From the NCBI GenBank assembly GCA_021018995.1, contig CM037592.1, positions 79,363,301 through 79,427,300 on the forward strand: a stretch of DNA of 64,000 nt, given 5' to 3'. The notes under the pieces are model-generated. The model saw nothing but the letters and a program-made list of their open reading frames with translations. It was not told the origin of the DNA and ran no database searches. Position 1 is the stretch's first letter. Each line of letters begins with the position of its first letter. Source of the DNA: Chloranthus sessilifolius. Its lineage: Eukaryota; Streptophyta; Magnoliopsida; Chloranthales; Chloranthaceae. This document shows, piece after piece, positions 1 through 64,000 of this stretch. Both the position numbers and the translations under genes were made by a program.

Positions 1-561
1 TATATATATTTTAGCATTAAAGTGTTGTAGCTGCTATGGCTGTTGGAGATTGAAGCTTCTGTAGTGTGTCATTTGAGCTGCTGCACTGCTGCATACATCC
101 AGTGCTCAAGATCTTGAAGTTGAAATGTTGTAGCTACAGGTTTGTATAGAGGTGCTCCAATGGTGCAGTGCAGCAGCTATAGAAAGCAGCTAGAAATGTA
201 GTTAAGTGTGCAACTTGTATAGTCTGCTACAGTAGCAATGTGCTCAACATTTGTTCCATTTAACTCCACTGTAGCAACACTCCATAAACTCTGAGCTCCA
301 CCTTTCTCTCTCAGTAGGACTCTAGGACCCCAATGCATGCAAAACAGCCCCAATGATATAAACCATCAGGGTGATTTCTCAATAAATCCATTAGCTTGGC
401 TCAAAATCCTTCCTTCTTGGCTTTGAAATATTGGATTGCTGCATTAAGCTATATTTTCTTGTTATCTATAAAAACACACTTACAAATCATTATTAACTAG
501 CGCAAAAGTCTATTAAAGGTTAGGTTAAGAGGTGGAAAGTGGTATATTTCAGTGCTCAACA
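1..561 (-). mobile_element. Partial 3' LTR of a minus-strand Athila-like element (Athila-L)
   Basis: Read on the minus strand, a polypurine tract (GGTTTGGGGGTG) is followed at once by TGTTGAGCACT, the same layout as the PPT and LTR start of the complete Athila-A copy at 13277-13300. This places the LTR edge at 561. The LTR runs off the left edge of the window, so its full length is unknown. No gene is visible. It is rich in short CTGCTGCA-like and TGCTCAA words. The match is structural, as the LTR body itself does not resemble Athila-A. Confidence 0.6.
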
Positions 562-576
562 CACCCCCAAACCTAA
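562..576 (-). other. Polypurine tract of Athila-L
   Basis: On the minus strand this reads AGGTTTGGGGGTG directly before the LTR. This is where plus-strand DNA priming starts in LTR retrotransposons. It is nearly the same as the tract at 13277-13289. Confidence 0.6.
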
Positions 577-1903
577 TCTTTGTTAGTCCTTGAGCAAAGG
601 AAAAAATTAAAACAGTTATTCTAAAAATTAAAATGCCACTTTCTTAGGGAGCACAGATGCATTTAGCTTATGCATCAAGCCTTTTAAAAACCTAGGTGAT
701 CCCTAGTGGAGGAACGCAGTTTCTTGTGGGTTTTCAGTGAAGATACCCACAAACTTCCCCATTAAAACAGTTAAGTATAGTACAACCAATGACAAAATAG
801 ATCTTAATAAATAAAGCATCATTCCACACCTATTCTTTAAAAATCAAAGGAGATTACAGCAGTAATGCAAACAATTTAAAACTCAAATCAGCATGTGTTA
901 TGCATCACCAATAATCATTTTACATCAAGAATACAATGCGTGAAAATCAGTACTAGGCTCACCTTTAATTCAAAAATCAGGTGTAGGTATAACCCCAATG
1001 AAGTTAAATTTCATACCCAATCCTTACCAGGGCTATCTCTCAGCAATAAAAATCCAAGGTGTTCACATTCTCATCAGCTCAAGATCAGTCACAGACCTCA
1101 AATAGGCCTGCAGGCATGAGCATAGGCATTGCATCTAAGTTCTTGACATCCTCAAGTACTTTTTAGCATTGATTAGACATCCCCTTGCCTCCACATGGCA
1201 ACTCACTTCACTTTGGATTAGCAAGGTCTTTTTGATGGGTTGCAATGTGGCTTATGATTGAGGTTTACAAAGAATAGGAGGGGTAAAATGGATTCAAAAC
1301 TAAAAATCAGCAAGGGAAAGAAGTGATTCATGACTTCACCTTCTTCATCATAGCACAATTTCTCCTTCTTTGATATTTTTTAGATTTAAAGTGGCCAACT
1401 TCTTCTCATCTCTTCAATTTTTAGATGAAGTACTTCACTTGACTTCTCTTTCTATATATATATATATATATATATTTTTTAATTTTATGAAATGCCACAC
1501 ATATCCACTGCTACACTGCTATTTTTGGCTTTCTTTTCTTCTCCTTCTATCAAATGTTAAACTCCTCTCAACTATCTTCAACATCATCTCCTTTACCTTA
1601 TGAATTCTCAAAGTGAAGGTAAGGTTGAATCAAGTCATGAGGTTTAGGTTCAAGTACTCTAGTGCTTGTTGAAGAAAAATGAGTTTAAGGCTCGAAGAGT
1701 GTATGCAAAGGGCAGTTGAATGGGTAGAAATTTTTAATTCAAACTGTCCAAATGAAGGCCTTTGATCATCTCCTTAGTGTCATGAGTGCTGCCAATCAAT
1801 TTCAACTTGGGGTGCCTAACTTCTAGTGACAAGGTGTTGAGTCAGTCAGTTCTTAGAGCAGGAAAAATTGCCACTAACACCCTTCAAAAGAAATTTGATA
1901 GGA
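562..1903 (-). mobile_element. 3' untranslated internal region of Athila-L (minus)
   Basis: The reverse complement resembles the long noncoding region before the 3' LTR of Athila-A (about 11900-13289). Shared stretches include those around 640-760, which match the reverse complement of 13090-13250, and 1150-1290, which match the reverse complement of about 12530-12690. A closer copy is at 40777-41540. No coding sequence is supported. A (TA)n tract lies near 1453-1474. Homology to the 40.8-41.5 kb copy stops at about 1902, where unrelated sequence begins. Confidence 0.65.
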
Positions 1904-2184
1904 TGACTTGTCTGTTATTGTGTATTATAACTATACTAAATTCAAGTCTTAACCTATTGCAAGCGCACAATGGAAATTATAGTCTAGCATACGATCATTC
2001 CCACGAGGAAGTTCATTATCTTATTAATTCTTATTTCTATCTTCTATCTAAATCCTTATCTTAAAATTTTCTATTTATCTTTAAGATTTCTTAATCTACT
2101 AGAGAAATATGAATAAAAGAATAGTTTTCTAAACTAAAGTGCATAAAAATAAATCCTAATCCTCCTTCTTCAGATTAAGGTCGT
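1904..2184 (-). mobile_element. Left part of an Athila-like LTR (Athila-C), split by Athila-A
   Basis: Homology to the Athila 3' untranslated region ends at about 1902, and the next bases are TGACTTGTCTG, a possible LTR end. The sequence continues to 2184, is interrupted by Athila-A, and resumes at 15431 up to a clear LTR edge at 16618. Joined, the piece would be about 1.47 kb, a plausible LTR. The right edge is supported by a PPT-like tract. The left edge is inferred only from loss of homology. Confidence 0.5.
2180..2184. repeat. Left target-site duplication of Athila-A
   Basis: GTCGT lies immediately before the 5' LTR and GTCGC immediately after the 3' LTR (15426-15430). Five bases is the usual duplication for Ty3/gypsy integrases, and one base has diverged. 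Confidence 0.7.
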
Positions 2185-2454
2185 TATTAAGTGGTGAAAA
2201 ATGCCACTTTTCACCCTATAACCTGACCATTGATAGACATGTGAGCACACTAATAAGCTCTTGTCAAGTGCATTTTGTAGACAATAATAAAAGAAGGTAC
2301 TAATGCAGAAAACCACTCAAGAATGCCCAAAAAGGAGCTATCTCTCAGCACAGGACAAACCTAGCAATAGCACACCAGAGGGTAGCACATCACTGGACCG
2401 TTGGAGCGCGTGGCTACAGCAGGGCAAGGAGAAGGAAGTGAAAACAGGTTGAGA

Positions 2455-2990
2455 ACGTCTTATCGATTATTCACCTGAAGGCGTCAATAGGAGCTGAAAC
2501 CAAAGAAAGGAAGAATTCATGCAGTTGAAGAGGTCTTCGATAGGATCTGAAGGCAGAAGAAGGATGAATTCATATGGATTAAGGAGTTCGATAGGATCTC
2601 AGAACCTATCGAGCTGTTGAAAAGGAAGAAGAAACCATCCTATCGAAAACCTGCCTGAAGAGTCAAAGGAACCTATCGAATGGTTTCTTGAACCTATCGA
2701 GATGAGAATGCGGGAACAGAACCTATCGAAGGGTGATTGAGCCTTTCGATAAGACTGAAAGCAAACCTATCAAAATGGCAGAATGAAGAGTAGAACCTGT
2801 CGAAATAGTTTTCCAACCTGTCGAAGAGCTTTTCCAACCTGTCGAATACTCCAAACCAAGGACTGAGAAGGCTGAAACTCCAAGCGAAGAATCATCCTAT
2901 CGAAACCTATCGAATGGATCTGAGAACCTAGCGAAAGGACTAATATACTTGATTTCAACCTGTCGAAAGCTTCCTAAACCTGTCGAAATC
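2455..2990. repeat. Array of CCTATCGA-type motifs in U3 (5' LTR)
   Basis: About 18 variants of CCTATCGA, CCTGTCGA or their complement TCGATAGG occur in some 530 bases. Several are 21 bases apart (near 2794, 2815, 2836). The sequence between motifs is not conserved. The array recurs in the 3' LTR (13560-14095), and a looser version lies after pol (10400-10815). Clustered short motifs in U3 could be protein-binding sites, which is inference. Confidence 0.75.
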
Positions 2991-3196
2991 GTGTACAGAA
3001 CTTCTCATAAATTCAGCTGAGCACATGTTGTACTTCAAAGGACTCACCGCACAATCGAGGCACTTGGTGGTGACCGACACGATTGCCCAGAAGATGCCCT
3101 AGAAAGCCCTAACCGACCCACGTGCTTTAACAGAACTCTAACAAACTTTGACGACCTTCTAGAAGGGATTTTTTATGAGAAAAACAAAGGAGAAAG

Positions 3197-3206
3197 CTAT
3201 ATATAG
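3197..3206 (+). promoter_or_regulatory. TATA box of Athila-A 5' LTR
   Basis: CTATATATAG inside the LTR, repeated at 14293-14302 in the 3' LTR. It is the likely core promoter for the genomic RNA, placed about two-thirds from the LTR start of the U3 half. Confidence 0.7.
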
Positions 3207-4330
3207 AGATCCCCAATTGCCATTGGGGGGGATCGAGATCTGAGCCAAAATTCTGGAGATTAACGCCTGTAGAGCAATTCCATTTTCCTCCTTTAGCCCA
3301 ACCATGGTTGGCTAAATCCCTTGGAGTAGCGAGGGGCGAAGTTAGATCTGTAATTGGGTGAGGTTAAGAGTGCTATTGTAGGTTCCTAGCTGCACAGACT
3401 ACAGATCTGAGAGTATTTCCATTGTAAAGTGACCTTGTTTGCAATGATAATGCTGTTTTTAATGCTTTAATTAGATTTAAACTTCCTTTGGTTCCATTTG
3501 GTGATCAATCGGATTTGTGTAGAGGAGTTGTAGATCATCTCACTCACTTAACTGGTAGACCTCTTGGGTACCATATGATCTTCTTGGATCTGATGCTCCT
3601 GTGATTCCTTGAGTCTATGACCTGGGAATTGTAGCATCTGTAGTAGTTTCAATTATTCTAATTGAGGCTCTGGCTTTGTAGGAGATCTCTAGGATGGTCT
3701 GTGACCATTAAAGTGGACAGATCATAACCTTAAGGTAAACCTAAGCTCAGGCCTCAAATGGATTCATCTGCTGCAATCTATGGATTCGATAAAGTCTATC
3801 GGATGGCCTGTGACCATTAAAGTGGACAGATCATAGCCTTCAGACCAGGTGGATCCTGTGATTTGGAGTGGAATTTATACCCTGCAGCTGTGCTTATAGC
3901 CAGCGAGGGAATTGTGTGCTCTGAACCTCTGTAGCATGATTAATTGAATCTGATTTCAGTGAAAACCAGCCTCCAAGCTACTCTTCTCCATTTTCTGCAT
4001 TTTTACTCTCTTCCCCTGCAAGATCTAAGCTCCCAAACTCGATCAAAGATAGCTTATGTTTAAATTGTAGCTTAGTTTAAGTGACAACTCATTCCAAACC
4101 TCTCCCCTATCTTTTAACTGAATTAGTAATAGCTAGGTGCCAGATCTGACACAAATCTGGAGATTTGTCGTATTTCTAAACAACCTCCCTATGGACATCC
4201 CCTTACCATTCTTTTAAAGCTTGCTACAATAGATCCTGAATACTTGCAGGTCTGTATGAGTGTGTCTGCCTAGTTTTATTATTGATTTTAGACCCTCATT
4301 TGTGGGAAGGCAAGCACACCAACAAGTTTT

Positions 4331-4348
4331 TGGCGCCGCTGTCGGGGA
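4331..4348 (+). other. Primer-binding site of Athila-A, tRNA-Asp type
   Basis: TGGCGCCGCTGTCGGGGA lies six bases after the LTR end. As I remember the plant tRNA-Asp 3' end, the perfect complement would be TGGCGCCGTTGCCGGGGA, so two bases differ. tRNA-Asp priming is typical of Athila elements. The following 4349-4758 is untranslated leader with no gene. Confidence 0.8.
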
Positions 4349-4758
4349 GGCAGTTTAGAAATTAATAGATCTAAGTTTTGATTATAGATTTATAGTTTTT
4401 GTTTGATTTTACTAACTGCATTTGTAAGTTGTGTTATTTTCTAGTAGTTTGTGTGCAGTTTATCAGATCTAAGGCTACCAGTGAGAGGAGAATTGTGTTG
4501 GAGACTGCTCTGTAGTTTGCATCCTTCTACTCCCCTGTTATTTTTCAAATCTGTTGATAATTTTTGTTAGAATAGTTAGAAAATTTGGTTGATTATGTTT
4601 ATTGTGTGTTTGGATCTATTCTGCATTTGAAATCTGAGTGTTGTATGTTTGGTAGGAGGACTTTGCAACCTTAGATTGTCCCACTAAATCCAGAGGTTGA
4701 AAGACTTCTCAGATCCAGACCAACTACACCCACTTTTGTTGCATTTGATTCTGTAGAA

Positions 4759-6254
4759 ATGGGTGAGCAACAGCAGCCGAGAACCCGTAAGGAGTTTAAT
4801 GCACCAGGGATCTTTAATTCTCCCTTTTACATTCAATTCCAAGCTGCTCAGGGAAACTATGAGATAAAATCATCCATCATTCAAATGCTACCCTCATTTC
4901 ATGGCCTGACCAAAGAAGACCCCTATATGCACATTGATGAGTTCTTGGGACCATGCACTATATTTAATATCACAGGTTTGGGGGAGGAGGCCACCAGGAT
5001 GAGACTCTTTCCTTTTTCATTAAAGGACAGAGCCAGGACCTGGTTGTCTTTGCTACCACCTAACAGTATTCAGTCCTGGAGCGATCTCCAATGTCAATTT
5101 TTGGCCAAATTCTTTCCTATATCAAAGACCAGCCAGTTGAGGAAGGGTATCATCTCTTTTACCCAAGATCCAACTGAAGACTTTCATCAATCCTGGGAGA
5201 GATTTAAGGAACTCCTCAAGAAATGCCCCCACCATCAAATCCCTGAATGAAAACTGGTTCAAAGCTTTTATCAGGGAATTGATGCTAAAAGCAGAGATAT
5301 GATAGATGCCTCCTGTGGTGGCACCTATCTCCATAAAACTGCTGAGGAGGCATGAGAGCTCTTTGACATCATCAGTGAGAACTCTATGAAAAGGGAAACC
5401 TTAGCAAGAGATCTAGAGCCTCCTAAATTGATGAAAGAGAACACCTCAAGGGAAAAGATATATGAAGTGAGTGTGCCAAGTGAGTTGGAAAGGAAAGTGG
5501 ACAACCTAACTCTGAAATTTGATAGGCTGATGGGAGCAATGTAGTCACCTGTGGCTGCTAGAGTGGAGGAGGCATGTGCCATATGCCAGTCCCGTGCTTA
5601 TCCCATGGAAGAATGCCCATTTGCTGACCAATTTTTTGATTTTATAACAAAGCATGTGGCTATAGCTCAGTCTTATGGGTAGCAGCCTACTGCTGGGTAT
5701 CAATGGAGGATTCACCCCAATCTGAGGTGGTGACAAGATGGATACCCTAGCCAGCAGCAGCCCGGCAGCCCATGCCCAATAGAAATGCTTAGCCCTATCG
5801 AGAAGGTTATGCCCCAAGGCCTCAGTATCATCAACCCATGGCCCAACATGTAGCTCCTCCTATGCAGCAAGCTGCAGCCCCTCCAGCTGTGAGAACACCA
5901 TCTTTTGAGGAACAAGTTCTATCTTCATTACAGAGCTTGAACACCTTGACCCAAATTGTGCACTCTCACAACCAGAGTAACAAAAAGATAGAGGACCAAC
6001 TTGGTCAGCTGTCTGATGCTCTGACTAGGAGAGAGGGAGGAAGGTTGCCTAGCCAACCACGGGACAATCCACGAAGGCAGTTTGTAGTGGGTGAAGTTTC
6101 CTCCATTTATGAGGAAGCTAAATCTATTACAACTTTGAGAAGTGGTAAGTTAGTCGACAACCAAGTGGGCTGTGAGACTGTGAGGCACTTGGAGGAAGAA
6201 AATGAAGTAATTTCTACCAGCACACAACAAAGACCACCAATGGTGGACTTGTAG
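4759..6254 (+). pseudogene. gag: Athila-A gag (broken)
   Basis: Gag is the capsid/nucleocapsid precursor that packages element RNA. The start ATG at 4759 encodes MGEQQQPRTRKEF, matched by MGEQ at the head of the Athila-B gag copies. The first 163 residues hold the retrotransposon Gag core (MLPSFHGLTKEDPYMHIDEF, then FPFSLKDRARTWL). A TGA at 5248-5250 stands where Athila-B has TGG. Further stops follow near 5355 and 5543, then a frameshift between about 5780 and 5838, after which 5838-6254 is open again. A cysteine-rich stretch (CAICQSRAYPMEEC, near 5576) is the likely remnant of the nucleocapsid. It is non-functional as it stands. Confidence 0.88.
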
Positions 6255-7169
6255 AAACAATCAACTGTGAATAAAGAGGATAATGAGTATCCTCAAGAAA
6301 AGAAAAAACTCAAAAAGAAAGAGACTCCTTTGGCTAAGGCTACAAGTGAGGGAGCAACCCCACACTTGCCATTTCCTAAGGCACTACAAGCACCTTCCCC
6401 TTTTGATAAAGGGCAAGGAAAAGTTGAGGAAATGATGGAGACTTTCAAGTAAGTAAAGATCAATCTGCCTTTACTTGATGCCATTAAACAAGTCCCAACC
6501 TATGCCAAATTCTTAAAAGACCTATGCACCCATAAAAGACAGTCTAGGATACACCTATCCAAGAAAGTTTTTTCAACAGAAAAAGTTAACCATGTCTTGT
6601 CCATTACAACTCCCCCCAAACTTCAAGACCCTGGACTCCCCACCATCCCCTGCATCATTGGGGATCATACCATTGACAAAGCCCTATTAGATCTGGGAGC
6701 AAGTGTAAATTTTCTTCCATATTCAGTATATGAGAAGCTGGGTTTAGGCAAATTAAAGCCCACACATGTTGTTCTCCAGCTGGCTGACAGATCTGAAAGG
6801 AAACCTGTGAGGATAATCGAGAATGTTTTAGTTGGAGTTAACAAATTCTTTTATCCTGCTGACTTTTTGGTACTGGATATGGAACCAGGTAGGAATGCCA
6901 CCTCCATACCTGTGATCCTAGGCAGACCCTTTTTGGCCACAGCTAATGCTTGTATTCAATGCAGGTCTGGAATCATGGAAGTGTCATTTGGAAATATGAA
7001 TGTCAAATTGAATGTATACAACGCAACCAGTCAACCTCATCCTGATGAGGATTGTTTTTCTCTAGATGCAATAGATGATGTTGTCCAGGAAAATGTGAAT
7101 ATGCTGCTACATGGTAAGGAATGGTGTAATGAATTAGCCGAAGTATGGAAAGAAACAGAGGTAGAGTAG
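6255..7169 (+). pseudogene. Athila-A protease region (broken)
   Basis: This stretch follows gag in the same frame and is interrupted by TAG at 6252-6254 and TAA at 6450-6452. A lysine-rich linker precedes a conserved pre-protease segment (FLKDLCTHKRQS). The aspartic protease has the Athila-type active-site motif DLGAS at 6690-6704 and the partner motif VILGRPFL near 6910. This enzyme would cleave Gag-Pol. The frame is open from 6597 to 7169. Confidence 0.85.
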
Positions 7170-8850
7170 GGTCCCACCTCTAAGATCGAGCATGTGAAAC
7201 TTGTCTCTTCTGAAGGTCCACTAGCACAACACCATCTATGGAGGGCTACTTTGTTACCCTTACCACCCCCCTCTCAGACACCCCTATTGCCCTCCCTCAT
7301 CAGTCCCCCAAAAGTGGAGTTAAAGCAGCTCCCAAAATCTTTGAAATATGCCTTTTTAGGAGACAGCACCAAACTGCATGTGATAATCTCTTCTTCCCTC
7401 ACTCCCGAGCAGGAAAAAGAACTACTGTGTGTACTAAAAAGGCATAAGAAGGCAATAGGTTGGACCATTGCAGACCTTGGGGAAATAAATTTTGCTGTGT
7501 GCATGCATAAAATTCATCTCGAGGAAGGATCCAAACCTTCCAGAGAGATGCAGAGGAAGCTCAACCCACACATGCAGGAAGTTGTGATGAAGGAGGTGGT
7601 CAAACTCTTAGATGCTGGGATAATTTATCTCATCTCGGATTCACAATGGGTAGCACCTACCCAGGTCGTACCCAAGAAATCTGGCATTACAGTTGTTGAA
7701 GCAGATTCAGGAGAGGAAATGATTCAGCAGACGGACCAACTTTGGTTGGAGTGAAAAGACCAACAAGGATCACTTCCCACTGTCCTTCATAGACCAAATC
7801 TTGGACAAGCTAGCAGGAAAGGCCTACTACTATTTTCTTAATGGATACTCAGGGTATAATCAGATCCCTGTATACCCTCAGGACTAATAAAATACCACAT
7901 TCACTTGTCCATTTGGGACCTTTGCATACAGAAGGATGCCATTTGGGTTGTGTAATGCACCTGCCACTTTCCAAAGATGCATGTATGTTATCTTTTCTGA
8001 CATGATTGATAAGTTTTTGGAGATCTTTATGGATGATTTCTTCATTTATGGAGATGATTTTGGCCAATGCCTACACCACCTCAGCTCCGTACTGCAAAGG
8101 TGTGAGGAAACCAACTTAGTTCTGAGTTGGGAGAAAAGTTACTTCATGGTGACTCAAGGCACTGTTCTAGGACATGTTGTCTCTCACAAAGGAATCGAGG
8201 TTGATCAAGCTAAGATCGATTTGATTGCTCATTTGCCCCCTCCAAAAACTGTCAATCAAGTTAGGTCATTTTTGGGTCATGCTGGCTTCTACAGAAGGTT
8301 CATCAAGGATTTCAGCAAAATCTCCAAACCCCTCTGCCACCTGTTGTGTCAGGATGTCCCTTTTGACTTAAATGCTGAATGCCAAGTTGCTTTTGAACTG
8401 CTAAAAACTTGTTTGACCACAGCTCTCATTTTACAATCCCCTGATTTCTCCTTGCCATTTGAACTGATGTGTGATGCATCAGATTTTGCCATTGGAGCAG
8501 TATTGGGGCAAAGAAAAGACAAGACACCTTCTGTAGTAGCATACACTAGTAAATCAATGGTTGATGCTCAATTGAATTACACCACAACTGAGAAAGAGCT
8601 ATTAGCCATTGTTTTTGCCTTAGAAAAATTCAGGTCTTATGTGCTGGGATAAAAAATTATTGTGTTCACTGACCACTCAGCCTTGAAATACCTTCTGTCC
8701 AAAAAAGAAGCGAAAGCACGACTAATCAGATGGATTCTTCTCTTACAGGAATTCAATTTAGAGATTAAGGATAAGAAGGGAGTTGAAAACGTGGTGGCTA
8801 ACCATCTATCAAGGATCCAAATAAATGACATAGCAAGTTTGCCCATCAAT
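7170..8850 (+). pseudogene. pol: Athila-A reverse transcriptase and RNase H (broken)
   Basis: The RT N-terminal region (LTPEQEKELL, then VVKLLDAGIIYLISDSQWV, then VVPKKSGITVV) is open to 7754. It then shifts frame, with a double stop at about 7885-7890. RT continues with GTFAYRRMPFGLCNAPATFQ and the catalytic FMDDF at 8026-8040 (both aspartates present). RNase H follows (LMCDASDFAIGAVL near 8465; [21 protein letters not shown] near 8683), broken by a TAA at 8650-8652. Copying of RNA to DNA and removal of the RNA template would be its role. It is dead because of the stops and shift. Confidence 0.9.
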
Positions 8851-10172
8851 GACTCCTTCCCAGATGAGCAGCTTCTGACTATCCAGATAAGTATGCCTTG
8901 GTTTGCCAATATTGTCAACTACCTTGCTGTAGGTAGGATCCCCCCACATTGGAGCAAGGATGACAAAAATCTGTTCTTTGCACAGATTCGACATTACATA
9001 TGGGAGGATCCTTACCTTTTTAAGCATTGTGCAGATCAGGTGATCCGACGTTGTGTACCTGAAACTGAATTTCACAACATCCTAACCATGTGTCATGAAC
9101 AGGCTTGAGGGGGTCACTTCAGTGGTAACAAGACTGCTGCCAAGGTCCTTCAAAGTGGTGTCTACTGGCCTACCCTATTCAAGGATGCTCAACAACACTG
9201 TAAAGCTTGCCATCGATGCTAGTAAATGGGCAGTATTACCAGGAGAAACTCTATGCCCTTTCAACCTATACTTGTTGTTGAACTGTTTGATGTCTGGGGA
9301 ATCGATTTCATGGGACCTTTTCCCCCTTTTGCTGGATACAATTTCATTCTTGTCGATGTGGAATACGTCTCCAAATGGGTCGAAGCCATAGCTACAAGAA
9401 CAAATGATCACAAAGTTGTCATTCAATTCCTGAAAGATAACATCTCCAGATTTGGCTTTCCTAAAGCTATTATTAGTGATGGGGGAAGCCACTTCTGTAA
9501 CAAACCTTTTGACAAACTACTAGAACGATACTCTGTTTCCCACATAGTAGCCACACCCTACTACCCACAAACCAGTGGGCAAGTAGAGATCTCCAACAGG
9601 GAAAATCAAACATATTCTCGAGAAGACTGTGAAATCCGACAGAAGAGATTGGTCCAACAAGTTGATTGATGCCTTATGGGCATACAGAACAACCTATAAA
9701 ACCCCCATAGGCATGTCCCCATTCAGATGAGTCTATGGCAAGGCATGTCATTTGCCTGTTGAATTGCACCACAAGGCATATTGGGCCATTAAAGCAGTGA
9801 ACTCTGACTTACACTGCGAATTCAGAAACCCAGCTTATCCGAGCTGGATGAACTGCGAATAGAGGCTTATGCAAATGCCCGGAGTTACAAGGAGAGAACC
9901 AAAGCTTTCCACGACAGACATTTGCTTCGCAAGGAGTTCAAGCCCAATGACAAGGTTTGGTTGTTCAACTCCAGAATGAAATTCTTTCCAGGGAAGTTGC
10001 AATCTAGATGAGATGGACCTTTCACTGTGGTACACGTTTCCCCATCTGAGCTGTCGAAGTCATGCATCCCACTGATGGCAGAACCCTTAAGGTCAATGGC
10101 AAGAGGCTGAAACTTTGCGTTGACAATATTTGTGACCCTGTAGAGACTGTTGATCTTCAAGATCCTCCAGGC
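8851..10172 (+). pseudogene. pol: Athila-A integrase (broken)
   Basis: The zinc-binding region is recognisable (MCHEQA, stop at 9106-9108, GGHFSGNKTAAKVLQSGVYW, then HCKACHRC followed by two stops near 9220). The catalytic core keeps the D,D-35-E triad: D at 9304-9306 (WGIDFMG), D at 9478-9480 (ISDGGSHF) and E at 9586-9588. A frameshift just after NRE (about 9602) separates the end of the core. The C-terminal part ([16 protein letters not shown], then VYGKACHLPVELHHKAYWAI) lies in another frame with further stops. There is no chromodomain, as expected for Athila. Confidence 0.9.
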
Positions 10173-11129
10173 TAGTACCTGACTTCAATTTGTATCATAT
10201 GTATTTTATCTGATTTATATTTTTGTTTTTTTTTTTCTTTTCACCAATTTCTTTGCAATAAAATGGCCATGACAAGTTCCAGCTATCTAGAATTCAAAGG
10301 CATAAGGTCAGCGGCCAATTTTCTAACTGGTAGCGTAGCAGATGAGCTGCTGGAAGCTAAAGTTAAAATGCTCTGCACACATAGGCCACGTTTTTAAGTT
10401 CATTAACCTCTCGATAGGTCATTTGGACCTTTTCGCTAGGTCAACCGTGAATGTTGATAGGATTGCTGAGGATTTTGATAGGTGTTATGACCTCTCGATA
10501 GGTGAGAACAACTTTGTGATAGGCTCTGAACTCTTGCCTGGAACCTATCGATAAAAGTACACCTGTAATACCCCACCTATCGAAAGGTTGTTCTCACCCA
10601 TCGGCATCCTAACGAAGTGAACGTTCTATCGACCCTCCGTTCGACAGGACACCTACCCATCGCAAGCAGCTAACCTAGCCTATCGAATGCATGTTTATTC
10701 TGTTCGATAGGATGGGTTAAACGTATTGAGAGCATTTAATTGCCTGTCCCACATTTGTTCGACTTCGATAGGAAGCCTTAACCTGTCGTCACTCCACACT
10801 CATCCTATCGAAATCGACCTTCCTCCCCCCACTCCTTCCACGCTTACTGTGCAGTTGCGCTGTGCGGACATTTTACCACGTGTACCATGTACATCTGTGC
10901 ACAACACGAGATTTAAAAACTCCCCGCGCTAAATATAGGCTGCTAGTTAATGCACATTTTTCGTTCCCCATGCTGATTGTTCGAATTCACCATTCATTCC
11001 TAGTCATCAACGACGGCAATATTGAATGCACCGTTTCATATTCCCTCACACTTCAACCTTAAATAGATGCAGATAGCTTGACTTCGGCCCATCCTTTCCT
11101 TTCTACCCTCCACCCTCTTTCTCATAGCT
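10173..11129 (+). other. Post-pol spacer of Athila-A with CCTATCGA-type motifs
   Basis: There is no supported gene. Between about 10400 and 10815 the LTR motif TCGATAGG and its complement recur roughly 15 times in both orientations, with variable spacing. This is where env-like genes sit in some Athila elements, but no long ORF, signal peptide or membrane segment is visible. The short ORFs here are probably chance. Confidence 0.6.
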
Positions 11130-11366
11130 ATGGCAGATGGCAAGCCCACACTCACCCCTGCACAACTCTACCTCTTCTGGCTGGAGACATTACTGCCTAA
11201 GGAACCAGACCCATTGCAGTTCCTCTGGGATGAATATGAGGAGGTCCAGTGGATCCTCGCTAAGGAGGAAATGGACAAAGTTAGGAAGGAGAAGAAGAAG
11301 CTGAAGACCGCACCACCGGTGTCTCTGCCACCATCCTCCTCCACCAACCATCCCCCTGCCCCCTAA
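11130..11366 (+). CDS. Small post-pol ORF of Athila-A, function unknown
   Basis: It encodes 78 residues from ATG at 11130. The protein has a conserved-looking N-terminus (LTPAQLYLFWLETLL), an acidic middle (WDEYEEVQWILAKEEMDKV), a lysine-rich helix (RKEKKKLK) and a proline/serine tail. It has no signal peptide or membrane segment, so I do not call it env. It lies about 300 bases before the internal PPT-like tract. A charged 72-residue ORF occupies a comparable place in Athila-C (19158-19376, minus), but the two do not align convincingly. It may be a real small protein or the end of a decayed env-like gene. Confidence 0.4.
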   Translation: MADGKPTLTPAQLYLFWLETLLPKEPDPLQFLWDEYEEVQWILAKEEMDKVRKEKKKLKTAPPVSLPPSSSTNHPPAP

Positions 11367-11658
11367 CCTTCTTCTTTTTCCTTTTCTTCCTCCCTACCTG
11401 GCTTACAGTTCCTCTTCCACCTGATGCAGGCCGAGGATTTCCCTAAGCCAGGGGGGAGATTTCTTGAACTGTCTGCGATATTTTGTCCACCGGCCCACTT
11501 TTCACTTCCTTTCTGCTTGCACATTGTACTCATGTAATTTACCTCTGTTAATAATAACTTTATTTCTTACTAGCTTTTAATTTTATTTTTGCGCTAAAAT
11601 AAAAAAAAAACAAAAAAAAAAACAAAACATAATGCTCCACCCCATATGATGGAAACAG

Positions 11659-11690
11659 TGAGGACACTGTTTAGTTTAGGTTTGGGGGTA
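11659..11690 (+). other. Internal (second) PPT-like tract of Athila-A
   Basis: GAGGACACTG is followed by a purine/T-rich run ending AGGTTTGGGGGTA. This is almost the sequence of the true PPT before the 3' LTR (AGGTTTGGGGGTG). Equivalents lie at 41804-41838 (Athila-B, minus) and 18394-18430 (Athila-C, minus). A second plus-strand primer (central PPT) is possible. Confidence 0.55.
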
Positions 11691-13276
11691 TGGCATGTAT
11701 ATATGCCAATAAATTAGTTACTTTTAGTACAGCTAGGCTACAATGAAGTGTTTGGAATTAATTAGAGTACTTTCTCACTTGAATTTCTGTAAAAAGAGGA
11801 TATTAAGAAAACAACTTGTTAAAACTGAAATGAGCTGTAGTTTTAACATTTTTCATGAGGCAAATGTCAGCAATTTGTGAAAAATAATCTTTGATGTGCA
11901 GTAAACCTGAAATGAGAGGAACTTCTGAAGACACACCCCTGAAAATGAGATGGAAGGCTATACCCAGTGAGATTTAGGCCTGAAAAAGTTTCCTTGAAGA
12001 GTGCCTTGGCAATTTTTCTGCTCTGTGGACTGATTAGATCCAATTTTAATCATTAGAAGTTAGGCAAATCCAAATTGAAACAGCTTGACAGCACTCATGA
12101 CATTGAGGACATGAAGTAAGGCCATCTCTTGGACAGTTTGAGCCAAAAATTTTTCCACCTTTGAACTGCCCTTGATACACAACACTTGAGCCTTAAAAAT
12201 CTCAGTTTTTCTTTGATGAAAACTAGAAATTTTGAACCCAAAATCTTTTGACCTGTTTCAGTTCACCCTCAACTTGAGAACTCAGAAAATAAGAGAAGTG
12301 AGGTTAGAGGTGCAAGGTTCGATGTCTGGCAAAAAGAAGAAGAAAGTATATTCGAAGGCTAGTATGGTGTATAGTTGTGGCATCCCAATCTTAAAAAAAA
12401 AAAGAAAAAAAGAAAAAGAGAATTCATTTCATTGAAAGATTGAAATGAGGATTAGAAACTGATCGCCTCAAATATGAAAATTCAAGAAGTAAATGGAATT
12501 GTGCTGAAATAAAAAAGGTTGAGCTGCAAATCACCTCCTTACCTTGTTGATTTCTCAATTTTGAATCCCATTTTACCCCTTTATTCTTTTACCAATTTCA
12601 CTCCTAAGCCACATTACAACCAAATAAAAAGACCTTATTGATCTGAAATGGATTGAGTTGTCATGTGGAGATGAGAATTTGTCTAATCTATGGTGAAAAG
12701 AGTTAGAAAATTTCAGAAACCAGAACAATGCCTATGCTCATGCTTACAGCCCTATTTGAGGACTGTAACTGCTCTTGAGCTGTGTGCAATTCTACACCCT
12801 TCATTGTTATTGTGAGTTAATAGCCCTGGTGAGACTTGGGCCTGAAATCCAATTTGATGGGGGTAGTATCAACACAAAATTCGCAAATAGAAGGTGAACT
12901 CTACATCAATTTTCAGACACAATGCCTTGACATGAACCAATTGATGATGAAGGAATTACTGCAAAAAAAAAAAAAAAAAATTCATGTTTTAAGTTAGTGA
13001 TTTTTCTGCTGAAAACCCTCTAGAACTGAAAAGACATGATGAGAATTTATTCTAGTTCACTGAAACTCTGTTTAGCAGGATGTACTACTATTAACTAACC
13101 TTATTGGGGAAGTTTGTGGGTACCTTCACTGAAAACCCTCAGGAGACTTCACTCCACTAGGGATCACCTAGGGGTTTAAAAGGCTTGGTGCATATGCTAA
13201 ATGCATCTGTGCTCCCTACGAAAGTGGCATTTTTATGTTCTTTTAATTCTCTTTTATTCAGGGACTAGCAAAGCTT
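11691..13276 (+). other. Long 3' untranslated region of Athila-A
   Basis: About 1.6 kb without a supported gene. It is homologous to the minus-strand regions at 562-1902 and 40777-41560, so it is a conserved noncoding part of the family. It contains A-rich runs (12390-12420 and 12962-12980) and a segment at 13090-13250 that is well conserved in the other copies. Confidence 0.75.
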
Positions 13277-13289
13277 AGGTTTGGGGGTG
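13277..13289 (+). other. Polypurine tract of Athila-A
   Basis: AGGTTTGGGGGTG lies directly before the 3' LTR start TGTTAAGTGG, at the position of the plus-strand primer of LTR retrotransposons. Confidence 0.8.
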
Positions 13290-15425
13290 TGTTAAGTGGT
13301 GAAAAATGCCACTTTTCACCCTATAATCTGACCATTGATAGACCTGTGAGTAAAATAATAAGCTCCTGCCAAGTGCATTTTATAGACAGCAATAAAAGAA
13401 GGTACTAATACAGAAAACCACTCAAGAATGCCCAAAAAGGAGCTATCTCTCAGCACAGGACAAACCTAGCAACAGCACACCAGAGGGTAGCACATCACTG
13501 GACCCTTGGAGCGCGTGGCTATAGCAGGGCAAGGAGAAGGAAGTGAAAACAGGCTGAGAACGATTGTTCACATGAAGGCGTCGATAGGAGCTGAAAGCAA
13601 AGAAAGAAAGAATTCGTGCAGTTGAAGAGGTCTTCGATAAGATCTGAAGGCAGAAGAAGGATGAATTCGTATGGATTAAGGAGTTCGATAGGATCTCAAA
13701 ACCTATCGAGCAGCTGAAAAGGAAGAAGAAATTATCCTATCGAAAACCTGCCTGAAGAGTCAAGGAACCTATCGAATGGTTTCTTGAACCTATCGAGATG
13801 AGAATGCTGGAACAGAACCTATAGAAGGGTGATTGAGCCTTTCGATAAGACTGAAAGCAAACCTATCGAAATGGCGGAATGAAGAGCAGAACCTGTCGAA
13901 ATAGTTTTCCAACCTATCGAAGAGCTTTTCCAACCTGTCGAATACTCCAAATCAAGGACTGAGAAGGCTGGAACTCCAAACGAAGATTCATCCTATTGAA
14001 ACCTATCGAACGGATCTGAGAACCTAGCGAAAGGACCAAAATACTTGATTTCAACCTGTCGAAAGCTTCCTGAACCTGTCAAAATCGTGTGCAAAACTTC
14101 TCAGAAATTCAGTTGAGCACACATTGTACTTCAGTGACCCGCTGCACGCAATTCGAGGCACTTGGTGACTGACACGACGTTTCCAAAAGATACCCTAAAA
14201 AACCCTAACCGACTCACGTGCTTTAACAGAACTCTAACAAACTCTGACGACCTTCTAGAAGGGATTTTTGGCGGAAAAAATAGAGGAGAAAGCTATATAT
14301 AGAGATCCCCAATTGCCATTGGGGGGGATCGAGATCTGAGCCAAAATTCTGGAGATTAGTGCCTGCAGAGCAATTCCATTTCCTTCCTTTAGCCCAACCA
14401 TGGTTGGCTAAATCCCTTGGATTAGCGAGGAGTGAAGTTAGATCTGTAATTGGGTGAGGTTAAGAGTGCTATTGTAAATTCCTAGCTGCATAGAGTACAG
14501 ATCTGAGAGTATTTTCATTGTTAAGTGACTTTGTTTGTAATGATAATACTGTTTTTAATGCTTTAATTAGATTTAAACTTCCTTTGGTTCCATTTGGTGA
14601 TCGATCGGATTTGTGTAGCGGAGTTGTAGATCAGCTCACCCACTTAACTGGTAGACCTCTTGGATACCATTTGATCTCCATAGATCTGATGCTCCTGTGA
14701 TTCCTTGAGTTTGTGACCTAGGAATTGTAGCATCTGTAGTGGTTTTAATTGTTCTAATTGAGGCTCTGGCTTTGTAGGAGATCTCTAGGATGGTCTGTGA
14801 CCAATAAAATCGACAGATCATAACCTTAAGGTAAATCTAAGCTCAGGTCTCAATTTGATTCATTTGCTGCAATCCATGGATTCGATAAAGTCTATAGGAT
14901 GGTCTATGACCATTAAAGTGGACAGATCATAGCCTTAAGACCAGGTGGATCCTGTGATTTGGAGTGAAATTTATACCCTACAGCTGTGCTTATAGCCAAC
15001 GAGGGAATTGTGTGCTCTGAACCTTTGTAGCATGATTAATTGAATCTGATTTCAGTGAAAACCAACCTCCAAGCTACTCTTCTCCATTTTATGCATTTTC
15101 ACTCTCTTCCCCTGCAAGATCTAAGCTCCCAAACTCGATCCAAGATAGCTTATGTTTAAATTGTAGCTTAGTTTAAGTGACAACTCATTCCAAACCTCTC
15201 TCCTATCTTTTCACTAAATTAGTAATAGCTAGGGTGCCAGATCTGACACAAATCTGGAGATTTGTCACATATCTAAACAACCTCCCTATGGACATTTCCT
15301 TACTCACCATTCTTTTAAAGCTTGCTACAACAGATCCTGAATACTTGCAGGCCTGTATGAGTGTGTCTGCCTAGTTTTATTGTTGATTTTAGACCCTTAT
15401 TTGAGGGAAGGCAAGCACACCAACA
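13290..15425 (+). repeat. 3' LTR of Athila-A
   Basis: It is a direct repeat of 2185-4324, with TG at the start and CA at the end, followed by the duplicated target GTCGC (15426-15430). It carries the same U3 motif array (about 13560-14095) and TATA box (14293-14302). The many small differences from the 5' LTR show that the insertion is not recent. Confidence 0.92.
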
Positions 15426-15430
15426 GTCGC
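15426..15430. repeat. Right target-site duplication of Athila-A
   Basis: GTCGC pairs with GTCGT at 2180-2184, with one mismatch. Confidence 0.7.
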
Positions 15431-16618
15431 CAATCTCAATCTTCAGCTTTCGGATATTTTTGAAAATAAATAATACCGTTACACCATATTTCTAGTCTCT
15501 TAGCATTGGTCGTCAATCAAGTCTAAGATCCTATCAACACAGATTTAACCTAATCAATAATTATCTAGAAATTTGAGCGTCAATCAAACTCTAACAAACT
15601 GAAGATGAAAAAGTAAAAATCTTTACACTAATCTGTAAATTCTAATTTGATTCATCAATTCAAATTAAAACTTAGAGATGTTTACAAAGGAAAGAAAATC
15701 TAATCTAGAAAGCAAAGTAAAATATATCCTTCACCCCTCAGCCGTCATTAATTGCTCCTGAGAAATTACAGATATCTACACTAATCTTCAGCACTCAATT
15801 AGAGTCGTCAATTACTCTTGAGAAACCTCTGATATCTAATCTACTCTAACTAGTATACACTACTGATCAGAAGAAAATCTAACCTTAGGCATCAATTAAT
15901 GCTGAAATTCTTCGATGCTTATTCCTATGTCGAGCCCTCTTAGTTATAGATCATAAGGGGCCAATTTATAGAGATCTAGTTCTAATAAAAGAAACTATTA
16001 AAAATAAAAGATTCCTAATATAACTCTAATTACTAATTTCATCTTTCCTTGCTTCCTTTAGTTGATGCGCTTCTAGAGTGTTCTTTATCGAGTAGCAATA
16101 GAGTCCTTCGAATTAGATCTTTATCAATCTTCTCAGATCCGTGATTCATCAGACTTCTAATTACAGGAGTCTTCTAATTCTGAATATGACGGTGATAGTT
16201 CTCACGTGATCAACAACAACAATAATAGTAGGAAAGCTTCTATTCTTAGGAAATCGTAAATAGCGATTCCTTCTTTTCATAGCTTCTTCTCTGGAAAATT
16301 ATTAATCACGACTTTCTTTTTTCAGTAAGCTTCCTCATAGTTGATGATTCTCTGGATTACGCTTTATCGCTTATCTCTTTTTATCTCTTTTGAAGAATCG
16401 TAAATTACAATTTTTTGACTTTCAGTAGCGGCAAATCGTCTTTTTCGCTCAATCATTTTTCTTATTATTTTTTGAGTTTATTTTGATAAAGATTAACATT
16501 TAGGCTCTGATTAACTGTTTATCTTTAATATCTGCATATTAGTATCTTGTTAGTAGCAAACTAAGTCCTACCACCACTAAGTTAAGGGTGATAAAATGGT
16601 AAATTATGAAACTGATCA
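15431..16618 (-). mobile_element. Right part of the Athila-C LTR (minus)
   Basis: This continues the sequence interrupted at 2184. On the minus strand the LTR starts TGATCAG (16612-16618) and is preceded by a degenerate PPT (AAGTTTAAAGGTG), matching the Athila layout. It has no ORF and is AT-rich. It contains repeated GTCAATTA/GTCATTAATTG-like words around 15745-15840. Confidence 0.55.
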
Positions 16619-18393
16619 CACCTTTAAACTTAAGTTTTGCTAGTCCTTAACAAACAAGGAAACATAAAATATTTAAAACTTAAATTTAAATGTCACTTTC
16701 GTAGGGAGCACGATTGTATTTAGCAGATGCAACAAGCCTTTAAACCCCTAGGTGATCCCTAGAGGAGGAGTTATAGTCTTCTGAAGGTTTACAGTGAACT
16801 TACCTACAAACTTCAAATATTTTTGAATTTTTTAAAATATTTTTCAAAACTAAAAAATTCAAAATATAAATTAAATTATTATTTATTTTATATATATATA
16901 TATATATTTTCTATATTACTAATCAGTCAGTTAGTCGTTATATGTTTATTATTTTAAAATATTTCAAATCTTTTATCCTTAGCTTCCCATCATCGCAATC
17001 ATCCTTGATCAGCACTAAATAATTTCAATTCTTGTATAGCGTGGAGTGTGTGCATATCAATGAAAAGTTTATTCATTATAGATTTTCCTAAACTGCAATT
17101 TTTAGAAAATATTTTCATCCAAACTCTTATCGGCATACTCTCAAAAATAATTGAAATTTTGGGTTCTCATAATATGATATGTTCGTGAAATTCAAAGGAT
17201 AATTAGCTAAAAAGATACACCTCATGGAAAGGATAATAAATTCTTTTCATATAATTTATTTATTTATTCATAATATCTATCTCATATATCTCTACTAGAC
17301 TCATATTTTTTTGCAAATCGTAAATCACAAAGGTCTTTCCTTCGGCTTGTAATGGGGCTTTGGATTTTCAGAAGGTTTCAAAGAAAAAGGTAAAGAGGAT
17401 TCAAAATTATTTTCAAGAGTTTAGCTCTTCCTTCTCTTCTTCTTCTAATTTTCAGCTTCAGTAAGTATCTTTTTTTGGATAACTTCTTCCCATTTCTTTT
17501 CCTTTTGTAAATCCCATTTTCTTCTTTTCAGTTTGGAAGCTTTTTGCTTCTCTTTTCATAAAATAATTTTTTATGATTTTTCATTCTTTTCTTTTCTTTT
17601 CCCATATTTTTATACATTTATATTTCTTTCTCAGTTGTACCCTTTACAGCAGATCCCTTATCTCTTAACTCATACTCATTTCACTCCCTTTTCTTTCCTT
17701 CTTTTATATTATAAACTCTCATAAATTGTAGGGGTTAAGGATAGAAAGTTTTGGGCAGTCATATGGTTAAGGATTTATAAAATCTTGCACAAAGAAATTT
17801 AATCTTTAGGCTTCTAAAATGGATTCAAATGGTAAAATATTTTGAGATTTAAGCTTTTTGGCCCTGGTTAGAAAAAAGATGGCCTTCAGTCATTTTCACA
17901 ATTTACTAATATGAATGTCTTATTGCTTTGATATATTTAATAGACAGTTCTAAACAAATAAATTATCATAATGATAGAATATATTGATTCTAAATTCAGC
18001 AATATGAGATTTCAGATAGTAGAGAAGTTTAAAGAAAATTTAGGCATGAATAAAAACAGTCTCTCTTTCTCTCAGAATAAAGAGGAAATAGTCTCTATAG
18101 CTCACTGGTTATATAATTTTGAAATTATAATCTAAAATATATGCAGTTCAGATCAATCGTATAGTTCAAACATTCTCTGATGCAGTGTTCTAGAGATGCT
18201 TAACTTTGAATTGTAAATATCTTTGTTTTGATTTTGAACTACTACTATGATGGTTTGCTAAGAAATTCAGATTTTTATATATTTTTCGTAAATTGCATAT
18301 AATGATTCACTAAAATAATTTAAAATTTGAAATTTTAACATTTCTATGAAAAAGAAAACTAAACTAACGAAAAAACTAAACTAATGTGATGTA

Positions 18394-18430
18394 TCCCCCC
18401 CCAAACTTAAATAGGGCAATGTCTTCATTG
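18394..18430 (-). other. Internal PPT-like tract of Athila-C
   Basis: The minus strand reads CAATGAAGACATTG, then TTAAGTTTGGGGGGG, parallel to Athila-A 11659-11690 and Athila-B 41804-41838. It is about 1.8 kb from the LTR edge, a similar distance to Athila-A. Confidence 0.5.
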
Positions 18431-19157
18431 GGCAAAATAGGGGACATACAGAAAAATTTACCTATTTTATTTACTATGTTAATAATTGGGTATATAATCT
18501 GCAAAATCAATCAAAAATCTTTTCCCCAAACTTAGGAGAAAAATATTTCCGATTTGAATAGAGAAGGTTAGAATAAAAAAAAATGTGGAAAGAGAAAGAA
18601 ATTTTTAAAAAAAAAATTGTTAGTAATGTTAGTAACACACACTGTTAGTAAAAAAAAAATTGCAGAGGTAGTAAAAAGAAAATTATATATATATATATAT
18701 ATGTATATATATCGGAATATTTTCAATGAACAGAAGGAAAAATAAAAATTAAAATCTAATATAAGAACTAATTTCATAAAAGAGTATAAACCTAGGAAAA
18801 ATCTAGACACACACTAAACTATAACACTGGCAGCAACGTCCGAGAGAAGGATTCTTCGATAAAGATCGGTCATCGGCTTCTAACTACCTTCAATCAATGT
18901 CTCGCATCCCTTCCAATAAGAGGAGCTCCAACCTTTGGAGGGTTGCTACTCCAAGAGCTGTCGAATCACTCCCACTTGCCCTTCCAAATCCCTCCATGAT
19001 TCATCATCTGCACTGTTAATGCAGCTAAGGGAGAAGATGAGAAATGGAGAGGGGTGGTGAGGAGATCAAGGATGGGAAGGGAGACGACACTGGAAATTAC
19101 AACCCAGCCTTATTATATAGAAACTCGCATTCTGAGTGGGTTGTGATGGTGTAAAGT

Positions 19158-19376
19158 TTAGAAAGTGAGGGAAGATGGGTTACTGGTATATGGTTTTGGA
19201 TTTGAGTTAGGTTTAGGGTCAATGGTAGTCTCGGTGGATGATTCAGCATTAAAGACATATCGCTGGTGCTTTAGATTGTCTACTTTCTGTTGTGCAATCA
19301 GGAGCTCAGCTCTATATTTTTCTAAAATTTTATCAAGTCTTTTGCTAAAATCATTCTGGTTATGTTCTTCCATCAT
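19158..19376 (-). CDS. Small ORF of Athila-C, function unknown
   Basis: It encodes 72 residues, with a charged helical N-terminal half likely to form a short coiled coil (FSKRLDKILEKYRAELLIAQ, then KVDNLKHQRYVF) and a Pro/Ser/Asn-rich tail. Its position relative to the internal PPT parallels 11130-11366 in Athila-A. I recognise no domain. It could be a remnant of a post-pol gene or a chance ORF. Confidence 0.3.
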   Translation of the reverse strand: MMEEHNQNDFSKRLDKILEKYRAELLIAQQKVDNLKHQRYVFNAESSTETTIDPKPNSNPKPYTSNPSSLTF

Positions 19377-19980
19377 GGGGTGTAGGGTTATAGATGGAGG
19401 AAGAAGAAAGGTTATACACTAGTTTTGGTTAATGGATTTGTATAGATTTATAAGGAAAGGCTCGACTTTAAACCGTCACTTCGAGTAAATGTCTCTGTGT
19501 AGGTTCCTAGGCTAGGGTGGTTGGGAAGTAGTGGTTTTGAATGCATTTCATGTCCATTTTCTATACAATTTTAAATAGGTCTTACTTCTAATGCACCCGA
19601 AAAGACTGATCACTAGGTTCTACTGTTTCCCAGAATTATCGTTTGCAATTCTAGATAACGTTCACTAGATTCTATAATGAAAAATTGTAGTCGCTACGAT
19701 TTGACTCTATATTCACGAGAATCGCAAATCCATGCATTTTAAGTGATAAAAAGAAAGAAAAGAAAAAAAGAGCCCTTTACAACTAGTAATTTGTTATAAA
19801 TCGTAAGGAGTCATTTCAAAAGTATTTATATTTATGTATGTTACATGTTTGCTACGGGTGAGTCGGTAGCTCGACAAATTCAGGAGGAATTTAATGGCGA
19901 TCAAGGGGAGTTGATGTCTCTCCCATAAAAGAATTTCCTCTTGAGGTGCCAACTGGCCATGGGGAAAAATAGTTACTCTC

Positions 19981-21330
19981 TGTAGACACCCAAATTTGGC
20001 CCAAGGCCTGATCGACACATACTTCGAGAAAGGCATACCCTCGAGCTTCCGAAAGCATTTCTCAAACTCTTAGGAATCATTCTAAACCATTAGGAATTAA
20101 TCATAGCCTTCCCAGACCTATTAGAACCCTTTCCGGGTACAATTTGAACCCCCTGAATAGCAGTTAGAAAGAGGAGTGCTAACGTTTTTATAAATATTTT
20201 TCCAAATTAAGGCATATACCATTAGAAAGTAGAGCTTCCCATCTTTCGAACGAACTAAAAATTGCCTAATTTAGAGTTATACATCAAAAGTTATGGTGAA
20301 ATGAAGATCACAAATTTGTGTAGGAAATTACAAAATTGGACCCATAGAGCTAGTTTCAAACCCTCCTGAGCAGTGGTTAAAGAGAGCAATACTAAAATTT
20401 ACACAAACCTTTTCTAAAGTTGAGTTATATACCATTCTAAAGAGCACTTCTCCAGCTTTCCAACAAGCCAACAATCGCCTCAATTAGAGTTATACGTCAA
20501 AAGTTATGGTGAAATGAAGATCACGGATTTATGCAGGAAATTACAAAACCGAGCTGGGACCCCTACGGGTCTTCAACTTTCAATAGTTTGGGCCTGATTT
20601 TCCTTCAAAAAAGGGTCAAAATTGATATTGGAGGTTTGACTTGTGGACCATCCCAAAGTCTGGAGTGTGTTTCTTTAGGACCCTAGTGACCCTATTAGCT
20701 TAGGTTATTTCCCTTTGGCCATCCAAGTCACCACCCTATCATCTACCATTAAACCCAAATTCCTCTTCTCCAAGCTCTAGAAAACCCTAAAAACCTTAGA
20801 TTGCCCATTACCTAATTGCTAACCCTAATTAGATTTTAAGTACCACCTAACCCTCTCTTTTTCTATAAATAGAGAGGCACCCCACCTTGCAAAGGGCTTG
20901 AAAAAATTTTAAAAGACAGAAAAGGCTTTAGCTATTCCTCTCTTCCTCTTTTAGCATTTGTCCATTAAAATTCCAGCACCCAAGTTCATCCTTTACACCT
21001 CATTTTCCACCATCAATCCTTGAGATCTAACTAGAACTAGCCCTTAGCCTTCTTCTCTTACCTCTTAGCTACCCAGCCTTAGAGATTCAAACCCATCCTT
21101 CAACCCATTTGCTATCGAAAGCTCATCCAAGACACATCAATGCGAAGGTTCACATCGGTGCTACAAGGGCCTGAGAGCTCCGGCTTTCCCTTCTATTTAT
21201 CTACTTTCTTTGCTTTTCCTCTATTCTAGAATTAAGCCGTTACGCTACCCAAATTTTGGCAAGCGGGAAGGGCTCAATAGGATCGGTATGCCTTCGGGCA
21301 AGGGGAAGTGCCGCCCATTTTGCTTCTTTT

Positions 21331-21376
<46 letters not shown>

Positions 21377-21644
21377 AACCAGCCCCACATAGACCCGGCC
21401 ATAGTAGAGACCACTTACTAGTGGGTTGATCGGGTGCCTAACACCTTCCCGATCGATAACCGAAGCCCCTACCCAAGAGCCTTTGGCGTAGACTGGATTC
21501 AGAGTCATATTTGTGGCACTTTAGTACTTATAAAAATGATCTAAGTTTCCTGAGACACCAAAAGCCCCGGGTGACAACTCTAAATATTTTATTTAGCGAG
21601 CGCATTGTCGCGACAGGATCGTAAAAAAATCCCACGGTTGCACA
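19981..21644 (+). repeat. 5' LTR of Tat-1
   Basis: Starts TGTAGACACCCAAATTTGG and ends GGTTGCACA, two bases before the primer site. It is a direct repeat of 36639-37620 and a homologue of the Tat-2 LTR (48761-50379). A TATA box lies at 20864. An (AT)n microsatellite lies at about 21335-21371. It lacks the palindrome group seen in the Tat-2 LTR. Confidence 0.92.
20864..20872 (+). promoter_or_regulatory. TATA box of Tat-1 LTR
   Basis: TATAAATAG in the 5' LTR. The same place in the 3' LTR (37497-37506) reads TATATAAATA, and Tat-2 has TATAAATAG at 49653-49661. It is the likely core promoter. Confidence 0.75.
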
Positions 21645-21646
21645 GA

Positions 21647-21664
21647 TGGCGACTCTACTGGGGA
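21647..21664 (+). other. Primer-binding site of Tat-1
   Basis: TGGCGACTCTACTGGGGA lies two bases after the LTR. Tat-2 has a decayed TGATGACTCTGCTGGGGA. I recall that Ogre-type elements are primed by a tRNA-Arg, but I cannot confirm the tRNA from the sequence. Confidence 0.75.
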
Positions 21665-21801
21665 CTTACTAGTAGAGCTTCCCCTTGAACTTGGCCTCTT
21701 TATTTTTTATTTTACTAATATTTTATTGCTATTTTTTATTTTATTTTTACTCACTCATCCGATTACGTCATTTTACTTATCCCTACTTTTACATCATTTA
21801 C

Positions 21802-21963
21802 GAGCCTTAGCCGATCGACGGCCCTACTTGCGCACATTCTTCAATTTTCTTTATTTTTTCATCATTTTAAGTGCCTTAGCCAATTGGCGGGCCTATTTGT
21901 GCTTTGCATTTAAATTTCTTTACTTTAACGTCATTTAAAGTGTCTTAGCTGATTGGCGAGCCT
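21802..21963. repeat. Three 69-bp leader units with GCCAATTGGC-like cores (Tat-1)
   Basis: Units start at 21802, 21871 and 21940 with CTTAGCC(G/A)AT(C/T)G(A/G)CGG-like cores, exactly 69 bases apart. The cores are near-palindromic: the middle unit has the perfect GCCAATTGGC. Tat-2 has the same three units at the same 69-base spacing. Confidence 0.8.
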
Positions 21964-22471
21964 TGTGCAATTATATCCTAACAGTAAACGCTGGCCCGTA
22001 GTGGCGGCACGGGATCGTCACTCCCAATTTTTGGACTTAAGAAAACTTCTATAAAATTTTTTGAAAAAAAAATTAAAATTAAACCAAGAAAGGGGACTTA
22101 ATCAATTTATTTTTTTACCGGGTAGATTTTTAAAGGGTTGGGTTATTAGGCACACATACAACCACTTGGGTCTTAGTATGGCAGCAGCCCCTAGTGGTGA
22201 TGATCCAGAAAAGTCCCAGCCCACCTAGTATCTGAGAAGGCTTGCACCGGAGGTATATCAGGTGGGTCACCTATTCCTACAAGCTTAAAATCCTTTGGGG
22301 AACGCGCTAGCGAGTTATACCAGACTCAAACCCTTAGGTTCAGTGAGGAGTGAACGATTCACTAAAAAATCAGTCAGTTTCTGGAAGCCCAGCTTCCATA
22401 AAAAATCAAAAAGAGACTCATTTCGGGTTGCTGTTTACTACTGTCAAAAAAATCTGAAGCTTCATTTTAGC

Positions 22472-22637
22472 CTAGCGCAAGTAATAGTCGCGCTAGTACA
22501 AAAATCCCGGAATTAACACTGGCACAACTATTAGTTGCGCCAGCTTTAAATCCGGTCAGTTTTACCTTGGTGCAACTAATAGTTGCGCCATCTTAAAATA
22601 GGGGCATTTTTTACCTGCGCATGTATTAGTTGCACCA
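22472..22637. repeat. Array of four 23-25 bp palindromes, 47-48 bp apart (Tat-1 leader)
   Basis: Copies start at 22472, 22520, 22568 and 22615. The consensus arms are TGGCGCAACTA and TAGTTGCGCCA with one base between. The first copy has both outer arms changed in step (CTAGCGC and GCGCTAG). Spacers are A/T-rich and diverged. The array lies about 490 bases before the gag ATG. It could form RNA or DNA hairpins. Confidence 0.9.
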
Positions 22638-23123
22638 AGTCTATTTTGGACAGCAGCAGCCCGAATCTATAGTCTTTTCTACATCCCGAGTCCCCCGATT
22701 AGTTTTTTAGTGCCTCTGTTTGGGCCCCACCATCTCCGATACTCAATATGCCCCTATCGGTCAAAAGAAGGCGACTTCTCTTTGACTCATTTCAGGAGAT
22801 CAGGTTGTCAGCATCGATTTCTGTGCCTTCAATAGATCAAAGGTCTTCCTTTGATTCTTTTGAAGTGCTTCGGAATCGTCGTCACGTGTCCTAAATTAGG
22901 GTACGAAAGCCACCTGAGAAGGGAACTCCAAGGTTTCAGAACCTTTATTTTCACTTATAAAAATTCAATTCAAAAAAAAAAAAAAAAAAAGAAACCTAAA
23001 AACTAAAGTCTTTGTATTGCCAGCATAACGGAATCATCTTACCCTCCATCCTCCCGTAGGGGAAGGAGGAGAAAATTTTTTGGGCCTTATCCAAGGCACC
23101 CATACCCAACCCGACAACAAACG

Positions 23124-24545
23124 ATGTCATGGGTAGTGGAGCCGGCATACTCCGGTCGCGATTCATCCCCACCACATTCACCAACCCATTCCCATTCGGG
23201 AGAAATTTTCACCACTATCCCCATCACCCTATTCCCATTTAAAATTATCAGGTCCTTTGGTGCCCCCATTTTTCCAACTACCACTTCCCATAATATCCAA
23301 AATCAACCCCCCCCCCCCCCCTTCCCCATCTTTCTCACAAACCATGCCCATAGCCCCTCCTATAATCATGCCAAATTTGACACATTTCCCATCCCCATCC
23401 ATGACAACACCCAACTTCCCGCATCCACATCCATGCCCCATTTTCCATCTTCCCCATATAGGCCTGATCCACCCTCATTCACATATGTCACCTCCACCCT
23501 ATCCAACCCCCCACAAATCTTCCCATCTACCCGGGTCATGCCCATTCTTACCGGGGCCATGCCCGTTTTTTCCCAAACACCCACTCCTTACCCTTCACCA
23601 TCCTCATACATTCCTAACCCATCCCCATTTTCTAATGCCTCACCTCATTCCTCCAATCCACCTCATATCCCATCCCCTACCCGGGTCATGTCCAATTTTA
23701 CTGGGATCATGCCCAATTTACCCCCCACATCCACCCCATCCATGCCCCTCTAAACCTCAAATAACCCGTCTCCATCCGACCCCCCTTCCATGGCCATGAT
23801 GGAAGAAATAGTCCAAGCCTATAGTAGGTGGAAGGCCTCCACATTCCCTCTCATTCATACCACACACCCATGGATCCATCCCATACCCTATCAAGCCTCC
23901 ATGCCTCACTTTTCCATGACTCCCATCAACCCCCCATCATCCACACCATTCAATCTCCCATTACCCACATGCCTCAAGGCCCAATGGCCCAAACCTCCAT
24001 TCCCCACATGTCCCAAGGCCCAAAACCCCATAACCCATACCTATCAAGGGCCCATGGCCCAGACCCATCAAGGACCAATAGGCCAGACCCAATAAGGGCC
24101 CATGACTCAGACCCCATCAAGGCCCAATAGGCCAGATCCACCAAGGGCCCATGGCCCAGACCCATCAAGGTCTAATGGGTCTAATGGGACTTATTGGGCC
24201 CATGTCTTAGACCCACGAAGGCCTAAATGGGCTAGATCCAATAAGGGCCCATGGCCCTTGGTAAGTTTTAGACTCACCAAGGGCTACAAACCTACCATGA
24301 CCAAGGCTTTGTAGCCCAACCCTCCCAAGGCTTCATAGTCCAAACCCAAGCCCAACAAAATCTTGGAACCTCACACCCATACCCTTCACAATTCCTCTAA
24401 AATTTTACCCATTTACAACCCTCATACCCAGCTCAAACCCATGCCTTACATCAGCCCCAATTCACCCATATCCCAACATTTCAAAGTCAGTTCCAATCAT
24501 TTTCACAAGCCCAATGGCCTCACCATACCCCACTCCAAAATCTAA
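23124..24545 (+). pseudogene. gag: Tat-1 gag, proline-rich N-terminal part
   Basis: The start ATG at 23124 (MSWVVEPAYSGRDSSPPHSP) is matched by Tat-2 at 51902 (MSWVVDPTYADLDSSPPHSP), which supports it. About 470 residues are extremely rich in Pro, Ser, Thr and His and look intrinsically disordered. A short conserved helix follows (MAMMEEIVQAYSRWKAS; Tat-2 MTMMEEMFQAYSMWKAS), then an 8-residue repeat region. Stops at 23753, 24095 and 24314 share one frame, and a frameshift lies between 24545 and 24718. A poly-C run at about 23309-23322 is a likely indel site. Broken. Confidence 0.8.
24030..24270 (+). repeat. 24-bp coding minisatellite in Tat-1 gag
   Basis: About eight imperfect units of roughly 24 bases, core CAAGGGCCCATGGCCCAGAC, encode repeats close to Gln-Gly-Pro-Met-Ala-Gln-Thr-His. 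GGGCCC and CCATGG cores make it palindrome-rich. Tat-2 has about eleven or twelve units (52786-53060). Confidence 0.8.
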
Positions 24546-24717
24546 CTCATCCCATCATCCAACACACCTTTCCTCATCCCCAATGGACTCACCCAACTCA
24601 TGTCATTCCCATCTAGTTCGTGTAACACCAACATGACAATCCCACCCCCACTGCACAATATGTTGACCAGCAGTATGAAGAGGATGAGGTTAGGAACAAT
24701 GGAGCCTATGCTGGGCA

Positions 24718-26099
24718 TTGACCAACCTTAACCCTCCTCCTATCATTTCCCACCCCCTGGTAGCACAAAGTGAAATTCAACCAACTGCAGAGAAAGTGGC
24801 CCTCATATCTAAGGAGTCAGAGCAGTTGAAAGAGCAGTTAGACAAAATACAAAAGCAGTTGTTGAAAATGGGTGGTACTGAAATCCATGCCACGAACTTC
24901 ACAAATTTATGTTTCTTCGCTAAGGTTTCCTTGCCTCCCAAATTTAAAATGCTGGCTTTTGACAAATACAACGACACCGGCAATCCTATTGCACACCTCA
25001 AGTCCTATTGTGGGGACATGTGCCAGTATGGAGGGGACGAGAGACTACTAATAAAGGTTTTTCAAAAAAGTTTGACTGGTCTTGCCTTAAGGTGGTCCAT
25101 ATCATTGGAACCATCTATGATAAAAATGTGGAAGGACTTAATACACTTGTTCCAAGAGCAATATGTCTATAGCATAGACATTGAACCGCATAAGTCTGAC
25201 TTGGCTCGGTTAAAGCAGAACTCGAATGAGACCTTCAGCGATTATCTGGGACATTGGAGAGCACTGACAGCTCAGGTTAGAAATAGAATACTTGATGATG
25301 AATAGATAGAAATGATTTCTAAAAGCACTCTGTCAGTAATCTCAAACTTTTTAGTATATCAGCAGCAGTTCAGCTTTGCTGATCTGGTGAGGAACGCCAA
25401 TCACTGTGAGAATGCCATCAGGGAGGGTCGCCTGAACAAAAATGTACCAAGTGGAGCCAGTGGGGTTAGAATGTTTTCAGAATAAAGGAATGAGAAGAGA
25501 ATAAGGGTCGATGTTCAGAACATTGCCAATACCAAGCCCAATAATAACATAGCCCCGTTCCAATTTCAAGCAGCACAGTCAACACCAGTCAAAATTGAGC
25601 AGATGCAGAGAGCAGGGAATGGGCAAGGAATGTAGATGACTCCTGAACAGAGGAGAGCCCGTTATGGCCGAGTGTTTACACCCATGGGGTAATCTCTAAG
25701 TGTACTTTTACCTTTACTAGTAGAAAAAGGATTAGTCACTACTCGTCAACCATAACCTCCTCCTCACCCGATCTCAAAATATTATGACCCTAATACCCAC
25801 TGCAATTTTCATCAGGGTCCAGGTCACCCAACTGATCACTGCTTTCCATTGAAGCAAACGATCCAAGATTTAATCGATGCCAAGAAAATCATTCCACCCG
25901 CACCTTCTCAAGTAAACCAGCATGCGAACATTCATTAGGTGTCGTTACCCCCACATCCTATCAGAGGAGCAGGTCTCAGACCCACCATCGGGATGGTTGA
26001 AGAGTGTGAATTTGAGTTTGATCCATCTGATTACATCAGTGACCGGGAGAGCTATGTGGCACCATTGCCAAGAAATTTGAAGAAAGGAATATTAGGGTG
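24718..26099 (+). pseudogene. gag: Tat-1 gag core and nucleocapsid region
   Basis: The retrotransposon Gag domain is clear: a coiled-coil lead-in (EQLKEQLDKIQKQLLKMG), then LPPKFKMLAFDKYNDTGNPI, HLKSYCGDMCQYGGDERLLI and LARLKQNSNETFSDYLGHWR, open from 24718 to 25305. Several in-frame stops follow (first TAG at 25303-25305). A zinc-knuckle-like motif (CNFHQGPGHPTDHCF, near 25801) precedes QDLIDAKKII, as in Tat/Ogre Gag proteins. This part would form the capsid and bind element RNA. The frame is lost after about 26099. Confidence 0.85.
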
Positions 26100-26317
26100 A
26101 TTGAACCCTTAAATTTATCAAACTATTTTCCCAGCCCAACACTGTAAGCCGAACCCTTAGATCTTAGGGTTTCATCCACTCCTATCAATTATGTACAGAT
26201 AAATACATACCAACCATACACCACCACCTCGTCAATTACCCGATAGCCCATCATACCCCCAATCTCCCGCCAGCACCTGTTAGCTACCAATGGCCAACTT
26301 TTACCCCTTTTCCCCCA

Positions 26318-28099
26318 GTGCCACCGCCCTCAAGCTTCACCACCCCCATTTGGCCTAATTTTTCCACTCAACTAGCTATTACCGAGGTAAATCAAGTATT
26401 GCCCACACCTCTTGAGCCCACAGTGCAAGTACCTTCGATACCAATGATTATACTATTTCAGATCTCGGGACCAACCTATGATCCTTATCAGGTCCCATTG
26501 AGTTATGAACAAATAGATATCAATGCTGGCAGCCATAGAGAAGGGGCAGTGGACTTCGTGACCCAATCCGAGAAGATTTCAAAGCAACCAAAAGCACCGA
26601 CAGCAGCACAAGCCCAACATGAGGGAAAGAAAGATAGCGTCGTGAATCCGTTTGAGAAAATGAGTCGAGAACATATACTGGAGACTCAGCTGAGAAGAAT
26701 GCCTGCCCATATTACTGTATGGGATTTGTTGATGACGTCCCCACTCCATTTTCAAGCATTAATGGGGGCAGTTAAAGAACACGCATGTGTCACTTCAGGT
26801 TAGCCCGGATGAAGTCGGGCAAGTAATTGGTCAAGTGATGGCCCCGAATGCCATTTCTTCTTCGGATGCCGATCTACCGGAGGAAGGAGGTAATCACTCA
26901 AAATCTTTAAATATAACCGTTGAGTGCGAAAATATGATTATCCCCTTGGTTCTAATCGATAATGGATCCGCATTAAATATATGCCCACTGAGAACCGCCA
27001 CCAAGATTGGGTAGATCCTTACATGCTAAGACCCAAGAGAACTAGCGCTAGAGGTTTCGATAACACACGAAGAGAGATAATGGGAGAAGTTGACCTTGAG
27101 CTATTGATTGGGCCAATGACCTTCTCCATATTATTTCAAGTGATGGACATCAGATTCTCATTTAATCTGCTGTTAGGGCGCCCGTGGCTGCATGAAGTCG
27201 GAGCCATACCCTCCACATTGCACCAGAAACTCAAATTTATATCTGGGCATAAAATCATCACAATAATCGGTGAGGGGCACAGTGAGAAAGAGAAGGCCAC
27301 CAAAAATGTTGAGAAGCCCAATGTGCTGGATGTGCCGCACACTGCTGAGGATGTCGACCTCCACAATTTCGAGTATGAAGTATCGGCGATACTCTCGGAA
27401 CCCATCGAGGGCATCATTCTAAGAACCGAAGGTGGAATGGTAGCAGCAGTGGCCATGTTCCAAAAATGGGGCTATAAAAAAGGAAGGGGGCTCGGGCACA
27501 GATTGTAAGGTAGAAAAGAGCCGTCACAGCTAAGGGGGATCAAAAAGTCATATTTGGGCTAGGCTATAAGCCCACGAAAGAAGAAGTGAGAGAGGCTAAG
27601 GAGAAAACCCGTGCGACAGCAGCTGCAAAAGCTAGGGGGATCCACATAGAGGAGAAACCTCGTCCCAGGCCTCACATCAAGAATTCATTCATAAGTGTCG
27701 GGGTTGTGAAGTTTGACCGGAATGGGAAAACCCGATTAACCCCACACAAGCCTACAGCACCAGTTCACCCCACCAATCCCTGCATCACCCTTCCCAACCT
27801 GGAGATAGACTTGACCACGTTATCCCTTTTTGAGGAACGACAGCCCATACCTGAACAAACTCCCCCTGTGGTAAATCACCATAAAACTGTGTTATCGTTT
27901 AAGGACATCATCTAAGACGAAATGGGGATTAATATGATGGAGGCTGACTCCAAAGAGTTGTATCAGTCAGCGTCCTCCATCCAAATAGGTAAAAGAGTGG
28001 CCCCTCAAGTATGCAACTGGGCATCTTTTCCCTAAACCTTGGAAGTAGGGAGTAGCCGAATATTTGGCATCCGTTTCCCAAAAAAAAAACTTATAAAAA
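26318..28099 (+). pseudogene. Tat-1 protease with G-patch (broken)
   Basis: A linker (VNPFEKMSREHILETQL) is followed by the aspartic protease with active site DNGSALN (near 26958) and ILFQVMDIRFSFNLLLGRPW (near 27128), a typical Tat pattern. Frameshifts near 26780 and 27010 break it. A G-patch follows (FQKWGYKKGRGLG, about 27457-27500), a glycine-rich RNA-binding motif found after the protease in Tat/Ogre elements. Further stops lie at 27508 and 27915. The end abuts a GTGAGT splice donor at 28100. Confidence 0.82.
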
Positions 28100-28291
28100 G
28101 TGAGTTAGGCCCCTGACAGGCAATACCTTGTATATACACAGACTCGTGCTCCCAAGGGTCCGTCTCCAAAGAAAACATAAATCTCAAAAACATTAAAAAA
28201 ATACAAAATCTCAAAAACATTGAAAAAATATAAAATCTCAAAAACATTGAAAAAGTACAAAGTCCAAAAACATTGTCATTTAAAATTCTAG
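28100..28291 (+). other. Probable intron between protease and RT (Tat-1)
   Basis: The donor is AAAAA|GTGAGT and the acceptor ATTCTAG|AT. The 192 bases are A-rich, contain in-frame stops, and carry a repeated CTCAAAAACATTGAAAAA unit. Removal would keep the upstream phase in register with the RT frame. Tat-2 has a homologous segment (57028-57192) ending in a better acceptor, TTTCAG. Ogre elements are known to splice an intron in this region of pol. Confidence 0.6.
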
Positions 28292-30000
28292 ATAAAGTCC
28301 CATAAAAAGATGCCTTAATTGAAATACCCGTCCCATGTAAAATCGATCCCTTCCCTGTAAAAATAAAAGGAGAGGTAGGTGTTACAAGTCTGGACGAGGA
28401 TATCCCTTTGGAGGAGCTCCCATAAGCTCCTTGACCAGTTTGCTGAGTTTGAGCATGGCCCTACCCCTATTGTCGAGAAAATTGAGGACATTAATCTAGG
28501 GACTGAGAAGATTCTTCGAATTACTAAAATCGGAACGTCGCTGTCTCCCGAAGAAAGAAAAGAATGATCGATTTCCTTCGGTCATACCAAGACATTTTTG
28601 CCTAGTCGTACGAAGACATGCCTGGTATGGACACCGATTTGGTCGAGCATGAGTTGCCTCTCTACCTTGATCTGAAGCCAGTTAAGCAGAAGTTGAGATG
28701 TCTCCGACCCGAGTGGATGCTGAAAGTGAAGGACGAGGTCATCAAGTAGTATGACGCGAGGTTTCTCATGGCATCCAAATACCCGCAGTGGCTAGCCAAT
28801 ATTGTGCCTGTGCCAAAGAAAGATGGAAGGGTCCGTATGTGCATCGATTTCTGAAATTTGAACAAAGCGAGCCTGAAGAATGATTTCCCATTACTGCACA
28901 TCGACATCTTGGTCGATAATACCGCTAAGCACGGGATGCTTTCTTTTATGGATGAATTCTTCGGATACAATCAGATAAAGATGGCAAAGGTAGATTGTGA
29001 GAAGACTGCATTCATCACCCCCTAGGGAACCTTTTGCTATCGAGTCATGTCGTTTGGGCTAAAGAATGCCGATGCAACATACCAGAGAGCTATGACTACA
29101 TTGTTTCATGACATGATGCATCGAGAGATTGAAGAGTATGTCGATGATATGATAGCCAAGTCACCGGAGCGAGGTGATCACTTAGTAAACCTCTAGAAAC
29201 TATTTGAGAGGCTGAGAAAGTACAGGTTATGTCTGAATCCACAGAAGTGCGCTTTTGGCACTATGTCCAAAAAATTGTTAGGATTCATCGTCAGCAGGAG
29301 AGGGATCGAGGTCGACCCAGTCAAAGTCAAAGTTATCACAAAAATACCACCACCGTCTATTGAGAAAGTGGCTAGAGGGTTCTTAGGCAGAATACAATAT
29401 ATCAGTCGGTTCATTGCACAACTAACTCCAATCTGCATGCCGATCTTCAAGCTACTTCGGAAGAACTCGCCCGTTGAATGGAATGACGATTGTCAAGCAG
29501 CATTCGATAAAATCAAAAGCTAGCTCCTTAACCCACCTATTTTGGTCTCACCCGAGCTGAGGATACAACTCTTGATGTATCTCTCCATGATGAAAGTTTC
29601 GATGGGATGCATCTTAGGGCATCATGACAAGACGGGAAGAAGAGAGCAGGCTATCTACTATCTGAGGAAGAAGTTTACTAATAATGAAACACGTTATTCT
29701 CATCTGGAGAAAGCATGCCTGGCTCTTGTATGGGCTACTTAGAGACCCCACCATTACTTGCTATCTCAAGCTGTTCTACTTTTGGCCCGAATGGACCCAT
29801 TGAAATGCTTATTCAAAAAGTCAATTCTCACTGGGCGGACTGCATGATGGCAGCTCTTGTTATCTGAGTTTGACATCATGTATGTCACTCATAAGTTGAT
29901 TAAAGGGCAGGCACTCGCCGATCATCTTGCTGACAATCCTTTGCCAGATTATGAACCTTTCAGAACCGAGTTCCCTGATGAGGAAATTTTGTTCATGACG
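28292..30000 (+). pseudogene. pol: Tat-1 reverse transcriptase and RNase H (broken)
   Basis: RT is recognisable throughout: FRSYQDIFA-like region near 28575, YPQWLANIVPVPKKDGRVRM near 28780, catalytic YVDDM at 29137-29151 and CAFGTMSKKLLGF near 29250. The connection and RNase H follow (MGCILGHHDKTGRREQAIYY near 29600; TRYSHLEKACLALVWAT; QALADHLADNPLPDYE near 29905). In-frame stops include 28603, 28749, 29194, 29521 and 29743. Several are Tat-2 TGG or CAG codons changed by one transition. It would copy RNA to DNA but is dead here. Confidence 0.88.
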
Positions 30001-30645
30001 GAAGACGATATTAAAGAAGCAGAAGAATCTTGGGTAATGCACTTTGACGGGGCAGCTAATGTTGAGGGTCGGGGAGTTTGCACCATTTTGATTTCGCCGA
30101 AAGGATCACATCTATCAGTCTTTATCAAGCTCAACTTCTCTTGCACTAACAACATGGCCAGTCAAAGCTTGTGACACCGGTTTGCGGGCAGCTCTCGATC
30201 TGAATATAACTCACCTTTGAATATTCGGCGATTCGTAGTTGATCATATGTTAGACGAATGGAGATTGGAAGACAAAAGATGAGAAACGGATCCCCTACCA
30301 TGAGCACCTCGAGGATCTGATAGCTTGCTTCAAGGACGTGACATTCTCATATGTCCCACTTATAAGGAATCACTTTGCCGACGCCCTAGCAACGTTGACA
30401 TCAATGATAGAAATCCTGTATGGTGCTGAAATAAAATTGATCATGATCGAGCAAAGAAATGAGCCAACTTTCTACCTCCAGATTGAGGAACCTACAAAGC
30501 CTGATGATGAGCCAACTTGGTTCTTAGATATCAAAATTTTTCTCGAGACACTAACTTTCCCTGAGGGTACGTCCAAGACGGATCGACGAACCATTCAACG
30601 GTTAGCGACGGGCTACGTCATTTGCTGGGAGTGCCTTTACAAGTG
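30001..30645 (+). pseudogene. Tat-1 archaeal-type RNase H (broken)
   Basis: This second RNase H begins WVMHFDGAANVEGRG near 30031 (first catalytic Asp). The segment that should hold the conserved Glu (AEYEA in Tat-2) is lost to a frameshift at about 30160. The third-motif region (FGDS in Tat-2) is also altered, and the last motif (HFADALATL, near 30370) remains in another frame. Possession of this extra RNase H is a diagnostic trait of the Tat lineage. The tail to 30645 (EPTKPDDEPTWFLDI) is the conserved linker to integrase. Confidence 0.82.
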
Positions 30646-31790
30646 ATCCTACAACAACATTTTGCTCAGGTGCCTTACAGAAGGTGAAGCAATCAATATT
30701 ATGAAGGAGATCCACAAGAGAGTATGCGGTGCCCACGTCAGCGGTCACATGCTCGCTAAGAAAATTCTACGGCAGGGATACTTTTGAACCACTATAGAAT
30801 CAGATTGCTACAAACATATTCAGAAATACTACAAGTGTCAGGAACACTCCAGTCTGATACACGCTTATGCCATTGATCTTCACTGCATGACCACACCTTG
30901 GCCATTTGCTACCTGGGGCCTTGACGTCGTTGAAATGATTAATCTAAAAGCATCAAATGGACATCGGTTCATCCTCATTGCTATTGAATATTTTAGCAAG
31001 TGGGTAGAAGCGGCATCATATGCTAACATCATGGCCAGTCAGGTCGAGAAGTTTCTCAAGAGTAATATTGTGTGCCGATTTAGAGTACCCAAGGATATCA
31101 TCACAGACAACAGCACAAACTTTACAAATAAATGCATCCGGGCTTTCTACGACCAATACAAGATCAAGCACCATCGCTTGTCACCTTATCGGCCTCCAAC
31201 AAATGGAGCCATGGAAGCTGCGAACAAGACGGTCGTTCGCATTCTAGAGAAGATGGTCGTCACTTACCGAGATTAGAGCGAAATGCTGCCATTTGCTTTA
31301 TGGGCCTACAGAACATTGATCCGTACCGCTACAGGGGCAACACCATTCTCCCTGGTATATGGAATCGAGGTTGTCCTACTGGTAGAGGTTGAAGTACCCT
31401 CGCTCCGAATCCTCATGGAATCAAGCTTACCCGAAATAGAGGGAGAGAGAGATCCTGCTTTGACCAATTGAACTTATTAGACAAGAAAAGACTCCTAGCC
31501 TTGTGTCATACTCAAGTTTACCAGGGGAGAATCGTACGCGCTTATAATAAGCGTGTCCACGGTCAAGATCTGAAGATAGGAGACACTGTGTTGAAGAAGA
31601 TCTTCCCATCCCTCCACGCCGATCCGAGAGGGAAGTTCAAGCCGATCTAGGAAGGGCCTTACGTCTTTCGAGAAGTGCTGTCGGGATACACCATCCTCCT
31701 CACTACCATGGATGGAGATCATCTTCCTGAGCCCATCAATGTTGGATACGTCCGATGGTTCTACTCTTATTCCATCACGATAAGGTAAGT
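30646..31790 (+). pseudogene. pol: Tat-1 integrase (broken)
   Basis: The zinc-binding HHCC remnant is near 30700-30850, with GHMLAKKIL and the second cysteine pair degraded (YYKCQEHS). The catalytic core is open at 30887-31276: WGLDVVEMI (first D near 30916), ITDNSTNF (second D at 31106-31108) and E at 31214-31216, exactly 35 residues after the second D. So the D,D-35-E triad is intact, unlike Tat-2. A TAG at 31274-31276 and others follow. The C-terminal part (LPFALWAYRTLI; GYVRWFYSY near 31745) lacks a chromodomain. Confidence 0.88.
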
Positions 31791-33114
31791 CTTGGTAAAA
31801 TAGACATGTGACTGCTTAAAAACCACCCAAAAGAGGCCGTCATTCCAAGCACTACAGCCAAAAAGTACCCCTAAAAATGATAATATCCTTTGCTACCCAG
31901 TTCAAGCTTGGGCCTTTCTTTCGATGAACCCCTTCCCAAAAAAGAAAGTGTACATATACAAAAAAGGGAAGTAAAGTTGCCATCGAAATCCAAAAAAATT
32001 GGAAAAGAAAAACCTCAAAAAGAAATTGCCTAAAATAAAACAAAGGAAAAAGAAAAAAGAATCATGGGGGCTTGTATAGTAAAATTCCCCCAAGGAAGAA
32101 GTGTGCTGTGAAAAACTGAAGCCGCATCAAGGAAACCCTTTTAGCCCAGCACGCCTTCAAATCCTAACCTAACCCATGGCCAAGCTACACCCTGAAGAAA
32201 GCCCTCTTTTGAGGTTCATAAGCAGTCATAGTATCTGTTAAGTCAAGGCGAGTTGAGTTGTAAGATGACACTAGAACCCCATCTAGCCGGCTATGACAGA
32301 ATCGACATCTATGTCGTAGCTTTTGAAAATGAAATAAAAAAGAAATAAAAAGAGAAAAGAAAATAAAAATACAAGCTCAAAGTAAGATGGACATAGTGAC
32401 AACCCGAAAGGGCACTACGGGTAAAAACAGTGAGTTTGTGTGGACCAGGTGAAAACTCAAAAGGGCGCTTGGGGTAAGAGAGCTAAACCCATGGACATGG
32501 TGAAAACTCGAAAGAGCACCACGGGTAATAAGAGGGCAAAAAGGGCACGGCGCACCCACCTTGGGCGTTGTGAGTAAAAAAGGATTAAAGAATTAAAAAG
32601 AAAAGAAAGGTTTGAACTGATTGAGAAGAATTGATGTTTGAGGAGCCCTCTTGGTTACTCTCCCTGATCCCCTTTTTTTCGAGACGCTCATGCTAGTTCA
32701 AATCAGGCCATAACCAGAATTGTCTTTGTGAAACGGCTCCATCAAATGTATGACTCAAGGTAAGAGAAAGGTTTGACTCAGCCCAAAGGGATTGACGTTC
32801 CAGTCTTGGTGAGGCTGCTGAAACTCCCTCGGGGGGTTCGACCATGCTCAAAAGAGGACCCGAGATCTCACCCAGTGATTAAGGCACCACACCCAAAAAA
32901 AAAACACACAAAATAAAAAGAACAAAAAGTCTGTGTAAACATAATAGATATTCCTTTTTTACCGCTTACACCACATCCCAAAACTAGCCGGTGTGATGTC
33001 TAGCTTTCTTTCTTTCTTTTTACAAAAATAAGGAAAAAATAAAAATAGAAAGAAAATATGTATACCAAAAAGATGTGTGTATCTGTAAAGGGGTTTCTTA
33101 TGCCTCTTTTTTTG
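31791..33114 (+). other. Noncoding region between integrase and antisense gene (Tat-1)
   Basis: No gene on the plus strand. A three-fold imperfect repeat of GGTGAAAACTCGAAAGGGC / ACGGGTAA-type units lies at about 32385-32575, with a counterpart in Tat-2 (61300-61440). The rest contains A-rich stretches. The region is homologous to 60674-62060 in Tat-2. Confidence 0.65.
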
Positions 33115-34720
33115 TGTAGCTGATCTATGCAAAAAGTTATATGTGCAGGAAAGAACCAACGGCCCAGCTCGTGCTTCAAAGCACTAATCTCAGCACTAAA
33201 ACCATCCTCTCGAACATTCCGCTCGGTCAACCAATGACCATGTAAGCTCTTATACCTCTTTCGAGATGCATCAGTAGCTCCAAGGGCAATATTCAAAGAT
33301 CCTTTCAGTCGAAGGACATCACTCTCCGCTATCCCTGCTCTTTCTCTTGTGCTAAAAGCTCGTGCAGGACCCTCTTCTCATCAGTCAACAACTTAATAAG
33401 GGCTAGGAGCACTGTCTCCTTCTTTGGCCAGGGGCCTCCCACACCAATACTCTCCGGTAGATCCAGATAATCAGCAGCAGGCTGCTCAGCCAATAGCCAA
33501 GCCTCATACTCAGGGAAAGACTGAACTGAATCTCCCTGCTCCATATCACACATCAGCTTCGACTGATGTGTCTCCCAAAGGGCAACAATTCGATCCACGT
33601 CCTCGGAGGACCCCCTAGAAAAGATCAAGTCACATAAAGGAGGTTTTATCTCGCAAGGCACCTGCTGAGAGTAGCCGAACTGACGCAATACTCAAAATGG
33701 GAAATAGAAGGTGCTATCAGTCAATCCTAGAAGGGTGATGCCCTCATGGTCTCTGGAACGAACTATTAGGAAGGTTTGGTCCAACCAAGGAAGCCTCCAT
33801 ATCAACTCGACGTTGGTCAACCAAAGCTTCAAAGCTGATAAATTACCTTGCAGAAGCAAGTGACACCTACCCGAAAAGCATCGAGCTGCCTCACCTTGAG
33901 CAATATAAAAGTGTGGCACGGGTCCCAAGATAGCTAGATGCTCACCTAACAAGACTTGAAGCAGCAAAGGACATCCCCTGAGGTTCTCCACCTTGCCCAG
34001 AGCAAACGCATCAAGACATCGATACAGTTCAGCAAGGACCAAATGCATCATTGATCGGCCCTCTGCCAATTCGGTCAAAACATCGCAAAGAGCCAGAGAG
34101 AAGCTCTCTCCCCCAGTAAAGAAAAGGACTTCCGAGATGAGATTCAGAGCAAAGGCTTTCACATTGAAGATATTCTCAACTGACAATTTTTGAAGACTTT
34201 CGTCACCGAAAAGTTCTTTGAGGAATTTGATCGAACACCTTGTGGGCCCCCCAACGAGACTTTTCTCGTACTCAAATTTCTTCAAACTGAGGGTAAGGTG
34301 AACAGATTTGGAGTAGCTCGACTTTGATGTGACTCTTGTGAGGCCTCTGTGAAGCTTCAAGCTAGATAAATTGGATAGCTCCTCAAGGGTTGGAGTTAGC
34401 TCCCGCTTCCCAAAACGGAACACATGCGCATTTGTATCCCAAAAAGAGGTTGTTGCATGAAGTAGGTCCCACCGTAGAGGAACATCAAGAAAGAAGGGAA
34501 GACGTGATAGCCCAAGCCACTCCAATTCAACAATCTCGCTCTCGTTCAAGCTCCCAAACCAACTTTTAAGAAAATTGGGCCCCAAGCCCAACGAAATGAG
34601 TAAATTAGTTTCGGGCCCTCCATGTAAGGGAGGGTTGGAAAGTGGGCCCATAGACGTACAAAGGTCTCTTAAGAAAATAAAATTCAATATATGTTGATGG
34701 ACCCGCCCTTGGGAAAGCAA
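33115..34720 (-). pseudogene. Antisense plant-mobile-domain-like gene of Tat-1
   Basis: An open frame of 342 residues (34720 to 33692) continues after a single stop (33689-33691, TGA where Tat-2 has an Arg codon) through 33329 and on to about 33115. It resembles the plant mobile domain / DUF7745-type family: GLSRLPFFLDVPLRWDLL, then HVFRFGKRELTPTLEELSNL, then a Leu-rich helical region (FLKELFGDESLQKL) and a charged C-terminal tail (SLHGHWLTERNVRED). Tat-2 carries the same gene at 62063-63660. Extra antisense ORFs are known in some Tat-lineage elements. Its role is unknown. The start is uncertain because the ATG context differs between copies. Confidence 0.75.
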
Positions 34721-34789
34721 GGAGAAAAAGAATCAGTCAAAAGGCCAAGTCAAAAAGAAAAGAGAGGGAATCTGGACTATCTCGGGCAT

Positions 34790-35130
34790 ATAAGGCTTTG
34801 AAAAATGATAAAAAAAAAAATCATACTAAATAATAGCTTTGAAAAACCACAAAAAAAAAAATCACACTAAACAATAGCTTTGAAAAACCCAAAAAAAATC
34901 ACATAAAATGATAGTTTTGAAAAACCAAAATTCACATAAAATAATAACTTTGAAAAACAAAAAAATAAAACACATAAAATAATAAAGAAAATCCCAAAAA
35001 TAATAAAATCATATGGAATGATAACTTAAAATCCAAAAAAAAACCACATAAAATAATAACTCAAAATCTAAAATAAAAAAATCACATAGAATGATAAACA
35101 CTAGAAAGGATAAAAAATATTCTACATAAA
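34790..35130. repeat. A-rich tandem repeats (Tat-1)
   Basis: About seven degenerate units of some 40-50 bases share CACATAAAATAATA and CTTTGAAAAACC words separated by A-runs. They lie directly upstream of the antisense gene, where Tat-2 instead has the palindrome array (63731-63895). Confidence 0.75.
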
Positions 35131-35172
35131 ATAATAAAAAAAATATGCTTTGAAAAGACAGCACGCACTCCC

Positions 35173-35335
35173 AAAAAGCGTTGCGACATCTATTCGCTCC
35201 GCTTGGGTAGTCGTGCTAAATAAACTTTGGGATCAATGGGTTCACCCAAAGACCTCGAACCCTGCTTCAAACAGGGACACCCGTGACTAGTTAAATGAGG
35301 CGGTCTATGCCTCAAATGACTAGATGCACATGCGT
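35173..35335 (+). repeat. Direct repeat, copy 1, near Tat-1 3' end
   Basis: A segment of about 160 bases starts AAAAAGCGTTGCGACAT and contains GGGTTCACCCAAAGACCT and GATGAGGCGGTC-like words. It recurs at 36090-36245 in the same orientation. No gene is seen between the copies (35336-36089). Confidence 0.8.
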
Positions 35336-36089
35336 ATTTCGATGCGATAAAATGTCAATATTTTATTAGCAACACCACTATGCTATAGTAACGTCCTAAG
35401 TCTAAGGTACGCCTTGGATTTTGGATCCTACTTCAAAGTAGGAGCAACGGTGTCAATCCCGATCAAATAGTCAACGCTTCGATCTAGTCGACTCCACTGC
35501 TAAATCTTTGCGATGAACGCTCTATCTTTGGGTTCATAGGAACATGAGTGTCTAACTTAAGATTCATCACGAGCTATTTCAGAGGTGTGGACTCTTGGTA
35601 TGCACTGTCCGGGCGTGCGTCTACGAGGTTTAAGGTCCGGATAACTCCGTTATGAAAAAGATCAATCGTTGGTTGAGACCAACCTGTTGAAAATGAAATT
35701 ACACATCAATCAAACTATGTGTAAACATGCATGCAGAAGGGTTCATTTTCCTTATTTTCGCAGGCTTAAAACCTGTATTGATGTTGTATCCCTGTAAAGT
35801 GTATGCCTTGCATTTGAATATCCGTAGGATGGTCGTTTGTTCTTGTAAATTGTACCTGGACGGGTTCTGGGTCGAGACTTCCATCACCTTTTTTGCTTAT
35901 CGCCCCTAATGGGTGCATGTTTATGCATAGTTAAATGATTTGTAAGATCTTTGCCGGCAGAGACCAGGATTAGATGTCTCCTTCGGTAGACAACCAATTT
36001 TGGCCCAGTCTGTTCAGTGTTATTTGAAGTTGGAAGCTCTAGGTCATGTTGATCTGGGGCACGTTATCAAAAATGGCATGTACTCTCAA

Positions 36090-36245
36090 AAAGCGTTGCG
36101 ACATATATTTGCTCCGCTCGATAGTCGTGCTAAATAAAATTTGAGATCAATGGGTTCACCCAAAGACCTTGAATCCTGCTTCACGCAAGGGCACCCGTGA
36201 CCAGTCAGATGAGGCGGTCAATGCCTCATATGATTGGACACAAAC
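36090..36245 (+). repeat. Direct repeat, copy 2, near Tat-1 3' end
   Basis: Second copy of the 35173-35335 segment, with scattered substitutions. It lies about 400 bases before the 3' LTR. The remaining stretch to 36620 holds no supported gene. Confidence 0.8.
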
Positions 36246-36621
36246 TGTTGATCTTCGTATTTTTGTCTCACGCCTATCTTTAAGTGTGGGTCGATCACCC
36301 TCTCACTCACAGAGCTGTTATATTCAGAATGAAACTTGAACATCAAACATCTTTAATTATCTTGAGAAGCAGATGTTTTTTCTAGCATATTGGGCTTTCG
36401 TAACTCGTTCCACCTCGGTTATGCCCAGTAATGTCGCTAAATGCTTGGGGACCGATTACCTTGAGAAACGACCATTTTTTTTTACATATAAGGCTTTCAT
36501 TTTCTTACCATGTTACTCATCTAATGTTTGAAGTTTATTTTGAATGTAGTGGACTCATCAGTAATGCCTTGAGCCTCTTCAGATTTCGCTTTTCTTTGGC
36601 ATTCAATCATTAGTGATCAGA

Positions 36622-36638
36622 TACCAAAGAGGGGCATC
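36622..36638 (+). other. Polypurine tract of Tat-1
   Basis: ACCAAAGAGGGGCATC lies immediately before the 3' LTR start TGTAGGCACCC. Confidence 0.75.
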
Positions 36639-37620
36639 TGTAGGCACCCAAATTTGGCCTAAGGCCCGATCAACACATACTTCAAGAAAGGCATACCCCT
36701 AAGCTTTCAAAAGTATTTTTTAAATCCTTAGGACCCTTAAGAATCAATCATAGCCTTCTCAGACTTATTAGAACCATTCCCGGGCACGATTCAAACCCCC
36801 TTGAACAGCGATTAGAAAGAGGAGTGCCAAAGTTTTTGTAGATAGTTGTCCAACCTAAGGCATATACCATTAGAAATTAGAGCTCCCCATCTTTTCAATG
36901 AATTAAGAATTGCCTAATTTGGAGTTGTACATCAAAAGTTATGGTGAAATGAAGATCGCAGATTTATATAGGAAATTGCAAAACCGAACCCATAGAGCTA
37001 GTTTCGAACCTCCTGAGTAGTGGTTAAAGAGAGCAATACCAAAATTTATACAAACCTCTTCTAAAATTGAGTTATATATTATTGGAAAGAGGACTTCCCC
37101 AGCTTTCCAACAAGCTAAAAATCGCCTCAATCAGAGTTATACATCAAAAGTTATGGCAAAATGAAAATCACATATTTATGTAGGAAATTGCAAAACCAGG
37201 CTGGGCCCCCTTCAGCTCTTCAACTTCCAATAGTTTGGGCCTGGTTTTCCTTCAAAAAATGGCCAAAATTGATATTGAGGGTTTGACTTGTGGGCCATCC
37301 CAAAGTCTGGGGTGTGTTTAGTGACCCTATTAGCTTAGGTTATCTCCCTTTTGTCATTCAAGTCACCACCCTATCATCTACCATTAAACCTAAATCCCTC
37401 TTCTCCAAGCTCTAGAAAACTCCAAAAACCTTAGATTGCCCATTACCTAATTGCTAACCCTAATTAGCTTTTAAGCACCCCCTAACCCTCTCTTTTTATA
37501 TAAATAAAGAGGCACCCCCCCCTTGCAAAGGGCTTAAAATTTTTTTAAAAGAGAGAAACGGCTTTAGCTATTCTTCTCTTCCTCTTTTAGCATTTGTCCA
37601 TTAAAATTTCAGCACTCTAG
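36639..37620 (+). repeat. Truncated 3' LTR of Tat-1
   Basis: It matches the 5' LTR from its first base to about 37620 (AGCACTCTAG), including the TATA region, then ends abruptly. About 680 bases of the 5' LTR have no counterpart. The next sequence is Athila-B LTR. No target duplication can be checked on this side. Confidence 0.88.
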
Positions 37621-38313
37621 TTTAGCTTGGATCACATCTCCAAGCTGTTATGCACTCGAGCACTTAAAGTGTAGCTTTCATCCTGTCGAGTTTCTGTGCA
37701 GCCTATCGAGCTGAAGTGCTGAAGACCTTAATCCACTCGAGAAGCTACTCCGCTTCATACTTAAACCACTAGAGCTCCATTTAATATGCTCGAGCAGCTT
37801 GAAAGTCCTGCCTATTTCATCCTCTCGAGCTGGACACCATCCACTCGAGTTGCATTTTTTCTAAGTCAAGAACCACTCGAGCTCTTTAATGTTGCACCAG
37901 CCTCTCGAGATCCACTTGACTTGAAATTCTGAATTGAAGCTGCCCATCCTCTCGAGAACCACTTGAGATACCTAATTCTGAAGCCTATTTGCTCGAGGCA
38001 TGGATTCTAGCAGCTACCTTCAAGCATTCAAGGGAATTTTTGGGATTCTAAAGCAGCTAGGGCACACATCCCAAGGTGCTAAGCTGTCCCACACTTCTCC
38101 AAAGAATCACTTGGCCACAAAGGGGCCACGACACCAGCTCCAAAAGTGTCTTAATTCTGATTGGCTAAAGCACATAATGGCTATTTGGATTATATAAATA
38201 GAGTTATAGTTGTCTTGGGAAGGGAGCCAGGACTAGCCTGAGCTCACTTTTAGTATTTTCTTTTTAGGGTTTTATTTTTTATTTTCTATTTTCTCTTTTC
38301 TTCCTCAGCTTAG
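37621..38313 (+). mobile_element. Athila-B LTR fragment in plus orientation
   Basis: It is the reverse complement of about 45219-45930. It carries many CTCGAG / CCACTCGAG / CCTCTCGAG motifs and a TATA box (TATATAAATAG at 38191-38201). It ends at CAGCTTAG (38313), where minus-strand gag-side sequence starts without an LTR end or primer site, so this is an inversion or recombination junction. No gene. Confidence 0.85.
38191..38201 (+). promoter_or_regulatory. TATA box in Athila-B LTR fragment
   Basis: TATATAAATAG. The inverted copy is at 45325-45333. Confidence 0.6.
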
Positions 38314-38514
38314 CAGGATCCTCCAGCTCAGAAATTGAAGTAGCATGAGAACTGCAAGCAGCAGCTCCAGCACCGCATCAGGTGAACAGTCGCTTAAAAG
38401 GCAGCAAAGGTGCCTTTGATGGCTGAGGGAGGGGGTCTCCTCAATCCATACTTCTACAATTTTAGCACATACCTCAGCCCAGTCCAACAGTGTGGGCAAG
38501 GTGTATTCCACCAT
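38305..38514 (-). CDS. Small ORF downstream of Athila-B gag, copy 1, function unknown
   Basis: A 69-residue frame (MVEYTLPTLLDWAEVCAKIV) is nearly the same as 42707-42913. The match between the two copies reflects duplication of the whole segment, so it is not independent evidence of coding. The C-terminus is hydrophobic (LLLAVLMLLQFLSW) and could be a membrane segment. The 5' end of the frame reaches into the inversion junction. I recognise no domain. Confidence 0.3.
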   Translation of the reverse strand: MVEYTLPTLLDWAEVCAKIVEVWIEETPSLSHQRHLCCLLSDCSPDAVLELLLAVLMLLQFLSWRILLS

Positions 38515-38728
38515 CTCATTAGTTTATGCAACTGTTCAACAATCCTCATTTCCTCCAATACAACCTTCTCCTTGTGGAAAGGAGAAGGACCTTAAAAAAA
38601 AATTTAAGGAAATGGCAGATAATGTACTGCTGGTACTCATCTGCTGACATATCATTCACATAAAATATTATTTTTTTTTTTATTTAAATTTTTTTTTTTT
38701 TCAGCTGGGGCTAAACAACAACCCCTAC

Positions 38729-40292
38729 TTATTCAGCTTCTCGCCGAATGCACTTCCTTTTTGCTTCAACAACATCTTGGTTTTCCACCTCCGTTCCAAT
38801 CCTTGAGGCATTTATGGCCGTAGTATCTTCATGAATTGAAGATCCTTCACCAATCAAATATGCCCCTCTGAGGTTGTTCACAGTTTGGCTCGGGAGACGA
38901 GCCGCTTCCCTTTTCATCAGAGCATTAGAGGTGTGAACCCAGCTGGTCTTCTATTTTCTTGATGCTCTGAGTGTGGGAATCCACAATTTGTGAAATGGGG
39001 CCGAGGTTTTGCAATGAAGATAAAACCTGCTCCTCAAAGGAGGAGGCTCTGGGCTGTGGGGGTGCTAAAACTAACTGACCTGGCTGGGGGAACTGATGTG
39101 GAAATTGTCTTCCTTGGGCATGACCTTGGTGGAACTGCTGGGTTGGTCTGTAGGGAAATGCCTGCTGCTACTGGGGCTGAGGAAAATTATCTTGTCTCCA
39201 CCTCAAATTAGGGTGATTCCTCCAAGGAAGCCTAGCAGGTTGCTATTCAAATGATTGGACAGCATTGCCGTGCTCCTTTAATAATTCTGGATGCTGACCA
39301 ACAGATGAATAGTCAAGCAGGGAGTGTGTGGGAGAGTGGAATATGATGCATGCCTCTCCAACCTATGCAGCCATTTGGGGTTGCAACACACTCAACACTT
39401 TATCAAATTTTTTCGACACGCTGTCGACTTTTCTCTCTAGGTCACTGTACAAATTTAACTCATACAGTTTTCCTTTGGAAGTGGGTTCTTTTGCACCTCT
39501 AGCAAATGGCTCAATGTCATTTCTTGACAGAGCCTCCTACTGAAGGGAATTTTCACTTATAACATCAAATAGATCCCATGCATCTACATCAGTCTTGCTG
39601 AGATAAGTGCCATCACAGGATGCATCAATCATGGATCTACTTCTAGCATCGATCCCCTGGTAGAAACTTTGCACAAGCTGCCACTTAGGGATCTGGTGGT
39701 GTGGGCACTGTCTCAGCAACTCTTTAAATCTATCCCAAGCTTCATGAAATTCTTCAATTGGGAATTGAGAAAATGAGCTAATGCTCTTCCTCAACTGGCT
39801 TATTTTACTCATGGGAAAAAATTTAGCTAAAAATTGACATTACAAGTCATTCCAAGACTGTATGCTATTTGCTGGGAGCATGTTAAGATAATTTCTTACT
39901 TTGTCCTTCAATGAAAAAGGAAAAAGCCTTATTTTCGTGGTCTCATCTCTCAGGCCAGCAATTGTAAATGTAGTGCAAAGGGTAAGAAACTCATCGATGT
40001 GCTTGTAGGGGTCGTCTTTACTTAACCCATGAAATAATGGTAACATTTCGATGGTCTGAGCCTTGATCTCATAATTACCCTTAGCTACAGGGAACTAAAT
40101 GCAGAAGGGGGATGAATATGCCCCAGGTGCAGAGTAATCCTGCAGGGGTCTTGATTGCTCTCCTATCTCAGATGTTTCCAAATTGTCAGCAAGGGTGTGT
40201 GTTGCTTGCCTGGGTCCAAGGACTCTCTCTATCTCATGATTCAAAGGTTCAAGCTTAGGGTGGAGAGACCTTCTACCCAGCATACAACACAC
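38729..40292 (-). pseudogene. gag: Athila-B gag, copy 1 (broken)
   Basis: On the minus strand the fragments read SRPLQDYSAPGAYSSPFCI (40095-40292), MLPLFHGLSKDDPYKHIDEF (40046 downward), SQLRKSISSFSQFPIEEFHE and QGIDARSRSMIDASCDGTYL (39812-39537), with stops between them. Further on, RASSFEEQVLSSLQNLG and a C-terminus ending CIRREAE at 38729 match the Athila-A gag order. It is an Athila capsid/nucleocapsid gene with at least six stops. No protease or pol follows it. Confidence 0.85.
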
Positions 40293-40545
40293 AATAAAGA
40301 AAAAGACACTCGCAACAGATAGAATAAAAAATTATACAAGATAACATTACTGCTGAAATTGAAGACTGTAGAAATGATACAAGAACAGGGGAGCGAGAGA
40401 GATGCAAACTTAGGCAAAATTGCTCAAACTGCAGCTGATCTCTCTAGTTTGTTACTGTTCCAGAGCTGTAAAAATAAAAAACTTTAGCAAGAATTTATTT
40501 AAACCCAAAACAGGCAATAAATTTAAAATAGAAAATAAGGAAAAA
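40293..40545 (-). other. Leader of Athila-B copy 1
   Basis: Untranslated sequence matching about 44549-44890 upstream of gag copy 2 (shared CTCTCTAGTTTGTTACTG). No primer-binding site is visible, and the sequence passes into caulimovirid movement-protein sequence at about 40546. Confidence 0.6.
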
Positions 40546-40776
40546 TTATAAATTAAAAAAAAAGTTTGCAGTAGGTATAATAAGGCGATAGATCAGTGCA
40601 ATAGTCTCTGATCTAGGCATAAAGTTGTAACCTTTAGTTTGTAAATTAAGGGTACAAGCCTGTAAAATGTTTTTATCTGTTAAAGATAAAGTTAAGTTTG
40701 GAAAAACATTATAGTAGACTGGACCAAGGCATAGGCTGGTCTCTACAGCAGTCATCAGAGAATGTTGCAAATCAAG
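40546..40776 (-). pseudogene. Endogenous caulimovirid movement-protein fragment, copy 1
   Basis: About 70 residues on the minus strand match the C-terminal part of a caulimovirid movement protein (30K family), with the characteristic LCLGPVYYNVFPNLTLSLTD and a following IALIYRL. The same region, diverged, is at 48598-48760. Only this fragment is present, flanked on one side by Athila-B leader and on the other by Athila 3' untranslated sequence (join at CTTTTCACCATAG). It is an old, incomplete pararetroviral insert with no coding capacity for a virus. Confidence 0.75.
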
Positions 40777-41987
40777 TACTTTTCACCATAGATTAGGCAT
40801 CCCCTTGCCTCCACATGACAGCTCACTTCACTTTGGATCAACAAGGTCTATTTGATAGGTTGCAATGTGGCTTATGATTGAGGTTTACAAAGAATAGGAG
40901 GGGTAGAATGGATTCAAAACTGAGAAGTCAGCAAGGGAAAGAGGTGATTCATGACTTCACCTTCTTCATCACAGCACAACTTCTCCTTCTTTGATATTTT
41001 TCAGATCCGAAGTGGCCAACTTCTTCTCATCTTTTCAATTTTTAGATGAAGTACTTCACTTGACTTCTCTTTCTATATATATATATTTTATTATTTTTAT
41101 TTTTTTATTTTATGAAATGCCACACATATCCACTGCTACGCTGCTATTTTTGGCTTTCTTTTCTTCTCCTTCCACCAAATGTTGAACTCCTCTCAACTAT
41201 CTTCAACATTATCTCCTTTACCTTCTGAATTCTCAAAGTGAGGGTAAGGTTGAATCAGGTCATGAGGTTTAGGTTCAAGTACTCTAGTGTTTGTTGAAGA
41301 AAAATGGGTTTAAAGTTCAAAGAGTGTATGCAAAGGGCAATTGAATGGGTAGGAATTTTGAGCTCTAACTGTCCAAATGAAGGTATTTGATCATCTCCTT
41401 AGTGTCATGAGTGCTGCCAATCAGTTTCAACTTGGGGTGCCTAACTTCTAGTGACAAGGTGTTGAGTCCGTCAGTTCTTAGAGCAGGAAAAATTGCCACA
41501 AACACTCTTCAAAAGAAATTTGACAGGCTCAAATCTCACTGGGTATGGTCTTCAATTTAACCCATGGGGTGTATTTTCACCTTTTTCTCTCCTCTCTAGT
41601 TCACTAAGTACTAATTGAAAAAACAAATTGATGTTAACTTCATGGCGGTGCTAACTTTTCAAAAAAATTCAATTTTCAAATGTCTACAAAATTTTTTAAT
41701 TTCCTCTATCTAACATGATTAGGTGGGAATTGACTTTATTTATCTCAATTTACCTAATATTGATGCACTAAACTTAACAATTTTACTGGCCTACCTACTC
41801 TGCCATACCCCCAAACCTAAGATAAACAGTGTCCTCATTGTTTCAACATACATGTATAGGGGCAGCAAGGTTTGTAAAAGAAAAAAAAAACTAACTAAAC
41901 TATAGTAGAAAACCCAGAGAAAAGTAAACTAAAAGACTACAAAAAATCATACTAAGCAAGAGAAAAAGAGAATATATACAACAATGA
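40777..41987 (-). mobile_element. Athila-B 3' untranslated region (minus)
   Basis: This is the closest copy of 1150-1902 and the reverse complement of the Athila-A 3' untranslated region. It includes a (TA)n/T-rich stretch near 41075-41115 and the internal PPT-like tract at 41804-41838. No supported gene. Confidence 0.7.
41804..41838 (-). other. Internal PPT-like tract of Athila-B
   Basis: The minus strand reads CAATGAGGACACTG, then CTTAGGTTTGGGGGTATGG, almost the same as Athila-A 11659-11690. Confidence 0.55.
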
Positions 41988-42641
41988 CAATTAAGAAGAT
42001 ACAACAGTTACACAGACACCTAAAATAGCAGCTAAGTACAACAACAGTTTTACCTAACTATGACAGTAATTACACTAAAAACAGTAAATATACTTAAAAA
42101 CAACAAGTATTCTTACTCCTAAAATAGTAAAATCGTAAATACAACTTCCTAAACATGATCTGAGTATGAATCTTAATTGATGGCAAAGAATTACCAACAT
42201 TAATAGCACACATTTAAAAGCAAGATTCATACCAAATCAGATCACACAAACACAATATTTACAAAATAGTCCGGATGGGGGTGTATGAATGACAGAAATT
42301 TTTGGCTACCCCATCAATTAAGAAGGCACAACAGCTACACAGACACCTAAAATAGCAACTAAGTACAACAGCAGTTATACCTAACTACGACAATAATGAC
42401 ACTAAAAATAGAAAATATACTTAAAAACAACAAGTATACTAACTCCTAAAATAGTAAAATCCTAAATACAACTTCCTAAACATGATCTGAGTACGAATCT
42501 AAATGATGGCAAAGAATTATCAACATTAATAGCACACATTTTAAAGCAAGATTCATACAAAATCAAATCACACAAATACAATATTTACAAAATAGTCCGG
42601 ATGGGGGTGCATGAATGACAGAAATTTTTAGCTACCTCATC
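41988..42641. repeat. Tandem duplication, two units of 327 bp
   Basis: Unit 1 starts at 41988 (CAATTAAGAAGATACAAC) and unit 2 at 42315 (CAATTAAGAAGGCACAAC). Both end with AGTCCGGATGGGGGTG and GAAATTTTTGGCTACC-like sequence. Each holds short ACAACAGTTA-type words. No ORF. It lies between the internal PPT and gag of Athila-B, where pol would be in a full element. Confidence 0.88.
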
Positions 42642-42706
42642 TGGATCTCAGCTGAATTGGAAATATCTATAATATAAAAAGGAAAAGCCATACCTTTGCA
42701 TTTGCA

Positions 42707-42913
42707 TTAACCTAGGATCCTCCAGCTCAGAAATTGCAATAGCATGAGAAATGCAGGGAGCAACTCTAGCTCCGCATCAGGTGGGCAATCGCTTAAAAGG
42801 TAGCAAAGGTGCCTTAGATGGCTGAGGGAGGGGGTCTCCTCAGTCCATACTTCTACAATTTTAGCACATACCTCAGCCCAGTCCAGCAGTATGGGTAAGG
42901 TGTATTCCACCAT
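42707..42913 (-). CDS. Small ORF downstream of Athila-B gag, copy 2, function unknown
   Basis: 68 residues (MVEYTLPILLDWAEVCAKIV), the partner of 38305-38514. It shares a hydrophobic C-terminal segment and has no recognised domain. The flanking 42642-42706 and 42914-43110 contain no gene. Confidence 0.3.
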   Translation of the reverse strand: MVEYTLPILLDWAEVCAKIVEVWTEETPSLSHLRHLCYLLSDCPPDAELELLPAFLMLLQFLSWRILG

Positions 42914-43110
42914 CTCATTAGTTTCTACAACTGTTTAACAAGCCTCATTTCCTCCAACACAGCCTTCTCCTTGTGGAAAGGAGAAGGACCTTAAAAAATG
43001 GCAGATGATGTATTGCGGGTACTCATCTACTGGCATATCATTCACATAAAATATATTTTATTTTTTTGAAATTTTTATTTTTTCAGCTGGGGCTAAACAA
43101 TAGCCCCTAT

Positions 43111-44548
43111 TTATTCAGCTTCTCGCCAAATGCACTTCCTTTTTACTTCAACAACATCTTGGTTTTCCACCTCCATTCCACTCCTTGAGGCATTTATGGC
43201 GATAGTATCTACATGAATTGAAGATCCTTCAACAATCAAATATGCCCTTGTGGGGGTTGTTCACAATTTGGCTTGGGAGTCAACCCTCTTCCCTTTTCAT
43301 CAGAGCATTGAAGATGTGACCCAGCTGGTCTTCTATTTTGTTGATGCTCTGAGTGTGGGAATCCACAATTTATGAAATGAAGCCAAGGTTTTACAATGAA
43401 GACAAAACCTACTCCTCAAAGGATGGGGCTCTGGGCTGTGGGGGGTGCTAAAACTAACTGACTTGGATGGGGGAACTAATGTGGAAATTACTGTCCTTGG
43501 GCATGACCTTGGTGGAACTGCTGGGTTGGTCTATAGGGCAATGCCTACTACTGCTAGGAATAAGGAAAATTGTCTTGTCTCCACCTCAAATTAGGGTGGT
43601 TCCTCCAAGGAAGCCCAGCAGGCTGCTGTCTAAATGATTGAAATGCATTGGCATCCTCCGTTAATAATTCTGGATACTGACCAGCAGATGGACAATCAAG
43701 CAACGAGTGTGTGGGTGAGTGGCATATAATGCATGCCTCTCCAACCTATGCAGACATTTGGGGGTGCAACACACTCAACACTTTATCAAAAATTTTCGAT
43801 AGGCTGTCCACTTTTCTCTCCAGGTCACTGTACACATTTAATTCATACAATTTTCCGTTGGAAGTGGGTTCTTTTGCACGTCTAACAGATGGCTCAATGT
43901 CATTTCTTGACAGAGCCTCTTGTTGAAGGGAATTTTCACGTATAACATCAAACAGGTCCCATGCTTCTACATCAGTCTTGCTGAGATAAGTGCCACCACA
44001 GGATGCATCAATCATGGATTTACTTTTTACATCGATCCCTTAGTAAAAGCTTTACACAAGCTGCCACTTAGGGATCTGGTGGTGTGGGCACTGCCTCAGC
44101 AACTCTTTAAATCAATCCCAAGCTTCATGAAATTCTTCAGTTGGGAATTGAGCAAATGAGATAATGCTCTTCCTCAACTGCTTGTTTTACTCATGAAAAA
44201 GAATTTAGCCAAAAATTGGCATTACAAGTCATTCTAAGACTGTATACTATTTGCTGGGAGCATGTTAAGCCAAATTCTTGCTTTGTCCTTCAATGAAAAA
44301 GGAAAAAGCCTCATTTTCGTGGCCTCATCTCTCAGGCCAGCAATTGCAAATGTAGTGTAAAGGGCAAGAAACTCATTAATGTGCTTATAGGGGTCCTCTT
44401 TACTTAACCCATGAAATAATGGTAATATTTGGATGGTCTGAGCCTTAATCTCATAATTACCCTCAACTGCAGGGAACTGAATGCAGAAGGGGGATGAATA
44501 TGCCTCAGGTGCATTGTAGTCCCGCAGGGGTCTTGGTTGCTCTCCCAT
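43111..44548 (-). pseudogene. gag: Athila-B gag, copy 2 (broken)
   Basis: The start MGEQPRPLRDYNAPEAYSSP at 44548 matches the Athila-A Gag start. The core (ILPLFHGLSKEDPYKHINEF, RLFPFSLKDKARIWLNMLP) is open to 44234. Stops and shifts follow, but DVEAWDLFDVIRENSL and LERKVDSLSKIFDKVLSVLH (44015-43746) and the C-terminal part are recognisable. It has the same layout as copy 1. No protease, RT or integrase follows before the internal PPT at 41838, so the source element appears to have encoded Gag only. Confidence 0.87.
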
Positions 44549-44890
44549 CTAAGGTGTTTCCAAATTGTCAGCGAGGGTGTATTGTTCACCTGAGTCCAAG
44601 GACTCTCTCTATCTCAAGATTCAAAGGTTCAAGGTTAGGGTGGAGAGACCTTCTACCCAGCATACAACACACAGCAAAGAAAAAGACACTCACAGCAGAT
44701 AGAATAAAAAATAATACAAGCTAACAATACTGCTGAAATTTAAGATTGCAGAAATGAAAGAAGAATAGGGGAGAGAGATGCAAAATAAGGTAAAATTGCT
44801 GATCTCTCTAGTTTGTTACTGCTCCAGAGCTGTAAAAATAAAAAATTTCATCAAAAATTTATTCAAACACCAAACAAGCAATAAATCTAA
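44549..44890 (-). other. Leader of Athila-B copy 2
   Basis: Untranslated sequence upstream of gag copy 2, shared with 40293-40545. No clear primer-binding site is found where the LTR should end. Confidence 0.6.
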
Positions 44891-46292
44891 AATAAGGTAT
44901 CCCAGGGATTAACCCAATCACAGAGGCTAGATATAGAACATGAATACCACTGCTGCCACTATGTGTGCATGGCTACAGGCACATGCATCCATAGGTGCAT
45001 TAAACCCATATAGATTTAAGTGAAAAACACCAGAAAAATACATATTTAATGGAGCTTTAAAAAAGGCTTTTCATTGCCTAAAAATGACTTACAATGATTG
45101 GCCCTCAAGGCAACAGTCTTTGCAAGAGTTCATGACTGATCACTAAGTTATTATAAAATTGATTGCAAAAATAAAATATACCTAGCTGCTACAAAGAAAG
45201 TTAGCTAGCGTTGTTACTAAGCTAAGGAAGAAGAAAAGAGAAAATAGAAAATAAAACCCTAAAAAGAAAATACTAAAAGTGCGCTCAGGCTAGTCCTAGC
45301 TCCCTTCCCAAGACAACTATAGCTCTATTTATACAATCCAAATAGCCATTATGTGCTTTAGCCAATCAGAATTAAGAAACTTTTGGAGCTAGTGTCATGG
45401 CCCCTTTGTGGCCAAGTGATGCTTTGGGGAAGTGTGGGACAGCTCAACACCTTGGGATGTGTGCCCTAGCTGCTTTGGAATCCCAAAAATGCCCTTGAAT
45501 GCTTTAAGGTAGCTGCTAGAACCCGTGCCTCGAGCAGATAGGCTTCAAAATTAGGTATCTCAAGTGGTTCTCGAGAGGATGGGCAGCTTCAGAATTTCAA
45601 GTCGAGTGGATCTCAAGAGGCTACTCGAGAGGCTGGTGCCACATTAAAGAGCTCGAGTGGCTCTTGACTTAGAAAAAATGCAACTCGAGTGGATGGTGTC
45701 CAACTCGAGAGGATGATTTCCCAGTTCGAGAGGATGAAATAGGCAGGACTTTCAAACTGCTCGAGCAAATTAAATGGAGCTCGAGTGGTTTAAGTATGCA
45801 TTGGAGGAGCTTCTCTAGTGGATTAAGGTCTTCAGCACTTCAGCTCGATAGGCTGCACAGCAACTCGACAGGATGAAAGCTACACTTTAAGTGCTCGAGT
45901 GCATAACAGCTTGGAGATGTGATCCACTCGAGATCTACTCTAGTTACATTTCTGAAGCTGTTGTAGGTGTGTGAACTACTCGCCTGCTTTAAAGCTTCAG
46001 CTCTCCATCATTGCAGCTGCTCGAGTAGTTTAAGTATGCAGCTCGACAAGCAGGTCCTTCATCAATTAAACTGCTCGAGATGGGTCCTGGCTTCAGGTAT
46101 GAGTTGCTCGACATCATCTTGCTTGAGGTCCACAGGTCGAGTGGTTTAATATTGCTGCAATGAACTGCTCGAGTGCAACAATGTAATTTCAGCCAACTGT
46201 TCGAGTTCTTCAAGGCAACAGCTATAACAACTATTTGAGTGCATATAATGCAGCAGCTTGGTCTGCTTTAGAGCTACCTGCATGACTAGTCA
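44891..46292 (-). repeat. 5' LTR of Athila-B (minus)
   Basis: On the minus strand it starts TGACTAGTCATGCAGG at 46292. U3 is dense with CTCGAG-type motifs (45540-46215), and a TATA box is at 45325-45333. The part 45219-45930 is inverted relative to 37621-38313. The inner end near 44890 is not sharply defined because the primer site is missing. Confidence 0.7.
45325..45333 (-). promoter_or_regulatory. TATA box of Athila-B LTR
   Basis: The minus strand reads TATAAATAG. It is the likely promoter for the gag-only transcript. Confidence 0.6.
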
Positions 46293-46556
46293 CCATAGAT
46301 TAGGCATCCCCTTGCCTCCCCTTGCCTCCACTTGACAAATAAAAAATGTAACTGTAATTTTTAATGTCTACCTAGATTATGCATTCGGCAAGAAACTGTA
46401 AGTAGGGGTAGTGCAATTTAACCAAGTTGTTGTTGATCTAGGTAGGCAAGTGGAGGCAAGTGGTAGTGCAATTTTTCTCCTACTTATGGACCAAGATGTT
46501 GTAGATGTAGTGCATTCGGCGAGAAGCTGAAGGACCAAAATTAAAAAGAAATATAT
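46293..46556. other. Scrambled junction of short inverted pieces
   Basis: It begins with a 3' untranslated fragment (CACCATAGATTAGGCATCCC, as at 40780), then holds two partial inverted copies of the gag-end segment at 38715-38790 (GCATTCGGCAAGAAACTG near 46382 and GCATTCGGCGAGAAGCTGA near 46512), with GGCAAGTGGAGGCAAGTGG between them. No gene. Confidence 0.65.
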
Positions 46557-47072
46557 TTAAGTTGTTTTTTCTTTGAAGAATAAATTAGATTCCATAGAAT
46601 TAATTACTTTTGTTTGTGGTGGACTAAAGAACTTAAATAGGAGACTATGTCTATTATATTGAGCATAGATACCATTTTCATCTACCTTAGTTAATGGTAA
46701 AATGGAGGTGATAAGAGGAGTACCAAGAATAACGATTTGTGTTAAATCTTTGATAAGTATAAAATTGGATGGAATACATACTCCATTATTACAAATCGAG
46801 ACATAATTTAATTTATATTTAATTTGTATTTTGTAACCACTAGTATTGTTTAGAGTTTGAGTAGTTTTATCAAAATATTGAGTAGGAACCAATCCTTCCT
46901 GTATGCAGTTTAAATCAGCTCCACTATCAATTAGAGTAATAGCATCTTTGATAGTAAATTCTTGATTAATTACCAAAGTGACTTGAATATACCATTTTTG
47001 AGCTATTACTTGACTCATGACATTGATTTGATTATTTGTTTGAGTATGAAGAGATTGCTTTTGTTTTCTCAT
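46557..47072 (-). pseudogene. Endogenous caulimovirid aspartic protease region
   Basis: A 171-residue open frame on the minus strand has the retropepsin active site DSGAD (near 46926), a following LNCIQEGLVP and the partner motif VILGTPLI near 46730, as in the protease part of caulimovirid polyproteins. It follows the coat-protein zinc knuckle in the expected order. RT and RNase H, which should come next, are absent: the sequence ends in scrambled retrotransposon DNA at 46556. It is an old incomplete insert. The closest genus (Florendovirus- or Petuvirus-like) is a guess. Confidence 0.72.
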
Positions 47073-48484
47073 CTCAGTTTTTAATGAATTAATTTCATAT
47101 TTAAGATCATTGATTGTAACAGGTCAAGGTATCGACTCATTATTTGAGTGTTGAATTTGAGGTTCTATTATTGGATTAGTAGTTTTGCTTGATAAGTCTA
47201 ATAAAGATGGTTGGATAGTTGTAGGAATATTGATACCAGAATTTTGGCAATCAATGTTTGGATTATTATAAGATGGAGAAAAATTAGATTTTGTCTGGAG
47301 AAGTTTTGGATCTTTGTCATAATTTGGTATGATTTTTTTTTATCTTACACCTATTGTCCTAATGACCAGATTTGAGACATTTATAACACTGAATGTGTTC
47401 TTGTGCTTTTTATTTGCATTTAGATTTCTTCGACAAAGAAGAATCATGAATTGTTTGAGTTTTTTGCTTATAAAAGCTTGGAGGATAAGATTTAGCTTTA
47501 GGATTATCTATTGTTTGAGTTAAAACATTTATTTAGAAATTTGGTTGTTTTATCTTTTTCTTGCAAGACAAAAGTTTTAATTGAGATTTTAATTGTTGAA
47601 TAAATTCATTTTCGGGATTAGAATCAAATGTTCTAATAGAAGTACTAGCTTGTAAAGTTGTATTAGAATCCAAGGTTGTACTAGGACATTGTCCTGGAGG
47701 ATGATAGGAATTTACAATAGGTTTACTGAAAGCTGTGGCTTCCAAAGTTGTTGTTGAATTTGGTTGAGTGAGTGTTAAGGCTTCAACAGGAGGATGAACC
47801 GTTTGAACAGTTAAGTCATCCAGTTTCTGCCATTCTTTTTGGAAATCTTCAAGAAGAAATATTCTTCTTTCATCTTGAGACATTTCATAATATTTTATTG
47901 CTTTAAACCAAGTAACAAATAGAATGATATGATAAAAGGTTTTAATATATGTATAAAATTGTTCTTTGAATTCTTACAATTTTGATGCAGAAAACTTTTG
48001 AAAATACCATGCACGAAATGATGCATATTTTTCTTGCTGAAATTTAGCATTTATTTCTTGTCTATTAATAACAAAAAATTTTGGTTTTGTGTAAGCCATA
48101 AAAACTCTGTTAAGAAAGTGAGAAATTCATCTCGCTAGCGGTAGGAGATTCCCTCTGCTGTTGGGTATATATCTCATGAGGAATTTGTTATTCAGAAACA
48201 TGAATTTCTTCAAGATTAGATTGATTATATTCAGAAGGAACATATGAGTTAGCTTCTGAATAAGATGATCGAGCGGTCGAGGGTATAGAAACTCTATAAG
48301 AATCTCGAGATCTCGAATCAGAAAAATAACTCATGTAAGAAGTTCTGTGGGATGTAGATCTATCAAATTTTAAGATTACATCTCCTCGGTTATTTTGAAT
48401 AATTTATTCAATTTCTTGGTTTAAAATTGGTTTATGAGGGACAGCTTGAGGTATACTCCAAGTATCTGGAAAAGTAATATTTTT
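47073..48484 (-). pseudogene. Endogenous caulimovirid coat-protein region (broken)
   Basis: Three pieces on the minus strand are recognisable. A 41-residue frame at 47974-48099 starts MAYTKPKFFVINRQ. A 116-residue frame lies at 47533-47883. A CCHC zinc knuckle at 47347-47388 (C-x2-C-x4-H-x4-C) is interrupted by a TAG right after the histidine. The Ser/Arg-rich stretch near 48250-48350 links this region to the movement protein. Frameshifts and many stops separate the pieces. The zinc knuckle and order support coat protein / nucleocapsid. Confidence 0.6.
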
Positions 48485-48760
48485 CTATTCAATTAATTTA
48501 GGAGTGGTAACATTGGTTGTTGTGCTATTAGTCTTAATTAAGACTATCTTTTCTGGTGCAGTTTGATAATTAAGTTTGGGAGCCAGGGAATTCATCACCT
48601 TATAATGAAGGCGATAGACTAGAGCAATAGTCTTTGATCCAAGCATAAGGTTGTATCCTTCAGTTTGTAAATTAAGGATATAAACATGTAAAATATTTTT
48701 ATCTATTAAAGATAAAGTTAAGTTTGGAAAAATATTGTAGTAGACTAGACTAAGGCATAG
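48485..48760 (-). pseudogene. Endogenous caulimovirid movement-protein fragment, copy 2
   Basis: The minus-strand frame contains VYYNIFPNLTLSLID and ALVYRLHYKVMNSL, typical of the end of a caulimovirid movement protein (cell-to-cell transport, 30K family). The residues coded right of 48760 belong to the Tat-2 LTR, so the insertion cut the gene. The missing N-terminal part probably lies beyond Tat-2, outside the window. Confidence 0.75.
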
Positions 48761-49163
48761 TGTAGACACCCAAATTTGGCCTAAGGCCCGATCGAAACAC
48801 TTTTCGAGAGAGGTGTAATTTTGAGCTTTTGATGGCATGTATGGAACCCTTAGAAATTACCCCAAACCCTTAAGAATCACCCTAGATCCCTTAGGAACCT
48901 ACCTCGAACCTTTAGAAACCAATCCCGACCCTTAGAACCCATTCCGAACCCTAAACCTAACCTTCCCGAGCAATGGATGAAGAGTGTTACATCAGGACTA
49001 GCTGAACTCTTTTACTAATATTAAATCATATACTATTGAAAAGAGGACTTCTCCAGCTTCCCAGCGGTCTAAGAATCACCCCAATCGGAGGTATACGTCA
49101 AAAGATATGGCAAACCAAGCCCGGAGGGCATAAATGTGAAGTCATGTGGGCCCCTTAGGGACT

Positions 49164-49369
49164 TGGCGCAACTAATAGTTGCGCTAGCATTAAAATTTTC
49201 CTAGCGCAACTAATAGTTGCGCTAGGCCATTTTTCCCTTATTTTAGGCCTGGCGCAACTAATAGTTGCGCCAAATTCAAAAGTGGGCCCCATCCTCGCGA
49301 GCTGACTTCCAGGCACTGTACATTACTGTTTTATTGTACATTTGCCTGGTATAACTATTAGTTGCGCTA
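49164..49369. repeat. Four 23-25 bp palindromes in Tat-2 LTR U3
   Basis: Copies at 49164-49186, 49201-49225, 49250-49272 and 49347-49369. The second is a perfect 12-base inverted repeat (CTAGCGCAACTA and TAGTTGCGCTAG) around one A, and the third is perfect for the TGGCGC form. Spacings are 38, 48 and 97 bases, the last about twice 48. The group is about 285-490 bases before the TATA box. Confidence 0.9.
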
Positions 49370-49652
49370 GGCATATGAACAGTAACTGTTGGGATTTGTC
49401 CTGAATTTCATATTTGGGGTTTGACTTGTTGACCACCTTGACCTTTAGGGTATGTTTTGCTAGTTCTGTTGCACCCTTTTGAAGCCTATTTGAATCCCTT
49501 TAAGTGGCTTAAGGCCTCACCCCATCATCCACCATTGGAGGACCTTCTCACACATTTCAAGGCTCAAAAAACCCTAGGAATCCTTAGATGTGAGATTACC
49601 TAATTGCTAAATCCATTTAGCTTTTAAGTGGTCTCCTAATCCACTCATTTCC

Positions 49653-49661
49653 TATAAATAG
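49653..49661 (+). promoter_or_regulatory. TATA box of Tat-2 LTR
   Basis: TATAAATAG, in the same context as Tat-1 20864-20872. Confidence 0.75.
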
Positions 49662-50381
49662 AGCCCCCCTCCCCTTGGTTTAAGGGTTGAGAATTTTGCT
49701 TAAGAGAGAAAGAGCTCCAAGTGAGAAGTTCTTCCTCCCTTTGGTGCACTATTTTCACCTAAAATCCAGAATTCAAAAACTCTTCCCAAGCTTGGTCTTA
49801 CACCCAAAACCCCTAGCCCAGGTGTGTGTAATCCCCTAGCCTCTCTTCTCCATCTCCTAGCTAGTAGGCCTTAGTGGTTAGAACCCCTTTTTCCACCATT
49901 CAAGCCTCCAAAAGCTCATCAAAAGCAAGCAAAGGCTCCTCTACGGTGCTACAAGGGCCCTAGGGCTCCGGCTCTCCCCTTTCTTCTCCTATCTCCTTCT
50001 AGCTCTCTCCATCCTCCCATTTGTGTTGTTACACCGCCGACTTTTCGATAGGAACGGAGGGGCACAAATAGGATTCTAAGCCCTTTTGGGCAGGAGGAAG
50101 CTATTTTCTTTTCTTTTACTTCATTTTATTTTTGGCCATTAGTAGAGACCGCGTTAAGCGGGTTGATCGGGTGCCTAACACTTTCCTGATCGATAACCGA
50201 AGCCCCTACCCAAGAGCCTTTGGTGCGGACCGGATTCAGAGTCATATTTTTAGCACTTAGGTGCTCATAAAAATGAACTAGGTATCCCGAGACACCGAAA
50301 GCTCCGGGTGGCGACTCTATATTTTTCGTTAGAGAGCACATCGTCGCGACGGGATCGTCTCAATTCCCACGGTTGCACAGA

Positions 50382-50399
50382 TGATGACTCTGCTGGGGA
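50382..50399 (+). other. Primer-binding site of Tat-2 (decayed)
   Basis: TGATGACTCTGCTGGGGA, two bases after the LTR. Against Tat-1 it has GC changed to AT at positions 3-4. Confidence 0.7.
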
Positions 50400-50549
50400 G
50401 TAGCTTGTAGAGCTTCCCCTTGAACTTGGCCTTGTTATTTTTTATTTTTACTAACATGTTATTGCTATTTTTTTAGTTTATTTTTGATGTTTTTTTACTC
50501 ACCCCTCCGATTAAGTCGTTTTACTTACCCTTACCTTTCCGTCATTTAT

Positions 50550-50712
50550 GAGCCTTAGCCGATTGGCGAGCCTATATGCGCATTGTCTTTTAAAACTCCT
50601 TACTTTTCCATTATTTTAGTGCCTTAGCCGATTGGCAGGCCTACTTGAGCTTTGTCTTTTAATTCATTTAAATTTCCATCATTTAAAGTGTCTTAGCCAA
50701 TTGGCGGGCCTA
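50550..50712. repeat. Three 69-bp leader units (Tat-2)
   Basis: Units start at 50550, 50619 and 50688, exactly 69 bases apart, with cores TTAGCCGATTGGCGAG, TTAGCCGATTGGCAGG and TTAGCCAATTGGCGGG. They match the Tat-1 units in number and spacing. Confidence 0.82.
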
Positions 50713-51235
50713 CTTGTGCACTCATATCCCAACAGTGGACGCCGGCCCGTAGTGGCGGCACGGGATAATCACCCCCGGTCTTTGAACTAAAGAAAACTTC
50801 CCAAAAAAAGAAAAAAGCTTTGAAAAAAATTAAAATTGAACCAAGTTAGGGAGCTTAATTAATCTATTTTTACGGGGTAGATTTTTAAAGGGTTGTTGGG
50901 TGGGTTTAGGCACACATACAAACACCCGGGTCTTAGTATGGCGGCAGCCCCTAGTGGTGATGATCCAGAAAAGTCCCAGCTCACCTAGTATCTGAGAAGG
51001 CACTCGCGTCGGAGGTATATCGGGTGGGTTCCCATTCCAAAAAGCTTAAAATCCTTGGGGAGCTCACTAGCGAGTTATACTGAACTCAAACCCTCTAGGT
51101 GCGGTGAGGAGAGAATCGATCACCAAAAAATAGCTCAGTTCCCGGAAGCCTAGCTTCAACAAAAACCAAAAAAAAAGAGACTCATTTCGGGCATTAGTGG
51201 TTGCTGTCTTCTGTTCTAGAGAACTAGTTTTTACC

Positions 51236-51401
51236 TGGCACAAGTATTAGTTGCACCAGTGTAAAAACACTGGAATTTATAACTGGCGCAACTAATAGTT
51301 GCGCCAGCTTTAAAATCCCAAGTTTTACCTTGGCGCAAGTAATAGTTGTGCTAGTGAAAAATTGGTCCCCTGCAACCTGGGCGCATGTATTAGTTGTGCC
51401 A
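51236..51401. repeat. Array of four 23-24 bp palindromes, 47-48 bp apart (Tat-2 leader)
   Basis: Copies start at 51236, 51284, 51331 and 51378. The second has perfect arms TGGCGCAACTA and TAGTTGCGCCA. It corresponds to the Tat-1 array at 22472-22637 in position, number and spacing. Confidence 0.9.
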
Positions 51402-51901
51402 GGTTTATTTATCAGCCCACCAGCCCGAATCCTTGGCCCTTTTTACATCCCGAGTTCCCCGATTAGTGTGCTTAGTGCCTTGTTTGGGCCCCGCCATCTC
51501 CGAAACCCAATACGCCCCCGTCGGTTAAGAGAAGGCAACTTCTTTTTCGCTCATTCCAAGGGATCGGGTTGTTTGCCTCAATTTCCGTGCCTTCAATAGA
51601 TCGAAGGTTCTCCTTCGATTCTTTCGAAGTGCATCGAAATCGTCGCCGCGGGTCTTGAATTAAGGTATGAAGGCCACCCAAAAAGGGAGTTCCAAGGCCT
51701 CAGAACCTTTGTTTTCCAAAAGCTTTTTTTCAAGAGAATTCAAAAAAAAAATATATATATATATAATCAAAACCCAAAAAAAAATAGATAGTTTGTGGTG
51801 TCGGCACAACGACATCATCTTGCTCTCCGTCATCCCATAGGGGAAGAAGGAGGATCTTTGGGCCTTATCCAAGGCACCCTTACCCGACCCGCTCTCGTAG
51901 A

Positions 51902-53429
51902 ATGTCGTGGGTAGTGGACCCAACTTACGCCGATCTCGACTCATCCCCACCACATTCTCCAACCCACTCCCATTCGGGAGAAGTCTTTTCCACCATCCCC
52001 CTCACCCAACCCCCTTTTACCATTATCGGCCCATTTGGCGCCCCCATTTTCCCAACCGATACCCCTCAAAATATCCTAAGTCCTACCCCCCATTCTCCAT
52101 CTTTTGCCCAAACCATGCCCATGCCAAACCCATTTTCCCAATCCACATCTATGCCCCAATTCCCATCATCCCCCTATAGACCCGATCCACCCACATTCAC
52201 ATACACTACTTCCGCCCTATCCGCCCCTCCACAAAATCCCCCATCCATCCGGGTCATGCCCATTTTTACCAGGGCCATGCCCAACTTTCCTCATCCCTCC
52301 TCATCATGCCCCCCATCATCTCAAAACATACCCAATGCATCCCCTCATCCACCCGATACCCCCACCTACCGTGGCCATGCCTGAATTATACCGGAGCCAT
52401 GCCTAATATTTCCACCACCTCCATCCCATCTATACCCCATCACCCCTTAAATCCCCCATCTCCATCCAACCCTTCCTCCATGACCATGATGGAGGAGATG
52501 TTCCAAGCCTATTCCATGTGGAAGGCTTCTCAAAATACCTCCTCTCCTCCACACCCCATGAACCCATCCCATACCCTAGCCAATCTCCATGCCTCACTCC
52601 CCCATGACCCCCATCAACCCCCCATAATCCACACCACCCAAACCCCCATTACCCACTTACCCCAAGGCCCCATGGTCCAATCTCCAAACTCCCACATACC
52701 CCAAGGCCCATTGGCTCAAACTCCCTTTTTTCACATATCCCAGGGGCCCATGGTTCAATACCCCACCACCGAAACCTACCAGGGCCCATGACCCAGACCC
52801 ACCAAGGGCCCATGGCCCATATCCATCAAAGCCCATTGGGCCAGACCTACCAAGGGCCCATGGTCCAAACCCACCAAGGGCCTATGGATCAGACCCATCA
52901 AGGGCCCACGGGGCTAGATCTACCACGGGCCCATGGCCCAGACCCATCAAGGCCCATTGGGCTAGACCCACCAAGGGCCCGTGACCCAAACCTACCAAGG
53001 GTCCATGGCCCAAACCTATTAGTGGCCCATGACCCAAAATGACCAAGGGTTCATGGCCCAAACCCGAACCCCACACTCACACCTTCCACAACACCCCCAA
53101 CATTTAACCCAACCTTCACAGCTGGGTCAAACCCATGTCATCCCCCAAACCCAATTCTCCCATGGCCCTACACCCCAAGGCCATCTCTAAACCCTCCCCC
53201 ATACCCAATGGCCCTATCAGGCCCCACCTCAAAACCAAATTCCCATCACCCAACAAACCTTTTCTCACCCCCAATGGGCTCACCCAACCCCCACTCATGT
53301 CATTCCCATCCAACCCATGCCACAATAACAGGAGAATCCCATCCTCACTATATATTATGTCGACCAGTAGTATGAAGAGGACGAGATTAGGAATAGCGGG
53401 GCCTATGCTGGGGCTTTGACCGGCCTCAA
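51902..53429 (+). pseudogene. gag: Tat-2 gag, proline-rich N-terminal part
   Basis: The start ATG at 51902 (MSWVVDPTYADLDSSPPHSP) is conserved with Tat-1. A long Pro/Ser/His-rich disordered region runs through three frames (frameshifts near 52320 and 52790). It contains the MTMMEEMFQAYSMWKAS helix near 52480 and then the 8-residue repeats. The last open part ends at 53419 (PTHATITGES is in another frame). Broken. Confidence 0.8.
52786..53060 (+). repeat. 24-bp coding minisatellite in Tat-2 gag
   Basis: About eleven or twelve 24-base units with core CAAGGGCCCATGGCCCAGAC encode Gln-Gly-Pro-Met-x-Gln-Thr-His-like repeats. The units drift in the last third (GGCCCATTGGGCTAGAC). Unit number differs from Tat-1. 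Confidence 0.85.
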
Positions 53430-55342
53430 CCCTCCTCCCATAACTTCCCATACCCTGGTGGATTAGAGTGAAGTCCAACCAACTGCCGAAAAAATAGCTC
53501 CCGTGTCTAAAGAATCAAAGCAACTGAAAGAACAATTGGATAAAATACAGAAGTAGTTAATGAAAATGGGTGGTACTGAAATCCATGTCACAGACTTCAT
53601 AGAATTATGCCTATTCGCTGAGGTCCCCCTGCCCCCCAAATTCAAAATGTCAGCCTTCGACAAATATAATGGCACTGCAATCCCTCTGCGCTTTGAAGTC
53701 CCTCTTGTGGGGACATGTGCGTCTGAGGGGAGGACGAAAGACTATTAATAAAAGTCTTTCAAAAGAGTCTGACCGGTCCGACTTTGAGATGGTTCACATC
53801 TTTAGAACCATCTATGATGAAAATGTGGAGGGACTTGACACATCTCTTTCAAGAATAGTATGTCTACAATATAGACATCGAGCCGTGTAAGTTCGACTTG
53901 GCCCGTTTAAAGCAGAACCAGAATGAGACCTTCAGCAACTACTTGGGGCGATGGAGAGCACTGACAGCTCAAGTTAGAAATAGAATACCAGACGATGAGC
54001 AGATAGAGATGATTTCAAAGAACACTCTGCCAGTAATCTCAGACTTTTTGGTGTACCAACAGTAGACCATCTTTGCTGATCTGGTGAGAACTGCTAATTA
54101 ATGCGAGGACACCATCAGGGAGGGGCGTCTGAATAAGTACGTGCCAAGTGGACCCAGTGGGGTTAGAAGATTTTCAGAGCAGAGGAACGAGAAGAGAACA
54201 GGGGGCGATGTCCAAAACATAGTCAATACTAGGACCAATAATAATACTACCCCATTTCAATTTCAGGTAGCCCCACCAGCACTTGTTAGGCCTGAGCAGA
54301 CGCAAAGAATGGGGAATGGGCAAGGAATGCAAATGACCCTGGAACAGAGGAGAGCCCAGTACGATCTAGTCTTCACACGTCTGGGGCAATCATTGAGTGT
54401 ACTTTTACCCCTGTTAGTAGAAAAGGGATTAGTGGCTATCTGCCAACCACAACCTCCTCCTCACCCAATCTCAAGGAACTATGACCCAAATACCTACTGT
54501 AATTTTCATCAGGGTCCGGGTCACCCTACTGATCGCTGCTTCCCATTGAAGCACGCCATCCAGGATTTGATCGATGCCGAGAAAATCATTCCCCCTGCAC
54601 CCTCCCAGCATGCTAATATTCACCAAGTGCCACTACCCCCACATCCCACCGGAGAAGCAGGTCCCAAACCCACCGTTGGAATGATAGAAGATGAGGAGGA
54701 GTTTGAATTTGACCCATCCGATTATATCAGTGATCGGGAGAATTATGTGACACCATGGACAGGGAATGATGAAGAAAGGAATGTTGGGGTAATTGAACCC
54801 CTAAATATGTCTGAATATTTCTCCAACCCAACCCCACAATTTGAACCTTTGGATCTCCGACCATACTTTCCGTCTACCACACCCGTCAATTATATAAATA
54901 TCAATGCATACCAACCATACACCACAACCCCCATCAATTACCCTATAAGCCCCCAGGCCCCCAATCCTGCACCCGCACCCGCCAGTTAACAATGGCCTAC
55001 GCCCGCCCCATTTCAACTACCACCATACACACAACCCCCATCGATTACCCTTTAAGCCACCAGGCCCCCAATCTAACACCCGCACCCATCAGTTATCAAT
55101 GGCCTACGCCCACCCCATCACCCCCAGTTCAGCCATTGGCAAACTCCACCACCCCGATCAATTACTTAATGGCCCATCAGACCCCCCATCTGCCGCCAGC
55201 ACCCACCAGCTATCAATGGCCTATGTTTACCTCCTTCCCTCTAATGCCACCACCCTCAAGCTTCACCACCTCCATTTGGCCCAATCTTTCCACCCAATTC
55301 GCTGCCACCGAGGTGAATCAAGTATTACCCACACCTCCTTAG
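53430..55342 (+). pseudogene. gag: Tat-2 gag core and nucleocapsid region
   Basis: The Gag domain is present in pieces: MGGTEIHVTDFIELCLFAEV and LPPKFKMSAFDKYNGT (53560-53690), a frameshift at about 53690, then LARLKQNQNETFSNYLGRWR near 53900. An open frame at 54141-54989 holds the zinc-knuckle-like CNFHQGPGHPTDRCF (near 54500), QDLIDAEKII and an acidic patch (IEDEEEFEFDPSDYISDREN). A proline-rich tail with repeated PINYP-like and SYQWP-like segments continues to 55342. It would form the capsid and bind RNA. Broken by stops and shifts. Confidence 0.83.
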
Positions 55343-55513
55343 CCGACAGTACAAGTACCTCAAGGACCGGCAGCCATACCTTTCCAGCTCTCGGGACCAC
55401 CCACATATGATCCTCATCAGGTCCCGCTAAGCTACGAACAAACAAATGTCAATGCCGGCAGCAGCAACAGAGAAGGGGCAGTAGATTTTATTACCAAGTC
55501 AGGGAGGATATCA

Positions 55514-57027
55514 ATGCAGCCAGAAGCACCAGCTGCAGCACAGGCGCAACCCAAAGGAAAGAAAGACAGCGTGGTGAACCCCTTCGAGAAGATGAGTCGA
55601 GAACATATACTGGAGACTCAACTGAGAAGAATGCCTGCCCATATCACTGTATGGGATCTGTTGATAACGTCTCCACTCCATTTCCAAGCATTAATGGGCG
55701 TTAAAAATGCACATGTATCACTTCAAGTTAGCTCGGATGAAGTCGGGCAGATAATTGGTCAAGTGATGGCTCTAAATGCCATTTCATTTTCTGATGCCGA
55801 TCTACCCAAGGAAGGAGGTAGTCACTCAAAATCTTTGAATATAACCGTTGAGTCTGGAAATATGATTATCCCTTTGGTACTAATTAATAATGGGTCTACA
55901 TTGAATATATGCCCATTAAGAACCGCCACCAAGATCGGGCTTGATCTGTGCATGTTAAGGCCCACAAGAACCAGCGCTAGAGGGTTTGACAATACCAGGA
56001 GAGAAATAATGGGAGAAGTTGATCTTGAGCTGTTGATAGGGCCAATGACCTTTTCCATCTTGTTTCAAGTCATGGATATTAAATCTTCATTTAATCTGTT
56101 ATTGGAGCGCCCGTGGTTGCACGAGGTTGGAGCCATACCTTCCACATTGCACCAAAAACTCAAATTTACATCTGGGCATAAGATTATCACAATCATCGGA
56201 GAGGGGCACAGTGAGAAAGAAAAGGCCGCCAATAGCATTGAAAAACCCAACATACTGGATATACCGCACACTGCTGAGGATGTCGACCTCCACAGTTTTG
56301 AATATGAGGTGTTGGCTATACTCCCAGAACCCATTGAGGGCATCATGTCTAAAACAGGAGGCGGTATGGTAGCGGCAATGGCAATGCTCCAAAAGTAGGG
56401 TTATCAGAAAGGAAGGGGTTTGGGACCTATATTACAAGGAAGGAAAGAGCCGGTTATTGCCAAGGGGCAGAAGGTCAGATTCGGGCTAGGATACAAGCCC
56501 ACAGAACAAGAGGTCTGAGAGGCCAAAGAGAAAGCCAGGGTCGCCGCGACTGCAAGAGCTCGAGGAATCAACATAGAAAAGAAACCTCGCCCTAGGCCGC
56601 ACATTAGGGATTCCTTTGCCAGCGCAGGGGTCGTAAAGATCGATCGAAATGGGGCAACCCATTTGACCCCACACAAACCCACAGCCCCAATCCATCCCAC
56701 CAATCCCCAGATCTCCCTTCCCAGCTTGGAGATAGATTTGGTCGTGTTGTCCCTTTTCAAGGATCGACGGTCAGTACCTGAACAAACCCCCCCTGTGGTG
56801 AATCACCACAAAACTGAGTTATCATTTAAGGACATGATCTCAGACAAAATGGGGATCAATATGATGGAGGCTGACTCCAATGAGCCATATCAGTCAGCAC
56901 CCTCCATCCCAACAGGTAAAGAAGCGGCCCCTCAAGTACGCAACTGGGCATCTTTGCCCCAAACCCTAGAAGCGGGGAGTGACCTAACATTTGGCACCCG
57001 TTTCTAAAAAAAAATAACCTATAAAAA
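55514..57027 (+). pseudogene. Tat-2 protease with G-patch (broken, active site changed)
   Basis: One frame from 55514 to 57007 with only two internal stops (56396-56398 and about 56515). The protease active site reads NNGST: the catalytic Asp codon is AAT at 55886-55888 where Tat-1 keeps GAT, a G-to-A change that should abolish activity. ILFQVMDIKSSFNLLLERPW follows near 56060. The G-patch (GYQKGRGLG, near 56400) lies just after the first stop. The frame ends in TAA at 57005-57007, 20 bases before the probable splice donor. Confidence 0.87.
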
Positions 57028-57192
57028 GTGAGAGAAGCCCTTGGCGAATAATACCTTGTGTATATAGCTACCCACCTTGCCAAGGGTCCGTCTCCGAAGA
57101 AAACAAAAATCTCAAAAACATGGAAAAAACACAAAATCCTAAAAACATTGAAAAAATCTAAAGTCTAAAAATATTGTCATTTAAAATTTCAG
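57028..57192 (+). other. Probable intron between protease and RT (Tat-2)
   Basis: The donor is AAAAA|GTGAGA and the acceptor ATTTCAG|AA, 165 A-rich bases homologous to Tat-1 28100-28291. The upstream phase is off by one relative to Tat-1 because of one extra base in an A-run (about 57006-57014), so splicing would not restore the frame in this copy. Confidence 0.6.
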
Positions 57193-58900
57193 AAAATGTC
57201 CCACAAAAGGATGCCTTAATCAAAATACCCGTCCCACGTGAAATCGACCCCTACCCTGTAGAAATACAAGAAGGGGTAGGGATCATGAGTCTGGACGAGG
57301 ATGTCCCCTTCGAGGAGCTCCCCAATGAGCTCCTTGACCGATTTGCCGACTTTGAGTATGGCCCTACCCTCATTGTCGAAGAGACCGAAGACGTCAATCT
57401 AGGAACTGAGGAGGTTCCCAGGATAACTAAAATCTAAACGTCACTGTCTCCTGAGGAAAGAAAAAGCATGATCGAATTCCTTCGGTCATACCAAGACGTT
57501 TTTGCTTGGTCATACAAGGACATGCCTGGTCTAGATACTGATTTGGTCGAGCATGAGTTGCCCCTCTACCCTGATATGAAGCCAGTCAAGCAGAAGTTGA
57601 GACGTCTCCAACCTGAATGGATGCTGAAAGTCAAAGATGAGGTCATCAAGCAGTATGACGCGAGGTTTCTCATGGTATCCAAGTACTCGCAATGGCTAGC
57701 CAATTTCGTGCCCGTACCAAAGAAGGATGGAAAGGTCCGCATGTGCATCGATTTCTGCAATTTGAACAAAGCGAGCCCAAAGGACGATTTCCCATTACCA
57801 CACATCGACATCTTGGTTGATAACACAGCTAAGCACGGGATGCTTTCTTTTATGGATGGATTCTCAGGATACAATCAGATCAAAATGGCAGAGGTTGATC
57901 GTGAGAAGACAACGTTCATTACCCCCTGGGGAACCTTTTGCTATTGAGTCATGCCATTCAGGCTGAAGAATGCCGATGCAAAGTACTAGAGAGCTATGAT
58001 TGCACTATTTCATGACATGATGCACCGAGAGATTGAAGTGTATGTCGATGACATGATAGCCAAATCACCGGAGTGAAGTGACCATCTGGTAAACCTTCAG
58101 AAGCTATTTGAAAGGCTGAGGAAGTTTCGACTACGATTGAATCCACAGAAGTGCGCATTTGGTGTTATGTCAGGAAAACTATTAGGATTCATCATCAACA
58201 GGAGGGGGATCGAGGTCGACCCAATCAAAGTCAAAGCCATCACTAAAATGCCACCGCTGTCTACCGAGAAAGAGGTTAGAGGGTTTCTGGGTAGAATACA
58301 GTATATCAGTTGGTTCATTGCACAGCTAACTCCAATCTGCATGCCGATCTTTAAGTTACTAAGGAAGAATTTACCCATTGAATAGAACGACGATTGTCAG
58401 GCAGCATTCAGAAAAATCAAAAGCTACCTCCTTAATCCACCTATTTTGGTACCACCTGAGCCAAGGAGACCACTCTTGATGTATCTCTCCACGACGAAAG
58501 TTTCGATGGGATGTGTCTTGGGGCAGCACGATGAAACTGGAAGAAGAGAGCAAGCCATTTACTATCTGAGCAAGAGGTTTACTGATTACGAGACGCGCTA
58601 CTCTCATCTGGAGAAAGCATGCCTGGCTCTTATATGGGCTACTCAAAGGCTCCGCCACTACTTGCTATCTCAGGCGGTTCTGCTCTTGGCCCGAATGGAC
58701 CCATTAAAATACCTATTGGAAAAGCCAGCTCTCACTGGACAAACTGAACGATGGCAACTTTTATTATCTGAATTCGATATCACGTACGTCACTCAGAAGT
58801 CGATCAAGGGGCAGGCGCTTGCTGATCATCTTGCCGACAATCCTTTACCTGATTATGAGCCTCTGAGAACTGAGTTCCCCGATGAGGACATCCTGTTCAT
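57193..58900 (+). pseudogene. pol: Tat-2 reverse transcriptase and RNase H (broken)
   Basis: A single frame covers the whole stretch with five stops (57435, 57945, 57988, 58074 and 58383). RT motifs: VPVPKKDGKVRMCIDF near 57710, SFMDGFSGYNQIKMAEVDRE near 57848 and catalytic YVDDM at 58041-58055. RNase H: MGCVLGQHDETGRREQAIYY near 58508, YSHLEKACLALIWATQRLRH, then SIKGQALADHLADNPLPDYE near 58800. Four of the stops correspond to sense codons in Tat-1 changed by one C-to-T or G-to-A step. Confidence 0.9.
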
Positions 58901-59579
58901 GACGGAAGATGATACTGAAGAAGAAGAGGAATCTTGGGTAATGCACTTTGACGGGGCAGCAAATGCCGAGGGTCAAGGAGTCAGTGCCATCCTAATTTCA
59001 CAAAAAGGATCTCATGTATCGGTCTCTATCAAGCTCAACATCCCTTGCACTAATAATATGGCTGAGTACGAAGCTTGCACCGCTGGTCTGTAAGCGGCTC
59101 TCGATCTGAATGTAACTCACCTTCGAGTATTTGGCGATTCACAGTTAATCATATGCCAGACGAATGGTGATTGGAAGACGCAAGACGAGAAAATGATCCC
59201 CTATCATGAACACCTCGAGGACCTGATAGCTTGCTTCCAAGATGTGACTCTCTCATACGTCCCCTGGATAAGGAATCGCTTTGCCGACGCATTAGCAACT
59301 TTGGCTTCAATGATTGAAATCCTCTATGGTGTTGAGATGAATCCGATCGTGATCGAGCAGAGGAATGAGCCGGCCTTCTGCCTCCAGATTGAGGAACCTA
59401 CAAAGCCTGATGATAAGCCACCTTGGTTCTCAGATATCAAGAATTTCCTCGAGACCCTAACTTTCCCAGAGGGTACATCCAAGATAGACCGACGAACCAT
59501 TCAACGTTTAGCGGCAGGTTACGTCATTTGCAGGGAATGCCTCTACAAGCGATCATACAATAACATCTTACTCAAGTGC
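58901..59579 (+). pseudogene. Tat-2 archaeal-type RNase H
   Basis: WVMHFDGAANAEGQG near 58936 (first Asp), NMAEYEACTAGL near 59058 (Glu), a TAA at 59091-59093, then HLRVFGDSQLIICQ near 59120 (Asp) and RFADALATLAS near 59280 (last Asp). All four catalytic positions are present and the domain is broken only by the one stop. The linker EPTKPDDKPPWFSDI leads into integrase. This second RNase H is specific to the Tat lineage. Confidence 0.88.
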
Positions 59580-60673
59580 CTCACTGAAAGTGAAGCAGTT
59601 AATATTATGAAAGAAATCCATGAGGGAGTATGGGAGCCCACGTCAGCGGTCACATGCTCGCTAAGAAAATCCTACGCCAGGGGTACTTTTGGACCACCAT
59701 GGAATCGGATTGTTTCAAACATGTTCAAAAATGCTACAAGTGTCAAGAACACTCTAGTCTGATAGACGCTCTTGCCATTGATCTTCACTGCATGACCACT
59801 CCTTGGCCATTTGCTACCTGGGGCCTTGACGTTGTCGGAATGATTAATCCGAAAGTATCCAACAGACATCGGTTTATCCTCGTCGCCATTGAATACTTCA
59901 CCAAGTGGGTAGAAGCAGCGTCATATGCCAACATCACGGCCCGTCACGTTGAGAAGTTTCTCAAGAACAATATTGTGTGCCGATTTGGAGTACTCAAAGA
60001 TATCATCATGGACAACGGCATAAACTTTGCAAATAAGCACATCCGAGACTTCTGCGAGCAATACAAGATCAAGCACCATCGCTCATCCCCTTATCGACCT
60101 CAAACTAATGGAGCCGTGAAAGCCGCGAACAAGACAGTCATCCGCATCCTTGAGAAAATGGTCGTCACTTATCAAGATTGGAGTGAAATGCTGCCATTTG
60201 CTTTGTGGGCCTACCGAACGTCGATCCGTATCGCCACAGGGGCAACCCCATTCTCCCTTGTGTATGGAACCGAGGCCATCCTCTCGGTAGAGGTTGAAGT
60301 ACCATCGCTCTGAATCCTCATGGAATCAGGCTTACCCGAAGCAGAGAGAGAGAGATCCCGCTTTGAATAATTAAACTTATTGGACGAGAAGAGACTCCTA
60401 GCCTTGTGTCACACTCAAGTTTACCAGGGGCGAATCGCACGCGCTTATAATAAACGTGTCCGCAGTTAAGATCTAAAGGTAGGAAACACTGTGCGGAAGA
60501 AGATCTTCCCATCCCTCCATGCTAATCCAAGGGAAAAGTTTAAGCCAAACTGGGAAGGACCTTATGTTATCCGAGAAGTGCTACTGGGATATGCCATCCG
60601 CCTCGCCACCATGGACGGAGATCATCTTCCTAAGCCCATCAACGCTGGATATGTCCGACGGTTCTACTCTTAG
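59580..60673 (+). pseudogene. pol: Tat-2 integrase (broken, catalytic Glu changed)
   Basis: The HHCC zinc region (EIHEGVW, then GHMLAKKIL, then KCYKCQEHS near 59735) is cut by a one-base deletion at about 59631 relative to Tat-1. The core frame 59630-60313 has D at 59828-59830 (WGLDVVG) and D at 60011-60013 (MDNGINF). The residue 35 positions later is Lys (AAA at 60119-60121) where Tat-1 has Glu, so the triad is lost. The C-terminal part continues with stops at 60311, 60358 and about 60467 and ends GYVRRFYS at 60673. No chromodomain. Confidence 0.9.
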
Positions 60674-62062
60674 TCCATCACGACAAGGTAAGTGTTGGTG
60701 AAACAGATACGTGACTGCTTAAGAACCACCTGAAAGAGCCCATCATTCCAAGCACAGTAGCCCAAAAGCATCCCTAAAAATGATGATATCCTTTGCTACC
60801 CCATTTGAGCCTGGGCCTTTCTTTCAATAAACCCCTTTCCCAAAAAAAAATATACGTGTACATATACCAAAAAAAAAATGAGGGAGAGAAAAGATGCATG
60901 TGTGTAAAGTTACTATTAAATCCAAAAAAAATAAAAAAAAGCAAAACCTCAAAAAGAGATTGCCTGAAATGGAGCAAAAAGAAAAAAAAAATGTAGAAGG
61001 ATCACGGGGCATGTACAGCAAAACCCTCAAGGAAGAAGGTATGTTGAGAAAACTGAAGTCGTATCAAGGAAACCCTTTTAGCCTAGCATACCTTCAAAAT
61101 CTTAACCTAACCCATGGCCAAGCTACACCCTGAAGGAAACCCTCTTTGTAGGTTCACAAGCAGTCATAATATCTGTTAAGTCAACATGAGCCGAGTTGTG
61201 AGACGACACCAGAACCCCACCCAGCCGGCTATGATGGAATCGACGTCTATGTCGTGGCTCTTGAAAAATAAAATAAAATTACAAGCTCAAAGCAAGATGG
61301 ACATGGTGAAAACCTGAAAGGGCATTACGGGTAAAAACAACGAGCTTGTGCGGACCAGGTGAAAACTCAAAAGGGTGCTTGGGGTAAGAGAGCTAACCAT
61401 GGACGTGGTGAAAACCCGAAAGGACGCCACAGGTAAAAAAAGGGAGATAAAAAAAAAGAGAAAAAATTGAAAAAGAAAGGTTTAGACTGATTGAGAAGAT
61501 TAATGTTTGAGTAACTCTTTTATTACTCTTCCTGTACCCTCTTGTCCGACTAGGCCGCTCATGCTAGTTCGAATCGGGTCCCGACCAGAATTGTCTTTGT
61601 GAAACCCGCACCGTCAAACATATGACCCGAGGCAAGGAGAAAGGTTTAACTTAATCCAAAGGGATCAACATTTCGGCCTTGGTAAAATCCGGAAACTCAC
61701 TCAGGTCCAACTGCATGAAAGGGTTCGACCAGGCTCAAAGGTGGACCCAGGGTTTCCTAAAGTTTCACCCAATAATTAAAGCACCCGAAAAAAAAAAAAC
61801 AAAATAATAAATATAAAAACCAAAAATAGATCTGTATAGATGTGTATAACAAATTGCCTTTTGCACCACTTACACCACGTCCAAAAAATATATATAGTCG
61901 GTGATGACTAGCGTGTTTTCCTTATTTACAAGTATAAACCAAAAACAACCAAAACATAAAGAAAATATGTATACTAAAATGTGTGTGTATCTGTAAAGGG
62001 GTTTTTTACACCCCTTTTCTGTATATCTGATCTGTGCAAAAAGTTATGTGTGCAAGAAGGAG
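60674..62062 (+). other. Noncoding region between integrase and antisense gene (Tat-2)
   Basis: Homologous to 31791-33114 of Tat-1. Contains the repeated GGTGAAAAC(C/T)CGAAAGG units at about 61300-61440 and A-rich runs. No plus-strand gene. Confidence 0.65.
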
Positions 62063-63660
62063 TTAGCGACCCAGCTCGCGCTTCAAAGCACTAGTCTCAG
62101 CATGAAGGTCATCTTCCCGGACATTCTGTTCCGTCAGCCAACGACCATGCAAGCTCTTGAACCTCTTCCGAGAAGAGTCAATGGCTCCAAAAGCAACGCT
62201 CAGTGATCCCTTCAGATGGAGGACCTCACTCTCTGTTGCTTCTACTTTAACCTTTCATGTGTTAAAAGTTCATGCAAGATCCTTTTCTCGTCCACCAGTA
62301 ACTCGATGCAGGCTCGGAGTGTTTTCTCTTTCTTTAACCAGGGGCCTCCAGTGTCAAAAATCTATGATAAATCTAGACCATCGGCAGCAGGCCGCTCAGT
62401 CAACAGCCAGGCCTCGTACTCAGGAGAAGTCCTAACCAAGTCTCCCTGCTCCATATCACACATCAGTGTCGACTGGTGCGTCTCCCAAAGAGCAGCAATC
62501 CGATCTATGTCCCTAAAGGACCCCCTAGAAAAGGTCAAATCACATAAAGGGGGTCTGGCCTTACAAGGCACCTGCTGAGGGTAGCCGAATTGACGCAACA
62601 CTCGAAATGGGACGTAAAAGGTGCTGCCCATCAGTCCTAGGAGGGTGATGCCCTCGTGATCTCTACTACGAATTATCGGGAAGGTCCGGTCTAGCCAAGG
62701 GAGCCTCCATGTCAGCTCAGCATCGATCAACCAAAGTTTTAGAGCTGATATATCGCCCTGGGGGAGCAGGTGGCATCGACCCAGAAAACATTGGACCACC
62801 TCGCCTCGAGCAATATAAAAGCGGGGCACGGGCCCCAAAATAGCAAAATGCTCATCCAACCAGACCTAAAGCAACAAGGGGCATCCCCGAAGGCCCTCCA
62901 CCTTACCCAAACCAAAGGAATCAAGGCATCGATACAGCTCGGTAAGCACTAAATGCATCATGGACTGGCCCGCCTCTAGCTCCACCAAAATATCACAAAC
63001 TGCCAATGAGAAGCTCTCTCCCCCGGTGAAGAAAAGGATTTCAGAGATGAGACCGAGCGTTAGAGCTTTCACGTTAAAAACAGTCCTTATTGGCAATTTT
63101 CAGAGGCTTTCGTCACCGAAAAGTTCTTTGAGGAATTTTAGCGAACACCTTATGGGCCCTCCAATAAGACTTTTCTTATACTCGAATTTCTTCAAACCGA
63201 GAGTAAGGTGAACGGATTTGGAATATCCCAGTCGAGGTGTGACTCTTGCAAGGCCCCTGTGAAGCTTCAAGCCAGACAGATTGGATAGCTCCTCAAGGGT
63301 TGGGGTTAGCTCTCGCTTCCCAAAATGAAATATGTGGAGATTCACATCCCAAAATGAAGTGACGGCATGAAGAAGTTCCCACCGAAGAGGAACCTCTAGG
63401 AAGGAAGGAAGGCGAGATAGCCCAAGGCGCTCAAAGTCGGCATGCTCACTCTCATTCAAGCTCCCAAACCAGGTCGTTAAAAATTTGGGCCCCAAACCCA
63501 ACAAGGGGAACAAATTGGCTCCGGGCCCTCCGCGTAAGGGAGGGCTGGAAAGCGGGTCCATGAACGTACAAGGATCTTTTGGGGAGATAAGAATCAATGT
63601 ATGATGATGGACCCGCCTTGAAAAAGTGGGGGCAAAAAAAGAACCAATCGAAGAGACCAA
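62063..63660 (-). pseudogene. Antisense plant-mobile-domain-like gene of Tat-2
   Basis: Homologue of the Tat-1 antisense gene. Minus-strand frames 63660-63100, 63096-62866 and 62859-62362 are separated by single stops, with a C-terminal part to about 62063 (EQNVRED region). Motifs: GLSRLPSFLEVPLRWELLHA, FGKRELTPTLEELSNLSGLK, FLKELFGDESL, ILFFTGGESFSLAVCDILVE, LTELYRCLDSFG. The ATG at 63660 (MVSSIGSFF) extends the N-terminus relative to Tat-1. A palindrome array begins about 70 bases upstream. Conservation of the whole protein in two diverged copies supports a real gene of the element family. Function unknown. Confidence 0.75.
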
Positions 63661-63730
63661 GTCAAAACAAAAGAGCTAACTTTTGGGATGACTCGGGCAT
63701 TTAAGGACCCACTGCCCCCCAGGTTAAACC

Positions 63731-63895
63731 TGGCGTAACTAATAGTTGCCCCAGTGCATTTTGACCCCTGACTTGCCTGGTGCAACTATTAGTTGCGCCA
63801 GAACAGATTGCCCCTTTTCTTGCCTGGCACAACTATTAGTTGCGCCAGAACAAATCAGCCGAGAGTCAAACTTGGCGCAACTAATAGTTGCGCCA
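63731..63895. repeat. Array of four 23-bp palindromes upstream of antisense gene (Tat-2)
   Basis: Copies start at 63731, 63778, 63825 and 63873, spacings 47, 47 and 48. The last is perfect (TGGCGCAACTA, one base, TAGTTGCGCCA). Spacers are unrelated to those of the leader array. Tat-1 has no such array here. The remaining 63896-64000 shows no gene. Confidence 0.9.
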
Positions 63896-64000
63896 CACTC
63901 CGAGCTCCCCCTCTTCAGCCATTTCGGGACCTAACTTGGGGGACTTACACCCCTTTTGTTTGTCTACTTCACACACCCTGTTCATTTAACAACTAAGCAT

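Follow-up and report, generated by a model that had tools for sequence, protein, structure and literature searches.

Two Ogre/Tat-type retrotransposons with palindrome arrays

The window (the whole stretch of 64,000 nucleotides of Chloranthus sessilifolius DNA analysed here) contains two related LTR retrotransposons, elements A and B (Table 1). Element B, and the related element A with it, is classed on sequence grounds with the Ogre/Tat LTR retrotransposons of Ty3/gypsy, because it combines reverse transcriptase, RNase H, a second RNase H and integrase with an antisense plant mobile domain (PMD) ORF and, probably, a tRNA-Arg primer site. The second RNase H sits between RNase H and integrase (RT_RNaseH in 58386-59090, RVT_3 in 59094-59759 and rve in 59624-60310) and the extra PMD ORF between pol and the 3′ LTR, both as in Ogre/Tat elements. 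The primer binding sites of both elements are probably of tRNA-Arg type, judged against an 18-mer that we take to be the matching sequence. The 3′ LTR of element B starts beyond the window, at window-equivalent position 69829, and repeats the array layout of the 5′ LTR (38, 48, 97); the part fetched is 93.8% identical to the 5′ LTR over 1168 bases (72 mismatches), indicating that element B is not a fresh insertion. The LTR of element A starts near 19984, and its 3′ LTR extends from about 36639, with likeness ending at 37622.

Table 1 Coordinates of arrays, promoter-like words and coding features of elements A and B in the window
Feature	Element	Positions	Strand	Remarks
Primer binding site	A	21647..21664	+	2 mismatches to the presumed tRNA-Arg 18-mer
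5′UTR array	A	22473..22637	.	4 palindromes, steps 47, 48, 47; homologous to 51236-51401
PMD ORF	A	33692..34651	-	PF10536 E 3.4e-11
5′ LTR	B	48763..50379	+	start from shared TGTAGACACCCAAATTTGG end; last base inferred from primer site
LTR array	B	49164..49369	.	4 palindromes, steps 38, 48, 97, in U3
LTR TATA-like box	B	49653..49662	+	TATAAATAGA; starts 284 bases beyond last LTR palindrome
Primer binding site	B	50382..50399	+	3 mismatches to the presumed tRNA-Arg 18-mer
5′UTR array	B	51236..51401	.	4 palindromes, steps 48, 47, 48
CCCGAGTT	B	51449..51456	+	48 bases after last 5′UTR palindrome
pol	B	57438..60310	+	RT, RNase H, second RNase H (RVT_3), integrase; several frames
PMD/DUF7745 ORF, later part	B	62362..62865	-	frame interrupted between the two parts
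PMD/DUF7745 ORF, N-terminal part	B	63103..63561	-	ATG 170 bases from nearest palindrome
TATA-like stretch	B	63692..63706	-	CCTTAAATGCCCGAG; between array and PMD ORF
Array upstream of antisense PMD ORF	B	63731..63895	.	4 palindromes, steps 47, 47, 48

The palindrome has the 23-letter consensus TGGCGCAACTA-N-TAGTTGCGCCA with a one-base centre. Twelve window copies were found at up to three mismatches, against none in 100 shuffles, and a scan at up to five mismatches recovered all 16 copies claimed in the original prediction, in four arrays within the two elements. No fifth copy was missed in the window, since the sole extra match at up to seven mismatches, at 5839, has only 4 of 11 arm pairs. 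The first array starts at 22473 rather than at 22472 as previously given, and the steps agree with those predicted, at 47-48 bases in three groups and including 48 and 97 in the LTR group. The 5′UTR array of element B begins 854 bases past the start of its primer binding site. The copies had been described as near-perfect inverted repeats; they are real, but several are asymmetric, and the outer 5′UTR copies keep an altered left arm. Across 309 copies the centre TA(W)TAGTT is almost invariant, changes cluster in the outer CpG-bearing bases and, in 5′UTR copies, at left-arm bases 1, 8 and 9, and 11 of the 32 changes among window copies are of CpG type.

A motif scan of IMG/VR and GTDB contigs gave no match, and a shorter palindrome core occurred at one place in one IMG/VR contig, which we take as chance. 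Rfam families and tRNA genes were rejected as the identity of the palindrome, which matches neither. When the literature was text-searched for the arm sequences, neither 15-base core and no retroelement title appeared among the matches listed; one NAC-target oligonucleotide shares 10 bases with the arms.

Within the window element A carries palindromes in its 5′UTR only, and its U3 and PMD-side region carry other repeats instead. These are a 213-base tandem duplication in the LTR U3 (20149-20575 and 36797-37222), where element B has a palindrome array, and an A-rich minisatellite of 33-41 bases (34795-35097) at the PMD-side place where element B has palindromes. Repeats of 24 bases occur in both elements (24027-24257 in element A, ahead of its gag match, and 52774-53065, at the matching place in element B), and an imperfect 41-base inverted repeat (49309-49349) was seen by eye within the 97-base step of the LTR array. 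Just before element B, the minus strand of 46557-48856 resembles a fragment of an endogenous pararetrovirus in matching aspartic protease and a viral movement protein. A further retroelement at 4675-9669, which matches gag, protease, RT and RNase H, is without a palindrome array.

Arrays occupy four homologous sites in one element family

The original prediction proposed a search of the host genome for the 23-mer. Run at up to two mismatches over the 2,168,743,587 bases (2.17 Gb, 32 contigs), this search returned 45,397 copies, against none for the reversed pattern. Two samples of loci were fetched. One comprises 39 stretches from about 100 listed exact matches, all on contig C1, and is biased to intact copies on a single contig; the other comprises 20 primer-site-anchored stretches of 39 listed non-window places, scored as the best of 3,112 candidates, which were not selected for palindromes but are close relatives of element B. 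Two stretches to the right of the window were added to these 59.

All 94 arrays in the fetched stretches, the window and the right flank lie at four homologous sites of one element family: the LTR U3, the 5′UTR, the sequence immediately preceding the antisense PMD ORF, and another antisense promoter-like site, designated 3P, ahead of the 3′ LTR. The C1 sample contributes 51 arrays (27 LTR, 8 5′UTR, 10 3P and 6 PMD-side), the primer-site-anchored sample 37 (19 LTR and 18 5′UTR) and the window with its right flank 6; all could be classed, and no weak single copy was discarded when up to six mismatches were allowed. In the primer-site-anchored stretches a 5′UTR array is present in 18 of 20 and an LTR array in 19 of 20. 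The arrays are thus element-borne at every sampled site, in line with the predicted location within Tat elements. Classing relied on flanking similarity, with the flanks of L015, L021 and L031 as queries for the 3P site and those of element B for the others, so that these four loci match their site class by construction; L045, which adjoins LTR-like sequence, was put in the 3P class by score.

The 3P site, which lies beyond the PMD side and before the 3′ LTR, was recognised from nine initially unassigned arrays that are homologous to each other. In L024 about 4.2 kb separate the 3P array from its PMD-side counterpart, a distance that placed the expected 3P array of element B near 68 kb, and palindromes are present there at 67858, 67906 and 67954 (67858-67976, window-equivalent). 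Sequence like the A-rich minisatellite of element A flanks several 3P arrays of other loci. Relatives of the A type were also located in the genome (40 scored of 4,178 candidates), and searches of IMG/VR with integrase, RNase H and PMD pieces found no related loci.

A constant step with variable copy number

Sampled arrays hold 1-5 copies (LTR 1-5, 3P 2-3, PMD-side 2-4), and 14 of the 18 primer-site-anchored 5′UTR arrays hold four. In the latter set 44 of 49 steps measure 47 or 48 bases; LTR arrays also have steps of 37-38 and 96-101 and a minority of other lengths. The constant feature is the 47/48-base step, and copy number four is not constant: the "exactly four" copies per group of the original prediction are a peculiarity of the window, as the array at 67858 in element B itself has three. 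Random number and spacing among genome-wide copies had been named as the sign of a passive tandem repeat; in our sample the spacing is not random, and the number is so in part (1-5).

Spacers were predicted to differ between groups, which holds for 5′UTR against LTR arrays and fails for LTR against PMD-side and 3P arrays. Aligned on the same element strand, LTR spacers score on average 0.9 and 0.5 against PMD-side and 3P spacers, with shuffles at about -9.7, whereas 5′UTR against LTR spacers score -7.7 and -8.2 on the two strands, with shuffles at -8.9 and composition controls at -3.4 and -3.6. Resemblance so far above shuffles suggests that the LTR, PMD-side and 3P arrays probably descend from one ancestor, with the 5′UTR array apparently separate from or older than the other three, and the equal spacing among those three is partly descent.

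This relatedness favours a reading in which an old unit of 47-48 bases spread among the sites, for example by template switching, and is kept by descent without a function. Retand elements often have tandem repeats between pol and the 3′ LTR, according to the sections of PMC11963269 available to us, which is also in its favour. Against it, sampled arrays hold at 1-5 copies, and the 5′UTR array shares the step without a strand-specific spacer likeness to the LTR array. Together with the promoter-like words and conservation described below, these observations lead us to consider a passive repeat unlikely.

Arrays lie at near-constant distances from TATA-like boxes

At three of the four sites most arrays keep a near-constant distance from a TATA-like box, here defined by sequence match only, a regularity that also speaks against a passive repeat. 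A TATA-like box follows the last LTR palindrome by 281-285 bases in 32 of 48 arrays; the first TATA-like word lies elsewhere in 12, and none is found within 450 bases or the available stretch in 4, and these 16 exceptions count against a regulator-binding role. Each of the seven PMD-side arrays has, in the direction of the ORF, a TATA-like stretch (CCTTATATACCC or a close variant) and an ATG at 156-173 bases. In 3P arrays TTTAAA lies 16-20 bases past the last palindrome in 8 of 11 cases and at 9, 29 and 61 bases in the remainder; in two of these three odd arrays a truncated extra palindrome copy lies in between, as seen by eye. The boxes at both of these sites face the PMD ORF, and most arrays stand about 16-28 bases before them. 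The 5′UTR array has no established promoter at its place, which counts against its being a binding site for a transcriptional regulator.

Exact copies of the word CCCGAGTT lie 25-48 bases downstream of 11 of 28 5′UTR, 3 of 6 PMD-side, 3 of 11 3P and 0 of 35 LTR arrays, and none lies in the 120 bases upstream of arrays; in the 358 kb analysed, where a few loci overlap, the word occurs 23 times, and 17 of these are the downstream cases. At up to one mismatch it lies downstream of 23 5′UTR, 4 PMD-side, 7 3P and 3 LTR arrays, and also upstream of 3 of 6 PMD-side arrays, which again weighs against a binding-site function. The downstream association, which counts for such a function, is a lead, as the word was picked after inspecting the sequences.

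Palindromes are slow islands in U3

Mean pairwise identities of palindromes, spacers and flanks were compared on related columns and rows, so the p values are rough. In the LTR (21 rows) palindromes reach 0.804 against 0.662 for spacers (p 1e-6), and non-CpG palindrome columns 0.840 against the same spacers (p 4e-9), a difference that speaks against a passive repeat. The U3 just upstream of the array stands at 0.646 and the downstream flank at 0.798, from which palindromes do not differ (p 0.14; non-CpG columns, p 0.85). LTR palindromes therefore evolve slowly within a rapidly changing part of U3, yet not more slowly than the downstream LTR, a point that counts for descent without function and against protein-binding sites.

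The 5′UTR set comprises 19 rows, after two of 20 loci were excluded for want of a usable array. Here palindromes stand at 0.876, spacers at 0.825 and flanks at 0.832, and palindromes differ significantly neither from spacers (p 0.20) nor, with CpG sites included, from flanks (p 0.075). Both results count against binding sites, as does a gap rate in the array not clearly lower than in its flanks, and the comparison with spacers also counts for a passive repeat. Non-CpG palindrome columns do exceed the flanks (0.906 versus 0.832, p 0.0016). Between elements A and B, 5′UTR bases match at 76 of 92 palindrome, 46 of 72 spacer and 1154 of 1464 flank positions (palindrome versus spacer, p 0.007; palindrome versus flank, p 0.43; spacer versus flank, p 0.005). 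The expectation that arms evolve more slowly than spacers is thus borne out in the LTR and in the A-B 5′UTR pair, and not in the 19-row 5′UTR set.

Arms do not covary

The original prediction saw selection on hairpins or on dimeric binding sites. If the arrays acted in the transcript as hairpins or folded RNA, in packaging, in dimerisation or as sources of small RNAs, four copies could nest 1:4 and 2:3; the predicted folds of two arrays are much stronger than those of shuffled sequence (z -8.6 and -9.7), and Sirevirus palindromes are small-RNA hotspots in maize, as reported in the available parts of PMC5311732 and PMC10760457. Strong folding is expected of any palindrome array, however, and is no sign of selection. 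Among 309 copies, compensated double changes occur 18 times where shuffles give 16.8, and 2931 arm positions are paired where shuffles give 2929; the left-arm change of the outer 5′UTR copies lacks a change of the partner base, and a one-base centre makes a poor loop. Since changed arm bases go uncompensated, selected RNA hairpins are disfavoured, and we hold an RNA function, including packaging and dimerisation, to be improbable. The lack of covariation, with the near-invariant centre and the triviality of the folds, favours recognition of a double-stranded sequence.

The palindromes could alternatively be a host silencing target, their CpGs drawing methylation or a repressor, with the element stuck with them. 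CpG palindrome columns decay fastest (0.73 in the 5′UTR, 0.63 in the LTR), and the share of CpG-type changes in the window is as methylated DNA would give; such decay is nevertheless expected in any methylated element, and retention at four sites, two of them near TATA-like boxes, suggests a benefit to the element. We rate this reading as very improbable, while noting that it is compatible with regulator binding. A chance origin is rejected by the absence of copies from shuffles and of the reversed pattern from the genome.

The antisense PMD ORF is under purifying selection

PMD is found in 57% of Ogre elements, according to the accessible portion of PMC6317226. In our sample PMD matches also adjoin the other six PMD-side arrays. 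The dN/dS ratio is 0.17-0.28 for the ORF of element A against seven others and 0.21-0.76 among the rest, showing that the ORF is under purifying selection. The genome has at least 128 PF10536 matches, the best three of which are full-length open frames and look like host PMD genes (G000:C2:182456779-182457852, C6:2320605-2321663 and C2:182470824-182471918). Searches with the PMD ORF recovered one weak protein relative and no relative in the PDB, and a single-sequence structure prediction (mean pLDDT 35) was left unused.

Discussion

We favour, with moderate confidence, the interpretation that a dimeric or pairwise-binding regulator, common to several promoters of one large Ogre/Tat-type family, binds the arrays as double-stranded DNA; of the two kinds of selection originally proposed, dimeric sites fit the data. 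This sequence-specific regulator would serve the LTR promoter, one or two antisense promoters toward the PMD gene and the 5′UTR site. The sequences show the fixed sites, the step, the position relative to TATA-like boxes, the slow arms among LTR spacers, the uncorrelated arm changes and the selection on PMD; we infer from there that a protein binds, that it influences transcription, whether it activates or represses, and which protein it might be.

The original prediction knew of no described element of this kind, which was too strong, as the repeated motifs (RMs) of Sireviruses are very similar in layout. According to the sections of PMC2829016 available to us, these are palindromes that precede the TATA box within the LTR and, between pol and the 3′ LTR, the extra gene ENV, with 8-32 copies per element and a CGG-CCG core in 12 of 13 RMs, and arrays of this layout are described as absent from classic retrotransposons. 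The present arrays share with them a multi-copy dyad motif that comes before TATA in the LTR and before an extra gene. They differ in their arms (GGCGC...GCGCC, without the CGG-CCG core), in a step mostly of 47-48 bases, in an extra gene that is an antisense PMD ORF, in a host element that is Ty3/gypsy by domain order and Tat features rather than Ty1/copia, and in the 5′UTR array, of which those sections mention no Sirevirus counterpart. With a different core and element class they are not members of the Sirevirus RMs, although by analogy they probably work like them.

Other comparisons, each limited to the available text of the source, are less close. As with the VANC targets of VANDAL elements (PMC5735166), a short motif is repeated in non-coding parts of an element that encodes a regulatory protein, and the VANC6 motif AGTTGTCC contains AGTTG, as does the right arm of the palindrome, five bases that may be chance. 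VANDALs, however, are DNA transposons, VANC carries DUF1985/DUF287 and not PMD, and the VANC21 motif YAGTATTAY differs from the palindrome; neither domain is among the Pfam matches of 30 window ORF pieces, a subset of the ORFs. Retand elements (PMC11963269) likewise combine, between pol and the 3′ LTR, family-specific repeats with an antisense ORF proposed as a regulator, but that ORF is TRP28 rather than PMD, and the available text describes no palindrome arrays at LTR, 5′UTR or antisense promoters. Cis-regulatory regions of transposable elements are often arrays of repeats, sometimes palindromic, with no Ogre/Tat case named in the text at hand (PMC10760457). The SIRC cassettes of Arabidopsis (PMC10342631), frequently located in mobile elements, hold 2-8 short direct repeats whose spacers are dissimilar; unlike the present arrays they are heterogeneous, about 57% lack a palindrome, and fixed promoter sites are not described in the portion available. 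For such arrays in Ogre/Tat elements we found no report in titles and abstract openings of mostly non-subscription literature, supplements aside.

How PMD proteins act is, according to the accessible parts of PMC9899485, largely unclear, and there and in PMC7156037 it is left open whether they bind DNA. The "DOWN" motif CATGCAGTTT, a promoter motif linked to the PMD proteins MAIN/MAIL1 in the same sources, was rejected as a relative: it is unrelated to the palindrome, and its only exact match in the window, at 7371, is far from the arrays, with none in the array regions. In a possible two-part, self-regulating system, the PMD protein encoded antisense in the element may itself bind the LTR arrays and those of its own promoters, controlling or un-silencing thousands of copies at once. 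We consider this specific proposal doubtful; that element A keeps PMD with palindromes in its 5′UTR only argues against a strict pairing of PMD and arrays.

The same plan in a Ty3/gypsy family, tied to a selected antisense PMD gene, suggests convergent evolution of array-based promoters. The arrays also offer PMD proteins a specific candidate target on DNA; if the pairing of PMD and arrays is true, it would be, within the literature examined in part, the first DNA target of a PMD protein and a retrotransposon counterpart of VANC.
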